A program made the position numbers and the translations under genes. 64,000 nt of DNA from Schizochytrium sp. TIO01. Its lineage: Eukaryota > Sar > Bigyra > Thraustochytrida > Thraustochytriidae. This document shows, piece by piece, positions 1 through 64,000 of the stretch. The notes beneath the pieces were generated by a model, which saw only the letters and a program-made list of their open reading frames with translations, was not told the origin of the DNA and made no database searches. Location of the stretch: NCBI GenBank assembly GCA_004764695.1, contig SMSO01000032.1, positions 766,501 to 830,500 on the forward strand. The letters are read 5' to 3'. How positions within the stretch are numbered: position 1 is the first letter of the stretch; every line of letters starts with the position of its first letter.

Positions 1-1800
1 CATCGTCTTCATTCACTTCATCAGCAGGGGGTAGGGTCTTGATGCCGCGGAAGCAGCCAACTGCCTGAGGCCGCAGCCTCACGCGCCCTTGTCTAAACAA
101 AGCGGTAGCGAGCATTCTTGATCCACGCGCACTGGTCTGGGGAGAAACGGTATTGCCCAACCAGCCTTCTTGGCTCTCCAGAGTTGATTCTGATTTGCTT
201 CTTGCAAATTTTACTATTTTTTCTAATTTTGCTTTTCAGCTTTGCAACCAACCTTGCAAGAGCAATAGCAGTACCGGTAGGTAGAGTATCCATTCTCTCA
301 TATGCAATCCACGAGGCCAAGTTTTTCGCAGCCAAGATCGCACGATTACTGCCTAGCAGAACACTAGCAACACCTACGCATGGGCAGAAAGGTCTTGCTA
401 CCAAAATCGAAATGTACTTTGTATTTCATTCCCGGTGTCCACGCTTTGTTAAAACTGGCCAATTGTCATTTCAACTGAGCCACAAACAGGACGCTCTACG
501 AAACAGCGCCGTACAAGTCCTGAAGCGGCAAAAGTCCTCCGTAGGTTGAGGAATAGACTGGCATGGGGTTCTCGCGTTGTCCTCGAGTTGTTCTTGAAGA
601 GGTTTTCCAAGTTGTCAAAGATATTAGACCACCAGCCACTAGGCATATCTCTGAAATGATTGATCAAATCGTCATTTCAACACCAGGAGACTCAACATAA
701 ATTACCTTAGTGGGCCACCTCGTATGCTTTTAGACCGCTACAGGCGCTGCTGATGGCGTGTCATACATGCGTTGATGGTTCTGAAACGCAAAGATGGGCC
801 AAACCCCACATCAACGTTCGCTGGACATAGCCGCTAAGAGTAATTAAGTTGTCCTTAAGCAAATTGCTACGCCATATATCGCTGGTATTCTTGTAGACGT
901 CGCTTCCACTACAGTGTAGCCAGGGGGCACCCCAAGCGAGCCAATTGTAACTCGCTCAGACCTTGGTGGACTGGCCCGTGAGATTGTGGCCCGCAATAAA
1001 AACTTTGATCGCGTCATAAATCTCTTTCACGCCTTGTGAATAGCCGGCGCAAGCCTTACCCAGTAAAACCTATCCAGTACGGCTAGAGCCAAATTGGGTT
1101 GTCCTCGTCGTCATCGCCACTGATCGATTCTGAAGCCATTTCCATAGATTATGATGTTAAACACATCAACCATTTGGCCCACAACACTACACACCGTGTG
1201 TAGTACTGCTAACTATCATGATGGCAGTAGGTATCTCCCTGCTTGTTGAGCGCTTGATGGTAGTGGTGGTGATGGTGGTGACTGGCTGATAAGCAGGTTG
1301 TTCATAGGTCTGAGTACGTAAAAGATAGGACAGCTTATGTAATTGGAGGACAACGCAGTTTGATGGCATCGATGATTGGTTTGATTGGAGGAGATAGGAC
1401 CCAGTCCTTCTGTGCGCCGACAGTCCAGAAAGTGACGTAATGATTCGTGAAAATGAAACATCATTGACTGTTTGACAGAGGAATTAATCCTCTATCTAAT
1501 ATTCGAGTATGAAAGAGATCTAACTCAGGAATTTGCTTTGCTTCACAAAACATTAATGGTGCTGCAGCTGGTACCGATACTACTAGTTGTTTCTTATTGC
1601 GGTAGAGGGGTACCAGGTCTGCAATTGGAACTGTCAATGTTGTCGCATACGTTAGATCAAAGTACCAAGTATACATGTGAGGTTGGATTTTGAGTTACCC
1701 GGGGAGCGTAGCAATATGTGTATCAACCCGGAACACCTGACTTCCAGCACGTTCAATACTTACCTAACAGAATTGCCAGCACATCATCATAGTTGCTACT
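1..1800 (-). pseudogene. Possible decayed protein-coding remnant, unknown family
   Basis: No intact gene is visible, but the minus strand carries several protein-like stretches in different frames, separated by stops. One lies at about 1460-1700 (contains LVPLYRNKKQLVVSVPAA), one at about 865-1080 (contains RVTIGSLGVPPGYTVVEA), one at about 100-400, and one is open to the left window edge (contains GCFRGIKTLPPADEV). All lie on one strand, in order, with no long open frame, as expected for an old gene or element broken by frameshifts and stops. I do not recognise the family. One short piece near 690-710 (TKVIYVESPG) recalls PLP-dependent Cys/Met enzymes, but its flanks do not match them. The reading could be chance, so confidence is low. 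Confidence 0.2.
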
Positions 1801-4800
1801 ATGCCTTGCACCGTAGAAGGTGAAGGTGTAAAGAATAAACCACGAATACTCTTGGCAGCAGCGCTGCATAAATCATTCAAACATCAGATATGGATGATTC
1901 CCAATTTTTTCAAATGTTCGTGGACAATAAGCGCCTTCAAACAAAACAACAATATCCCAGTATGCGCTTCTTCAATAAAATAAACGAAAAAGAAAAATAC
2001 TACTACACTGTCATTTGAAGAAAATTAGTATGTTCAACTCATGATGCAGGTACGGCCAGATCACGTCATTTTTGTTCGTTCTTTCCTCCCGGAAAGGGCA
2101 TATGGGTTTAACCTCTTAATTTAATTGTATATAATAACGTGGGGTTAACTAACAATTACGGTAACGATATTATATTATTGTGGACAAAACTGCATATGCT
2201 CTCTAGAGGTACAATTATAAACTTTTCGATTTTACAATGTCATTTACATAAAATAAACTTTGAACGAAAGCTAGTTCAATTAGCATCTCAGCAGCGCATC
2301 CTAAACTTAATTTACAATGGCACCTGTAATTCGCTATCTTGTGTGATGGTTGATGTGCTAGCGCAGGTGCTGGTGCTGATATTGATTCTAATTCCGGCTA
2401 TAAGTCAACTTTGTTGAACAAATCCTTAATTATGGCAGGAGAAACGTGTACCAATTTGAAAGGTGATCATTAACCGGATAGATTTTTATTCAAGTTGTCT
2501 CGATCAAGATTTACAATCAAATGTAGTCCACAAAATACATCTAATCAAAGGTTGGCGAAGACAGGAGTATCAAGAAAAATCTCCACATCTGGCTCTCAAT
2601 AGAGGAAAGCAACAGAAAGGATGTCCAAGAGCAAACCTATAAAAACAAAGTGTTGGTTTTGGCAAGGAAAGTGTTCCTACGACTTTTCTTCAAGCCATCT
2701 CTGCCTTCAAAAAATAAAGACAATTCTTGTCGTCAAGAACTCTCTGTAGTACAGACAATTCTCTGCGTCATTCTGGGTCTGGTTCATCCCCTCCTTGCGT
2801 AGCAAGTCTAGCGTGGGTGTTCATAAAGGTTTAGACCATGTAACCTAGAATACTACTATGGAAACGTTCCGCGCTTGTTTCTCTCTTCGCTTCAATGCGA
2901 ACGCACTATCAATGAGCTTGTATCCACGTTTCGATGCTCTGCGTGCAAACCTTCTGCTCTTTTAGAGATAAGCCGAAGATGAAGTCTTTTGTTCTGCGCC
3001 AGCCTGCTTTCATCCGCTGACTCTCTGGCCTACCTTTTTTGGCGACGCCAGCCCAGGTGCTCTTGAGTGTTCTCCGAAGTCCTCTCTGAGTACCACTGAT
3101 CAATATACTGCTAGACCCAGACGGATGATCAACGACCCTCATAAAAACGTTGTACCCAGGTAAGCTGTTTGTAAAGCAGCGCAGTGACACAGATAATATA
3201 AGGTTCCATCAAGAGACGAATCTCGGCAAATACAATTAGGGTAGGTACCACGATAGGACTTCTATGGCCCTTTCAGGCATCGTCCTACCAAGCGGCTTTT
3301 GCAATGTGACTTGTTATATACTACAGCAGTCCATCGATTGGTCAGAGTTTATTTGGGTAAGTTGGAATCAAGGTCTCATTGCGGAAATGTTCTTGTCAGC
3401 GAGCAAGGATCTTCACTATGCAGCCGTTAAATGGTTTGCCAAGATACAACCCAAATCCGGCTGCTGCGCGTCCCCGGTTTTCCCCCATCCCACGGCGCAT
3501 AAACCTTCGCTCAGCACGAAGCAAGCACAAATCCTTGCTGTCGAGCTGTCGGACTTTGCTCGATCGCGTGGTCATTGAGGTAGCAAGTACCTTCTAAGTT
3601 ATAGAAATTTATTGATGGCGGCAACAGGTTCTCAACGTTCTCTTTCTTTGACCATGATATTGTAAACAAACCAACCAGCAGCAGTCCTATGATTCCTCAA
3701 GTGTAGAGGCAGAACTAGGAGTTGGAGTTCATCGTGCGCAGGTCCAAGCTTCGCCCGAGTTCAGGTAAGCCTGCTGCATGCTTCTGCGCAATTGTTCAGA
3801 CTGTGAGACCCGTATTGTGGCCTTGGCGATAGATAATTCAACTGCTCATGATGGCTTACTGACTGCTAATTGACTGCTCGCTCGTTGTCTTCTTGCCGAT
3901 CTCTTTATCGACTGCATTCCCTCTTTCGGAATTCATAGATTTCAACGCCCTAGAAAACGGCGGAGAACGTGTTTTTCTTCTCTTTATCTCTTTGTCTCCT
4001 GGAAAGGAAGAAAAAAATATATAATACGGGAAAATCGAGTTTTCGAGCTAACTTGATATAACGGAATGGCTTGCCACTTCTTCTGCCAAGAAGCAGCCCC
4101 AGTGCAATCGTAAATGCAGCAGGCTCTGAGACCTCGGTCTTCATAAATTTTAGCTTTAAATGGATTGCCTTAGTCTGCACGAGAGAAAAGTCTCAACTGT
4201 AACTGAACAAAGCCATCGTCCAGCAAGGAAACACGCACCTTTAAGTGAAACTAATTATTCCTTCTGCTCCTTCATTTTATCACCCAGCGAGGAAAATTCC
4301 GTCGCTCCAAGATATGTGCTTTCTTGTGTACAAGTGAACAATGCTATAGTACACCAGGAGCTCCTTCAAACCCAGTGCCATTGAGCCCACCGTGGTAGTG
4401 TAAATGGTGCAGACCCTGAATGATTTCCATCCGATATGCCAAGAACTTTGAGGCTCGAGCGAGTGGACTTTTTCAAGAAACTTGAAGGTGCTTAAGAGAA
4501 AGAGAGACGATGAAGACGCCAACTTGGAGTGAAAATGAGCGCATAGAGGAAAACACAACCCATGAGAGAATTGAGGGAGTGTTAAGTTTAATCTAGCGAA
4601 CCCATATCAGTGGTTGCGCTATTGCCATGTAGAAGAACTCCGCGCCGTTTATGTGTTTGTTTACGAAAAAGGAAAAAAAAGCATCATTTCATTACCTTAT
4701 TTAAATTTCCTTTTCTTTTCTAAAAGTTTTAACTTTTAACTTTTTATTTTTCATCATTTTTGTTTTTACTTTTTTTACGAGCAAAATTATGAATCTTTCA

Positions 4801-7800
4801 GGCTGTTTTGTAAAACCAAGTTGAAGCACTTGTGGTTCATTCCCTTCACCCTGTGCTGATGAAAATAAAAATATAATTAGCCCGTAGAAATATTCTTTTC
4901 TAGTAACTTCAATGTGAGGCTCTCCGAAGTTCTGCTTTTTGTGTGTTAGTTCATTTAAAAAAAAAAACAAAAAAACTTTTATGTTTATTTTAAAAAATGT
5001 AAAATTAATTTTTAAAATAAAATAAAATAAAAATATCTTCAAAATTTTGCTCCACGAATCTTCAACTAGTACTACGAAGAGTGCCGAACAGAAAAACTGC
5101 TCGCAGACGCTTTCGATCTGCCATATGTTTCGCCACCGTCACCGCACTCTGCATCTGCATGGAATCGGAGAGCACTATGATAGGACGTCGCTGCGCCCAG
5201 TCAGCGTCTGGCTACAGTGGCTAGGAGGGAGGCCTTCCAGCAAGCTCGCAGAGGAGCAAATGAGAAGATGTCCGTCCATAACGCAGTTCCTGTTGCTAAA
5301 CTGACGACTCTTCTTCGGCTTGTGCTTCGTATATGCCCACCCGTGGGCAACTGCGGCTAAAAGGCGACGCATAAGAGGCTGCTGAGATCTCCTGCTCCGA
5401 TCGTTTCGAGTTCACCAACCACAAGTCTTGAAGAAGGTCTTGAAGATCTGCGGTTGACTTCAGGAGATTTCCTCACGGCCCCAAGCTCGGCGCAGAGATT
5501 TCCACCGTTCAATGCCGTTCTTTGAGGACAAATTTAGGTGCGCAAGAACCACGAGGTCGAGACTCTCGCAATTCACAGAACTCGTGGTTTTCAAGTTGAT
5601 TGGCGGTAACATCATCTTATTGTCATGAGGTGGGCTGCTCTGTATCTCATCTCTAGTATCTCTGGTTCTTAGCTGCAGTACGCATCATTTCAACAACAAG
5701 CTTCGTCAAATCTTGCTTCTTTGCTTGCAAATTCTGCTCGAGGCTTTGGCGCGGCCCATGCTGGCTTGCGAAAGAGCCTTCGGGTTCCTGAGCCCTTCTC
5801 AGTTAATCGAAATGAAAATTTTACTTAGCTTAATTCCGGCGTGATGCTGCCAGTTTCCTCCTCGCCATACACCTGGAGCCCGTGCTGTAGGACTTACATC
5901 AGTCTACTATCGAGGCCAAATACTGTTGTTGGCAATACTAACGGAGTTATCAGCCAGGTCATTCATTCTATTGGTTATGAATCCTCGTCAAAAACATGGT
6001 GGTGGAGAGAGAGGGTCGCGCACACCTTTTTAGACACCACCAGTCTGCGAGTTCTTTTCAAATTTACGCTGCTTGGATTCTTCCCGTGCAAGAGGCGTAT
6101 CCTGCAAGAGCATATCCGACCGAACGTGACTTTATAGTAGAACCCATGCTGATATTGATTGAATTGAGCAGAACAAGAAAGCCCGTGTTACACTCCAGCA
6201 ACCAATCGTTTGATCACCAGTCTGCCATTTTTACACAGGCAGTAAGCCGGCAGCAGCCTTGGGACGAGGAGAAGACTGCGAAGGTGGTTGACTTCAAGTT
6301 CATGACATGGTTCCTTTCTGGCCTATCCTGTTCCACACCCTGAGGTTATATGCAGTGAGAAGTGAGCATAGATATACTAAATACCCGCCTAAGTGTTGAG
6401 ATTCCAAGTGCTAGACAAACACTTTTGTTAGAATGGTCTTTTAAAGCAAACCTAAGTCTGAAATTATCATAGCAAATGCAAAAGATGCTCCTAAAGCAGC
6501 GAATCGCTGCTGGTATGATCTAAATTTTGATACATTTATAATTTCTGACTAAAATTGGGGATTGGAAAAGTAGCTCTGGGTTTGAGTTTGGTTCTACCTT
6601 CCGGGTATAATTGTAGGTAGTCAAACCTTCGCAGAGTATTTGGCATCTTCGCATTTCTTCCTTCCCTTTTCTCTACTCGCACAAAAACTTGGACCTGCCG
6701 GATATAATTGTTATTTTCTTTTTGGATGATTTGTTTATTCCTCTATAAAATTTCGGCGATGGCACTGTCTCCTTGCAAATGCTCTGCGCAAAGCCTCCAA
6801 AACCCCCTATAAAGGCGGCTTTCTAAGAACCGACGGGCCCCATCTTAATCGTAGGCTAACCGAGACCGTGGCAGCAGCAGCCAGGAGTGCACGACTCTGT
6901 ACAAATACAGAACAAAACAAACTGAGAATTGAAAAGCAAAAAACCCAAAACATTCATACCCACTAGAAAGGAAAGCTTAAGATTCACGAGTTCATTCGTC
7001 CTAGTATGGGGGTATACTCGGATTGGCACGCATTGAGACTTTGTGGGGATGGGATATATAAAAGCATTCAAAGCAGTAGTAACCGCGTGCCGTGAGCGAG
7101 CAGCCGTGATTGCGGAGCAGATTCTGCACGCAGATCTATCCATCAACAAAGAGTTTAGAAATAGGTGGTGATAGATTCACAACTCAATAGATAGAATCTT
7201 TTCTTTTCTGTTCTTTGGTTTTGTCTAGTCCTGTCTTCTTTTCTTTCCCCACTTCCAATTCTTTTCTTTTCTTCTTCAGAGTATAGAAAATATCAGCTTC
7301 TTTAATCCCAGAACCCTGCTTAGATACCTTCGTCGGTACGCTTCATTCGCCCAATCGACTCTGTTTCGTATCACCATCATAGATAGCATGATGTCAATCA
7401 TTCAAGAGTGGAGTGTGTTCTCTGCTGCCTTTAACCTTTTCTCCGAAGGTCCTCATTTTCCTAAACTTGACGCCATTGCCTTTGCAGAGTTCACTACATC
7501 CTCCGTCAGTTTTTGAGCATCTCAATTGCGAGCACTGCCTTAAGACAGACAGAAAGAAAGACAAATAGAAGAAAGAAAGACAAATAGAAAGAATAGTACC
7601 TTCCTAGTTGCTTACTTACCCACTACAATAGCACGGCATTTGCTAATTAGTGGAACTGCAATCACTGAGTGAGTGCGCGCCTTCTCTGCGCTCTTGAGGG
7701 TTCACTGCCGTGTTCTTTCTCGTGATTCTCTCCGTCTACGACTGCCTTGAAAGACTGACTAATCACCAACGGCAAGAAAACAAGAAAACAAGAAAATAAG

Positions 7801-8467
7801 AAAACAAAGGAAAAGCGGCGAAGAAAAGAAGAACAGAGAGCAATAATAATGAGCCCTCTATCTTCAAGTTCATGGCCATCATCATTCCATCACGAATGAA
7901 TGATACAACCACTCTTCGCCTGAGCAAACGAATAGCACAGGTTGACGCCGCGGCTTTCTTCCAAGCCAAGCCAACTAGCTACGTCTCTCTATCACAGTCA
8001 CTCGCTCGCTCACTCGCTACCTCGCTAACCCGTGAAGTTGCCGCCGGCACGGTTCCGATCAGATCCTTCACAGCGACAATGAGGCCTTTCGAGGAATCCA
8101 TCCAGCAACAGCTCTTTCTGCGATTCACTGCGTGATACAAGTCCAAGCACACGCCTCTCCCGGAACGCGACGGCAAGGGAGACGAGAAAAGAAAAGTGAT
8201 TGCACCAAATACCTCCAAGCTAGCGCCGCCATTAGCGGAATCGCTAAGCCCTCTCCCTCCCTCTCTCTGTCCCACTGTAGCTAGTTCTAGAGGTGCCTAG
8301 CTGAATGCCTAGAGACTAACTACTACCACAGCCATAAATAGCGATGCCGCTAACTAACTAGAGATGTGACGACTACACGTCAAAGGCAAGAACGATAGAT
8401 TTCGTAGGATCGTTTATCCTTCAACGGGGCGCGACTTCATGACTACGGATTGGAAAGTTAATGAATA

Positions 8468-8486
8468 TGCAGCAGCAGCAGCAGCA
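8468..8486. repeat. (CAG)n microsatellite
   Basis: About six CAG units in a gene-free region. No reading frame around it looks coding. Confidence 0.8.
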
Positions 8487-9772
8487 GGATTGACATCGCT
8501 TGCTCGGACATAGCTTAGTCGTCGTTTGGCTCGTTGCTATTAAGTCACGGAGTGATTGATTGTTGTTTATCGAAATTCCACCTCATGAGCGATTTTTGCC
8601 TCAAATGCATCGCTGCGCTCGTCTCGAAACTAAAGAAGACATGGTACGCACCTCCTCAGTCTTAGTATGTGCCACTCCGCTCATAACCAGGCACAGGAAA
8701 GGCCAGCATACAGTCCCTCCCAAGTGCGCGTTATGGATCCTCGTAGCTCAAACTGTATGCTTCATGAAGACAGCACCACACACATTTTCCCAATTTATGC
8801 TAGTATGTGCTATTGTTATGATATTTATTAAACTTTAAAATAAATTATAAATATGTTTTTTCAATAAAAGAAAAGAATAATATGCTTTTGAAACCATACT
8901 ATGATGTCATCTATAGAGACATGAGGACTGAAGGATCTGGGAGGAAGAGGATGAGAGAATAAGGCGACTCCGGGCATTTAAGAGCATTGGAAGAGGGTGC
9001 GAGCGCGAGCGCGATCATAAGAAACCTGCTCGCGCTGCTCGTGTTTGCCAGCTTTGCGCCAGTGGCATTAGTTTTCTTTTCGCCTTCAGCTTTGTCTCCT
9101 GTTCGCTCCCTTTCCTTGCCATCGATCAGAGAGCTCTTTTCCCCCCAAAGTTTAGCTAAATCATCTAAATCATCAAAACGAAAGAATTTCCTTCTTTTTT
9201 TCTTTTTCTTTTTTCTTTTTCTCCTCGTGTTTCTGGTTTTTTCTTGCGTGTGTTCTGTTTGTATTCTTATAAATGACCCATCTTAGTCAACCAAGATGAT
9301 CGTTTGCTTTGCTTTCCTGCAGACGCAGAGAAAAGAGGACCTTTAACCTCCTTTTCTTCAGAAAAGGCAAGTAGGTACGGTTTTTCTTTCTTATCGAGAG
9401 AAGTGCGACGAGAAGTCCTCTCACAGCAATTAAACTTTTGGGAATCGTACGGAGCTAAGAGAGAACGGTGGTTCCTACGGTTCTCTTTTCAGGTCAGTAC
9501 GAGCGAGCGATTAGTCGGCGAATAATCGACTGGACCTGAGCGAGGAGAAGTTCAACAAGAACTTGAAGACCACTGCCCGGGTCAGCCTAGAAACTGAAGG
9601 TCTCTGATGCCATGCCTGGCAAGTAAGACCTGCAGCGCTGCTGCATGCACAGGTTCTGCCTCTTCTACACAGGCTTGGCGCCGCGAGGAGGGAATAATTT
9701 CAAAATATAGAGAGATCTCAGCGAGCGAAAAAAAAAGAAAAGAAAAGAAGAGAAAAGAAGGGCGACGCGCAG

Positions 9773-9824
9773 TATGTATGTATGTATGTATGTATGTATG
9801 TATGTATGTATGTATGTATGTATG
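9773..9824. repeat. (TATG)13 microsatellite
   Basis: Thirteen uninterrupted copies of the 4-base unit TATG, directly after a purine-rich AAAAG-type tract (about 9728-9770). It lies in the gene desert. Confidence 0.95.
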
Positions 9825-11222
9825 GCATAGCAGTACTTTTCTTTTTCTTTTTTTACTTTCATTTATATGTACTTCTACTTTTTCTGTTTTTCCCTTTCTT
9901 TTTCTGTTTTTGAAAAGTTGATTTTTTCTAGTTAGCCACCACAGCGAAGGAGAAAACAAGAGGTGCAAAGAAAAGGTCCTTTGTCCTTTTGTTGCAAACA
10001 TTCGCAGCTTACCCCATCGTTTTAAAGGTACGCGTGCGTCTCGCATGCTTTGTGAAAAGAACCTTGTTATTACCGTGGTTTTAGAGTTTCAAGAGTAGCT
10101 AGTACGGTAGCAAAGACTTGGGAACGCGATTTCTTACTATTTGTTTCCCATCCTCTGCTCCTGCTACCACATACTTCCAGGGTTTCTTTAGTTATTCATT
10201 TTGCTTATTTCCTCGTGGTAATTTGCAATGTATTATTGTTGGTTCAAAGGCATCTCCACTAAGTCTGCGATTATCAAGTTCATACAGGTTGGATAAAGCT
10301 TTGTTTGGGTCCGCTCCGCACAGGCTCACTGAGGCGCAAACAAAGAAGGAGCTCCTCAATCCTTTGTGCCAGACAACTCGTTGCTTTGCGAGTGCCAAAG
10401 AGCATCGGAATACTCACTCAGCCCGTGGCCAGGCAATTAGAGTGACCCTCATCATTGAGCGATACACCTCACTTGCGACTGCCACCCATGTGGAGCGAGG
10501 CCTAATTGGACGATTCAGTTGACTGTGAAGATGAAAGGTTGAGAGTTCAAAGGGTATAGAAAAGAAATGCTCGAGAGTGAGTCTTTCTTTCATTTTATTT
10601 CTCCCTAGAAATAATGTTTAGAATAATGCTTTAAATAATTTTTAGAATTGAACTGAGTGAATGAATGAATGAAGGAGAGAGAGAGATTTATTTTCCATCT
10701 GAGCGAACTGACTGAAAAGACTTCGAGGTCTTGGGCGCATTGAAAAAGAGGTTGCCGGCTTCTAATCATTTGGTGTTGATGGTATCTGCGGGTCAGTGTG
10801 ATCGCTTCACTGATTGAAAGAGGGTTTGACAGCAAGGTTCAAGAAACAAAGAAAAGAAAAGAGGCAAATAGTATACATGCTTATGTATTTATATTATTTA
10901 TATGTATTATATATTTCTTTTATTGAGAAGAGAAACTTGAAAGAAAGCGATTTTTAGCTTTCAAAGAAAAGAGAATAAGAACCCCTCACTTTGAAGAGAA
11001 GAAGGAAGTGCAAAGTCTAAGAAACTTATGAAAAGGAAAGAAGAGAGAACACCAGAACAAGACCTACCAGCAAACTTCACCCAGAACTGCAAAAGACCCG
11101 AGGAGCCTTCAAAGCAAAACCTCAACTCGAGCTCCCAAAGCTTCAGCAAGGCTTGCAAAGCTTTCCTCACCAGCTCTTTGACAAACTAATAAACAAACAA
11201 ACAGACTCCTCAGTCTAGCAAA

Positions 11223-12281
11223 ATGCGCGCTGCTCTTGCTCTCTCCCGTGGCCGCCATGCCCTCGCCACCTCTGCCTTGACCCGTCCTCTCCGCTCCCAC
11301 TGCGCTGGCATTGCCACCGTCATCGACGGCAAGGCTGTTGCCAGCGAGGTTCTTGCTGACGTCAAGAAGGATGTCGATGCACTCCGCGCCAGCCACGGCG
11401 AGGAGGCCACCCCCGGACTCGCCGTCGTTCTCGTCGGTGACCGCCCCGACTCCGCCAAGTATGTCCAGATGAAGAAAAAGGCTGCTGCCGAGGTTGGAAT
11501 CCGCTCCATCGAGACTCTTCTCCCCAGCACTTGCACTCACGAGGAGGTGCTCGAAGTCGTGCGTGACCTCAATGCCCGCAAGGATGTAGATGGTATTTTG
11601 GTTCAGCTTCCTCTGCCCACTCAGTGCGACCAGACCTCCATTCTTGAGGCCATCGATGTGGAGAAGGACGTTGACGGCTTCCACCCGTTCAACATGGGCC
11701 GCTTGGCTCGTAGTGGTGAGGACCTTCGCCAGCAGCGCCGCGAGTTCTTGCCCCTTGAGAGCCGTAACGCCTCCTGCACCCCGCTTGGATCCATCGTGCT
11801 CCTCGAGAAGTCCGGCTGTGAGATTGCCGGCAAGAAGGCTGTTGTTCTTGGACGCAGCAACATTGTTGGCCTCCCGGCAGCACTCATGCTCCTCCACAGA
11901 CATGCCACTGTAAGCATTTGCCACTCCCGCACTCCGGATCTCAAGGAGATGTGCCGTGAGGCTGATATCCTCATTGCTGCCATTGGCAAGCCCGAGTTCG
12001 TCAAGGGTGACTGGATCAAGCCTGGTGCCACCGTCATCGACGTTGGTATTAACTTTAAGGAGGACCCCACCCGCAAGAGCGGTATGCGCATGTGCGGTGA
12101 TGTTGACTACGAGGCTGCTCGCCAGGTCGCTGGCGCCATCACACCCGTCCCCGGTGGTGTTGGCCCCATGACCGTTGCTATGCTCATGGTCAACACCGTC
12201 AACAACGCCAAGATCCGCCTTGAGCGTACCATCGCTGAGGAGTCCCAGTACCCTGAGAAGGAGGCTGTCAGCGCCCAGTAA
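11223..12281 (+). CDS. folD: Mitochondrial methylenetetrahydrofolate dehydrogenase/cyclohydrolase (FolD/MTHFD2 type)
   Basis: This 352-residue protein interconverts 5,10-methylene-, 5,10-methenyl- and 10-formyl-tetrahydrofolate, the one-carbon supply for purines and formyl-Met-tRNA. The start is the first in-frame ATG, in a good AAA-ATG context. Residues 1 to about 30 are rich in Arg, Ala and Ser with almost no acid, like a mitochondrial presequence. The catalytic pair Tyr80/Lys84 lies in YVQMKKK. VQLPLP (127-132) and the folate-site Asp151 in KDVDGFHPFNMG follow. The Rossmann part has GRSNIVGLP (210-218), and PVPGGVGPMT (308-317) closes the fold. Residues about 165-185 hold a Gln/Arg-rich insertion, in a loop that is shorter in the homologues I know. 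No formyl-THF synthetase domain follows, so this is the short two-activity form. NAD versus NADP preference cannot be read. Codons favour G or C at the third position, which suggests strong expression. Confidence 0.96.
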   Translation: MRAALALSRGRHALATSALTRPLRSHCAGIATVIDGKAVASEVLADVKKDVDALRASHGEEATPGLAVVLVGDRPDSAKYVQMKKKAAAEVGIRSIETLLPSTCTHEEVLEVVRDLNARKDVDGILVQLPLPTQCDQTSILEAIDVEKDVDGFHPFNMGRLARSGEDLRQQRREFLPLESRNASCTPLGSIVLLEKSGCEIAGKKAVVLGRSNIVGLPAALMLLHRHATVSICHSRTPDLKEMCREADILIAAIGKPEFVKGDWIKPGATVIDVGINFKEDPTRKSGMRMCGDVDYEAARQVAGAITPVPGGVGPMTVAMLMVNTVNNAKIRLERTIAEESQYPEKEAVSAQ

Positions 12282-12343
12282 GCTACTCTTCCTCGCTCCA
12301 CATACACACACGCTTGTTTGCCTTTAGAAGATTGTAAGTTGGG

Positions 12344-12359
12344 CTTACACCGGTGTAAG
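12344..12359. other. Perfect 16-bp palindrome in the 3' flank of folD
   Basis: CTTACACCGGTGTAAG equals its own reverse complement and is flanked by GGG on the left and, after two bases, CCCC on the right. It begins 63 bases after the folD stop codon, so it is probably in the 3' UTR. Its function is unknown. Confidence 0.6.
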
Positions 12360-12402
12360 TACCCCATTTGTCCTGCTCACAATCTAGCAAATGTTCATGA
12401 GA

Positions 12403-12428
12403 GTTACTGCATTCATAAATGCAGTAAC
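12403..12428. other. Perfect 11-bp hairpin with 4-base loop in the 3' flank of folD
   Basis: GTTACTGCATT and its exact reverse complement AATGCAGTAAC are separated by CATA. The hairpin begins 122 bases after the folD stop. It could be an mRNA 3' UTR element or a processing signal; no known class is recognised. Confidence 0.6.
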
Positions 12429-15238
12429 CCCTGCGTCGTTTGATGATCATATGTTGTTGTTGCTCGCATTGCCTAAGGTACGTCCGATTGACAGTACCTT
12501 ATGTGCTCTGTAATAATAGTGTCAACTCGTCATTGCTTCCCGAGCTTCTTGGTGTTTCTTTTTTTTAACTGGAAGACGGTTAAAATAACGCCCCGAGATA
12601 CAAGCCTCAAGCAATTGATCGTAGTCAGCTCGCTGGTTGTTATTTCAACGACATCCAAGTTGTCACTGTAGATAGGGTGCCAACTACCTTTCCCTTACCT
12701 GTCAGCATAAGTCCATACTCATGCTCGTCCACAATATACACACACGCTACACAAATATATACAAACACAGAAGAACCTGGAGTGTTCACGGGAGATCCGA
12801 AGGATCGAATGGTTGGCAGCATCTGCATTAGCATGAAGTAGTAATGCTCGCGCGCATGCCTTTTTCTTTGCCACTTTTTAGTTAATAGAGGATAGGATAG
12901 ATCGCTTGTTGAGAGAAGAACGGAACAGATGACTTTCCTCTTTTACCAACAAGAGCGCAGCAACAATAACACACACTTCCTTATTGCCAAATCGCTCACT
13001 GCCAAATAACCGTCAACAAGCCTCACATAGCCCGTGCCTCCTGTTGTTCTATTGTCCGCTATGTCCAAGTTAGGAGATATGAATGATTCTCAACACAAAT
13101 AGAGAAATTAAAAAATATTGTTTTTGGTTATTATCCTCGTTATCCTTTGCGATGTGTCTCTGTCACTTGCAATCTGAGCAACAGGACCTTTTATAGGTTA
13201 GTACCAACTATCATCGCAGGTTCGGAGGAATGTTTAGTTGGCAAAAGGGTTTTTTATCAATGTTTGTGGTCGAGTAACAACAGCGTGTGTTTTAGTGCAT
13301 CTGGTCAAGCGTGCTTGTCTTCTGTACTCTGTATAATAGTACCTCTACTTTTAGGCGAAGAAGAAATAACACCGAGTTAAACCAGACCAAATATAATTCT
13401 GACTTTTTTAATTAAAATGGCCTTTCGAGGAAAGCTAGACGCCGATGTACACTTGACATCAACCAAATAATGTAAAAACTAATCAATACAATCAAGAAAC
13501 ATGTTGTTTAAGGTTAAGGGAAGAGTCACGTATGAAAGTTCTCAAGTTGCGGGATGTAGGAACAACAGATGGGAAAACTTTAAGCATCATGGTCAGTGCC
13601 CGTCAGAAGCTCACAGTAGCACACAATCACAAGAGCTGAAGAAAGATAACAACTTGCAATTCTAAACCACGGTTTGCAGAAGGCACATCATTAGAAGGTT
13701 CCCTGGCTGCAAAGAGTATATTTGTGAAAAGAGAACGTGAGCGAATGCTTCTCTCATGCCAAATTAAATTACAGGTCTGTTCTTGGCACTACCTACGCTT
13801 GCATAGCGTTCTGTTCATCCACAATCTTATATACTTCGTAGCCATCTTTCTACGATTGAATTGATTTTTTTTTCTTTTCCTGATTTTTTTTTTGCTGTTT
13901 TTTGGTTTTATTGTTTCTTTTTTATAGTTCTTTTTTTTGCTTTTTGATAGTGCGGAAACTAAACATCCATGTGGTCAACATCATCGGAAGCCCTCCACTG
14001 TGAAAATAAGCTCATTAGTGAACTCTTTCATAGTACCAAACAATTCTATACGAATTGAACGAAAGGGTAATTCGCTTTGCTGTCCACCTGTTTTGCATCC
14101 TGAAAAGGACGGCGTTTTAAACGCCAGAACGGAAAGGTAGTAAATTGAAGTACAAAGGCAAAGGAGTGAGTATAAGGCAATCTGAGACGGATTAAGAGGC
14201 AGGTGGGGTAGGTCTTCCTAGTAAGAGTACCATATTATTTTGAGATCAAGTCATCTTAACGTGAGGTTTCACCACCACAAAATTATAGAGCAAGCTCAGA
14301 CTGGCATGCTCGATATAAAGCCTCGTAACGAGAGTAGAAAATGTACGTTGAGAAAGGAGAAGAGAAATACAGAGAACAGTACTTGGATGGTAGAAGTGAG
14401 ACGCTCAATTGACAATGAGTGGGATCCAATAGACCTTTCAATAAATTCAACCGCAAGAGAAATATCAAAATGTTGGAAGGTCGCACAACTTGAGAATAGA
14501 CAAATCAGTACGTTGACTTGAGCTTCGTAAAATTAAGAGCATATATCAGATCGACTTGCTACTCACCCAAAGTTGTTCTTCCCCTTTTGGCTATTGAGCT
14601 CATCAGGATGTATCACGTCTTGCAATGGTTGATAACTTTAAGATCCAGGTTGGATGTGAAAGCATCAGCATTGTTCAAGTCATGGAAAGCTCACACATGA
14701 ATATTTGAAAAATCGCCGTGAGACTGTGAAGAAAAGTGTGCACAAGATTATGAACATATTGTGAACCACATTTTACACAACTGACGTCTGCACGTGCAAA
14801 AATGCATAATGGCTTTTCCAAAAAGAAAGTAAACAGTCTTCCATGTGAACGCTTTCCTGCATATGCCCTCAACTGTTTGTTGGTTTAGTCTATCAGATTC
14901 TCTCCACCCAGCTAGACGTTTGAGCGTCATGAAATGCTCTAATCCGTCCATCACGATTCTACAGTCTCCTAACTGGCCTTTCTGACCATACTATGTTCTA
15001 CTATTTGTGTTTTGTTTGCTTTTGTTTGTTTGTTTATTTTGATTGAAGGGAGGGATTGGGATGTTGAATGATCTGTTACAACAGTAACGATCACGAATAT
15101 GAGGAGCATGCTCATCTACATGTAGCATGTTTTGATTCAAACATTGTCATTATTATTGCAAAGTGAAGACCGACGAAGTCGTTACCATAGCAATAATAAC
15201 CCAAGTTTAAAAAAAAAATTGTCTTCGCCCCGAAGTGA

Positions 15239-16837
15239 TTAATCAACGTAAAGCTCACGCGGAATCTCGGCAGGGATGGGCTGAATTTCAGTGGCAAGTT
15301 CTTTTTCAATACGGAAGAGATCATGACGATCCTCGTACGTAATGAAACTAATAGACAAACCACGATGACCAAAACGGCCAGAACGACCGGTACGGTGCAA
15401 ATAGCTCTCAGAGTTGCGGGGAAAGTCAAAGTGAATAACACAGTTAACGGCAATGACGTCAATACCTCGACCGAAAAGATCAGTAGTCACTAAAACACGG
15501 GCACCGCCAGCGCGGAACTCATGGAAAACCTTGTTACGGGACATCTGAGACATCTTTGCATGAATGTAGAAACACGAAGAACCCATCTCAGTAATCTTAC
15601 GTGCAAGAAGTTCAACGCGGTTCACAGAGTTGCAAAAGATCATGCATTGATTGATCTCCAGCTTTCTAAAGAGAGTGTTGAGACAATGAAGCTTCTGACG
15701 TTCGTCTACAAAGGCGTAGTACTGAGTAACACCCTTGAGAGTGAGCTCATCCATGAGGTTGATCTCATATGGCCGCGGCACGTTGCGATCCTTGAAACGT
15801 TTTACGGACATTGGGAAGGTGGCAGAGAACAGCATAATTTGACGGTCCTTTGCACACATGTTGAGAATTTCCTCACAGAGTACCTCAAACTCAGGAGCCA
15901 ATAGCTTGTCAGCCTCGTCCATCACCACAGTGGTACATTGATCAAGCTTAGCAATGTTCTTGCGTGCAAGATCCAAAAGTCGACCAGGAGTGGCCACAAT
16001 GATGTGCACCGGGTTGTACAAACGCATGATATCATCACGCAACATAGTGCCACCAGTGGTCACCATGACCTGCACATCCATATGTTTGCCGATCTCCTTG
16101 AAAATAGCCGAAGTCTGCAATGCCAGCTCACGCGTGGGCAAAAGAACCAACGACTGGATGTGGTCTTTGCTTGTGTCCACCTTCTCAAGGCAGGGGATGA
16201 TGAAAGCAGCAGTTTTACCAGTACCGTTCTTGGCACGGGCCAAAAGGTTACGACCGGCCATCGCAATAGGAATAGCCTCTTCTTGGATTGGGGACGGCTT
16301 TTCAAAACCCTTTTCGAAAATGCCCATCAAGAGCTCGCGCTTGAGGAAGTAGTCCTCAAAGTCATTGCCCTTAGTCTTCGTCACATCCTCCGTCTTGAAC
16401 CGGGTGTCCTTTGGTGGCGCCTTGAGTCCTGCGCGCCAGTCATCAGGAGCAAGAGTAGTGCTAGCATTTGCTGCCTCTTGACTCTCTTGGGCTGTTGAGC
16501 TGCTACTCGAACTGGCCTGTGCACTGCTAGAGGGAGCAGTTTGCTGCTGTGCTGGAGGCTTTTGCAATTCTTGCTGCTTCTGCGGCTGCTGACCTTGCGA
16601 TTGCTGTTGTTGAGGGGCCATGGGTGGGGCCATGCCAGGCCCAGGGATTGACTGCGGGGTCATCATTTGCATTCCATATGCGCTGCCAAGCATACCGTTT
16701 GGCTGCTGCATTTGGTGTCCGTAGTACTGCTGGTACGCCATGTGTGGGTGCTGTTGCTGTTGTTGAGCTTGTTGAGGCTGTCCGCCAGGCTGCTGGCCCT
16801 GGTAGAAGCCATTGGTATATCCGTGTTGTTGTTGCAT
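15239..16837 (-). CDS. DHH1: DEAD-box RNA helicase, Dhh1/DDX6/Me31B family
   Basis: This 532-residue ATP-dependent RNA helicase belongs to the group that promotes decapping and translational repression in P-bodies. Residues 1 to about 130 are low-complexity and Gln/Pro/Met/Ser-rich, of the kind often linked to condensates. The core has a Q motif ([18 protein letters not shown], then PSPIQ), motif I AKNGTGKT (202-209), Ia PTRELAL (234-240), Ib [15 protein letters not shown] (307-310), III SAT (338-340), [12 protein letters not shown] and [10 protein letters not shown] (481-488). AKNGTGKT rather than AQTGTGKT, the [10 protein letters not shown] start and a C-terminus ending IPRELYVD are typical of the Dhh1/DDX6 subgroup and separate it from eIF4A. 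The protein ends directly after the second RecA domain. The start is an ATG in CGAAAAATG context. The ORF is unbroken. Confidence 0.97.
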
Positions 16838-18666
16838 TTTTCGTGCGTGCTTAGTTCTGATACTCCTTCCTCTGTCAAAAAGAAAGGTTCGTCAAGCGAG
16901 CTAGAACACGTGCCAACGGTGTTTCTAAGCTTGAACTTTGGATGAGTAATTGAGATCGAAAACTTCTAGGTGAAGGCAGCTCGTCGTGATATGCTGCTCT
17001 GTGAAAGGTGATATTAAATGAGAAAGAAACACCGGTGATCTGGGTTTCCTATCGCTTGTTGTGGATGGCAAGTGAAAGTCTTGTTAGGACGTTGTGCGCG
17101 TAATAAGTTGCGGTTTGGGCCTAGCTTTTGTTCGCTATATGTTAAGCCAAAATCAGCCAATGAAAAGTAAAGCAAACTAGAAGCGGGGATCTAGCGTGAA
17201 ATTGCAAATATGAAAACTACGCTTGTCCCTGTCTTCGTACGAAATTTCTGTCTTGCGCGTAGCTCTAAAAGTCAAGCTCGTCAAAAGGCTATGCTGTTAT
17301 TCCTTTGAATAAACAAAAAATCAGCACTGCCTCAAATAAAGACTATTGCAAAATGACAATCTCGTTCGCTGCACAATAATAGCACAGCTGGTTGAGGTAA
17401 AGAGATTAATTGATTACACAGACAGTATCGCCTCAACTTATGTACTTTTGGTTGTATGGGCGTGTGTTGTGAGTCTGAATGGAAATGAAAAGAATGAAGA
17501 ATGAAGAGGATATCTACGAAACCACTTTAGCAATAGCTTCTTTCGCAGCGTGTCTGGTCAAGATTAATAGCCAAAGCTTTGCAGACAAAGGAAGCACGAA
17601 AGCCGCAGAAAGGAAATAAAAGCGGGAAAATAGGGAAAGCGAACGAACGAATCAACGAGTGAGTTAAAAAAAAAAAGCCTCTCTCAGGCGCTCGATGAAC
17701 AAAATAGGCCAACGGCGAACCTGCGCCAGGAAGCGCGCTTCAACGCAGCTAGGCGTCTCGCGAACTTCTCGATCAGCAAACCTTCTCTGCCCTGCGCTCG
17801 CTTGCTTGCTTGCTTGCTCGCCTGCTTGAACTCTCTGGCTCTGCTCGCAACGGGGTCTGTCTTTCTCTCTGCTTTGTACCGCGCATATACATCTCTCTCT
17901 CTGTATGTATATATTTATATGTATGGATATACATATATATATATACAATCGATTGTGAATATCCTATACTACGTATTTGTATTAGTATGCCTCCTTTCTT
18001 CTATTATTCGATCTGTTTCTTTTATCCACTTTGTTTTCTTCACAGCACAGTGAAACAACAAAACAAACAAATCCACTCATCCCGCTCTCTCTCGTATCGT
18101 AAACAGCACTCTTGCTCCACAAAACTGCGTGATATACACCACCTCGATCTAGGCAATTGATCCGTCTCAGTTGCCAGCCATTTCAGCCTCTCAAGCGCAC
18201 GCTTTACTCTGCCTGTTCACGTCGTGGGCCTCTCGCTGTGTCTGGCTCTGCTGACCGGGTGCTCATTCAATCGCTCGAAGTCACCTATACCTCTATAACC
18301 CACTTACAAACGTGGCTTTAAATACACAATGCACCGGATACTCTACTGTAGCCGGACGCCTTCCTTGCATGTCCTTCTTTCCAGTGGTTTCTCTTGTTTT
18401 ATTTAACTAAAACATTTTAGTTTTCATTGCGTTTTCTTTCACCTTCTCAGTTTCGTCAAATTGCAATTCGCATAGCGCTTTTACTAGCAGCGGCCCTACC
18501 CATATTAGGGCCAATGGGCGCCGTTGGCCTCGCGTGGCATCGTTGCTTTCGCGTGTTCGCTGCAAAATAGGTGGGCTCAAGCTCCTTCAAGCGCCAGGCC
18601 TCCCTCGAAAGAGCTCTCCGTCTCCGCCGCCGCCCAAAGAGTCCAACTCAAGAGGTAGCTAGCTGT

Positions 18667-18699
<33 letters not shown>

Positions 18700-20943
18700 C
18701 ATCTCGAAAGCACGAGAAGAGAGACACCACGAAACAAGATTTTCTGAGCTGCCAAGACAGCACATCCTGCAGCACTGCTAGCCTTTCACCTAAGCACTCC
18801 TACTGACCACGGCGCCTTCAAAACGACTTTCCTTGTCTTGCTACCGCAAACTCGTAAGACTGCCCTTACGACTGCAGAGGCGTTGCCTAAGTGGAGTTTG
18901 CCTAGGATACTATAGTTTGTGCCCCGTATAACCTACTTGCAGACCCTAAACTTCACTTCGAGCGGCTAAGGAAAAGTCACTATTACATTCTCAATTTCAA
19001 TTTCATTCTCGATTTCTTCGAGACTTGGAACAGCTTGCCACTATGTAACAGTAACAAACTCTGTAGCTTACTGTCATCTTGTGACCGAGCTCTCTTGCTT
19101 CACAGGCAAAGCGGGTGTCAGCGCTGCTAAAGCTGGCAGCACTGGCCCTCGACGCGCCGGGGCCTCTCTTCAACCTCCACCGCTCGCCTTAAGTCTTCAC
19201 AATTGCAAGCATTACCATCAGGTCGTCGTCCAATTCGGAACGATGAGAATGAAATATGAACCTTGGTCGTGTATCATATTGCCCCACAATTGCCCTTGCG
19301 TGTCTCTGTCAGCAGACCCAGAGCTATCCCCGCTTTGCCTTTAAAACCTCTTCGAATTCCAATGTGGCCTGCCCTATCCCTTATTGGGTTGCCCCATGAT
19401 CTAAAACTATCACAACAAACACCCCATCTTGTACTTGCGGTCGCGCCAGTTTTATTCCGTACGTGTTGAAGAATCAACCTTTCAATCGCAACCACAACTT
19501 CGCGTTTGCAACTTTTTCCCTCCCTATCTTGATTCTATCAACTCGGAGGACTTTGTCCTTCAGTACCACTTTAGTGGTCCATTTAAATCAGTTTAGACCG
19601 CTTAATCCCGTGGGTTGCTTCTTCATCGTATCCTTTGAATACATGTGATCGCGTCACCAATGCCACCCACGAAGTTTTCAATATACACTTCTATGGAGGT
19701 CCTACTGCGCAGGCATATAGTGGACCCAGTGTGGTTGATTGCACACATCGCGTTACTTTTAGCAAGTGTTGTATGAGAGGATATAGTAACACATAGTCAA
19801 TATAATATGTAGTCTTAGCACTTTGAAGATGACGATGAGAAATCATTGTTGATGTTGATGTTGATGAAGAGGTTTGCCCGCTTTCGCTCTCGTGCTTCTG
19901 ATATGTTGCGTTCTTTGCGTTGCAGAAAATACGTATTGAGCCATCAAGGGCTGCTGAGGTATCTGGGTACCTCCGGGAAAGTCACATTCATGATTGTCTT
20001 CTGTTTTTCGATCCGCCGAATGTAACCCCTGCGTAAGAAGTCGCAAGGGATGCACAAAGTATGAATTGCTTTGCTTTGGAAATGACATCTTTCAATGTAG
20101 CTAAAGGGGGAGACCAACTTCAAGTTTGACCTTGACTTCTTCAAGTTGAAGGGCTTTTCCACGAAGGCTCACCTCGCCCTGAAGGCTTGCACCAAATCAA
20201 AGTGGAAAGGTAACCATAACGCTGATGAAGCTTCAAGTATCTGTAAATGAAGAAGACGAAATGAATGAAATCGCGCGTGGAAGAGTCAAGAAATTGCTGC
20301 TCCTACTGTTTTTGCTGGAAACAAATAAATACTTGAGAAACTAAGCTCGCGTACCGTAGCAGCGGCGAGCAAACTAACAAAGTCTTCCTTACCGAGGTTT
20401 ATTTGATGATAATAACCAATTACTACCTTGGGGTCTACTGAGGTGCCCTACCACTAGTAGTAGTAGTAATAGAAAATAAAGTGTCTTGGGCCTACACACA
20501 AAAGAATGCGACCTTGCAAGTAGATAATGTATCCTCACAAGTGATTTATAGATTGAATAGTTTACTTGTGAACCACTATAAGTCCATTAGTGTACTGAAT
20601 TGCGCTTTCGATCAACCGATTGCGGTTCGCCTCGCTGAGCTCGCTCGGGACGCCACGCAAACCCTTGTTCTGACGTTGGACGGAACTTCTCTTGCGAGTC
20701 GTTCCGGCACGCCTGCCGAGACCCTCGAACTCCTTGTTCTTCGAAAAGGCCCGTGCTATCAAACGTGCTTTGAGGCGACCCAGCGAGCGTCCGAGCGTGT
20801 ATTGTGTGCCATTTCTTTTGCGAAGACCTTTGTTGCCAAACCTATTACAGCAATAACAACGACAAGAAATCTTGCAAATCTAAGTGAGATTTGTGAGAAT
20901 TGAAATACCATTTCGTCGAAGTTTGAAGCTCTAGAGATCAAAG
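16838..20943. other. Shared upstream region between divergent DHH1 and the double-b5 gene
   Basis: About 4.1 kb of likely promoter and leader DNA for two divergent genes. No coding region is recognised. It contains GCTT-type repeats near 17800-17820, an ATATAC tract near 17930-17946, and a (TATC)8 microsatellite at 18668-18699. An open frame at about 20490-20903 runs up to the b5 gene but has no ATG at its start and matches nothing I know. Confidence 0.5.
18668..18699. repeat. (TATC)8 microsatellite
   Basis: Eight perfect TATC copies in the spacer between DHH1 and the double-b5 gene. Confidence 0.9.
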
Positions 20944-21609
20944 ATGCAAGAGGTTTCCAAGGCAGAGCTTGCCAAGCATGCAAGCGAAGATGACTGCTGG
21001 ATTGCCGTCGATGGTAGTGTGTATGACGTGACTGCTTTCCTCAGCGAGCATCCTGGTGGCGGCGAGCCTATCATGGATTGCGCAGGCAAAGATTGTACTC
21101 GTCAATTCGCTGAGATTGGCCACTCCGACGGAGCTCTTGAGCTTCGCGAGAAGTACTTCATTGGTAGGCTCGAGGGTGCTGCTCCTCTCAAGACTAAGGT
21201 CACTGTCGATAAGAATGCAGACCTTAAGGAGATCTCTCTCGAGGAACTCGCTAAACACAACACCCAGGAGGACTGCTGGATTGCCGTTCACGGCCTCGTC
21301 TATAATATGACTAACTGGCTCGCCAAGCACCCTGGTGGCGATGAGCCTATTATGGACTGCGCCGGTCTGGATTGCTCTCGCCAATTCGACGAGATTGGCC
21401 ACTCCGAGAAGGCATGTGGTATTGCTGATACCTATGTAATCGGCAAGCTCAAGGGAGCCTCTAATGTAAAGCGTCTTATCGACCCCAATGCTACGAAGGT
21501 CACCAAGACGAACCCTAACCTCCCCGGTGATAACGACGCCTACATCTTCGCCGCCTCTGCCACCGCTGCTGCAGTTGTTCTGGGTGCTGTCCTCTTCCGC
21601 TACTTTTAA
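20944..21609 (+). CDS. Membrane-anchored protein with two cytochrome b5 domains
   Basis: This 221-residue protein has two haem-binding cytochrome b5 domains in tandem. Domain 1 (about 3-78) has HPGGGEP with axial His36, and GHS with His60. Domain 2 (about 96-170) has HPGGDEP with His129, and GHS with His153. The four expected haem ligands are all present. The domains are very alike (both have EDDCWIAV or QEDCWIAV and EPIMDCAG), so an internal duplication is likely. A Pro/Asn/Lys linker leads to one hydrophobic helix at about 199-220, ending RYF, which predicts a tail-anchored protein with both haem domains in the cytosol. Electron transfer to ER desaturases, elongases or P450s is the usual b5 role; that role here is inferred. 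The usual microsomal b5 has one domain. ATG start in AAAG-ATG context. Confidence 0.93.
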   Translation: MQEVSKAELAKHASEDDCWIAVDGSVYDVTAFLSEHPGGGEPIMDCAGKDCTRQFAEIGHSDGALELREKYFIGRLEGAAPLKTKVTVDKNADLKEISLEELAKHNTQEDCWIAVHGLVYNMTNWLAKHPGGDEPIMDCAGLDCSRQFDEIGHSEKACGIADTYVIGKLKGASNVKRLIDPNATKVTKTNPNLPGDNDAYIFAASATAAAVVLGAVLFRYF

Positions 21610-22278
21610 TCAAACAAGCTAGTAAGTTAGCTTCCCAGGCCACTGACCTACCTTGCTGTGTTTTCTCACTCCGCGTGTTCTGCCAATTATTTTGATACAT
21701 ATACACAATATGTGGCGACATGTGCGAGAAGGTTCTCAGTACTACAAGCAGAAAATCCGCTTTAAAGGTCAATTCTTTTGTCTCAAAATGGTGCGTCATT
21801 TTACTGGCATTGTTCTTTTGTCAGCCCCTAAATGCCATTACACAAGAAGCAGCCGACGAACTTTGTTATGTTGGCCTAGTAGGACCCTTTGGTTTTCTTT
21901 TCGAGTGATCATGGGTGGTGTTCTACATGAGCCCACCATAGACTCTTTAACTCTTCATTTCACACAACACACTTTCTACCCAAGATTCCGATTGAAAAGG
22001 TCCCGTAATTAAAAAAACAAACAATATGCGGTCATGTCTTTTGAAAATCTATCTCTGTATCTGTATATCTTGCGTGCTCTCGCTTTCCTATCTCATGTCT
22101 AGGCTCTTTGTAAGACACTCCTGGTCCAAGGAATCCAGTAGTTTTGGCAAAAATGGAAGCGTTTAAGCCAGAATCACACGGAGTATTTCATTTCTTTTTA
22201 TTTTTCTATACTGCTTCTTCACTTAAAGATACGATTTTTGCTCGAAAACAGGCAAATCATTACTAATGCGCTCGCGAG
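21610..22278. other. Spacer between convergent double-b5 gene and ECI1
   Basis: 669 bases of 3' flank for both genes. A small imperfect inverted repeat (AAGCTA/TAGCTT) lies about ten bases after the b5 stop. Nothing else is recognised. Confidence 0.4.
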
Positions 22279-23172
22279 TTACTTGCGCTTGCTACTTTTA
22301 AGGGCTTGCATGATTTTCTCGATACTAGCTTGACTCTCCTCAGACGAAACAAACGACCAGAGCTCCTTGCCAGAGTTCGGGCCAGCCATTGCAGCAACCT
22401 TTTCACGTTGCTGTACTTTAGTAGCTGCCCGAGCATTCGGTGGAAGCTGCACAGGGGTCTCCAAAAACTTAAGCACACGGTTCATAACCTCTTCCTTAGG
22501 GACTACTTCGTCGACGAAGCCATACTTGAGTGCCTCTTCAGGAGCCATCATATGACCATGTTGCAAAAGAAACTCGCTATGGCGCTCTCCAACAGTACGA
22601 GCACAGAGTGCCTGGAGCCATCTTGGACACACCATGCCGAGCTGCGTCTCATTAAGACCCATGCGCAATTTAGGGTTATCAGCGAGCACTCGGTAGTCAC
22701 AAGCTAGTGCGAGAACACTTCCGGCAGCTGGTGAATGTGATTCAATAGCCGCTGCAGTCACGAGGCGCGACACATATAGAGTGTGCCAGAGCTCTTCAAA
22801 AGATCCCCAGTACTTGCAAAAATGAGACTCAGATACTTTATACACCTCATTCAGATCAAGACCTGCACAGAAGGCCTTCTCACGCGACCCGAGGACCATT
22901 CCCTGCATTTCAGGGTCTCGTTCGAGCTCTTTGATAGTCTCTGTGAGTTCGCTAATGAGAGCTCCACTAAGACTATTCACCGGAGCTCGTTGCATGTATA
23001 CCATCGCAACCCCCTTTCCGGCAACTTTAATTTTTTCTACGCCGACGAGGCTCTTTACGTTGCTCTCGGTGCTCGCATCTGCACCTCCTGCCAGGGTTCG
23101 CACCCATGACGTGCGCCCCAGAGACCTTTGTTGGAGTCCTCCAAGACCGCGGGGCGCCAGAGATCTCAACAT
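22279..23172 (-). CDS. ECI1: Mitochondrial enoyl-CoA delta isomerase 1
   Basis: This 297-residue crotonase-fold enzyme shifts 3-cis/3-trans double bonds to 2-trans-enoyl-CoA so that unsaturated fatty acids can be beta-oxidised. Residues 1-35 (MLRSLAPRGLGG...RTLAGG) are basic and free of acids until about residue 32, a mitochondrial presequence. NSLS (66-69) and FCAGLDL (101-107) form the CoA and oxyanion region, HSPAAGS (146-152) supplies the second oxyanion loop, and GLNETQLG (172-179) carries the general base Glu175. Order and spacing match animal ECI1, including the YWGSFEELWHTLY segment before the second loop. The C-terminus ends KSSKRK and is not a peroxisomal SKL-type signal, so the mitochondrial form is favoured over peroxisomal ECI2. 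It lies 491 bases downstream of TOP2 on the same strand. Confidence 0.95.
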   Translation of the reverse strand: MLRSLAPRGLGGLQQRSLGRTSWVRTLAGGADASTESNVKSLVGVEKIKVAGKGVAMVYMQRAPVNSLSGALISELTETIKELERDPEMQGMVLGSREKAFCAGLDLNEVYKVSESHFCKYWGSFEELWHTLYVSRLVTAAAIESHSPAAGSVLALACDYRVLADNPKLRMGLNETQLGMVCPRWLQALCARTVGERHSEFLLQHGHMMAPEEALKYGFVDEVVPKEEVMNRVLKFLETPVQLPPNARAATKVQQREKVAAMAGPNSGKELWSFVSSEESQASIEKIMQALKSSKRK

Positions 23173-23663
23173 TCTCTTGTTGATTTAAGTCGACGTCTAC
23201 GTTGTCTCCTCTCTGCGTTGGCCTCGATTCCCGTTCACGAGTGCGTTTACAGCTTGAGTGTCGATTGGATACTACTACTCCTTCGGTTGGGATTTTTTGA
23301 GTTCTCCGCTGGATTGCAATCTTTTCGTTTAGAATTACATGCCAACCCAAATGCTAACCGCTATATAGAAGAAACTTTTAATACTTTCACTTAGCAAAAG
23401 CACTGGTACTTGAGGTGGTGTTACATGAAATCTCCACAACAGCAGCCATGTCAAGAAGCAATGGTTTTGCATGACCAAGGCTAATGCTTTTTTAATTAAT
23501 AGTAAATGTAAACTTCTTGAGGGTTTGAGATGCGAATTTAGCTTGCTAAAGTAAGGAAAGATTAGTATAAATTCAACTGTAAAATGTATGTCCAAGAGAG
23601 GCGATTACAAAAGACTATAAACGAAGGAGTTTAATTTCATCAGGTGCAGATCATTATTTGTAT
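23173..23663. other. Spacer between TOP2 stop and ECI1 start
   Basis: 491 bases between two minus-strand genes. It must hold the TOP2 3' end and the ECI1 promoter. No motif is recognised. Confidence 0.4.
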
Positions 23664-26600
23664 TTACTCGGAAAAATCTTCATCATCGTCATCTTGGTCC
23701 TCATCAGAAGACAATTGAAAGTCATCATCATCAGAAACTGCCTCTACAAGAGACTTTTGTGCTTTCGTTTTTGTTGCACGTGCCCGGCGGGGAGCAGGCT
23801 TGACTGGAGTCAGAGTTGTCTCCTCTTCTGAGGAAGCATCGTCTTCGTCAAATTCCTCCTCAGATTCAGAGAGCTCGACGTACACGGACTTCTTCTTAGC
23901 TGCAGCCCTAGGCTTAGCTGCAGCAGCCTTGGTTGCTGCGGGTTTAGCTGCAGCTGCTTTAGTTGCAGCTGCTTTAGTTGCAGGCTTTGCCTTGGTCGCG
24001 GCGGGCTTGGCTGCAATCTTGGCTGCGGGCTTGGGCTTCTCAGCGGTTTTCAAGCGAGGCTTTTTGCCTTCGGGCTTGGCCAATGTAGGTGTCAGCGCCT
24101 CAAAAGTCGAGGCGTCCTTGCTATAATCATCGTCACTGAAGTCTTCGTCATCATCAGAGTCGAGCAGGACCTTCTTACTAGCGGCACGAGGCTTGGATTT
24201 GGGCTGTACAGGTGTGGCCTCTTTGCGCCGCTTTTCACCGGCCTGGGGAACCTTAGATGGCTTAGGCTTGGGCGCCGGTGAGACCATCATGCGAGCCTTT
24301 AGGCGTTCAGACAAGGAGAGAATGACTTCGTCTTCCTCTTCCTCTTCCGCTTCGTCCTCCTCAATCTGCAGGACTGCAGGAGGTTCGGGAATTGTCTCGG
24401 GTTCATTCTTCACCTTTGGTGCAAGCTTCTTCTTCACTGCAGGCTTTCGGGTTGCCCTTGCTTTAGGTTCAGGCTTTGATTTAAGCTCGAGTGCAAAATC
24501 ATCATCACTTTCATCATCTTCAACAATGAAATCATTCAAATCGTCATCAGAATCCAGGTCCATGAGGGCCTTCTTTTTCTTGGGCGCGGCCTTCTTTTTC
24601 GCAGGAGCCTTCTTGGCTCCACGGCGGCTGCCAGCACCGCGGCGCTGGTTTTGCTCGAGCTCCGCAGCCTTGGCATCCTCCTCCTCCTGAGCATCGAGTG
24701 CTTCCTCCAGAGCATCGAGGTCCTCCTCCCAAAGGTTGTGCGGCTTCTTTCCACGAAGAACATCAAGCTCTTCACGTTTTCCGTCACGCTGCTGGTACAG
24801 CTGTTCAACCTTCTCAAGAGTGAGGTTCCAAAGAGGCATAGATAAAAGGTAGTCGTAACCCTTTGCCAAGATCTCAGTGCCTCCAGCAGGGGCACCAGCT
24901 GCCTCGGGATCCTGCTCCTCGTCAGAAACTGCATCAGCATCTTCCTCAGGGTCGGCAACGTTCCGAGCAGACCGTTTCTGAGGTGGGTGGAACTGGTCGA
25001 AGCCCTTTTCGTGCAGCTCAGCGACGAGATCCTTCTTCTTGCGCTTAGCGATCTTGATCTCGTCATTGATGACCATTTTCACAAAGCGAGCCTTGTTATC
25101 AAGCTTACGCCACTCGGTTTCTAACGTCTTTTCGATGTGTGCCTTACGCTTCACATACATGTCCAAACGGTAGTCAAAGAACTCATCCAGAATTTGCTCA
25201 GGTGTTTCGTATTTGCGAATCATGTTGTCGGTACCGTAAGCATGCATGTTGTTGGTGTTAACGTAAGACTCCAGACGAAATCGCTTGATCAAAGCAGCAT
25301 CTGATTTCATTTGGCGGTACGCTTCAGAGGAGAGAAAGACCGTGAAAAGAACCGTCGAGTCAGTGTGATTTTGGCCTATATCCTTGATAAATCCCTCGGG
25401 GAAGGCCTTCTCGTCATGAAGGAATTGCTTGTACGTCTGTGTCCAAGTTGAAACTGGGAGCTCTGAGATGATGATGGCCTCGCGATCATCATCACGCTCA
25501 AAAACACCACAAACCTTGTAGCGACCCGTAAAGCCCTTCTTGGCATGAATCTCTGGAGAGATCTCACCAGCGAAACCCTTGTACCATGGTTGCAACTTGT
25601 GGTCCATCTCAAGACAGTTCATCTTACGACGCAGATATTCAACCAAATCACGAGGATTGTAGCAAGGAATGTCAGTGGACCAACCTGTACCAATACCAGA
25701 AGTACCGTTCACAAGTACCATTGGCAGAATGGGAGCGTAGTAGGTGGGCTCGATCGACTGACCATCCTCTTCGAGGTAACTCAATAGCGCATCATCGTGA
25801 GCATGATAGATTTTGCGTGTAAGATTGGCGAGGCGCGTGAAAATATAACGACTGGACGCAGCATCCTTACCGCCGAGCAAACGAGAACCGAACTGACCAC
25901 TCGGGAACAGAAGGTTGATATTGTTGGAGCCGACAAAGTCCTGAGCCATGCTTACAACAGTGGTGGCCAGAGAAACCTCACCGTGATGGTAGGCAGAGTG
26001 CTCAGAGACGTAACCTACAAGTTGCGCAACCTTGATATCTGAGTGGAGCTTACGCTTAAAGCAAGAGAACAGAACCTTACGCTGGGAGGGCTTGAAACCG
26101 TCAACCATACTAGGAATACTACGCACATTGTCAGCCATGGAGAAGAGGATGAGTTCCTCGTTCACAAACTTCCTGTAGGCAATGCTGGCCACGTCAAAGT
26201 CCATAAAAGTTCCTGGTACAAAGTTAGCGAGCCAGTCCTTACGGTCAGCAACTCGGCGCTTCGAGAAGGCCATGTCGAGAGCATCACCACCCTCGTCACC
26301 TTCCCACTCCATATCAATACGGTGGCGATCAATCTCAGCAAAATACTCCTTAGCTTCAGCAGCAGTCGAGGTACCGAGACCTTTGTAGTACTTGATCTTC
26401 CAACGTTTGCGCTGCACAGGTGCCAGTGACTCAAGCCAGTGTTCGTATTCAGGCAAGGTATAAAACGGCATGCTTTCACCGCGGCGGGTCAAGGATGTAG
26501 CCTTGACAATTGGAGTGATGAAGACCTGAAGGAAACCAGGAATTTTCAGAAGAGATGGCCAAAAGTGGTGAATGAAGTTCATCAAAAGACCCTTAATATG

Positions 26601-28535
26601 AGAACCATCATGATCTTGATCAGTCATAATCATCAGATGACCATAGCGAAGACCCTTGGTATCCGTGTAAGTCTTACCTGGGGAAAGACCCATGATCTTC
26701 ATGATGTTTTGGATCTCCTCGTTCTTCATGATTTGACTGTGCGAAGCTTCGCGAACGTTCAGGAGCTTACCACGAAGCGGGAAAACACCATAGTTATCTC
26801 GGCCCACCACACTGAGACCACTGATGGCTAGAGTCTTGGCAGAATCACCTTCAGTAAGAATTAAGGTACACTTATCTGAAAGCCGTGTACCAGCATTGTT
26901 TGCATCATCAAGCTTGTCAACATCCTTGATCTTTGACTTCTTGGTACCTCCGGCCTTACGCGAAAGCTCGCGCATCTCTTTCGCCTTGGCCCAGTAGAGA
27001 ATGTTGTCAACAATTGGCGTCTTCTCAATCTGCTTGATGGATTTGTCGCTGATCTGAGGCAGAAACTTCTTGGGCCCAAACTTGGGATGGCGGGTCGTCA
27101 GAGATTCCTTGGTCTGGGAGTCAAAGGCAGGGTTCTCGATAAGACAGTTGACAAAGATCCACAGCTGGCTCTTGATTTGATGGGGCTTAAAGTCAGATCC
27201 CTTACCCTTCTTCTTGAGGAAAGGTTGCAATAACGTTGCAACCTGGTCTGCAACAAAATTTACGTGCTGACCACCCTTCATCGTACAGATACCGTTAACA
27301 AAACTGACTTGCTGCATTTGACCATCAGGGCTAGGTGCAATACAGATCTCCCAGCGCTCATTGACACGCTCGTAAATCTTACGCACAGGTCCAGATTTGG
27401 TCTTCTTTTTAGCGGCTTTCTTCTTCTTGCCACTGCCGTAATCATCGTCACTATAATCATCATCTTCCTCATCGTCGTTGGCCTCTGCCTCTTCCTTAAC
27501 ATCCTTGGGAAGGTACAAGTCGATGTACTGGTCAAAGTTTGAAACCTTGAGAGCTGTGCCATCTAGGCTCACTTTAACAGACTTATCAGTGACACCAGCA
27601 ACATCATAAACACGTTTTTTAAGAAGAGAGATAGTATCCTTGTCGAGTCCGTCAGACATACCAAAACGTGCGTAGTCTGGAGTGAAAGTGACACAGGTGA
27701 AGTCCTTTCCAGAGGCACTCTTAAGGGTAGGTTCACCCTTCACACTCATGTTCTTGGTCCAAGTCTGTTTGTACCTGTAGCCACTCTTGGAGTCGTTAGT
27801 CTCCACGGAGAACTCAGTACTGAAAATGTTGGCGAGCTTTGCACCGTAACCGTTACGACCACCAACAACACGTTTCTCGGTATCTTCGAAGTTCTCACCA
27901 GTCATAAGATGCCCAAAAACAAGCTCGGGAATGTACACATTGTGCTCGCTGTGGATCTCTACTGGAATACCACGGCCGTCGTTCCAGACGGAGATGGCGC
28001 CCGTGTCTTCGTTAATTGTAACTTTGATGTTACGCATGTTAGGGTCACGCTGCTTGTTATCTGATGCATTGACGAGGATTTCATCAAAGATCTTGTACAG
28101 ACCAGGCACGTAGGTGACATTGCGGAACTGCATCCCATCTTCATCATCAAAAACCCACATCTGCGTAGTGACTTCCTCTGTGGAACCAATGTAAGTATCC
28201 GGGCGGAGCATGATATGCTCAAGCTGCGTCTTCTTCTGATACTTGTTGGACAGCTGGGCACGCTCCATAGAAGTTCTCCGCGCTCCAGCGCTGCCCTTTT
28301 TGGCAGGCTTCGTGACATCGGCATCATCATCTAGGTCGAAGTCATCGTATGCTTCTTCGTCCTCAGAATCGCTTAATGCTACTTTCTTAGTCGAAGCTTT
28401 CTTGGTTGCAGCCTTAGGCTTGCGAGCAGCAGGAGCTTTCTTATTTGCCTGCTTCTTGACATTTTCCTTGGACGCAGCAGGAACGAATTCATCATCACTG
28501 CTCATGTCCATGCAAAAGTCTTCATCGTCGCTCAT
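23664..28535 (-). CDS. TOP2: DNA topoisomerase II
   Basis: This 1,623-residue type IIA topoisomerase passes one DNA duplex through another using ATP, and is needed for chromosome separation. The frame extends a few codons upstream without an ATG; the first ATG gives MSDDEDF. The GHKL ATPase contains LEHIMLRPDTYIGS, DNKQRDP and GRNGYGAK (226-233), and the transducer lysine loop is QTK (474-476). TOPRIM motifs are EGDSAK (562-567) and DQDHDG (639-644). The breakage Tyr897 follows Arg896 in ASSRYIFTRL, and KGLGTSTAAEAKEYF is present. Two stretches are low-complexity: a 35-residue insert at about 346-382, acidic then Lys-rich, inside the transducer; and the tail after about residue 1300, with alternating Lys/Ala and Asp/Glu/Ser blocks like the nuclear regulatory tails of other eukaryotic TOP2 proteins. 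The gene is uninterrupted over 4.9 kb. Confidence 0.98.
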   Translation of the reverse strand: MSDDEDFCMDMSSDDEFVPAASKENVKKQANKKAPAARKPKAATKKASTKKVALSDSEDEEAYDDFDLDDDADVTKPAKKGSAGARRTSMERAQLSNKYQKKTQLEHIMLRPDTYIGSTEEVTTQMWVFDDEDGMQFRNVTYVPGLYKIFDEILVNASDNKQRDPNMRNIKVTINEDTGAISVWNDGRGIPVEIHSEHNVYIPELVFGHLMTGENFEDTEKRVVGGRNGYGAKLANIFSTEFSVETNDSKSGYRYKQTWTKNMSVKGEPTLKSASGKDFTCVTFTPDYARFGMSDGLDKDTISLLKKRVYDVAGVTDKSVKVSLDGTALKVSNFDQYIDLYLPKDVKEEAEANDDEEDDDYSDDDYGSGKKKKAAKKKTKSGPVRKIYERVNERWEICIAPSPDGQMQQVSFVNGICTMKGGQHVNFVADQVATLLQPFLKKKGKGSDFKPHQIKSQLWIFVNCLIENPAFDSQTKESLTTRHPKFGPKKFLPQISDKSIKQIEKTPIVDNILYWAKAKEMRELSRKAGGTKKSKIKDVDKLDDANNAGTRLSDKCTLILTEGDSAKTLAISGLSVVGRDNYGVFPLRGKLLNVREASHSQIMKNEEIQNIMKIMGLSPGKTYTDTKGLRYGHLMIMTDQDHDGSHIKGLLMNFIHHFWPSLLKIPGFLQVFITPIVKATSLTRRGESMPFYTLPEYEHWLESLAPVQRKRWKIKYYKGLGTSTAAEAKEYFAEIDRHRIDMEWEGDEGGDALDMAFSKRRVADRKDWLANFVPGTFMDFDVASIAYRKFVNEELILFSMADNVRSIPSMVDGFKPSQRKVLFSCFKRKLHSDIKVAQLVGYVSEHSAYHHGEVSLATTVVSMAQDFVGSNNINLLFPSGQFGSRLLGGKDAASSRYIFTRLANLTRKIYHAHDDALLSYLEEDGQSIEPTYYAPILPMVLVNGTSGIGTGWSTDIPCYNPRDLVEYLRRKMNCLEMDHKLQPWYKGFAGEISPEIHAKKGFTGRYKVCGVFERDDDREAIIISELPVSTWTQTYKQFLHDEKAFPEGFIKDIGQNHTDSTVLFTVFLSSEAYRQMKSDAALIKRFRLESYVNTNNMHAYGTDNMIRKYETPEQILDEFFDYRLDMYVKRKAHIEKTLETEWRKLDNKARFVKMVINDEIKIAKRKKKDLVAELHEKGFDQFHPPQKRSARNVADPEEDADAVSDEEQDPEAAGAPAGGTEILAKGYDYLLSMPLWNLTLEKVEQLYQQRDGKREELDVLRGKKPHNLWEEDLDALEEALDAQEEEDAKAAELEQNQRRGAGSRRGAKKAPAKKKAAPKKKKALMDLDSDDDLNDFIVEDDESDDDFALELKSKPEPKARATRKPAVKKKLAPKVKNEPETIPEPPAVLQIEEDEAEEEEEDEVILSLSERLKARMMVSPAPKPKPSKVPQAGEKRRKEATPVQPKSKPRAASKKVLLDSDDDEDFSDDDYSKDASTFEALTPTLAKPEGKKPRLKTAEKPKPAAKIAAKPAATKAKPATKAAATKAAAAKPAATKAAAAKPRAAAKKKSVYVELSESEEEFDEDDASSEEETTLTPVKPAPRRARATKTKAQKSLVEAVSDDDDFQLSSDEDQDDDDEDFSE

Positions 28536-29568
28536 CTTGTCGCGCGCTCCCAAAGGATCGCGCCTTCAAGGGCCAAGCTTACCGTGCGTCCACCTGCTTC
28601 TGTGCAGGCCGCACTGCCGTTCGAATTTACGAACGGAAGTTAGTGGTTTGTAGTTCGAGGTTTGCTTAATCAAACATCTCCGGCCGTTGTCGGTTTTCCA
28701 CAACCTTGCAAACCCTGAGCAGAATTCCATCAGCAGTTTTGACGCGACCTTCGTATTTTACAATTTGAGTTCTATCCTTGCTAGAGTTCTCTCTATCTAA
28801 TCCTCGGCGGTTGCACGCCTTCGATCCTATGCCTACTCTTACCAGACCAGGCAATTCTTTTTTAACATCTTGTTAGATAAGAAATTGTAAATAAACGGAA
28901 CAGGGGTATTTGGTATAACTACTTAGTATTTCTTTCTATCTGGCTACGTAAGACTGTGAGGCTAGTTGAAAAGGCGTGAAAGTCAAAACACCCGTTGCAC
29001 ATTCTTCTGATGGGCAAGCAAGGAATATAGGCTAATGAATTTATTTATGGCCACGCGCTTCAGCAGGTAAGAGTTATTGTGGGCATAATAGCTTAATCAC
29101 TGAGAAGATAGTTTCTAAGTTATAATGTTGCTAAGTCGACTACGCAACAGAACGTTGTAATGCTGGACATAGTACCTAGTTCTTAAGTTACTTTATATAA
29201 TGGAGTGAAACATTGTTTGGGAGAGACCTGAAACACTAGTGCTTTGCATTCGACTCCTGCTGAAGAGTGAAACAAATCAAGGGGATAGAACAGGGATTCT
29301 TTTACAAACGCCAAACATGGGGAGAGGGAGTTTATGTATTAGGATACGACGATTGGTTTAGTAAAATTAATCCCCAAAGATGAGAATAAAAGAGTACGTT
29401 TGCAGCACTCTCTGAAATGGACCACAGTATTGTCAGTCGCTGAGTAAAATGCACGAATGTTTGACTCTGAATCTTTCCAATAATGGATAAGCCTTGGGCG
29501 GCAATAGAGGTTTTGCTTTGTTGGCGATTTTAACCCCTGGAAACTTTATTGTGAACACGAATTTACGC
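28536..29568. other. Upstream region of TOP2
   Basis: About 1 kb between TOP2 and the first TPMT gene, both minus strand. A short open frame (28666-28854) has no ATG at its start and no family resemblance, so it is not called. No other structure is seen. Confidence 0.4.
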
Positions 29569-30413
29569 TTAACGCTTCTTCATGAGGTAGACTGCTTCGC
29601 TGGTCTCAGGCATCGGGGCCTCATGCCTCTCGAGGAGCTCAACCGTGAAATGCGGATCGAAAAGTTCCCGCACGATATCCTCGGTCACACTATGAGGAGG
29701 GCCAGGGCGTACACCTTCAGGGTACTCAAAGGTGCAAAGAAGGACAGTAGCGTCTGGGGTGGTCTGCTGAACCATAGTCTCCACATACTGCTTGCGCATA
29801 TCCGGATCAATAGCTACGAGAGAGGCGCGATCCCAGATATGAGTGAATTTGTTGTGGCCAGACTCACCAAGATCGCTCCATCCATGGGGAAGATTAAAGA
29901 GATCCATTTTGCCAATTGCAACATGGTTCTCAGAGCCTGGCGCAGGGGCTCGGTACAGCTTCTTATCACTCTTTTCTAGAGCCTCGCCATCCCACTCGAG
30001 TTTGTGCTCTTCAGCAAATTGGTCAATCGCCTCCTGAGCAATTTCAACACCAGCAACGAAGCCAAACTGAGCAAGCCATACCAAGTCAACAGTCTTACCA
30101 CACAAAGGCACAAAGAAGTTGCATTCCCCATCTTCAGACATCATATGCTCCTTGTATTTGACAAGGTTGGGGTTCACATCCTGGACATGCCAACCAGGGT
30201 TGGTGTTTGCGTCGACAGCTGAGGTCCATCGCTTGTGCCATGCCTCAAGGTGATCTAGTTTAGATTCTAAAGCCTCCTTGACCCTCAGCTTTGGTCGCAC
30301 TTTGGTCTTCTTCTCCCTGGCACATTGCCACGCCGCCAAAGATGCTTGCAGCCACGCTGAGACGAGCCGCTTGGCGCATGGAGTTCATAGCTACTCGGTT
30401 CATCGTTTTCTCT
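29569..30413 (-). CDS. TPMT: TPMT-family methyltransferase, copy 1, frame break after the presequence
   Basis: This is a SAM-dependent methyltransferase of the thiopurine S-methyltransferase family, which also includes plant halide/thiol methyltransferases. The body has FVPLCGK, GVEIAQEAIDQF (SAM site), IWDRASLVAI and PGPPHSV, all family hallmarks, and ends at KKR like copy 3. The body frame runs from about 30300 to 29569 and has no ATG before the conserved part; a TGA lies upstream in that frame near 30398. A mitochondrial-type leader (MNSMRQAARLSVAASIFGG) instead lies in another frame from ATG 30413 and stops near 30262. Joining the two needs a +1 shift or a very short intron between about 30340 and 30265. 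This may be a sequencing error, an unrecognised intron or a fresh mutation. The methyl acceptor is unknown. Confidence 0.8.
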
Positions 30414-31172
30414 CCTTTATCTTCGTCACAGCAAGACAAGATCAGACAAGGCAAGACTCGATCTAAAGACAATCAACAAAGACCGATGCTCTGCGTTAAT
30501 GATTTCTTGCATGTATTTCCTGATTCAGGTTTGTTTCGTATCGCAGCTCCAAGTTTGCCGAAGAAATCCTTCGCCCACAGTGATTAGATTATAATCATGA
30601 TCCTAGGCCTAGGCATAGTACAAAATATTCATCTTAGAAAACCTATAGCTGAACTTCTAAAACCATGGAGTTGCTTACCTATCCCTTTAAAGTCAAATTC
30701 ACCTGCGAAAAGAGGGTTTTAGATGTCTTGCTATGCAAACAGATAGGACTCTATACTTGCTTGCTGGGTGCCCACACTCTATTGACATGGTGCGGATAGA
30801 CTTAAAAGAAGACACAAAAGCAAGCAAGAGGCTTTGCGAAGCAAGAAGCGCTTCCCTCGGCATGACTATCTGATCTTTCCGAGATGAAGGAAACATGGAG
30901 ATCCAGTTCTCTGACTAGTGGCAGATAGGTTGGGAAATCCTCCGTATGCTTTTACCGACACCGCTATAGCAAAAATGGCCAGGTTCTATGAAGGTTATAG
31001 TATCTCCGGTTTAATGAATCAAGAGAAGGAGAGAATATAATGCTCAAGGTTTTTGAAACCTTGGTCTGTTATTCTTAAGATGAGACTGTACTACCCTGAG
31101 TGATATGGGCACAATTATAAAATGACGATAGTTGTTAGTTTTGGGATCAGCAGATTTAACCCGTGAAACTGT
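30414..31172. other. Spacer between TPMT copies 1 and 2
   Basis: 759 bases, AT-rich, no further TPMT fragment and no other gene recognised. Confidence 0.4.
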
Positions 31173-32072
31173 CTACAAGCTTGAGGTTCCTGTTTGCTTG
31201 CGACGCAAAAGATAGACAGCTTCCTTTGTGCTTCGCATTGGGACTTCATGCCTATCCAAAAGTTGAATTTCAAAAAATTCGGTGAACAATTCGTGGACGG
31301 TATCTTCAGATATTGAATGTGGTGGAGGCTTTCGAACTTCCGCAGGATATTCAAAGGTGCACAGAAGCACTACAGCATCTGGAGTACACTGTTCAACTAG
31401 ACTGGCCACGTATGCTCTACGCATTTTTGGCTCAATAGCTACAAGCGAAGCCCTATCCCAAATATAGTTGAATTTGACATTCTGGGTGACGTTTATATTT
31501 GGTTCACTCCATCCTTGAGGTAAGTTGAAGAGATCTTTTTTGGCAATCACAACATCGTGAGCTGTACCGGGCACTTTGGCATGAAATAAAGTATTTGCAG
31601 ACTTCTCAAGAGCATATACGCTCCAGCTGAGATCATGTTCATCTCGAAATTGATCGATTGCCTCTTGGGCGATGTCAACTCCAGCTACGAAGATTTATTG
31701 CGCAAGCCAGATCAAATCAACTGATTTTCCACACAAAGGTACGAAAAACCTGCGCGTCTGAGATGATTTATGCTCTCCAAAAAAATGATCCTTGAATAGC
31801 TTCAAATTAGGATTAACAAAATCAAAGTGCCAAAATGGGTTATGGTGCTCTTGGGTGCTTTTGGTCCAAATATTTTGCCAGAAGTCCAAATCTCCAGGTT
31901 TAGCTCTCACTTGTTGCTCTTGTGTACTGGCGCTATTTAACATGTCACTGCCGTTGTTATCTTCGTCTTGACATACTGCTTCTCTTCCACTAACTGCGAG
32001 AAGACCTGCTGTTGCCAGGAGCTTGCAGGTAGTAGTTGCCCGACGGGCCGAAAGCGCTGGTCTGTGAAGCAT
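31173..32072 (-). pseudogene. TPMT: TPMT-family methyltransferase, copy 2, interrupted by one in-frame TAA
   Basis: A 299-codon frame starting at an ATG, complete but for a TAA at codon 126 (31695-31697). Before it come a basic presequence (MLHRPALSARRATTTCKLL), FWQNIWTKS, FVPLCGKSVDLIWLAQ and then the stop. After it the same frame resumes with IFVAGVDIAQEAIDQF, IWDRASLVAIEPKMRRAYV, CTFEYP and a normal C-terminus. Copies 1 and 3 have Phe-Gly or Tyr-Gly where this copy has stop-Ile. The rest is well preserved, so inactivation looks recent, or the stop is read through. It is called a pseudogene because the stop separates the two halves of the SAM site. A split gene is unlikely, because no gap or frame change accompanies the stop. 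Confidence 0.85.
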
Positions 32073-32688
32073 GGGACAAGAGAGAGACGATCGATCTCTT
32101 ACAACAACACAGCAGAAATCAACGTGAAGTGTTCCTTTTGCGTCGCAAAGACCCTATCGTCAGTAAAGATAGGCGTAGGATAAACGCGTCCAACGCTTGC
32201 GGAGAGCCGAGTTCTGAGTTTATTTGTTTTGAAAAAGTGCTTACGGGTTGATATTTCTGGGTGTTGGAGATCGGAATCCAAGATATTGACTGATGAAGAG
32301 TACCTACCATATTTATTTCCATCATATGAACTCCATGGAATTTAATTTCTTTTTACTATTATTACCACAAGAATGTTTTTCTTACTATAGAAGGGCCTAA
32401 TATGTAATCTGGCGGCGTAGTCTTTGTTGATGACCATCTAACTTGAGCTGCAGGAAGAGTATCTGCGGACTGCTCTTTAAAGCACGAATGGGATATGGCT
32501 TCTGGAATTAGATAGATACAAATGGTATCTTTTTGCATCTCAATCTTCTCTTGGAGGGGGGAAGGGGATAAACAAAAGAAGAGCTGTATTATATATTTCC
32601 CATATGTATGAAGATGCATTAAATTATCGAACTCAACAAAACCAAACATTGCGAATATCTAAGCATACCTACTCATGTGGCGCAGCCA
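32073..32688. other. Spacer between TPMT copies 2 and 3
   Basis: 616 bases, AT-rich, nothing recognised. Confidence 0.4.
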
Positions 32689-33501
32689 TTAGCGTTTCTT
32701 CATGCAAAAGACGAGCTCTTCAGTGTGCGGCATAGGGATGGGTCGCTTCATCAATAATTCGACAGTAAAATAATCCTCATACAACTCACGAACTATGCTC
32801 TCTGGCACACAGTACGGAGGCCCGGGGTGAGCCCCTTCAGGATACTCAAATGTGCTAAGAAGGACGATGGCATTTGGAGAGGTTTGTTCGCGTATGACTT
32901 CGACATACTGTTCTCGTAGAGGAGCCTCAATAGCAACGAGCGATGCTCGATCCCAAACACGATCAAACTTATGTTTCTTCGACGCCCCAAGGTCACTCCA
33001 ACCATCAGGAAGGTTAAAAAAATCCATCTTTCCTATCACAATGTCATTGCTTGTGGCAGCACTATGCGCGCTGTAAAGCTTCTCGTCGCTTTTTTGCAAA
33101 GTATCTTTGTCCCAAGTAAGCTTGTTCTCAGCGGCAAACTGATCAATTGCGTCTTGAGAGATTTCAACTCCAGCAACAAAACCATACTGGGAAAGCCAAG
33201 TTAGGTCAAGCGATTTACCACAGAGTGGAACAAAGAAGTTATGTTTTTCACCTTTTGCGATAAATCTGTCCTCAAACTGGAGTAGTCTTTTGTTTACAGC
33301 ATCGATATGCCAGAAGGGTTGCTTTGTCTGAAATTGCTCAGTCCACATATTCACCCACGACTCCGTCTGCTTTGGCTTTTGTTGTTCCTGCATCAGAGCG
33401 GTGCTGGCATGCAAACTCCGCGTTGAGACAGGATGTTGTGAAGCCTCTTGCAGGAAACTAGTGAGGCGCCGCATCGCCTTTTCGCTCGACCTTATCATCA
33501 T
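32689..33501 (-). CDS. TPMT: TPMT-family methyltransferase, copy 3 (intact)
   Basis: This 270-residue SAM-dependent methyltransferase is the intact member of the array. The frame extends about 74 codons upstream without an ATG, so the start is the ATG pair at 33501/33498. Residues 1 to about 35 (MMIRSSEKAMRRLTSFLQ...) are basic with Ser/Arg/Ala, suggesting import into mitochondria. WVNMW near residue 50 begins the fold; VPLCGKS (91-97) and GVEIS (111-115) form the SAM site. WDRASL (183-188) and PGPPY (226-230) are family signatures. TPMT-family enzymes methylate thiols, halides or chalcogen oxyanions depending on the member; the acceptor here cannot be read. It is as close to copies 1 and 2 as they are to each other, so local duplication is the likely origin. 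Confidence 0.92.
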   Translation of the reverse strand: MMIRSSEKAMRRLTSFLQEASQHPVSTRSLHASTALMQEQQKPKQTESWVNMWTEQFQTKQPFWHIDAVNKRLLQFEDRFIAKGEKHNFFVPLCGKSLDLTWLSQYGFVAGVEISQDAIDQFAAENKLTWDKDTLQKSDEKLYSAHSAATSNDIVIGKMDFFNLPDGWSDLGASKKHKFDRVWDRASLVAIEAPLREQYVEVIREQTSPNAIVLLSTFEYPEGAHPGPPYCVPESIVRELYEDYFTVELLMKRPIPMPHTEELVFCMKKR

Positions 33502-34184
33502 CTTCCCTCGCTTGAACTTTATTTTAAGATAGCTCGGTTTCGACCTTCTTGCGATACAATGAAGGCTACATAAACTACGCGGGCCAAGGAAGCAGCTCTG
33601 GCCACACCCGACAAACGCGAGTGGATTCTCGCAACTTCGATACGGGTTTGAAGAGCACAAATCCGCACCAGGAAGAAACCCAATCCTACTAACACTAGTG
33701 CTAACTATTAAGTCATTTAGCAAAGATGTGTATTTCCGATCGTTGCAGGTTCGTTTATTGGGAGGGCAGAGAGATCCAACCTGCTACAATTGAAGGTGCT
33801 TTGGTTCGTTGATCAAAGACGAACGGGAGGTTTGCGCATTCCTGAGAAAATGATAGACTTGAATCTTAGGCATATAAAAATTGGATTCTTTAAAATTCCA
33901 GGATCAATATGTTGAGAAGGAATACTTATAGAGATTCTTGTTGATATATTTACTTTAACGATCACCAGGCGGGGGGGGATTCTTTTCTCACCTCAAAATC
34001 AATGGAGAACTTTTAAGTAGAATAGTGCAGGATAATGAGAGAGACCATAGAAAGAAGACGAAATGGAGATAAAAGAGCAAACGAGGTGAATTGAAACTTG
34101 AAAACGTGGCACTGGCAAGACTTTTATGTAGACTTACAACTCGTCAAAGATTCCTTTGAAGGATCACTCATTTGAGATGCCACT
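33502..34184. other. Upstream region of TPMT copy 3
   Basis: 683 bases. The first part is an open frame continuous with copy 3 but without an ATG, taken as leader. A G-run occurs near 33971. Nothing else is recognised. Confidence 0.4.
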
Positions 34185-35048
34185 TCAGCTGCTCAAGTCA
34201 AACGCAGCGTCAGATTCACGCATGCTGGCCTTGGTAGCATCCTGCGCAGAATTCATGGGATTCGGGGCGCCTGCTACACACATTTCTACAACCTCGTTGT
34301 CTCCTTCTTCTTCATCACCCGTATCTCCATCTGCCTCCACCTCGCTTCCGCCTTTTTCCTCAGAGCATTCCTTGATAATGCTCGCGTTGTTAGCGTTTCT
34401 CTCTGCCAAGATTTTGGAGGTGCTAGGAGTCAGAGTGCCGTCGGGGACCCCTTCATGACTGACTTCGTTGTGGGTTTTCTCAGCACCATCTGTGTGCTCA
34501 CCCTCAGAGTATTTCGTCTCAGATTGCTCAAGAGTGGCATCTACTGTAAATTCATCTTCGCTGTTTCTTTTCTCAGGCTGTTGGGTGTTTGGGCGCACGA
34601 TTTCTCTCTCCTTCTCCTCCTCATGCTTGCTGGGCTCATCAACTTCCTCAACCCTGTGCTTCTTGGGAGAGACTACGGAATCCTGTGATTCACGGCGCTT
34701 GCCCGGTGAAGATTCTAGAGCTCCTGCAACGTTGGGAGATGCCGTAGCACCCTCGACCATACCCTCGCTTTCCATGTAAAGTTTGAAGGCAAAGTAGAGC
34801 AGTCCCAAGACAGCAGCCACACTTGTACACGCGCAAATGCGGGTTTTCAACACGCTGGACTTGCCTGCTTCAGTACGCAGGAACTGCAAAAATTGAACAG
34901 GGTATGACTGGATCAGCTGGTTCTTAGTGAAGAATTCTAGCGAGCTATCACTTAGATAAGCCCCCGTGGTGAGAACCACAGGAGCAAAGCGCTCAGCAAA
35001 CCTGCGCATAGACATAGCAATGGTACTCACAAACAACGCCTCCATCAT
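34185..35048 (-). CDS. Unknown single-pass membrane protein with acidic tail
   Basis: 287 residues from the first ATG (MMEALF); the frame continues upstream without an ATG. Residues 1-70 contain a basic amphipathic start (SMRRFAERFAPVVL) and an aromatic segment (SYPVQFLQFLRTEAGKSS). One hydrophobic helix follows at about 71-92 (CACTSVAAVLGLLYFAFKLY). From about 100 to the end the chain is low-complexity, rich in Glu, Asp, Ser, Lys and Thr with no predicted fold, including a short basic patch near PGKRR and SPKKHR. One helix with a long charged tail suggests an anchored scaffold or tether in an inner membrane, but no family is recognised and no function is assigned. The smooth ATG-to-stop frame and domain-like segmentation support a real gene. 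Confidence 0.7.
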   Translation of the reverse strand: MMEALFVSTIAMSMRRFAERFAPVVLTTGAYLSDSSLEFFTKNQLIQSYPVQFLQFLRTEAGKSSVLKTRICACTSVAAVLGLLYFAFKLYMESEGMVEGATASPNVAGALESSPGKRRESQDSVVSPKKHRVEEVDEPSKHEEEKEREIVRPNTQQPEKRNSEDEFTVDATLEQSETKYSEGEHTDGAEKTHNEVSHEGVPDGTLTPSTSKILAERNANNASIIKECSEEKGGSEVEADGDTGDEEEGDNEVVEMCVAGAPNPMNSAQDATKASMRESDAAFDLSS

Positions 35049-35499
35049 CCTCCACCGTATCCTCTGCCAACCTTTCGTTGGTGTATGCTTTTCACGGAGC
35101 GTCCCAAGCTGATGTATTGAAGTTTTGCTGTTTTCATGTTGCTTGTTGGTTTGCGCTCTCAAGAAGGTAATTCTAGTTTCGACTAATTAGCTTTAATGTA
35201 CTCTCAAACTAGGAAACTTCTAGGTGCAATGCTATACAAAGGAGCTACCTGCTCAACAGTTGTGATCTATCAGCCGAACTCTTTTCATTTGCTGCTAGTT
35301 GAGAATGGGCAATCACGGTCTTTGACAGACTATTCGGTGAGAGTAAGTTAACTTTATGAAGCAGGTTGACTCTTGACTTTTGAGAGCGCATGTGCCTTAA
35401 TTTTCTGTCTTTGCCGTAGTCAAAGGATCACATAGAGTATTCTCTAGCTAGAATTAGCGCTCTCGAAAAGCGATGAGAGCGCTCGTCAAGAGACTTTGC
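35049..35499. other. Spacer between the Fic remnant and the one-helix membrane protein gene
   Basis: 451 bases, AT-rich, nothing recognised. Confidence 0.4.
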
Positions 35500-36190
35500 T
35501 TAGAAGACCCATTCCGACTCATCATATTCTTTCAAGCGTGCCAACTCTAATGCATTTGTTTCTAAAGAAGCCTTGGCGTACTCTCCAGAGGAGGCTAGGG
35601 ATGTGATGACTTGACCTCTTGCGTTCTTGTTGAAGCGTCATCAAGTAAAGGCGCTTGGGGAAAAGTTGCAGTTTGGCGAGGCACGCGAGGTCGTTGGGTG
35701 AAGACTGGAGCACGTAAGGATGGACCAAGTCAGTGCATGGCGGCGCCAGGCCGCTGCGTTCGAGAACCCAGGTGAAGATCACGCGCATGGTTCTGCCGTT
35801 GCCATTGGCGAAGGGGTGGATGTCAAGGAAAGAGGCAGAAAACCTAGCGATGCTCTCGACGGACCCCGTGTCTCTAGTTCTCGAATCAATCTTTCAATCT
35901 TGGCGTGGATTCCGTGTGGCAGACAATAAACAATAATATCCTTCAAAAGTTCGCCATGTGAAGAAAGTCTTTTCGTAAAGGCTACTAAATCCTAATTTTT
36001 GTGAAGAAGGTAAAACGTTTTGGTTGATCGTTTGTAGAAACGCGATCGTTAGGCCGCCGTGATGCGACCGCGCGAAGTCCAACGCAAGGCCCAGTGCTAA
36101 GGCCTTTGCCGGGGTCGGGTGCGAGGACTCCATATCTAGAGCACTCGCCACGAAGCGCGCGCGCAAGTACGGCGGTAGTGGCATATATGG
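35500..36190 (-). pseudogene. Fic-domain protein gene with three frame breaks
   Basis: The Fic motif HPFANGNGR is read at 35792-35818, preceded by SIARFSASFLDI and followed by TMRVIFTWVLERSGL, the usual Fic core helices. Fic enzymes transfer AMP or other phosphate-containing groups to proteins. Upstream parts fit a Fic fold but lie in different frames. RARFVASALDMESSHPTP and the following helix (to about 35985) share the motif's frame. KDIIVYCLPHGIHAKIERL (about 35985-35900) is one base off, and the motif frame then resumes after a TGA. A C-terminal end (SLETNALELARLKEYDESEW) lies in a third frame after about 35640 and ends at 35500. Three shifts within 700 bases point to a pseudogene; unusual splicing or sequence errors are alternatives. 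The motif has Asn where most Fic AMP-transferases have Asp or Glu before GNGR. The left boundary is approximate. Confidence 0.75.
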
Positions 36191-36892
36191 AGTCCCACTT
36201 ATCACTTTTGAACTATTGTTAACACAAAAAAATAAATATATATATAGATCTTGTTTCAAGATATTGTCCCCAATGTTTCATGGAGTTATTAACTAAAGTA
36301 AAGAGAATATAATATGCCCAGCCCACGTGTTGATTGATTCTCTCAAAATATGTAGACGAATTCGCCCAGGGATGAATTCAGGGTGTAGTATAGAAGATAA
36401 GTTCTATCAAATACACAATAATGTGTTTCGAATACATGACCTAGTGGCTTGCCGCGCTCCATTGCCGTTCTTAGAACGTTCTCTTAAATCGACATAAAAT
36501 ATTTCATACTTTGGGGGATAGAAGACCTAGAGGACACAAATGTATATGATTGAGCTCACCAATGACTGTGTTGGACTCCGATCTTAATATATGGGAAAGC
36601 AAATATGACTACGACGAGGAAGAAGAAAAAGCATTGTATGCAATAACTTACTAAACCTAGCTAGTGGGTTTCATTATTTTTAATTTTCAGCATTAAAACT
36701 TTTCATTTAAAAAAAATAATATTTAAAGGGTCTAATTTAGTTCCGTTACGTATCGATAGTCCATTTATTCTTCGACATGAACAATTGGGTCTCGCTTCAA
36801 CAACCGAACCTCCAGACTGATAATTTCACGTAGTGGTTGCTGAGCAGCTCGATCAAACATCCTCAACAACGCAACGCAACGCCGCAAAGGAA
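36191..36892. other. Shared upstream region of CFAP300 and the Fic remnant
   Basis: About 700 bases, very AT-rich, including an ATAT tract near 36238-36246. It is probably the promoter region for two divergent genes. No motif is recognised. Confidence 0.4.
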
Positions 36893-37822
36893 ATGGAGAT
36901 TGTAGCTGAGAGCAAGAACCTCAGCGGTCCTGCAACAGGTGTACCGGGAAAAGGAAAGCCGCTCATCAGTGAAGTGCCCGGCGAGCGTCATCAATGGACC
37001 TTTGAGCCTCTACGAAAAAACGAGGAAGGTCTCCTTGGAGATCGCGAAAACCAGGAGACATTGCTTCGATGGGGCCTTGATCAAACTCTTATTCTCGAAA
37101 AATTTAGGGTAACTTCTGGCGGAAAGGATCTTGAGGGAAATCCAGAAGCTGTTCTGCTTGACTTCTTTAACAGTTCACAGGTACAAGCCCACCTTCAACA
37201 AGTGTGCTCAACACCAGAGCGATCAGCCTTAAAATACCCGCATGGAGTGTACCATAAGGTCGGGAACAAAGCTCTACGTACTTCCCAGACAGACCTTTCT
37301 CTTTTCCATCGTTTGAAGAGTTCAGAGCATCGGCTTGCAACAGAGCAGGGCTACCTTCGCAAGTGCATGGACGAGATTTATGATGGAGCTACAAGCACGA
37401 CTCTTGTGGGGGATATGCTTTTGAATGAAGAATCAGAGCACTACGATACCTATTCGGAAGAAGAAAAGGAGGAGCTGTTATTTTGTCTATTCCGTTGGCT
37501 CATGGTCGGGGGTACCCTCAACCAGGCCGATGAGAATCTGCAACCATATATGAATATGCTAAAACGTCTTTATAAGGAGCTTGTTTGCGTCGTGAAGGAC
37601 CTCGACACTCAACAGATCCGTGTGACCTCTCGGCCATTTTTGGTTTCATCTTTAGATCAAAGCGCAAGTGACCTATTCACGGTACCAGAAAACTCTCACA
37701 ACGTTTGCATAGTGGTTTTCCATCCTCAGCAATACACTGTGACATACCTTTTGCTCTTCATTCATCCCTTACCTTTAAAATTTCCGTCTTTAACTGAAAA
37801 TGTAATTTTCAAGGTTCATTGA
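36893..37822 (+). CDS. CFAP300: Cilia- and flagella-associated protein 300 (CFAP300) homologue
   Basis: 309 residues from the first ATG (MEIVAESKN); the frame is open 20 codons further up but without an ATG. CFAP300 (C11orf70) is a cytoplasmic factor needed to assemble outer and inner dynein arms of motile cilia. The likeness, judged from memory of the family, covers most of the chain. It includes WTFEPL, LLRWGLDQ with a following F near the start, and the SLFHRL block in the middle. Strongest is the C-terminal half, with LLNEESEHYDTYSEEEKEEL, LFRLF-like FCLFRWLMVGG, YKELV and VTSRPF. The last 30 residues are hydrophobic and unlike the animal protein, so a short 3' exon or frame change near 37740 is possible. 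The gene converges on the RNPS1-like gene with only 149 bases between. It implies the organism makes motile flagellated cells. Confidence 0.8.
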   Translation: MEIVAESKNLSGPATGVPGKGKPLISEVPGERHQWTFEPLRKNEEGLLGDRENQETLLRWGLDQTLILEKFRVTSGGKDLEGNPEAVLLDFFNSSQVQAHLQQVCSTPERSALKYPHGVYHKVGNKALRTSQTDLSLFHRLKSSEHRLATEQGYLRKCMDEIYDGATSTTLVGDMLLNEESEHYDTYSEEEKEELLFCLFRWLMVGGTLNQADENLQPYMNMLKRLYKELVCVVKDLDTQQIRVTSRPFLVSSLDQSASDLFTVPENSHNVCIVVFHPQQYTVTYLLLFIHPLPLKFPSLTENVIFKVH

Positions 37823-37971
37823 CACAAACATCGTACTAATATTATTTCATAACTATTAAATTTTGTTTATGAGGTATACAACAACATTCCCCAACTCCAT
37901 CTCAGTCATGTTAAGGGTGGTTCCTTCATTCACGTGATTTCTCAGAAGACATCGAATGGAGATCATGTTGA

Positions 37972-39528
37972 TCATGCTTCTGCTTCTTTTCCTTCTTTTC
38001 CTTCTTTCCTTCTTTCTTTCTTGCCTTTCTTCTTTTTTTGCTTTTTACTATCTTTTTTGTGCTTTTTGCTGCTCTTTGTCTTTTTCTCTTTCTTATGCTT
38101 CTTACCCTTTTTGGATTTTTTATCCTTCTTGTGCTTTTTCTTTTTATTCTTTTTATCCTCCTCGTCATTGTCCTCACGATCGAGTTTTCTCTTGGTGCTC
38201 GTGCTAGATTGACTTCTGGAAGATCTACTTGAACCTGAAGATGAATGTGATGAGTAGGAGGATCTGCTTGAGACAGAGCTGTAACTCCTGCTAGATCCTG
38301 AGCTAGAATCAGAATCTGAACGGCGACGGCGGCGACGTGGACTATCTAAGTTGCTATAATGACGACGACGGTAGGCTTCCACATCAATAGACATACTTCG
38401 ACCACGGCTAGCCTCGTGGCAAAGAGAAGATTGCCCAAGAGGTTGAGGCGCTTGAGAGCTCTGTGATACCTCACTTCTAGCTCTGCGAGGATCAGAATCT
38501 TGGCGTTCTTGGATAGAACCTTTGTTGTGTTGATCTCGCTCTAGTGAGTGACGATCATCCTCGTGATGACGAGAACTATAGGTTTCACGCTTTACACGAG
38601 GTGGACTTCTGCTACGGTAGCGTTGTGGGGGCGGACTACGGCTGTAGCGACGCCTGGGGCTGTATCCACGTCGGTCCAGACTTGGGTATCTTCTACGATC
38701 AGGACTAGGGCTTCGATAACGTTCATAATCCCGAGAGCTGCGATAGTCCCGATGGTCACGATGATCCCGATGGTCGCGATGATCCCGATGGTCGCGATGA
38801 TCCCGATGGTCGCGATGATCCCGATGGTCGCGATGGCCATGATGGTCACGATGGTCGCGATGATCGCGATGGTCGCGATGGTCGCGATGGTCGCGATGGT
38901 CGCGATGGTCGCGATGGTCGCGATGGTCGCGATGCTCACGGTGATCACGTCTGGAATGACTATGTTCGCGCTCATGGGTTACATTTTCTATGAGACTTCG
39001 TGGATTCCCCTTTTCTGTTTGCTCTTGAATATGCGTTTTGGTAATTGCTGTTTGTGAATGAGATTTCACGCCTTTCGGGGCTCCCGGCAAGGTTACCTGC
39101 GAAAGCTTACCAGGGACCAATATCGCGCGAAGTGGCATTCCTTCTAGCTCTGCTCCAGCTTCCCAGCATTCCAGAGCCTTTTGAGCTGCATCAATGTTCT
39201 CGAATTGGATGTAAACCCAGTGGCGCTTGAAGGAGATGTCCTCAATCTTTCCATAAGCACCAAAGATCTCCTTAACATGGTCTCGACTTAATTTGTTCAC
39301 TCCTTGTGGAGGTTCCTGAGCTCGACGGCGTTTGCCTCCTTTCTGCGGTTGATTCTGGACAGGATTTTCGGTCAGTGAATTAGGATTAAACGTCGGGCCC
39401 GATGGTTGAGGCCATGAGGTTTCGGGCTTGTTATCCGCTGGAGTATGAGTCACACAAAGCACTGCGGCCTCTGAAGCCGTAGATAAACCTTGTTCAGGCA
39501 CCGTTGCAGTACCCTTGTCGCCATCCAT
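37972..39528 (-). CDS. RNPS1-like RRM protein with long Arg-Asp-His repeat and RS tail
   Basis: 518 residues from the first ATG (MDGDKGT); a GTG 15 codons upstream is not preferred. One RRM lies at about 76-140. LSRDHVKEIFGAYGKIEDI resembles RNPS1, the splicing activator of the exon junction complex, and HWVYIQFEN is the RNP1 strand. The loop before RNP1 is shorter than in animal RNPS1. Residues about 195-260 are some 20 tandem Arg-Asp-His triplets, broken once by HHGH. After that come Arg/Ser/Pro blocks (RYRSPSPDRR, SPRRRYSRSPPP), a Ser-rich segment, and a Lys-rich end. Arg/Asp and Arg/Ser dipeptides mark nuclear-speckle splicing proteins, normally controlled by SR kinases. A role in pre-mRNA splicing or mRNA quality control is likely; identity as the true RNPS1 orthologue is less sure, since other SR proteins share the layout. 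Confidence 0.8.
   Translation of the reverse strand: MDGDKGTATVPEQGLSTASEAAVLCVTHTPADNKPETSWPQPSGPTFNPNSLTENPVQNQPQKGGKRRRAQEPPQGVNKLSRDHVKEIFGAYGKIEDISFKRHWVYIQFENIDAAQKALECWEAGAELEGMPLRAILVPGKLSQVTLPGAPKGVKSHSQTAITKTHIQEQTEKGNPRSLIENVTHEREHSHSRRDHREHRDHRDHRDHRDHRDHRDHRDHRDHRDHRDHHGHRDHRDHRDHRDHRDHRDHRDHRDHRDHRDYRSSRDYERYRSPSPDRRRYPSLDRRGYSPRRRYSRSPPPQRYRSRSPPRVKRETYSSRHHEDDRHSLERDQHNKGSIQERQDSDPRRARSEVSQSSQAPQPLGQSSLCHEASRGRSMSIDVEAYRRRHYSNLDSPRRRRRRSDSDSSSGSSRSYSSVSSRSSYSSHSSSGSSRSSRSQSSTSTKRKLDREDNDEEDKKNKKKKHKKDKKSKKGKKHKKEKKTKSSKKHKKDSKKQKKKKGKKERRKEGKEGKEAEA
38745..38945. repeat. 9-bp coding minisatellite (Arg-Asp-His) inside the RNPS1-like gene
   Basis: Tandem units reading GATGGTCGC on the plus strand. 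The 38750-38830 part shows a higher-order 18-bp unit alternating GATGGTCGC and GATGATCCC; the later part is more uniform. The unit length is a multiple of three, so copy number can change without breaking the frame. Confidence 0.9.
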
Positions 39529-41824
39529 GGTGCCTCGAAAGCGCTCTGTCGCTAAGGCAGTCCCGAAAGACACTACTCTTGTATCTATCTATCTACTCTC
39601 CATCCAGACTCTTGTGGGCTTCTTGCAAGTGAATTATAAGGTTTTTAATAGTAATGTTTTCTGAGTAGTTAATGTGAAATATAGAATAGGACATATAAGC
39701 CAACTTTGGTAAAGTTCACTTTGTCTGTTCCGGTTCAGAGAAGAAGGGATAAAAGTAGTTTATCTAAACTACTAGACAGGTGGTACCTACTACCATAGGT
39801 CAGAATTTAGTAAAGACAATACCTAACATAAAAACTTTAGATCGGATTCCACATTGAGTACACAATGAGCTCAATCGTGCTTGACCGAGATTTGGTTGTA
39901 CTTTAAAGAAATAAATTGGTCCTTGAAAAAGAATGTGGATAGTATCTCTAGGGCTTGAAACGGACATGTATAAGAAGAATATGGAGGACGCTACATTATT
40001 GCCAACACTCTTAAGACGCCCAGATTACCAGCACAGCGGACACGTGCATGATGAGTTGATCAGTTATTCTTACTGCTCCTGATCGTGTGTCTATGAACCC
40101 TGAACAACGCAAGTGCGGAATTACCTAAACTTTAAAGGAGGGTTAATTTTTATTAAGTAGACAAGGTTTAATATTTAGGTAAAGGTGCAACGATGTGAAC
40201 AAATATTATACAGCACAGCAATCAGCATAATTACATTGCTTGTCCCTTCTATCTCTGGGTGGCAGTTTCCAAAAGTGGAGGTTATTTTAAGCTATTTTAA
40301 ATGGATATGAGGAATTTGCCGCGACATAATGATTTACCAAAACGAGGGCAGTCATATCAACGGTGTAGGACTACAAGAGACTTTTCTCCAGATTTTTATT
40401 ATTATCCTGAGAGAATGGACGGGGGTGAGTTTTGGTAAGTTATAATCTAATAAGCGACGTTGACGAAATGGTTACGTGGCACCTGGTCAACGCATGCCAC
40501 AAGACCTTCTCTTGGATTGATATATAGCGTAGCGATGAGCACCCCCCCCCCCAAAAAAATAAAAGAAACACACATAAAAAAAATACTTATAACAATGATT
40601 CATTCATTTGCCAATTTGTATTCACAGCCTATTCAGAATATACGCCGTGCAAGCACCAGACAGCAGCTGTCCACCGTGGTTCCACATCGTAGAAAGGTGG
40701 ATATTTTAGTATTATTCGACGAGATGCGCTAACGATTTATCGGCAACTACCCCCCGGCAATGACAGCGACCATGATGCTCCTCCAACTAACAAGGCATTG
40801 TTCGCAAACTATAAGGAATAGATTACTCAAGGCTGCTTGAAAGAGTTTTGGTAATGCTATTGAAATTCAAACTAGATTCATTTGTCCTGCAGAACTGTGA
40901 TTTTCGAATACTTGTTTAATTTTCATATACACACGACCGAAACCATAGTTCCACGAAGCCTAAATTCACCCAAAAAGTGATATTGGCTCGTTTTACTTTA
41001 TTTTCAAGACAGTAAAAACGCAGGGTAAAAACTCGAAAATCAAATAGAATACAATCAGAAAGCAAGCGAACTCAAATCTTAAACAATATGTTGTTTTGTT
41101 GTAACTTGACCAGGTCTTTGTTCACGACCAAGCTCTTTCATTTGTTTATTTAGTTTGTCATTATTTCAAGTCAATTCCTTCCTCATTTGGTACATAGGGT
41201 TGATGCCTTAGCAATTTTTTTTCCTTACGTTGTGAGGAATTATAAAACCTTCATTTGGGAAGTACCTGGTAGGTGGGGTGTTTTATCTCAGAATAGCATT
41301 CATTTAGGCCTTTGGTGAAAAATAGAGGTTAGATATGAGTATAGCAAGGTCGAGTATTTATTGCAAGTTTGTTAATCTCGAAAGAAAGGATGAAGTAGAA
41401 ACAGTGAACATGTTGATTATTTGGGTAGTGTACTGAAACGGTTACATGGGTTAACTAGCTTGTTCAGTTTGGAACAGAAATCGTCTTTTAGTAGGACGAG
41501 ACGAATACTCTACAGATACGTGGTGTGTGTGTAAACTTCAGATCAAATGTATCCGCGGTTTTCTCATTTCAACTTGATAGAAATTTGAAAGACCACTTTT
41601 TGCTAATACTCCCTAGAATAATTGTTTCTAAGGAGATATTCTTTTATTACGTGTTTGCGTGCTTTCCAAGATATTGCCAGTAGGATAAGCATTGACAATA
41701 CCTCTTTCTTCTACTATTATTAAGTTGAGGTGAGACGAGGATGGAATATGTGCATGAATGTGCATGATATGTGTGAATGGTTGGCTCCCTGATGCTAATA
41801 AGAGGCAATCGTTTCGATTGATTC
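39529..41824. other. Spacer between the kinase and RNPS1-like genes
   Basis: About 2.3 kb, AT-rich. A C9-A7 stretch lies near 40542-40558. No gene, RNA or mobile element is recognised. Confidence 0.45.
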
Positions 41825-43714
41825 TTATGAAGCAATGAGACCTTGACTCATGTCGACGAGGGTATCGACAGGAACAGCAAAGTTAAAGCCGAGAAGGGGG
41901 CCGCGGGATTCAGTCCGGCGGGGGGGAGTCGGCTTTACTGCCCGAGAGGAAAATGTGCTGCTCGAGTTGGTCGTGCCCATAGTGGAAACAGAGTCACTGG
42001 ACGGGATCTTCTCGAGGCGAGTTGGTGTTGTTGAAGACGAGCTACTACGAGCCGGGTCCATAGTGAAACGGGTTCCCTCGTGAGCGCAGCGGGGTGGGCG
42101 CTCGTCATCATCGGAAGATGATGAGGTCTTCAGCGGGGTGTCGAGGTGCTCATTGAGTTTCTCGCCGTCGAGTGTCTTGGCGTCACGAAAGTATTTGGCC
42201 ACCACCTCGGAGTCGACAACATGAGCGTCCTTACCTGAGTCAACGTACTGAGCAATCTCCTTATCAACGGGGCCCTGGCGAATGTCGACCTTTGACCAGT
42301 TAAAGGACTCAAGGTAAGGGTGCTTCTTGACTTCTTCAACGCCATTAGCGCCAAGGCGATCATTGCTCTCGGGAATAAGAAGACTCTCAATAAACTGAGA
42401 TGCAAGAGCGGCATCGGCATCGTCGCCAGCGAGTTTGCGGAATTGGGCGAAGTTAGCACCCTCGTCTGAGAGAATCTTTTCGTCGATCTTGGCAGTATTC
42501 TTGTCATAGAAAGCGGGCTTCCCAACAATCAGCTCGAAGATGAGACATCCAACTTGCCACCAGTCAGTGGAAAGGTTGTGGCCAGTGCCGCGAATCTGCT
42601 CCGGACTCATGTAGTACCGGGTACCACAGAGACTGAATGTGAACCCATAGCGGTTGCGCTCGTTGCGTGGGGAAGGACGCGGGGTGAGCTGTTTGCTGAG
42701 ACCAAAGTCAATGAGCTTGATGTGTCCGTCGATATCGAGCATGATGTTCTCGAGCTTAATATCGCGGTGCATAATACCGTGGGCGTGAAGGCTGCCGACA
42801 GCTGAGACGAGCTCGGCGGCAATCTGAGTGGTTGCGTCAAGAGAGAGACGCTTCTTGGCACGAATAAGACTCCACAAATCGCCGCGAGCGGCAAATTCCT
42901 GAGCTAATAAGAGCTTACCCCGCTCGCGGAAAGCAAAGGCAAGGCGGCCGACCCAGCGGTTGTCTACAAGTTGTCCGAGCAGGAGACGCTCGGTGATTTG
43001 CTTCTCCAGTTTGAGTTGGCCAATTCCCTTGGGAGAAGAGTCTGTTTTTGACTTGCCATGTTTCTTCTGGTCACGCCGGCGCTGGGCTTCTGCGCGAGCA
43101 GCAGCCACAGATTCCTCCCGCATTTCTTTGAGAGCAAGAACGGTACCGGTGGCTTTGTGAGAAACAAGGGTAACCTTTCCAAAATGACCAGCGCCGAGCA
43201 GGAGTAGCGGCTCGAAGTCGGCACGCTTGGGCGGGCTCTTAATGGAGAGACGATCGATGTGGCGCATCCAGCGTTGAAGTTCTTCCTCAGATTGGCACAT
43301 AAGGACAACCTTTTTGATTTTGTCCTGCTTCTTTTCGCTAACGTAAGCGACCTCGAATGCGTACGCCGGGAGGCCCTTCTTGGCCTTGATTTGACCACTA
43401 ACATCACGGACGACAGCACCCTCGAGATTGATGACACGAACTTTGGGCGAAAACTCAATGCTGTTTCTCCTCAAAATCTCGCCCTTGTCTTCCTTCAATG
43501 GGTTGTCGGCGCTCACGGACTGTTTACTGATATGTTTGGGCAAATTAGACTCAAGGTTCTTGGAGCCGTCCACCACAGGGTCAATAAGAAGGTAGCTCGA
43601 CCGCAACCTCACATCAACGGGAGCTGTGGATTTGCCGGGGAGAAGTTTCCTTTTGCTGCGCTCAATAAGTCTGCCCTCGAGGCTGCTCGGTAGCCGCTCG
43701 ATTAGCACCTTCAT
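41825..43714 (-). CDS. PH-domain AGC-type Ser/Thr protein kinase (Akt-like)
   Basis: 629 residues from an ATG. Residues about 8-156 form a PH-like domain: the first strand starts near EGRLIERS and the C-terminal helix carries the invariant Trp149 (EEELQRWMRHI), predicting phosphoinositide binding. The kinase domain spans about 167-455. It has a Gly loop GAGHFGKV (174-181), Lys196 in ALKEM, HRDIKLEN (316-323), DFG (336-338), an activation loop with CGTRYYMSPE (363-372) and DWWQVGC. An unusual charged insertion of about 35 residues (AAARAEAQRRRDQ...) sits between the lysine strand and helix C. An AGC-tail region follows, but I see no classical FxxF(S/T)Y hydrophobic motif, and the Ser/Thr-rich C-terminus is low-complexity. 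Layout and sequence are closest to Akt/PKB-type kinases. All catalytic residues are present, so it should be active. Substrates are unknown. Confidence 0.93.
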   Translation of the reverse strand: MKVLIERLPSSLEGRLIERSKRKLLPGKSTAPVDVRLRSSYLLIDPVVDGSKNLESNLPKHISKQSVSADNPLKEDKGEILRRNSIEFSPKVRVINLEGAVVRDVSGQIKAKKGLPAYAFEVAYVSEKKQDKIKKVVLMCQSEEELQRWMRHIDRLSIKSPPKRADFEPLLLLGAGHFGKVTLVSHKATGTVLALKEMREESVAAARAEAQRRRDQKKHGKSKTDSSPKGIGQLKLEKQITERLLLGQLVDNRWVGRLAFAFRERGKLLLAQEFAARGDLWSLIRAKKRLSLDATTQIAAELVSAVGSLHAHGIMHRDIKLENIMLDIDGHIKLIDFGLSKQLTPRPSPRNERNRYGFTFSLCGTRYYMSPEQIRGTGHNLSTDWWQVGCLIFELIVGKPAFYDKNTAKIDEKILSDEGANFAQFRKLAGDDADAALASQFIESLLIPESNDRLGANGVEEVKKHPYLESFNWSKVDIRQGPVDKEIAQYVDSGKDAHVVDSEVVAKYFRDAKTLDGEKLNEHLDTPLKTSSSSDDDERPPRCAHEGTRFTMDPARSSSSSTTPTRLEKIPSSDSVSTMGTTNSSSTFSSRAVKPTPPRRTESRGPLLGFNFAVPVDTLVDMSQGLIAS

Positions 43715-43746
43715 GATGTCTGTCCTATATGTCTATTTGTCTGTGT

Positions 43747-43771
43747 GTTGTGTTGTTGTTGTTGTTGTTGT
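43747..43771. repeat. (TTG)n tract upstream of the kinase gene
   Basis: About eight GTT/TTG units, 33 bases upstream of the kinase ATG, so on the minus strand a (CAA)n leader. CAA-rich leaders are unstructured and common upstream of well-translated eukaryotic genes. Confidence 0.7.
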
Positions 43772-44192
43772 CCTAAAATTGAAACAACCAGCGAATTTAT
43801 CGATCACTCGATCACTTCAGTGCTGGTGTTCCTCGATGCGTGCGTGCAGAGTCGGGTATTGCCTGATTCCCTGTTTGCCTGCGACTTATCTCCGCGTCTC
43901 AATAGTCAAATTTACAGCGGAGGTTCACTCGCTGCCGATCGCTTGTCGGCGCTTGCTTCAATTCCGGTTTTGATCAATGAGGGGTTTTCGAAGACGATGT
44001 TTGTTTTAGTTTGTTTTGTTTTGTTTTAAACATTTTCTGGAAATACTTTCTTTTCTACCATTTCTTTAATAACTTTTTAAATAACATCCTTTCTTTTCCT
44101 TTCTCGACGCCTGCGTTTTTCAGTGATTCAAATAGTGACTGACTCTCATCACCGCCCCCTTTTCACTCTTCTTATTCTTGTTCTTCTTCTTC

Positions 44193-44226
44193 TTTCCTTT
44201 TCTTTTCTTTTCTTTTCTTTTCTTTT
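44193..44226. repeat. (TTTTC)n pyrimidine tract
   Basis: About six TTTTC units within a longer pyrimidine-only region (about 44160-44360). Confidence 0.8.
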
Positions 44227-45989
44227 TCTCTGCTCCCTCTTCCCCTGACTGCCCCCCCCTTCGCGCCTGCTTGTTCTCTATTCCCTCCTATTTTTGTTCT
44301 CCATACTTTCTCTTTTCCTTTATTCTTTTTTCCTTATTCTCTCTTCTTTTCTGTATTTCCCGGTGTAAAGGGTTCGGCGCTTCCTTGATTCTCGACTTTC
44401 TTCCTCTTGCGCTCCCTCGCTGCGCCTTTTTTCCTCTGCTTTTCCCCATTGTTTCTCAATATTTTTAAAACCTCTTTCATATAAGACAAGTAAATAATTT
44501 CAATTAAATGTTAATTAAACAAAGAACAGTACTTCAGATGATACAACTTCGTTCCTTCGAGATGCGAGTCTTCTTCTCTTCTTCGTTAGACCACTAAGTT
44601 CTCCTCGGCTCGGCACGTACCGTCCTCTGCGCTCGTCAACCCTTCCTGCTCAGCTTTTGCAGCGATGCTTCTTTCTTCGCTGCGTTGCTGACCCAGCCAG
44701 GTCTATCTAAGGCTGGCTGTTCCTTTTCCTACTCTCCCTTTAATATTCTGCAGACTGCACACTCCTCAACATCATTCATTCATTCATTCATAATGGATAA
44801 CTGCTAGGTCCTACTGCGAATAAGTAGGTGGCCAGGACATTGTTTTGAGAAGGAATAATGAATGAGGGACCACCGTCATCATTGCGAGGCGCATGAGAGC
44901 CATGAAATGACGACGGCCTTGAAGAGTGCGTGTTCTTTCTTCTCTCGCTCCTCCGTCTTTGTAGTGCCTTCGCTGAGGGCGTCGAGGCCGCTTGGTCCTG
45001 GCTCTGAACGCCCCGTCAAGCCGGCAAGCGGATAGGAGTAGAAGCTTTCTCGAGCGGATTTGCGGCATCTTGAAGCTTGCAACTGCGGCTCTACTTCCCC
45101 CATAGTCCGATATGGGAACAAGCAGGCGGAAAGAAGCCCTCCTGCTTAAATAAAAGAAAAAGCCTCTGATTGTGGTGCTATTTTAAATTACTGAATTTAT
45201 TTTAAGAGATACATAATAGTAATAATAAAAATCATCATCGCAATTAGGTCAAAGAAACACGTGAAAGAAAAGGAAATGAAGAACGTCGTACATTCCGGTC
45301 GCCGCCAGAAAGACCGACAGACAGACAGATTGACAGACTGACAGACAATAGATAGCTAGATAGATAGATTGAAAGCTGTGTGTTTCAGTCATTCGATTAG
45401 CTCTCCTTCTACGCGTTATCGTCGGCAAGACCCTCATCCTGCACAGATATATGCAAATATACAAAAACGAGACCTCCATCGCTGCTCGCTATTCTCGTCG
45501 GCCGCTCGGAGCCGCTCGTGCTGCCAAGGAATGAAGAACTGGACCCTAATTTTATACTTCGAAGAAGACAAGCTATAGCTGACTAGCTACTAGCAGTTTA
45601 CTACTTTTGCTTCAAAAATTGATTCCCTGTTCTTTTCTTCTCGCCTATTCCTTGATCCGCTATGAGAGTCTATAGAACTTCTAGCAGCTCCCCTTCTTTA
45701 TAAGCCTAAGGCACTGTTCCCGGCACAACCACAGGTGTTAGTCATCCAGAGCAGCACAGTTCTTCAAGTTATCCCCTTACGCGTCATTTTCATCAAGAAG
45801 AATGAGGCAGCAGAGTATTCGCCTCCGCGGATAACGAATCACAAGCTGGGTAGTGCGTAGTATGTACAGATTTAGTTTTAGCGCAATGAGAGTCACAACG
45901 AGATCTCGAAGCCTACAATTGTATAGTTGTAGTTTTTAAAGCTTCTATTATTTAATTTTGCTTTTAATTAAAAAAGTAATAAAATTAAC

Positions 45990-46011
45990 AATAATAATAA
46001 TAATAATAATA
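45990..46011. repeat. (AAT)7 microsatellite
   Basis: Seven AAT units in the gene desert. Confidence 0.85.
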
Positions 46012-49000
46012 CTTTCAAGTCCTCGATGATATTCAAGTTATTTATTATTGTTGGTGACATGGGGTGACGCCTCCTGGTGACCAGTAGCAGTATGCTATGG
46101 TGCGGTAGGCAGAACTCCTTCTGAGAGCAGCGGCGATAAGACAGGGAAAGGGCGACGCCGACAGTTAGTTTATTATTCGTTTGTCGGTTCGTTCGTTCGT
46201 TCGTTGGTTCGTTTGGCGCTGTTGTCGTCACCGTTCCTATGGTATCGCATGATTGGCCCTCTGAGTCTGCCAGACGGGACACAGACGGCTGCGGTCGAAT
46301 CCGCCATACTTTAGACTGGTTCTGGCGCGAATATTCGTCAGATTTATCAGTCCTCGAGGACTTGGATTGAGTCGTCGTCTCGAAGAGATCAGCCGTTCAA
46401 CTCGACCTGCGTTCTTTTTAGCATGCTTCATTGCTCGTTCCGCCATCTTCCCCTCTTGAAGTTGGTCGCGGCGGAGCGCCATTCCCAAGGTACCCCTTAG
46501 ATGTGTGCAACACCATTTGTTTCAACAGGAAAACTTTGGTATTCAGGGGGGTGAAGTAGAACGTTTCTGAAACTTTGGTGCGCGGAACCCTGTTGTAAGA
46601 GAAGGGCCACGACAATATTGCCGGTATCGCCAAGCTTGCAACTGCGTTGAAGGCTAGGTATAGGCAGCGCCACTTCTTTCCAGAACACAAGTCCTTTGGG
46701 CAGCTGCCAATTGACTCATGCAATTCCAGCTAGTATCTCTTCTGCGCGAAGATTTGTCCTGGCACCCAAGCTTTGTCTACTTCTGTTTATTTCTTCTGCT
46801 AGGCGCTGCCAATCTAACGAAACTATGGAGCGAATTGAAGTTTGTACCAAAGAAGCTGTGGTTCATTTAAAATGAATTCTTTTCGCCAGGAGGTGGCAAC
46901 TTCCGGGCCTCCGCCACCGATGACGCCGTGGCTACGCTGCGCCAGGGGCCACCGCGCTCGGCGTGCCTCTTATCTATCTCTGGCCCGAGATGGTCTCCGC
47001 TGCATTTCTCAAACCTCTAGAGGTAGCCACCCTGTCTCTGTCTCTGTCTCTGTGCCACCAAAGCGTCTATCTCAGTTCTCCGCCCTTTCTACTGTCGTAT
47101 CATCATGCCGCTGTGATATGATAGCTAAGCTCCAAGCCTGAGGACATGACATTCCGGCACAAGAGTGCCTCAAAGTTCTCAGCTCGAGCACTTTTCTTGT
47201 GCCTAAACTCGCCTCCTCTTCCACTCTCAACGCCTCCACTTCACACCACCGCCTGCCAGCCAGCTATCTGCCCTGCTTCTTCAAAGACTCACGCTTCACC
47301 ACTAACCTCTGTCCGCCCTCATCGTGTAGCTCGCTCTTCACTTTTCTTTTCTCCGCTTGTTTGGTGTTTTATTAACTTAGGTACGACCTACTTTTTTCTA
47401 AAGGATTTTTTTTAATAGAAACTTTTTTTTAATCGAATTATGATTGAAGAGGCGCGCGCGGTGAACGACATATAATGACGTTCTTCGCTTCATTGCCCTG
47501 TTCTGGAAGGTCTCCTTATCTTTCAACGTCGGGTGTCTAAAAACTTTTCTTCTCTTTCGTGTTTTCCTAACACTCTCTACTATCTAGTTAGAGGCAGGCA
47601 TTTCAATCAATTGACAGAGTTCTTACTAAGCAAGAAAGGTAGGGAGCCTGAAGGCTTGGTTTCCTCCCTCCTGTCAGCGCGCGCAGCACGTCATCCCCGT
47701 TCGGTGGAACCATGCGAAGAAGGCGTAGATGGTATATCCACGACGCCAAAGCCCACTGCCAGTGCCGCCGCCTTCTTCACCACCACCACCACCACCTGTC
47801 GAAAAGAGCCCTTCGACTCGGCGCATCTGCGCCTGGCAGCGAGTTTGAAGGATGTCCTGCTTGATTGGTTGTTTTTATACTCTCTTTCATCATTGTAGTT
47901 TTCGTAAATAAATAGGCAATAGACAAGTCATTTTCTCTTTAATGTTTCTTTAAAATATAAAATGAAACTTAGAAACAGAAAGACACCAGAATTCACCATT
48001 GTAGCGTGCAGGTGCTCAAGCAGATCTTCGCTTGCCAGAACCTACCTACCTACCCACCTACTGTTGCTTTCTTGAGATAGCTTGATCGTTGATGACCATG
48101 AATATAGGTAGGTCGTGAACTGGGCCGGCGGAGAAGATGGTTTGGGTTGCGCTGCTTGAAAGAATCTTCGTCGATAAAGTAGGTAGTACCAAGTCCTGAT
48201 ACTTGGGAAGCAACGTAGCCAAGTTGCCACGAAGTGCAAGACTCTGTCCGTAGCCACCTACGTATCGTAGCACGATTGGATAGCAATTGATTGTGTTGGA
48301 GGACTAAGACTGTAGCAAGGGTGGAGCACAGCCGCAGGATCGATTGAAGATAAACCGTTGAAAGTTCTCACTGCAGAAACACGGAGCGAGCTGGTCCACG
48401 AGCTCTGGCAGCCACTCAACTTGAAGTCAAACATCACATTGGTCTTTTGAAATTGATTGTGAACCAAGAGTTTGTTGCACGCTGAAGGAAACTATCTTGC
48501 ACAGCGAAGAACGAAACCTTGCGATTAGTTTGAAGAGGGAAGCGCCGTTACTGTATACTTCTTTTACAGAGGCTCCAAAACTGGCTCGAGTAGCTCCTGC
48601 GAGTATCTTTGTTGTTGTGATTCTATATTATCTTGGAGTTCGAACTTCTCAAACCTTGGAGATCAAGAATGGATTTTCATCCTGAAAACATCAAAGAGAA
48701 CCATGGTGATGACGTAGAGGTCTAAAATCTTCTGATGAATAATCATCGGAGCAGAGCATCTTCAAGCCAGTGCCAGGAGAAAAGAATGACAATATCTAAC
48801 TCGATGGTAACAAATTTGAACCTCAGCCATTCATTATGTGTTTGCAATTGGATCAATTGCACTATCCATGCAGTTTTCAACGACCATTTGCAACAAATAG
48901 CACAAGAACTACAGAATCCTCGAGGCTCCAATGCTGGAGGCGATAGTCCCGAACCGTGACACTCAGGTAAAGCCTCTCACTTTCATTGCTACTAGTAGGG

Positions 49001-51270
49001 TGGAGATGACATTTGGAGGATCAGGAGTCACCCATCCTAATCAACATCCGAATAATAATCAGCGATATTCGTCCCTGCCATAGTAATATTCAGAGATTTC
49101 GAATCTTCTCTTCTTCCAACCTTTTGTCAAAACTTCCATACACGTCATTGGTTAAACTCCTACCTCAACTCTACCGCACTTCATAGCACCGCCTACTACT
49201 ACGTTAATTTCAATCTATTTTTAAAGTTGGTGGTTTTGAGGCTCTTTGTTCCTTGAACGCTCTTAGTCACGCTTTCCATATTTTAAGTTTTTAATTTTTT
49301 ACAAAAAATTAAAAAATGTTTATGATTATATATTTATGTTTCCCTTTAACAATTTAGTAGAAGTCATAGTAGCTCTTCTTGGCGTTCTTTAACTGTTCTT
49401 TTCCCATCAATTAAAATAAAAATATATATATATTTTGTAGACTCATTGGTTAGTGAATAAGTGAAGTAGGTGATTCGTTGATCGCAAAAAATAAAATAAT
49501 TGTTTTTATCGATAACAGAAGTCATTTGGATGTCTGTCGATTTTATTAATATACCAAGGGTGTGCGACGATATGGAAGATGCCTGTTGGGGCAGATGCAG
49601 ATATATGAAACCGAATACTCAGGTCGGTCTGAAGATGGATTTAGGAGAGTAGAAAGGATGACGCGCCAGTGAATCGGTTTGGGCGTTATGAATATAGTCG
49701 TTATTGTAACAGCGTTGAGTGTAGTAGTGAACCTTCTATGGCCGAGAAAATTCGAGATTATTTTATTTTTTTTAATTTTCCCCCGCAGTCTTTGGTTTGA
49801 GACTCACCAAAGTTGAGAGTGCAGCTATTTAATAGCAAAGCAGGAAAAGTCAAACGTGAATATTGGCAAGTATAGTAGCACGGGTTGGGCTGGTACAATT
49901 ATAGGTTTAGAATGAGATTGAGCATAGATTTCTGTGTCCATCTCTTTAAAGCACTTCTGTAGATCGTGTCATTGATTTTCAAACTTAAATCTACAAGTAA
50001 GCACCAAGAGAGGCAAATAGTTGTTACGAATCTCGTTTGCATTGGAAGCCACCTGCAGAAGAATGCAACGCATTTAATAGTATTCGAAGCGTATGGATCA
50101 AAATTTCAATTAATTGCATCTTAATAGCCTGTTGAGGGAAGTTGGATATGTCATTTGCAACTGTCCTTGCTCAAGAAATGTCATCAAGCCTCTGCAACAT
50201 AATCTATGGTAGTAGCTTTTACTTTCCCAGCTCGATGCTGTCTCTAGATCTATTATCGATATAAACGGTGGATTCCAACCCATACGCTGTATAAGATATA
50301 AAGAATTATATTGTCATAAATATGTGCTCGCTCTGCTAACTGATTTGTTTCGTTTGGAATGAAGGTTGCAAGCCTGAGTTTGAACTATTGTAAACTGTAA
50401 AACCTACTACACAAAAAGATACCTTCGCAGGAGCACTGAAAATGAGACAAATTTCCAGCGAGCAAATTAGAGACGCAAACAGGCGAACTGGAAATATAAT
50501 TTCGCCTTGGAGCGAGAGTGCTGACTAACTATTTTACTGAGCCAGTTTGCTGACCATACGACCAACCGCCGAATAGAACCCCATTACTACCTCTTGTATC
50601 ATGCAATATCGAGTGAGGAAGATTTTTCGCTTCGCGGTAGGTAGAAGCTAGTAAGAGGCTGTATCGGCCGTCATAATCCAATCCAAGCGAGAGCTTATAA
50701 AATGGGCCACCTGGTCTGATCATGAAACCTTTTCGAACGCGAACCATTTTTCTGTATTATGGCCACAGATCTTGGACATCATAATAAGTGTCAACGGGCT
50801 TTCAAAGAAACCTCAAAACGAAAAAGACCATAAGAAGACAGGAGGACCAACAGGTGCCGCACTCTGTGTCCGACCAGGACCATTATGCCTCAAAGTGCTA
50901 GTGTAATTCTTTCACTCAGCTCTGGCGAGCATTGCACCCGAATCATTGATGACGCGTGGAAGTAAACGTCATACTACGAGTTCTAATTTGCACGGTTCTT
51001 TGGTTACTCATTCGCCAAAGAGCAACGTACTACAATTTGGTAAATCCAAGTTCTAAAGAACGGGAAGAGCTGCGACGGCGATTCTAAAATGTAAGCTCGC
51101 AGTCAGATAGACTCAGATACACGCACAAGGAGCACGCAAAATTGCTCCGGAGGCTGGCTCAAGCTGCTCCACCGGTCCTCAAACGGCCAGGTTGTGGTGG
51201 GTATTGGGTTAGTACTATTGGTAGTAAGCTATTCGCAAAGAATTCGATTCATGGCTCTGGTACTAGTGAT

Positions 51271-51325
51271 TGTTGCCCTTCAATTGAGTTCAATTGAACA
51301 ACATGTTGCCCTTCAATTGAACAAC
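51271..51325. repeat. Direct repeat with embedded TTCAATTGAA palindromes
   Basis: The 17-base string TGTTGCCCTTCAATTGA occurs at 51271-51287 and again at 51304-51320, 33 bases apart. Between and after them lie TTCAATTGAA palindromes followed by CAAC, complementary to the GTTG of the repeat, so the block can fold back on itself. Confidence 0.7.
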
Positions 51326-53052
51326 ACGGTCAACTGCTAGGCTCCATCTACGCGGACCGATAGAAGTGCAAGTGGGATACGGGCGTTCTTTCGTTGCTGA
51401 CCACGACACCGCGAAGGCCTGCGTTGCACAAACTAAAAGTAGCAAAGGATTAACCTCAGGCCTGAAGGTTCTTTGAGCCGAAGCTTTCTTCGAGATGAAG
51501 GTTCGGCATTACACGGTTCCGAGCCAGGAATCACAATACTTGAACACGCACGCACTGGGGCAAGGCAAGCTTGTGCTGAAGGATCTCTTCGATCTCTATT
51601 CTTCAGCTCACTCACCAAAGGAGGCGCGGTCTTTGAGGCTTAAATCACCGAGGCTTTTATTTATTATTATTATTTCGTTTCTTTTTTCTCATTAATGGAC
51701 TAGGAAAGTGTTTTAGTTTTTAACATTGATCATAAAAAAAACACTGCTGCAAACGAACAGTTAGTATTTAAAAAATAAAATGAAATGAAGTAATGATTTT
51801 TTAAAATATAAAATATTTTAAGAGTATATAAATGTTTATGTGAAACTTGTACAAATTCGCATTATTTTTTTTTTTCTGAAAATAAAATAGTCTAAAAAGC
51901 AAGCTGGCGAGGCCTAATAAGGCCGATCGATGCTCATAGCAGTCCAGATTGTCTGCGAACGGCAGCGTCAGCCGGACCGCTAGCGAAGGCCTCTGATAGC
52001 TTTGATGACGATGCTCTCGACGGCAATGGGGCATGAATGAAACGCATTGAAAAACGAAGGAAAGGGAAGAGAAGGAACAAAGTTGAATTCTCAGCAGCCA
52101 GCATGGCACGCCTCGTTTCTCTCCTTTCCTTCTTTCCTCAGGTTCTCTTCACGTTCTTTCCCAGGTAAAGTGAAGTAATAGAGTGGTGATTGCTCCTGAA
52201 CGTTGAAAAGAAAAGTGAGAAGAGTCGCCCCGCCAATGCGCAAATTGCATCTTGTGCACCATAGTATAGAATCCCGCCGTGCCCCCCTCCCTCTTGCTAT
52301 CTGTCCCGCTGCCGTCAACGCCTGACACAAGCACAACGAAGAAGAAAGAAGGAGAATGGCAAGGCAGTCAAAGAAGGTGAGGGAGGGAACGAAGAAGCTT
52401 CGCCGCCCTGGGACTTTGCAAAGCCAGAGTTCCTCATGAATAATGAACGAACGCAGCATAGAAAGAACGGGCAATGCCTGTGCCGCTGGCACTTTCATCC
52501 TTCATCCTGCGGAAGTGGGGGAAGCACCCTCCTCGCTCGCTCGCTCGCTCAGAAGAACCGGCCACCAGTATTCAACGAACCGGATGGACAAGAGGCTGCC
52601 CCGAGGCTTGCTGGCGTTTCCTGAGCGGCCTCAATCGCCTCTGGCTGGGCCTGGGAGCTAGCTAGCTGCTTTCTTTGAGGGTTGGCGAGAACATCTATTT
52701 GTCAATGCTTTTGGTAAACGTTAGCTAACAGTAGCACGGTCTACCCGCCTAGTAACCTAGCTACGAGTAGCCGCTATCACCTATTGGTTACAGAAAGCAG
52801 CCTCTCGGCTGCTAATTCCGATAGGGTGGGCCGAGTGAACCAGGACCTCGGCCAGGCCGTGGAACCCGCTGAGGATGGCAAGGTGGAAAGCAGCGGCGAG
52901 GGCCCTTTCGAAGGACTCGGGACTTGGAGGCTGAAGAAGCTTGAAGTAGCAGCAGCAGCAGCAGCGTGGGAGGCGACGATGGCACCGCCAGTTTGCAGGA
53001 ATGGCGGATGGCCCTTTGGTTTAATCGACAGGCTCATGGGCGAAATTGACGC

Positions 53053-53101
53053 GAATTTTGAATTTTGAATTTTGAATTTTGAATTTTGAATTTTGAATTT
53101 T
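53053..53101. repeat. Seven perfect copies of a 7-bp unit (GAATTTT)
   Basis: 49 bases of exact GAATTTT repeats, placed at the edge of a GC-richer segment. As 7 is not a multiple of three, a coding role is unlikely. Confidence 0.9.
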
Positions 53102-55250
53102 GAGATAAGAAGGAAGCAAGCAGCCCGCAGGTTTTCTCAGCGCTTTGCTTGCTTTTCTATCATCTAATGGCATCGTGTCGTGGAACGTCGAAGGCGATGA
53201 AGAACTGCAGAACGAGCGGAAAGGGCGTGGGCTTGGCCATATCTGGATTTCCCAGCCTCACGTCAGTCGAAGTTCAGGATGTCACGGCTGGCAAGAACTG
53301 AGATGGCCGAGCGAGTGTTAGAGAAGTGAATGGCTGGGATATGTTCAGGTTGTTGGGAATCGCTACAGGGAATCGGGGTTAGTTGGCCTGCAGCTCAGCA
53401 AGCACAAACGAAGTACTGAAGCAGGGCCTGAAGAACTTCATGCATGGATCATTAGCCGATGGATTTGAAGATTAATAAGCGTGGTGACTCCAACGAACTC
53501 GAAACGTGAAGAAGAAGCCAGTGGTGGGGCTAGCGTCTGCTTGCTTCTTTCTCTTGCTTCGAGTAGGTACGGGTTTTCGCTCATCAATGACGATGGTGGA
53601 CTTGCGAAAGTTGACTCCTTCGAATTGATTCATCGACTGATTCAAGCTGTAAATGGAACAGCCGAGACTACGAGGTAATACTGACGAAGATCTCGGGTGT
53701 GGCCTTGCTGGCAGACTTGGATTCGCTGAGGACAGAATACAATAGCTAGGAAACCTGCGGAAGCAAGCACTGCCTACGTGCATGCGTGCCTACGTGCGTG
53801 CCTGAGGGTGACCCTTATCCTTATCTATATCGTCGCTGGCTGGTTGCCGGATCGTCATCGAGTTCCCTACACAAGTTGACAAATGGAAGATCATGGACTA
53901 TTTATAGATCGAGACAAGCGCTTTGCAAAGCTTATGACTCTCGTTGCAGCGGTACATGCATTATCCAAGGAGAAGCTCGTGAACGAACCTTGGAAAATGG
54001 ATTCTCAACTCGTCGCAAGTTTGGCTCTTGGGTCAGACAGAGCCTTACCTTGCAGATGAATTACAGCAGCCAGCAAGGGAGAGGAGCTCATTGGCCCACA
54101 AGATGGGCCAGATGCTGGCGGACTCCGAGTTCTCCGAATTGCTTCGTACTTGGTAGAAACGAAACGAGATGAAATGAAACTCCTCATACCCGTAATAATT
54201 AGATAGAGAGATATCTCTATGAGTTAGACATAGTAGCCATTAGCTATGGAAGCTAGGACACAAATAGGATTTCTTAAAGTGGTCGAGAGAAGCCGTGAGA
54301 AAGACTTTGGAGAACGAGGAACGAAGAAAGAACGTGTTGGAGGCTTGATATTTTGGCGTTCTAGCAGTGAGTCACATTTAAGGAGAAGCTGTTTGGCGAA
54401 GGGCACCACTACCTGAGAGGGCTGGCCTAGGTAGTACTCGCATTTTTTTCCAATGGCTGCGATGTGAGCGAAGATATATTCTACACGGATCACAATTTGA
54501 TCAAACTTAAGTCCCTGGGGTTTGCTGCAGCACCTATCATCATGTGGAGCTTTTGCAAACGTGTTTGTATAGCTTCAAGTACTTCAAACATTGCGACAAA
54601 TATGAGGTCGAGTTCCTGAGTCGTACATTGTCTTGTGGATCCGGAAAAAATTTAATAATGTTTTTTAAAAGCCAAAGTTGGTACAGTTATCGGATTGATG
54701 ATCCTTCTCGCTCAACGCAGGCTGGAGCAAGGGTAGGGTTTTGTAGAGAGGAGTCAAGCCGTCAAAGTTCGCAATAATAGCTGCCAATCCATGCTTCTAG
54801 CCAGTGTTTTGTGTTCTCTTTATAGGCGCTACTTCCTAGTAAATTAGACAAAGCATGGTTGTGTCCGCCGTAGGGACTACCACTTCCAAAGAGAAAAATC
54901 ATTCCGTACTACCTTGAACTACTACGAACTCCAAAATTGTGTCCCGAAAGCGCCGGGGAACAAGGAAGAGTCGAATTTTCACGTGCAGGAAAGATGGAGA
55001 GTAGGTATAGGTATTGTACCTGATGCACAAACTTCAAAATCTACCAACTTAGTGGTGAGAAATAGGGCATCGGACAGAGATGATCATTTCTATAAAATAA
55101 CCAGAGCATCATGACGAGTCGATGATAGATAACCTACTGGTTTAGTTTTCTTGCTTGGTGAGCTTTCCTGGACAGGAGTGAACAAGAAAGAGGAACACAA
55201 TGTAGGAAGATTACCTTATAAATATGAGTTTTGTAAAGTCATGCGAACCA

Positions 55251-58200
55251 TTACGAAATAGACCTCGAGATATCATATTCGGCATCTCGGTGGCCATTCC
55301 GCTGGCGTAATCGCTGCATGGAGTGAACTCTGAGTTCAGCACGAACTGTGTCATATCTATTGGCAAGCTCCTCTCGTCCGTAAAAATCAGGTGTTCTTAC
55401 ATTTTGGGCTGGCCAACCAGCGATACTCTCGTCTACCCGTAAATCTGGCATTTCAAACATGTCTCTTAGCTTTTCAACATCTTCATGAGGTAACAAATGC
55501 ACAGTCTGGCCATCTTGTCCCAAAGGCAGAAGGAGATCCTGGATAGGTACACCCTCGATGTCAGCTTCTTCAGCTTCCTGGTGCTCATGTGTATAGGCCT
55601 CTATTGAATACAGGCATCGAGAATACTTAAATCGATTATCGGTATTCACGCGTTGTGCGACCATAGCCAGTTCTTTGAGATCATTCCCATATACAATATC
55701 TGCAAGAGGTTCGTGATCTAGGAAAGACTCTTCAGGATTTTGAGGCCACCACTGTTTAGCATACCCTTCACTAGAGCCAACAGCGCCGTGGTCACAGAGT
55801 CCGCTATCGCTTTCTCCCCATGCACGATAACCAATTGGAGGCGCAAACGCTTTGTGCAGATTCAGCTTTTCACCAATGACATTTTCGGAAGGATAGTAGA
55901 ACTCCTGGTCAACATCACTACGACTGACCCATGGAAACCATTTTTCGTGGGACCTGCTGCCTGCTTCTTCCTCGATTATACGAGTTACAATCACACCGTC
56001 CCCAGTTGAAACTACTTTGCAGCCTCCATCCGCAATAAAATGTATAGCTGCTTTCAAAGCACATAAGCTCCGACGCTCGCGACCGCTAAGCCTTCTAACA
56101 CTTCCCCCCCTTTGACCTGTAAAAAAATTTCGATGCCAGCCCCCTGATTCAAATGATGTCACTTGGTCCCAAATCTCTCTCCAATGCAACCTGTGCTCCG
56201 GTTTCCACTCTGTATGGTTTATAGCCATGCTTGTTCCTGGAAGTCCAAAGGTTTCCATCTCCTCAAGCTTTGAAGGCACAGACCCAGACACCTTATTAAA
56301 ATGGTTTTTTTCCCCTAAACAGTTATGCAGCTTTGCTGCGAATTTGCATAAACGGGTTCGTGTTAATGGAACTGGAATGAAGTTGCAGCATGTGCACAGC
56401 CTGATAAGCAATCTATTCCTATTTGACGTCGGGGTAAACGTTTGGACAAGAGGAAGTTTAATTGAGCCTGGATGCTGAATGCATGTACATTCACCACACT
56501 GATCTGTAAGCCACCTGCCGTGCTCGCAATGCGAGCAATCAAAACAAGGCCAGTAGTCACCATTCTCGTCAAGATTGTTTTCAGTGGCCTCCTGCGTCGC
56601 TTGTCTTCTCTTGCCATGAAGCTTGCACCAACAGTACTCACAACCCTCAAGGGGTATGTCGTGTCGACACCAGTTTTGACAGAGACTGCAACGATCGTTC
56701 TCGGTTGGGCCTTCGCCAGTATTGAACGCATGACCACAATGTGGACACTTACAATAACGGCAATGTTCTGTTCGAAGCATGTCGTGCTGGCAATAGAGAC
56801 AACTGTGGCAAGGCCATAGTGTGCCATTGTCGTCAAAATCTAAATCATCGCTCCCGGTTGCAGGAATGCGTTTTTCGTCATGATCCCAACACCAACAGAT
56901 GTCACATTCCTGAGGGTCTCTATCATGACGGCACCAGCCTTTACAAATACTGCAACGATCACTCTCAGTTGGACCCTCGTCTTCATGAAACTCATAATCA
57001 CAATGAGGACATTTGCAATAGCGGCAAGGTTCAGAACGAGGCGTGTCATGTATACAGTATTTACAATCGTGACAAGGCCATGGTGTCCCATCGTAATTGA
57101 ATTCTTCATCCTCGTGACCAGTATCTGGCACACGTATCAAGTTATGTAGTGAACACCAGCAGATTTCGCAGGAAGTACGCTCCATTCGGTGCTGACACCA
57201 ATTGGCACAAAACCTGCATCGCCCACGGGAATCTGCTGTTTCGCCCTCAAGAAAACTATGTCCACAGTATGCACATGCGCAAAGAGAGCAAAACCCCCCA
57301 GCACAAGATGGCCTCAACTCGCACAGCCGCATCTCATGTTTTATGCAATAGCAATCTTCGCAATCAAAGATTACTCGGTTTTCATGTCCGGGGCACAAAC
57401 ATGCATCTGTGCAGAGAAGGCATTTCCCATCATTTCTTTTGAGATTTCCAACCCTGCCAAGGTTCACGGCGCGGCTGTGTAGCGAGCAAAAGTGTTGGTG
57501 ACACTTTATACGTTGTGGAACTTTGTTGACAGCGTCAACTTCAGCGTTTGTATCCTGCTCAACAAGTTGAATACAATCAGGACACGGGTCTTCGCAAGCT
57601 GAGCATTTGCCACTCAACTTATATTCATTGTGGAAAAGACATTTGTGCTTGAACGAACATGTCATGCTATTTTGTTTCTTTCCAAATGGACACATTTCAC
57701 AAGGGTCGGCACAGACTGGGCAAGACAACGAATCTTGTGTAAGGTCTATGCCGCCATCCTGGTAGATGCTCATGTCCGTCTTCGTACTCCTATGTTGAGA
57801 ATCATAGCACCAGTGAATACCTAGCTCAAAGCATTCAAATCTAGTGGGGTATCTTTGCAGGGCATCTACTTGATGATATGGACAACCCCCACCTTCACAA
57901 ACCTCACACTGCCCTTGACAAGCCTCTAATTTCTCGCGCTGGTGTTCTATGCACCAATGCTTCCTACACATTGTACGCGGCAAGAGAAGGATGGGATCTT
58001 CTCCTTCTCTCTGACACTCTCTGCAAGGATCTCTGCACACAATACATTTCGAGTCCTCTTCTTTGTCTCTTCCGCCTAAGTCGCTACGTCGATGCGTTTT
58101 ACACCAATGTTGTTGACATTCTTCCTCCCAGCGTGTTTGACTTGCATTTTCAGCTTTACAGGATGCACACCCATGTTGGCAATGAATGCACTGCTTGCCA

Positions 58201-61200
58201 TAGTGAATACTACCAGTCTCTAGATAATCTGAGCATGTTTCACATGGATCGTGCGACTTAGGGTAATCGTGTTCGTTACACCAGCACAACATGCAATTTC
58301 GCTTCTTCGACTGATGCTCGCAACAACACATTGGGCAATGTCCTTCCTCATCTAGCCTTATCTGAGATCCGTGGTTCACATCGCAGTAGCATTTGCGACA
58401 TCCACGCAGAGTTTTCCCATCTTCTTCTACACCTTCTTGACGTTGCTGCATATGCACGGAACACCAACACTCGGTGCATTCAACCTTGGCTTTTTGCATA
58501 TGCTTTGGACATGGAGATGTGCAAACTAGACATGTTTTGGTTCCCCCGATCCAATGTTGGCATCCAATTTGACAAATACCTCCACAATTCAATGGATTTC
58601 GTACGTTATTATCAGCTTCTGACATATCCTCAACGTCTTCAAACCCATCTATATTTTTACTTTTTGATTGGTTGATTGAATACAAACATATCATGCAACA
58701 AGGCTTCGCATCTGGGTCATAGTCTTTCTCTCGATTGTGAGCTTCACAATAGCAACGCGAACAGTTCTTTAGCACCCAGCCACAGTCACACAGTGTACCA
58801 GGCTCGCCCTCACAACCTGGACATATCAGCTCGTAGGGGGGAACAATATCAGCATGAAATCTATGCTTCCTGCAGTAGTGTTGTAAGCACCATTTCCAAA
58901 ATCGATAGCGATGCAACCTAGCACATTGATCACAATGGCCAGGCAAATAGAACAGAAGATTCTTCCAAGTACTCCAACACACCCTCACGAGTGACAACTT
59001 TAACAGATATAACAGCAGAAGAAACCCTATAATAACTAACTCTACACCAATGATGACGAAACCTGTCAATCCAACAATGCTATAAAGTGCAGTGGCAACA
59101 AATAAACCACTAATCCCTCCGAGACATGAGATAGAAACTTCAATCAGAACACTCAACACGAACGTGCTTAAATCAAGTGCTATAATGACAAACTTCTCAA
59201 TAAACCTCATTCCCTTGTATGCTATCATTCTCAGCCGAAAGCAAGCTTCAGTTGAATCACTTCTTTGTAAAGTAGAAACTGAACTTTCGGAAGCAAAAGA
59301 GGCAGCGCTCTGACGCTCTGACTGCATGTCTTTCTTCTGGCGCTTGCATCGTAAAACACGATCTAGACAAGTTAGTTCACCAGTAGATGAATTCGTCAAC
59401 ATATCTGATTCCAAAGTATCAATAGCCATTACTGTTTGATGTTGTGTACTTCTAGCTGAGGACAGTCTGGCACAACTGCCCTTCCAAGTGCTCCGCCTAG
59501 AACTGCCAGTCTTCATGCTTCGACTTGAAGATGCAGTATCTCCTCCCTTTAGATCATTCCACCAGAGAATATTCCATAGGCCATACAAGGGTGCCTTGGA
59601 GTCGCATCTGCTGCCTCTGCTTCGACAAGTCACACTCAGATTCTCACGATCTGCTTGGGTTCTGGACTTTCCCTCCGTGCCACCTCGCAATAATTCTCGC
59701 AACACCTGAAATAGAAAAACGCTCCGACTGAATAAAGACTTTGTTAGAATCAAGAGATTGTCAAAGAGCTGTGTGTACCAAAATATCAGGTTCTTTCGGG
59801 CATTCTTCAATCCGTACTTGATAAATTCTGGTGTAAACTTCCATCGAATCGAAGACCTTGAGTAACAATAGAATAGAAACCAGGCTATCATTCCAAAAAG
59901 GAAGACAACAGGGCTCCAAAGCACCATGAAGACATATTTTGGTAACGTTGTTTTTGCTTCGCATAGCTGCATCTGCGCTGCCATGCGGCCCCACTGAGTA
60001 GTGTAGGTGTTGTTGAAGACATCATCTAGTACAGATAAAATATATGCAGGCCCCCCGTGCGCTTCATTTGATTCTTCGATGGCTCTGAGGATACTACTCA
60101 TATTTTCCCATGAAACACAAGTCCCCGCTAAAGACGCGCTACTATAACCAGTAGAACTTGAGAGACGATCGCACGCGTTTTCGATATTCTCTGGGGGATT
60201 CGAGTCCCGTTTTAACTGTATAAGAAGTACTACACCCATAGCCAAACTGTATAATACGACTACAAAAGCAAATATGGACAGACAATATGCTCGACATTCG
60301 TTTTTAATAAGCGTCCCGGCAAAGATTTTGGTTAAGCATTCTTTTTCTTCATTAGACAGCATCGGGAATTCTTCATCGTTTTCAGATTTCTCTGGAGATG
60401 GGGAATTCCGGAAGAAACCCCGCATTTGATTAAAACTCCGATAACCTTGTTTTTTCACCCTTTGTATCAAAAAAACCGTGTCGCTGCTTTCCATACTCCG
60501 CACGTGCTCCATCACAGCTAGACTTCGCTTGATAGGGATATCGTTCTTGTTATTTTTCTCCTGCTCCAGGCGTGCACTTCTTGATATCAAGCTTGAACGT
60601 GCAGAGACACTCTCTCGAAATTCCAGTTTCACCGAGTGGGAACTATCTTGCTCCACACTGTTGCGTCTGTTCTTTTCATCAGCATGTTCTAACGACTCTA
60701 GAATTCTTTTCTCCACCTCTGCCTTGAGTTTTTTTATTTTGGCTTCATTTCTGCGAAAGTGACGTTCTATCTGAGCTCTATCTTGATAAACCTGCTCTCG
60801 GTTATTTTTCACTTGGGAACAATGATTGGGTATTTCATTTTCACTGAAGATAGTTTTTTCAATGATGGCTTTAACCTTGTTCAAGTCGGATTTAGGGTCC
60901 TTTTCAGATATCCCCGCCTGTGAGTTTTTGCGGATGTAGTCCTGCAGTTTTGGATATTTTGAGCTGGAATTTACTTTGAACTCTAACAGTACACTAAATG
61001 TAGCATTGTAGACCAATTTCATATAGCGTTGGAATTGAAACTCATGGTACTTTTCGCCGAGTAGACCTAGACAGCGCAGTACTAGAAAGAAGAGAAGTAC
61101 AAAAAAAAACATAATGGTTTGAGTCTCACGATCAAAACAACCGAATCTCTGGTCAAATGCGGTCTGAAACGGTGGAAGGTTATTTCCGGTGGTATTGATG

Positions 61201-61895
61201 CCTCTAAAAACGTATGTTGCAAAGTCATGAGGTTGCAAAACTGGACTTAGCTCAAGAACCTCGTTTAACGCTGTTAATTCCCTGCATTGCTGAAGCCAGA
61301 GAAACTTGGTGCCAGAGGCCAATGCGATTGCTCCAAGAGAGGGACATGTGGTATTCTCGACTACCTGACCACTGCAGGTGCTAGAGCTCCTCATTTTTGA
61401 CCATGCCCAGCAGCAAAATCCGAAATACAGTGAGCATAAACTGATGGAGAAAATAATCGATATCTTCTGTCGGGGCTTCTCAAATTCCCAATTCCCCATA
61501 TTCAAATATTTAATACTTTGCGCAGAATAAGTTGTAACATTCCAATCTCGAGAGCCATTGTCATATGTAGATACATCTCCAAGATGGTTTGACATTTCAT
61601 TTTCAGAGTGGCAATTTAAGAATCGTGGCTGCTGCGAGTCGCCGATGAAGTTAGACCATGAAGGGCGCCTACTTGTATAGCGGTTGGGCATACATGTATT
61701 CTCATTATTGGTCTGCGAGTCTTCTTCATCCATTTCGTATGGATATTGAGAATGGACGAAAGTTGAAACTTCTACAGTACTATGGGTGATGGGTGGTTCA
61801 TCATCAGCGCTATCGAATGTCTCCATCTGGTTGCTTGAATGAAACCCAACCTGATCATACCTGGGTGCAGCGCTCCCTTTGCTCTTTCGCCTCAT
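55251..61895 (-). CDS. Giant multipass membrane protein with repeated Cys/His-rich modules, unknown family
   Basis: 2,214 residues from the first ATG (MRRKSKGS); the frame extends upstream from a GTG. An N-terminal tail of about 140 residues precedes a first helix (about 143-165). Then come a Cys-containing loop with NTT and NTTG glycosylation-type sites, a helix (261-277), and a long charged, partly coiled stretch. Next are a helix (536-560), a second Cys loop, a helix (655-678), a Ser/Arg-rich segment, and a hydrophobic cluster (about 900-965) long enough for two or three helices. Residues about 985-1810 hold about 115 cysteines in repeated C-x2-[C/H]-[W/Y/F]-C-x2-H motifs (for example CTECWCSVH, CQQHWCKTH, CEYCWCKLH) alternating with C-x2-C pairs such as CIVCRDPCREC, and end in tandem 88-residue units. 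The spacing suggests zinc binding. About 400 residues without such repeats follow. RING-like ligase or metal sensing are possibilities, but neither is shown. Confidence 0.9.
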   Translation of the reverse strand: MRRKSKGSAAPRYDQVGFHSSNQMETFDSADDEPPITHSTVEVSTFVHSQYPYEMDEEDSQTNNENTCMPNRYTSRRPSWSNFIGDSQQPRFLNCHSENEMSNHLGDVSTYDNGSRDWNVTTYSAQSIKYLNMGNWEFEKPRQKISIIFSISLCSLYFGFCCWAWSKMRSSSTCSGQVVENTTCPSLGAIALASGTKFLWLQQCRELTALNEVLELSPVLQPHDFATYVFRGINTTGNNLPPFQTAFDQRFGCFDRETQTIMFFFVLLFFLVLRCLGLLGEKYHEFQFQRYMKLVYNATFSVLLEFKVNSSSKYPKLQDYIRKNSQAGISEKDPKSDLNKVKAIIEKTIFSENEIPNHCSQVKNNREQVYQDRAQIERHFRRNEAKIKKLKAEVEKRILESLEHADEKNRRNSVEQDSSHSVKLEFRESVSARSSLISRSARLEQEKNNKNDIPIKRSLAVMEHVRSMESSDTVFLIQRVKKQGYRSFNQMRGFFRNSPSPEKSENDEEFPMLSNEEKECLTKIFAGTLIKNECRAYCLSIFAFVVVLYSLAMGVVLLIQLKRDSNPPENIENACDRLSSSTGYSSASLAGTCVSWENMSSILRAIEESNEAHGGPAYILSVLDDVFNNTYTTQWGRMAAQMQLCEAKTTLPKYVFMVLWSPVVFLFGMIAWFLFYCYSRSSIRWKFTPEFIKYGLKNARKNLIFWYTQLFDNLLILTKSLFSRSVFLFQVLRELLRGGTEGKSRTQADRENLSVTCRSRGSRCDSKAPLYGLWNILWWNDLKGGDTASSSRSMKTGSSRRSTWKGSCARLSSARSTQHQTVMAIDTLESDMLTNSSTGELTCLDRVLRCKRQKKDMQSERQSAASFASESSVSTLQRSDSTEACFRLRMIAYKGMRFIEKFVIIALDLSTFVLSVLIEVSISCLGGISGLFVATALYSIVGLTGFVIIGVELVIIGFLLLLYLLKLSLVRVCWSTWKNLLFYLPGHCDQCARLHRYRFWKWCLQHYCRKHRFHADIVPPYELICPGCEGEPGTLCDCGWVLKNCSRCYCEAHNREKDYDPDAKPCCMICLYSINQSKSKNIDGFEDVEDMSEADNNVRNPLNCGGICQIGCQHWIGGTKTCLVCTSPCPKHMQKAKVECTECWCSVHMQQRQEGVEEDGKTLRGCRKCYCDVNHGSQIRLDEEGHCPMCCCEHQSKKRNCMLCWCNEHDYPKSHDPCETCSDYLETGSIHYGKQCIHCQHGCASCKAENASQTRWEEECQQHWCKTHRRSDLGGRDKEEDSKCIVCRDPCRECQREGEDPILLLPRTMCRKHWCIEHQREKLEACQGQCEVCEGGGCPYHQVDALQRYPTRFECFELGIHWCYDSQHRSTKTDMSIYQDGGIDLTQDSLSCPVCADPCEMCPFGKKQNSMTCSFKHKCLFHNEYKLSGKCSACEDPCPDCIQLVEQDTNAEVDAVNKVPQRIKCHQHFCSLHSRAVNLGRVGNLKRNDGKCLLCTDACLCPGHENRVIFDCEDCYCIKHEMRLCELRPSCAGGFCSLCACAYCGHSFLEGETADSRGRCRFCANWCQHRMERTSCEICWCSLHNLIRVPDTGHEDEEFNYDGTPWPCHDCKYCIHDTPRSEPCRYCKCPHCDYEFHEDEGPTESDRCSICKGWCRHDRDPQECDICWCWDHDEKRIPATGSDDLDFDDNGTLWPCHSCLYCQHDMLRTEHCRYCKCPHCGHAFNTGEGPTENDRCSLCQNWCRHDIPLEGCEYCWCKLHGKRRQATQEATENNLDENGDYWPCFDCSHCEHGRWLTDQCGECTCIQHPGSIKLPLVQTFTPTSNRNRLLIRLCTCCNFIPVPLTRTRLCKFAAKLHNCLGEKNHFNKVSGSVPSKLEEMETFGLPGTSMAINHTEWKPEHRLHWREIWDQVTSFESGGWHRNFFTGQRGGSVRRLSGRERRSLCALKAAIHFIADGGCKVVSTGDGVIVTRIIEEEAGSRSHEKWFPWVSRSDVDQEFYYPSENVIGEKLNLHKAFAPPIGYRAWGESDSGLCDHGAVGSSEGYAKQWWPQNPEESFLDHEPLADIVYGNDLKELAMVAQRVNTDNRFKYSRCLYSIEAYTHEHQEAEEADIEGVPIQDLLLPLGQDGQTVHLLPHEDVEKLRDMFEMPDLRVDESIAGWPAQNVRTPDFYGREELANRYDTVRAELRVHSMQRLRQRNGHRDAEYDISRSIS
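56466..57345 (-). repeat. Tandem 264-bp coding repeats (88-residue Cys/His units)
   Basis: Within the giant ORF, the boundary WPC(H/F)-x-C recurs at about 57078, 56814 and 56550, exactly 264 bases apart. Two full units of 88 residues share YCKCPHC, GPTE(S/N)DRCS(I/L)C and a C-x2-C-W-C-x2-H motif. A similar but less regular unit precedes them (about 57345-57080), and a partial unit ends near 56466. Confidence 0.85.
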
Positions 61896-63534
61896 TTTTA
61901 TACTGTTTAAAGCACAGGAACAAGAGTTGAAGGTGCTTGGTAGACCAAGAAGAAAATATCTTTCCACACGATACACAACAGGTAGACCAGCAGCCTTGAC
62001 ACTGCACTGCTAGTGAAGAGTTTTGTTGATCTATATTGTGTGAATATCAGATATACACAAGCTCGCAAGGCTCACCCACGCAATCTGTGTTAATATTTGT
62101 CTCTGGATCGTATCGGCACTAGACTGACTCAGTTATAATGAAAACGTATTTCTCTCAAAACGAGTTTGAACGTTTGCTTTTGCATTCAGTCGCTTCTTGA
62201 CAAAACTAGTACCTAATTCCTTTTAATACGCCTTTGCTATGTTGTGCCGTGTCAGTCTTGTTGGTGTTCTACTCACATAACTGGCATGGCTTCAATGTAT
62301 ATACAAGTTACCTCTAAAATCATGTTTTCTAGTAGTATAATTTCAAAGCCATTCTGGTAGCCCCCGTGCACTTGCTACTTCGCCCATAATGTAATATGGC
62401 CTTCCCACTTCCCTTCGCAAATGCAATGCAAATTTTGTATACTGAAGTAGATCGCACAGCGGTGCCGTGGTGTCATGATACATAGTATCGAACCAGCTAA
62501 CCCGTTGAATCTGAATAGTTTCCAAACTGTTCCTCTGGTTCTCCGTCTAGAGCTCAACCTCGAGTCGCCTTCGTGCTACTTGGCGGACGGCTCAGCCTGT
62601 CGGTATTCCACTCACACACTTCATCCGGGATACCCATCACCAATGTCACGGTGCAGTAAGATTTACCATTCATCATTTGTAGAAGTTACCTACCTACCTA
62701 CTACTTACTTACTTACTTACTTACTTACTTTCTCCCAAATGTATAGAACTCATACTATGCTTTACAATGAACATGCTGGAGTCTCGCGGTGCATAAAGCT
62801 TTCAATCAGCGGTGACCAAAGTATTTGCTCCTCACAGCTGTGCATAAGATCTTTTTGTAACTTGGAAGTAGGTATGTAGTACCCACTACCAAAAATAAAG
62901 TCCATTCAAGTAAATTGTCAAAGCAGTTTTAGAGCTGAGCACCTCGTGCGGCAATAGCGAGTCTCCCCAGCTCCTTACCAAGTTCAGAAAATTTCAAGTT
63001 CTAAACTTTTTTTATCAAATTTGTTCGCTTTGCGGAGCGGAAGGCGTCACATACTCAGAGTAGGCTGGGAAACAAAATAAAAGCAGACGTGGGGCCACCT
63101 TTGATAGAACTGGGGCCTGGAGGAGATGTCATTCCCATATTGAGTCTGAGTTTCTTCTTAGTGGGTATCAGATGGCCACGCAAAAGGCCGAGGGAAGATC
63201 CGTCATTTTGAAAGTTCTCTAGACCATTTACATCTTGAGTACCCACTAACCTACTCACCTATTCTACTTTTAACAAAGGGCACCAGAAGCTTCATTTGCA
63301 GCCTTAGCTATGTTTCGGCTGCAGGATTCGAGGTACGTAAACATCTGTTTAAAAGAAAAAGAATTTAGATGCTGCACGCGCTGATTTTGGCTCACAAAAA
63401 GTACTAGTACGCAGAGATATTGCATGATTGGTAGGGGGGGGGGGGTTATCTTTTTATTTGGGTGAACGCTGAAGTCAAAGCCAAAGTATCAAGGAGCTCG
63501 ACCGGTCTTCACCATAGAGTGAGTTTGAAGGCAC
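61896..63534. other. Upstream region of the giant membrane protein gene
   Basis: About 1.6 kb without a recognised gene. It includes an (ACTT)n tract near 62703-62730 and a G13 run near 63436-63448. Confidence 0.45.
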
Positions 63535-64000
63535 TCAGCAATTACTAAGTAAGCTATCAGGAGCCATGGCTTCTTTCCCGAGCTGTCTGCAGTATCCTTC
63601 ACAAGATGAATGTTCAAAAATAAGCTCTTGAAATTGAGGTGAACACTCAAGTGTAAGCTTTAGCTTGTATCCTGCGGCCTGTACGGCAGCTCGACTGGCA
63701 CGAAGAATCAAAACGACATTAGATTGCGTTGCAATCATGCTATACATAATACGAGAGCAACTGCGGAGGGCCCTTTTAAAGTGGAAAGAAGCTTGCAGCG
63801 CTGGAAGAAAACAAAGAACAGACTTATGGTTCATGATGGAAAGAATATATGAAATTTGAGCCATACACATTTTATGGTGTCCTGGGGTGTCCTGTTGTTC
63901 AGGCTGCTGGAAGTTTGCTGAGATCGTGGATGGTAGAAGTGTGCACAGAGCACGTGCACGCTTGAATGCGCAAAAGCCTAATACAAACTCTGATGCATGA
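63535..64000 (-). CDS. Partial hypothetical protein, open to the right window edge
   Basis: The minus-strand frame ending at a TAG/TAA-type stop at 63535 is open for about 155 codons to the end of the window, so this would be the C-terminal part of a gene that starts outside. Internal text such as FKRALRSCSRIMYSMIATQS and AAVQAAGYKLKLTLECSPQF has ordinary protein composition. If it begins inside the window, the ATG at 63870 would give 111 residues. I do not recognise it. The main support is openness over 465 bases in otherwise stop-rich DNA. Confidence 0.4.
   Translation of the reverse strand, partial: HASEFVLGFCAFKRARALCTLLPSTISANFQQPEQQDTPGHHKMCMAQISYILSIMNHKSVLCFLPALQASFHFKRALRSCSRIMYSMIATQSNVVLILRASRAAVQAAGYKLKLTLECSPQFQELIFEHSSCEGYCRQLGKEAMAPDSLLSNC

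Follow-up and report, generated by a model that had tools for sequence, protein, structure and literature searches.

A predicted multipass membrane protein of Schizochytrium carries a long array of Cys/His knuckles that may form a zinc-stabilised rod

On the minus strand of a 64,000-nucleotide stretch of the Schizochytrium sp. TIO01 genome (hereafter the window), one open reading frame encodes a long block in which short Cys/His motifs recur, and the question is which fold and which function such an array could have. A sequence-only reading had proposed an undescribed module, C-x2-[C/H]-[W/Y/F]-C-x2-H, present at least eleven times in this frame. In translation, the block (56466-58945) has 827 residues, of which 116 are Cys, 51 are His and 21 are Trp, which is close to the earlier estimate of about 115 Cys in about 830 residues; the Cys content of the array is 14%, with many CXXC pairs. 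We found exactly 11 exact matches to the motif, and all five examples quoted earlier are among them. When the block's own residues were shuffled 5000 times, the motif appeared 0.015 times on average and never more than twice. For the intervening pairs, which had been described as often reading C-x2-C-x-[D/S]-P-C-x2-C, the form C-x2-C-x-D-P-C-x2-C was found three times exactly, with further close variants elsewhere. On the plus strand, CQSCWCSTH at window position 62250 was considered as a further motif carrier and judged to be a chance match; it sits in a 47-aa frame.

The array is one part of a much larger protein. The minus-strand frame of this gene (gene A) extends over 55251-61976 and encodes 2241 aa. 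Its likely start codon is the ATG at residue 28 of this frame, because a paralogue, gene B, opens with MRR at the equivalent position. From this ATG, gene A spans 55251..61895 as an open frame without an intron and encodes a predicted multipass membrane protein of 2214 aa. The region that follows the array up to the C-terminus (55254..56456, minus strand) contains CKFAAKLxNCLG and KWFPW, both kept in B, and no known domain was found in it in Pfam, NCBIfam or the PDB sequences.

Paralogue B is a diverged gene located head-to-head with A, just beyond the edge of the window; about 2.75 kb separate the presumed ATGs of the two genes, which lie at C31:828395 and C31:831145. The two proteins can be aligned from end to end with 30% identity, have the membrane segment and loop features, the array and the C-terminal part in common, and B has 11 C-x2-[CH]-[WYF]-C-x2-H motifs of its own. 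Judged from this alignment, A and B are a real gene family. Within the array, Cys is identical at 81 of the 85 aligned places, followed by His (63%), Trp (54%) and the other residues (31%). This is the pattern expected for metal ligands and linker aromatics. Gene B spans two overlapping frames (positions 1646-2797 and 2730-7994 of the local extract), a split that a small intron, a frameshift or an error in the sequence may explain. The region of the split (extract 2666-2797, at about 832.2 kb of C31) lies near an A9 run. Between A and B, a run of TACT/TACC tetranucleotide repeats is located at window positions 62690-62735.

We searched the genome (64 Mb, 37 contigs) with protein A and with the array of B, and they matched each other alone. 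Among the matches listed for genome-wide motif patterns, for the second of which the first 20 places were examined, those of A and B alone fell in long frames rich in Cys; the other matches listed lie in short or low-complexity frames and were rejected as carriers. A and B thus appear to be the only credible carriers of the array in this genome. No relative was found in viral contigs, phage records or bacterial and archaeal genome contigs.

Parsing of the array (56472..58934, minus strand) gave 59 C-x2-[CH] knuckles in A, arranged in about 17 units, and 46 knuckles in B; besides the unit table, the shuffles and the conservation described above bear on this parse. The nine-residue motif does not stand as a module in itself, since it comprises knuckles 3 and 4 (K3 and K4) of a larger unit with four knuckles. 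In the full unit, C-x2-C-x3-C-x1-2-[CH]-x6-23-C-x2-[CH]-aromatic-C-x2-H, K1 and K2 are separated by three residues and correspond to the C-x-D-P-C pairs, a loop of 6-23 residues leads to K3, and one aromatic residue joins K3 to K4. Another 8-25 residues then precede the next K1. The regular count of knuckles is broken at residues 1093-1141, 1245-1248 and 1552-1571. In addition, one unit (CRKCYCDVNH, residues 1193-1202) lacks K1 and K2. The final part of the array (56463..57227, minus strand) consists of three 88-aa repeats, each aligned as two compact units. Between these repeats synonymous change is saturated or nearly so, and dN/dS is about 0.13-0.38 where it could be computed.

The units fall into two types. 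In the first, K2 ends in Cys and K3 in His and the loop between them is longer, and in the second K2 ends in His, K3 ends in Cys and the loop is 6-8 residues. Of the 13 units of A, 12 had exactly one His across K2 and K3, as had 20 of the 22 units of A and B together, after exclusion of two ambiguous units; His in both knuckles was seen in one unit only, which is common to A and B. In permutation tests, this compensation gave p = 0.0002 for A and B, 0.007 for A and 0.04 once the 88-aa repeats of A had been collapsed, values that are optimistic because the units are related by duplication and hence not independent. The simplest reading of this covariation is that K2 and K3 would share one metal.

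Based on these data, we propose that short C-x2-[CH] knuckles follow one another through the array as one continuous chain, in which each knuckle would pair with a neighbour over a loop of 6-25 residues, K2 with K3 and K4 with the next K1, to form consecutive putative zinc sites with one His (C3H). Successive sites would abut via the single aromatic between K3 and K4 or via the x-D-P type spacer between K1 and K2, joined as are the two fingers of a LIM domain and prolonged to some 20-30 sites. We infer zinc as the metal, sequential pairing, a cytosolic location and a scaffold role, and we see about even chances that the protein passes the membrane several times and that its C-terminal half forms a cytosolic rod stabilised by zinc, most likely as an interaction scaffold. 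The knuckles of the unit that lacks K1 and K2 would stay pairable in such a sequential chain.

An alternative is that the array consists of tandem RING-like, cross-braced fingers, in which K2, K3, K4 and the following K1 provide eight ligands, either as a membrane ubiquitin ligase or as a degenerate RING array. In favour of this reading, the step from the first Cys of the motif to the Cys after the aromatic has the length of the RING core C-x-H-x-[FW]-C-x2-C, pairs such as CPVCADP and CIVCRDP resemble the C7-x2-C8 endings of RINGs, and very weak profile matches to the RINGs of TRIM30 (E 2.7) and Arkadia (E 9.1) were obtained. Given the equal length of the core, the earlier statement that the spacings are other than those of RINGs is only narrowly true; the second ligand, the His of the RING core, is placed one residue later in the array, which also has an extra pair of knuckles between fingers. 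However, strict RING spacing (C3HC4 or C3H2C3) gave no match in either array. With E values up to 10 allowed, the RING model (PF00097) matched the genome in 82 places, of which about 69 exceeded the cut-off and none lay in A or B. Moreover, cross-brace pairing would yield a mixture of C4, C3H and C2H2 sites with one His in 20 of 44 sites of A and B, whereas sequential pairing gives 40 of 44, nearly all. One-His sites from neighbouring pairs speak for a sequential chain like that of LIM domains rather than for a RING-like cross-brace. There are also just one to three residues between knuckles where such units succeed each other. Taken together, we consider RING-like fingers unlikely, and the ubiquitin-ligase work that had been suggested for the array found no positive support, as the RING model misses the array and the ligand covariation disfavours a cross-brace.

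Is the chain then a LIM array? Sequential zinc topology is standard for LIM domains and cross-bracing for RINGs, and both are well known (PMC7614390). LIM domains (PF00412) and the array have in common C-x2-[CH] pairs that bind, or in the array are proposed to bind, at consecutive sites, a C3H first site and a very short, often aromatic linker that joins two sites. However, a LIM domain (C-x2-C-x16-23-H-x2-C-x2-C-x2-C-x16-21-C-x2-[CHD]) has two sites, with spacers between domains, whereas the array is an unbroken chain with linkers that alternate between one and 2-4 residues and loops of 6-25. Under the same E limit of 10, the LIM model matched the genome in 17 places; at least 12 of these exceeded the cut-off, and none lay in A or B. 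Strict LIM spacing gave no match in A or B, and a relaxed pattern (linker 1-4, loops 11-25) gave 19 and 23 matches, respectively. LIM membership is thus not indicated, and a chain that would work like a prolonged LIM-type chain is the best-supported idea. For the spacing between K1 and K2 there is a precedent in Rds3/PHF5A, where the knuckles of a tight C-x2-C-x3-C-x2-C (Cys 23, 26, 30 and 33) belong to different zinc sites (PMC7614390). Rds3/PHF5A is a single small knotted domain, unlike the membrane-bound repeat described here, and has no sequence match to it.

Further searches agree with the earlier claim of an undescribed module. The whole protein and its parts gave no significant match in Pfam, NCBIfam or the PDB sequences, and no account of this protein was found in the literature. 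The best profile match among the PDB sequences, to an actin-binding LIM protein (E 0.19), was not significant and was judged to be chance, as was a match to UPF0547 (E 0.0098 over 10 residues). That the array is an extreme relative of the treble-clef finger, as had been suggested, is therefore possible yet unproven. None of the LIM, B-box, RING, VSP and DC-STAMP models, which were all run genome-wide, matched A or B, nor was B-box spacing found in them. The B-box model gave equal-scoring matches in 1176-aa frames (for example at C5:1192650, C24:5429166, C24:5508316 and C31:7185721), probably a repeated mobile element. Two AlphaFold2 runs on alignments of the internal repeats gave pLDDT values of 48 and 59, so that the fold and the pairing of zinc sites cannot be read from these models, and a Foldseek search with the pLDDT 59 model, a low-confidence query, returned no useful match. 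Measured against the domain libraries, the structures solved so far and the literature searched, the array seems new, and orthologues may exist as hypothetical proteins in other protists. Tentatively, and with a probability clearly short of even, the array may represent a zinc-fold family not described before: a membrane-tethered rod without breaks, in which every knuckle would pair with its neighbour and some 20-30 zinc ions would come one after another with none of the ordinary linkers between domains.

In A, hydropathy predicts TM1 (61398..61466), TM2 (61047..61127, also indicated by the alignment with B), TM3 (60207..60299) and TM4 (59853..59942), followed directly before the array by an 80-residue hydrophobic stretch (58965..59204), all on the minus strand. 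The membrane part hence adjoins the array, in line with the earlier suggestion that it may work at a membrane. The same order of four TMs and a hydrophobic stretch of 70-80 residues was found in B, where TM4 is weak and two extra TMs surround a loop of 58% Ser/Thr/Pro. The TM1-TM2 loop of A contains Cys and two sequons, with C-x-L...FLWL..C conserved in B, and the TM3-TM4 loop is acidic and also contains two sequons. These two loops carry sequons and have low K/R contents (8% and 5% in A, 5% and 3% in B), and the remaining loops reach up to 20%. Basic residues flank both sides of the final hydrophobic stretch in A and B, and over the first 40 residues past it the net charge amounts to +17 to +20 per 100 residues. 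The charges follow a positive-inside pattern: because the start of the array is so strongly basic in both proteins, we consider the array likely to be cytosolic.

The final hydrophobic stretch could cross the membrane two or three times or fold as a hairpin, and three crossings would place the array outside. This would suit a disulfide-rich extracellular or luminal coat domain, comparable to the CXXC-rich variant-specific surface proteins (VSPs) of Giardia, which are described with CXXC and zinc-finger motifs and, as extracellular proteins, have a single C-terminal TM and a CRGKA tail (PMC6115752). The high Cys content with abundant CXXC pairs and the membrane anchoring are indeed alike. Against a coat domain, which we regard as improbable, stand the basic start of the array, the low density of sequons (0.3-0.5 per 100 residues in the array versus 1.3-2.4 in the likely outside loops), the conservation of His at ligand-like places, the presence of only two genes instead of a large variable family, and the VSP profile (PF03302), which matches neither A nor B. 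A and B also differ from VSPs in that their multipass part comes ahead of the array.

DC-STAMP-like proteins (PF07782) are multipass proteins with Cys-bearing outside loops and a Cys-rich cytosolic part at the C-terminus. The predicted anatomy of A and B resembles this, and the DC-STAMP-like profile left both unmatched.

In the cytosolic rod that we prefer, the variable loops would provide the surfaces for binding, which makes a membrane-anchored protein-interaction scaffold the most likely role. By analogy to LIM proteins, this is most simply how a membrane-anchored chain of zinc sites could act; no enzyme domain was found in A in Pfam and NCBIfam. Alternatively, the density of ligands could itself be the function, in a metal buffer, metal sensor or redox sensor at the membrane. 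Going by the number of knuckles, A could probably hold about 30 metal ions and B about 23, and compact units of 25 residues with eight ligands would fit such a role. However, the sites look individually fixed, with conserved aromatic linkers and ligand types and with long loops, which sets them apart from the Cys clusters of metallothioneins, and no transporter or enzyme domain was found in Pfam or NCBIfam. We therefore give a sensor or buffer little probability.

Should the proposed zinc binding hold true, sequential zinc fingers would be seen to form one long continuous rod, not separate domains, and an undescribed membrane scaffold would be added to a protist group that is used in biotechnology. 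A and B provide two naturally diverged sequences for testing the pairing rule on fragments. Even if the function is ordinary, the array marks a clear gap in the domain libraries.

The genes of the window are largely intronless. In its genome setting a multi-part PUFA synthase was found over the family cut-off, and the cilia protein CFAP300 is encoded at 36833-37822; these traits are in keeping with a thraustochytrid (Labyrinthulomycetes). On the minus strand, 29569-30339 and 32689-33723 hold a neighbouring pair of thiopurine-methyltransferase-like genes (PF05724, E 2e-40 and 5e-38), the second of which has an N-terminal extension. The minus-strand gene at 37972-39573 encodes an RRM protein that has a lysine-rich tail and a long tract of RDH/HRD repeats. 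A 400-aa antisense frame (11109-12311, minus strand) wholly covers a methylenetetrahydrofolate dehydrogenase-like gene (11223-12281, plus strand) and is probably a by-product of codon bias.
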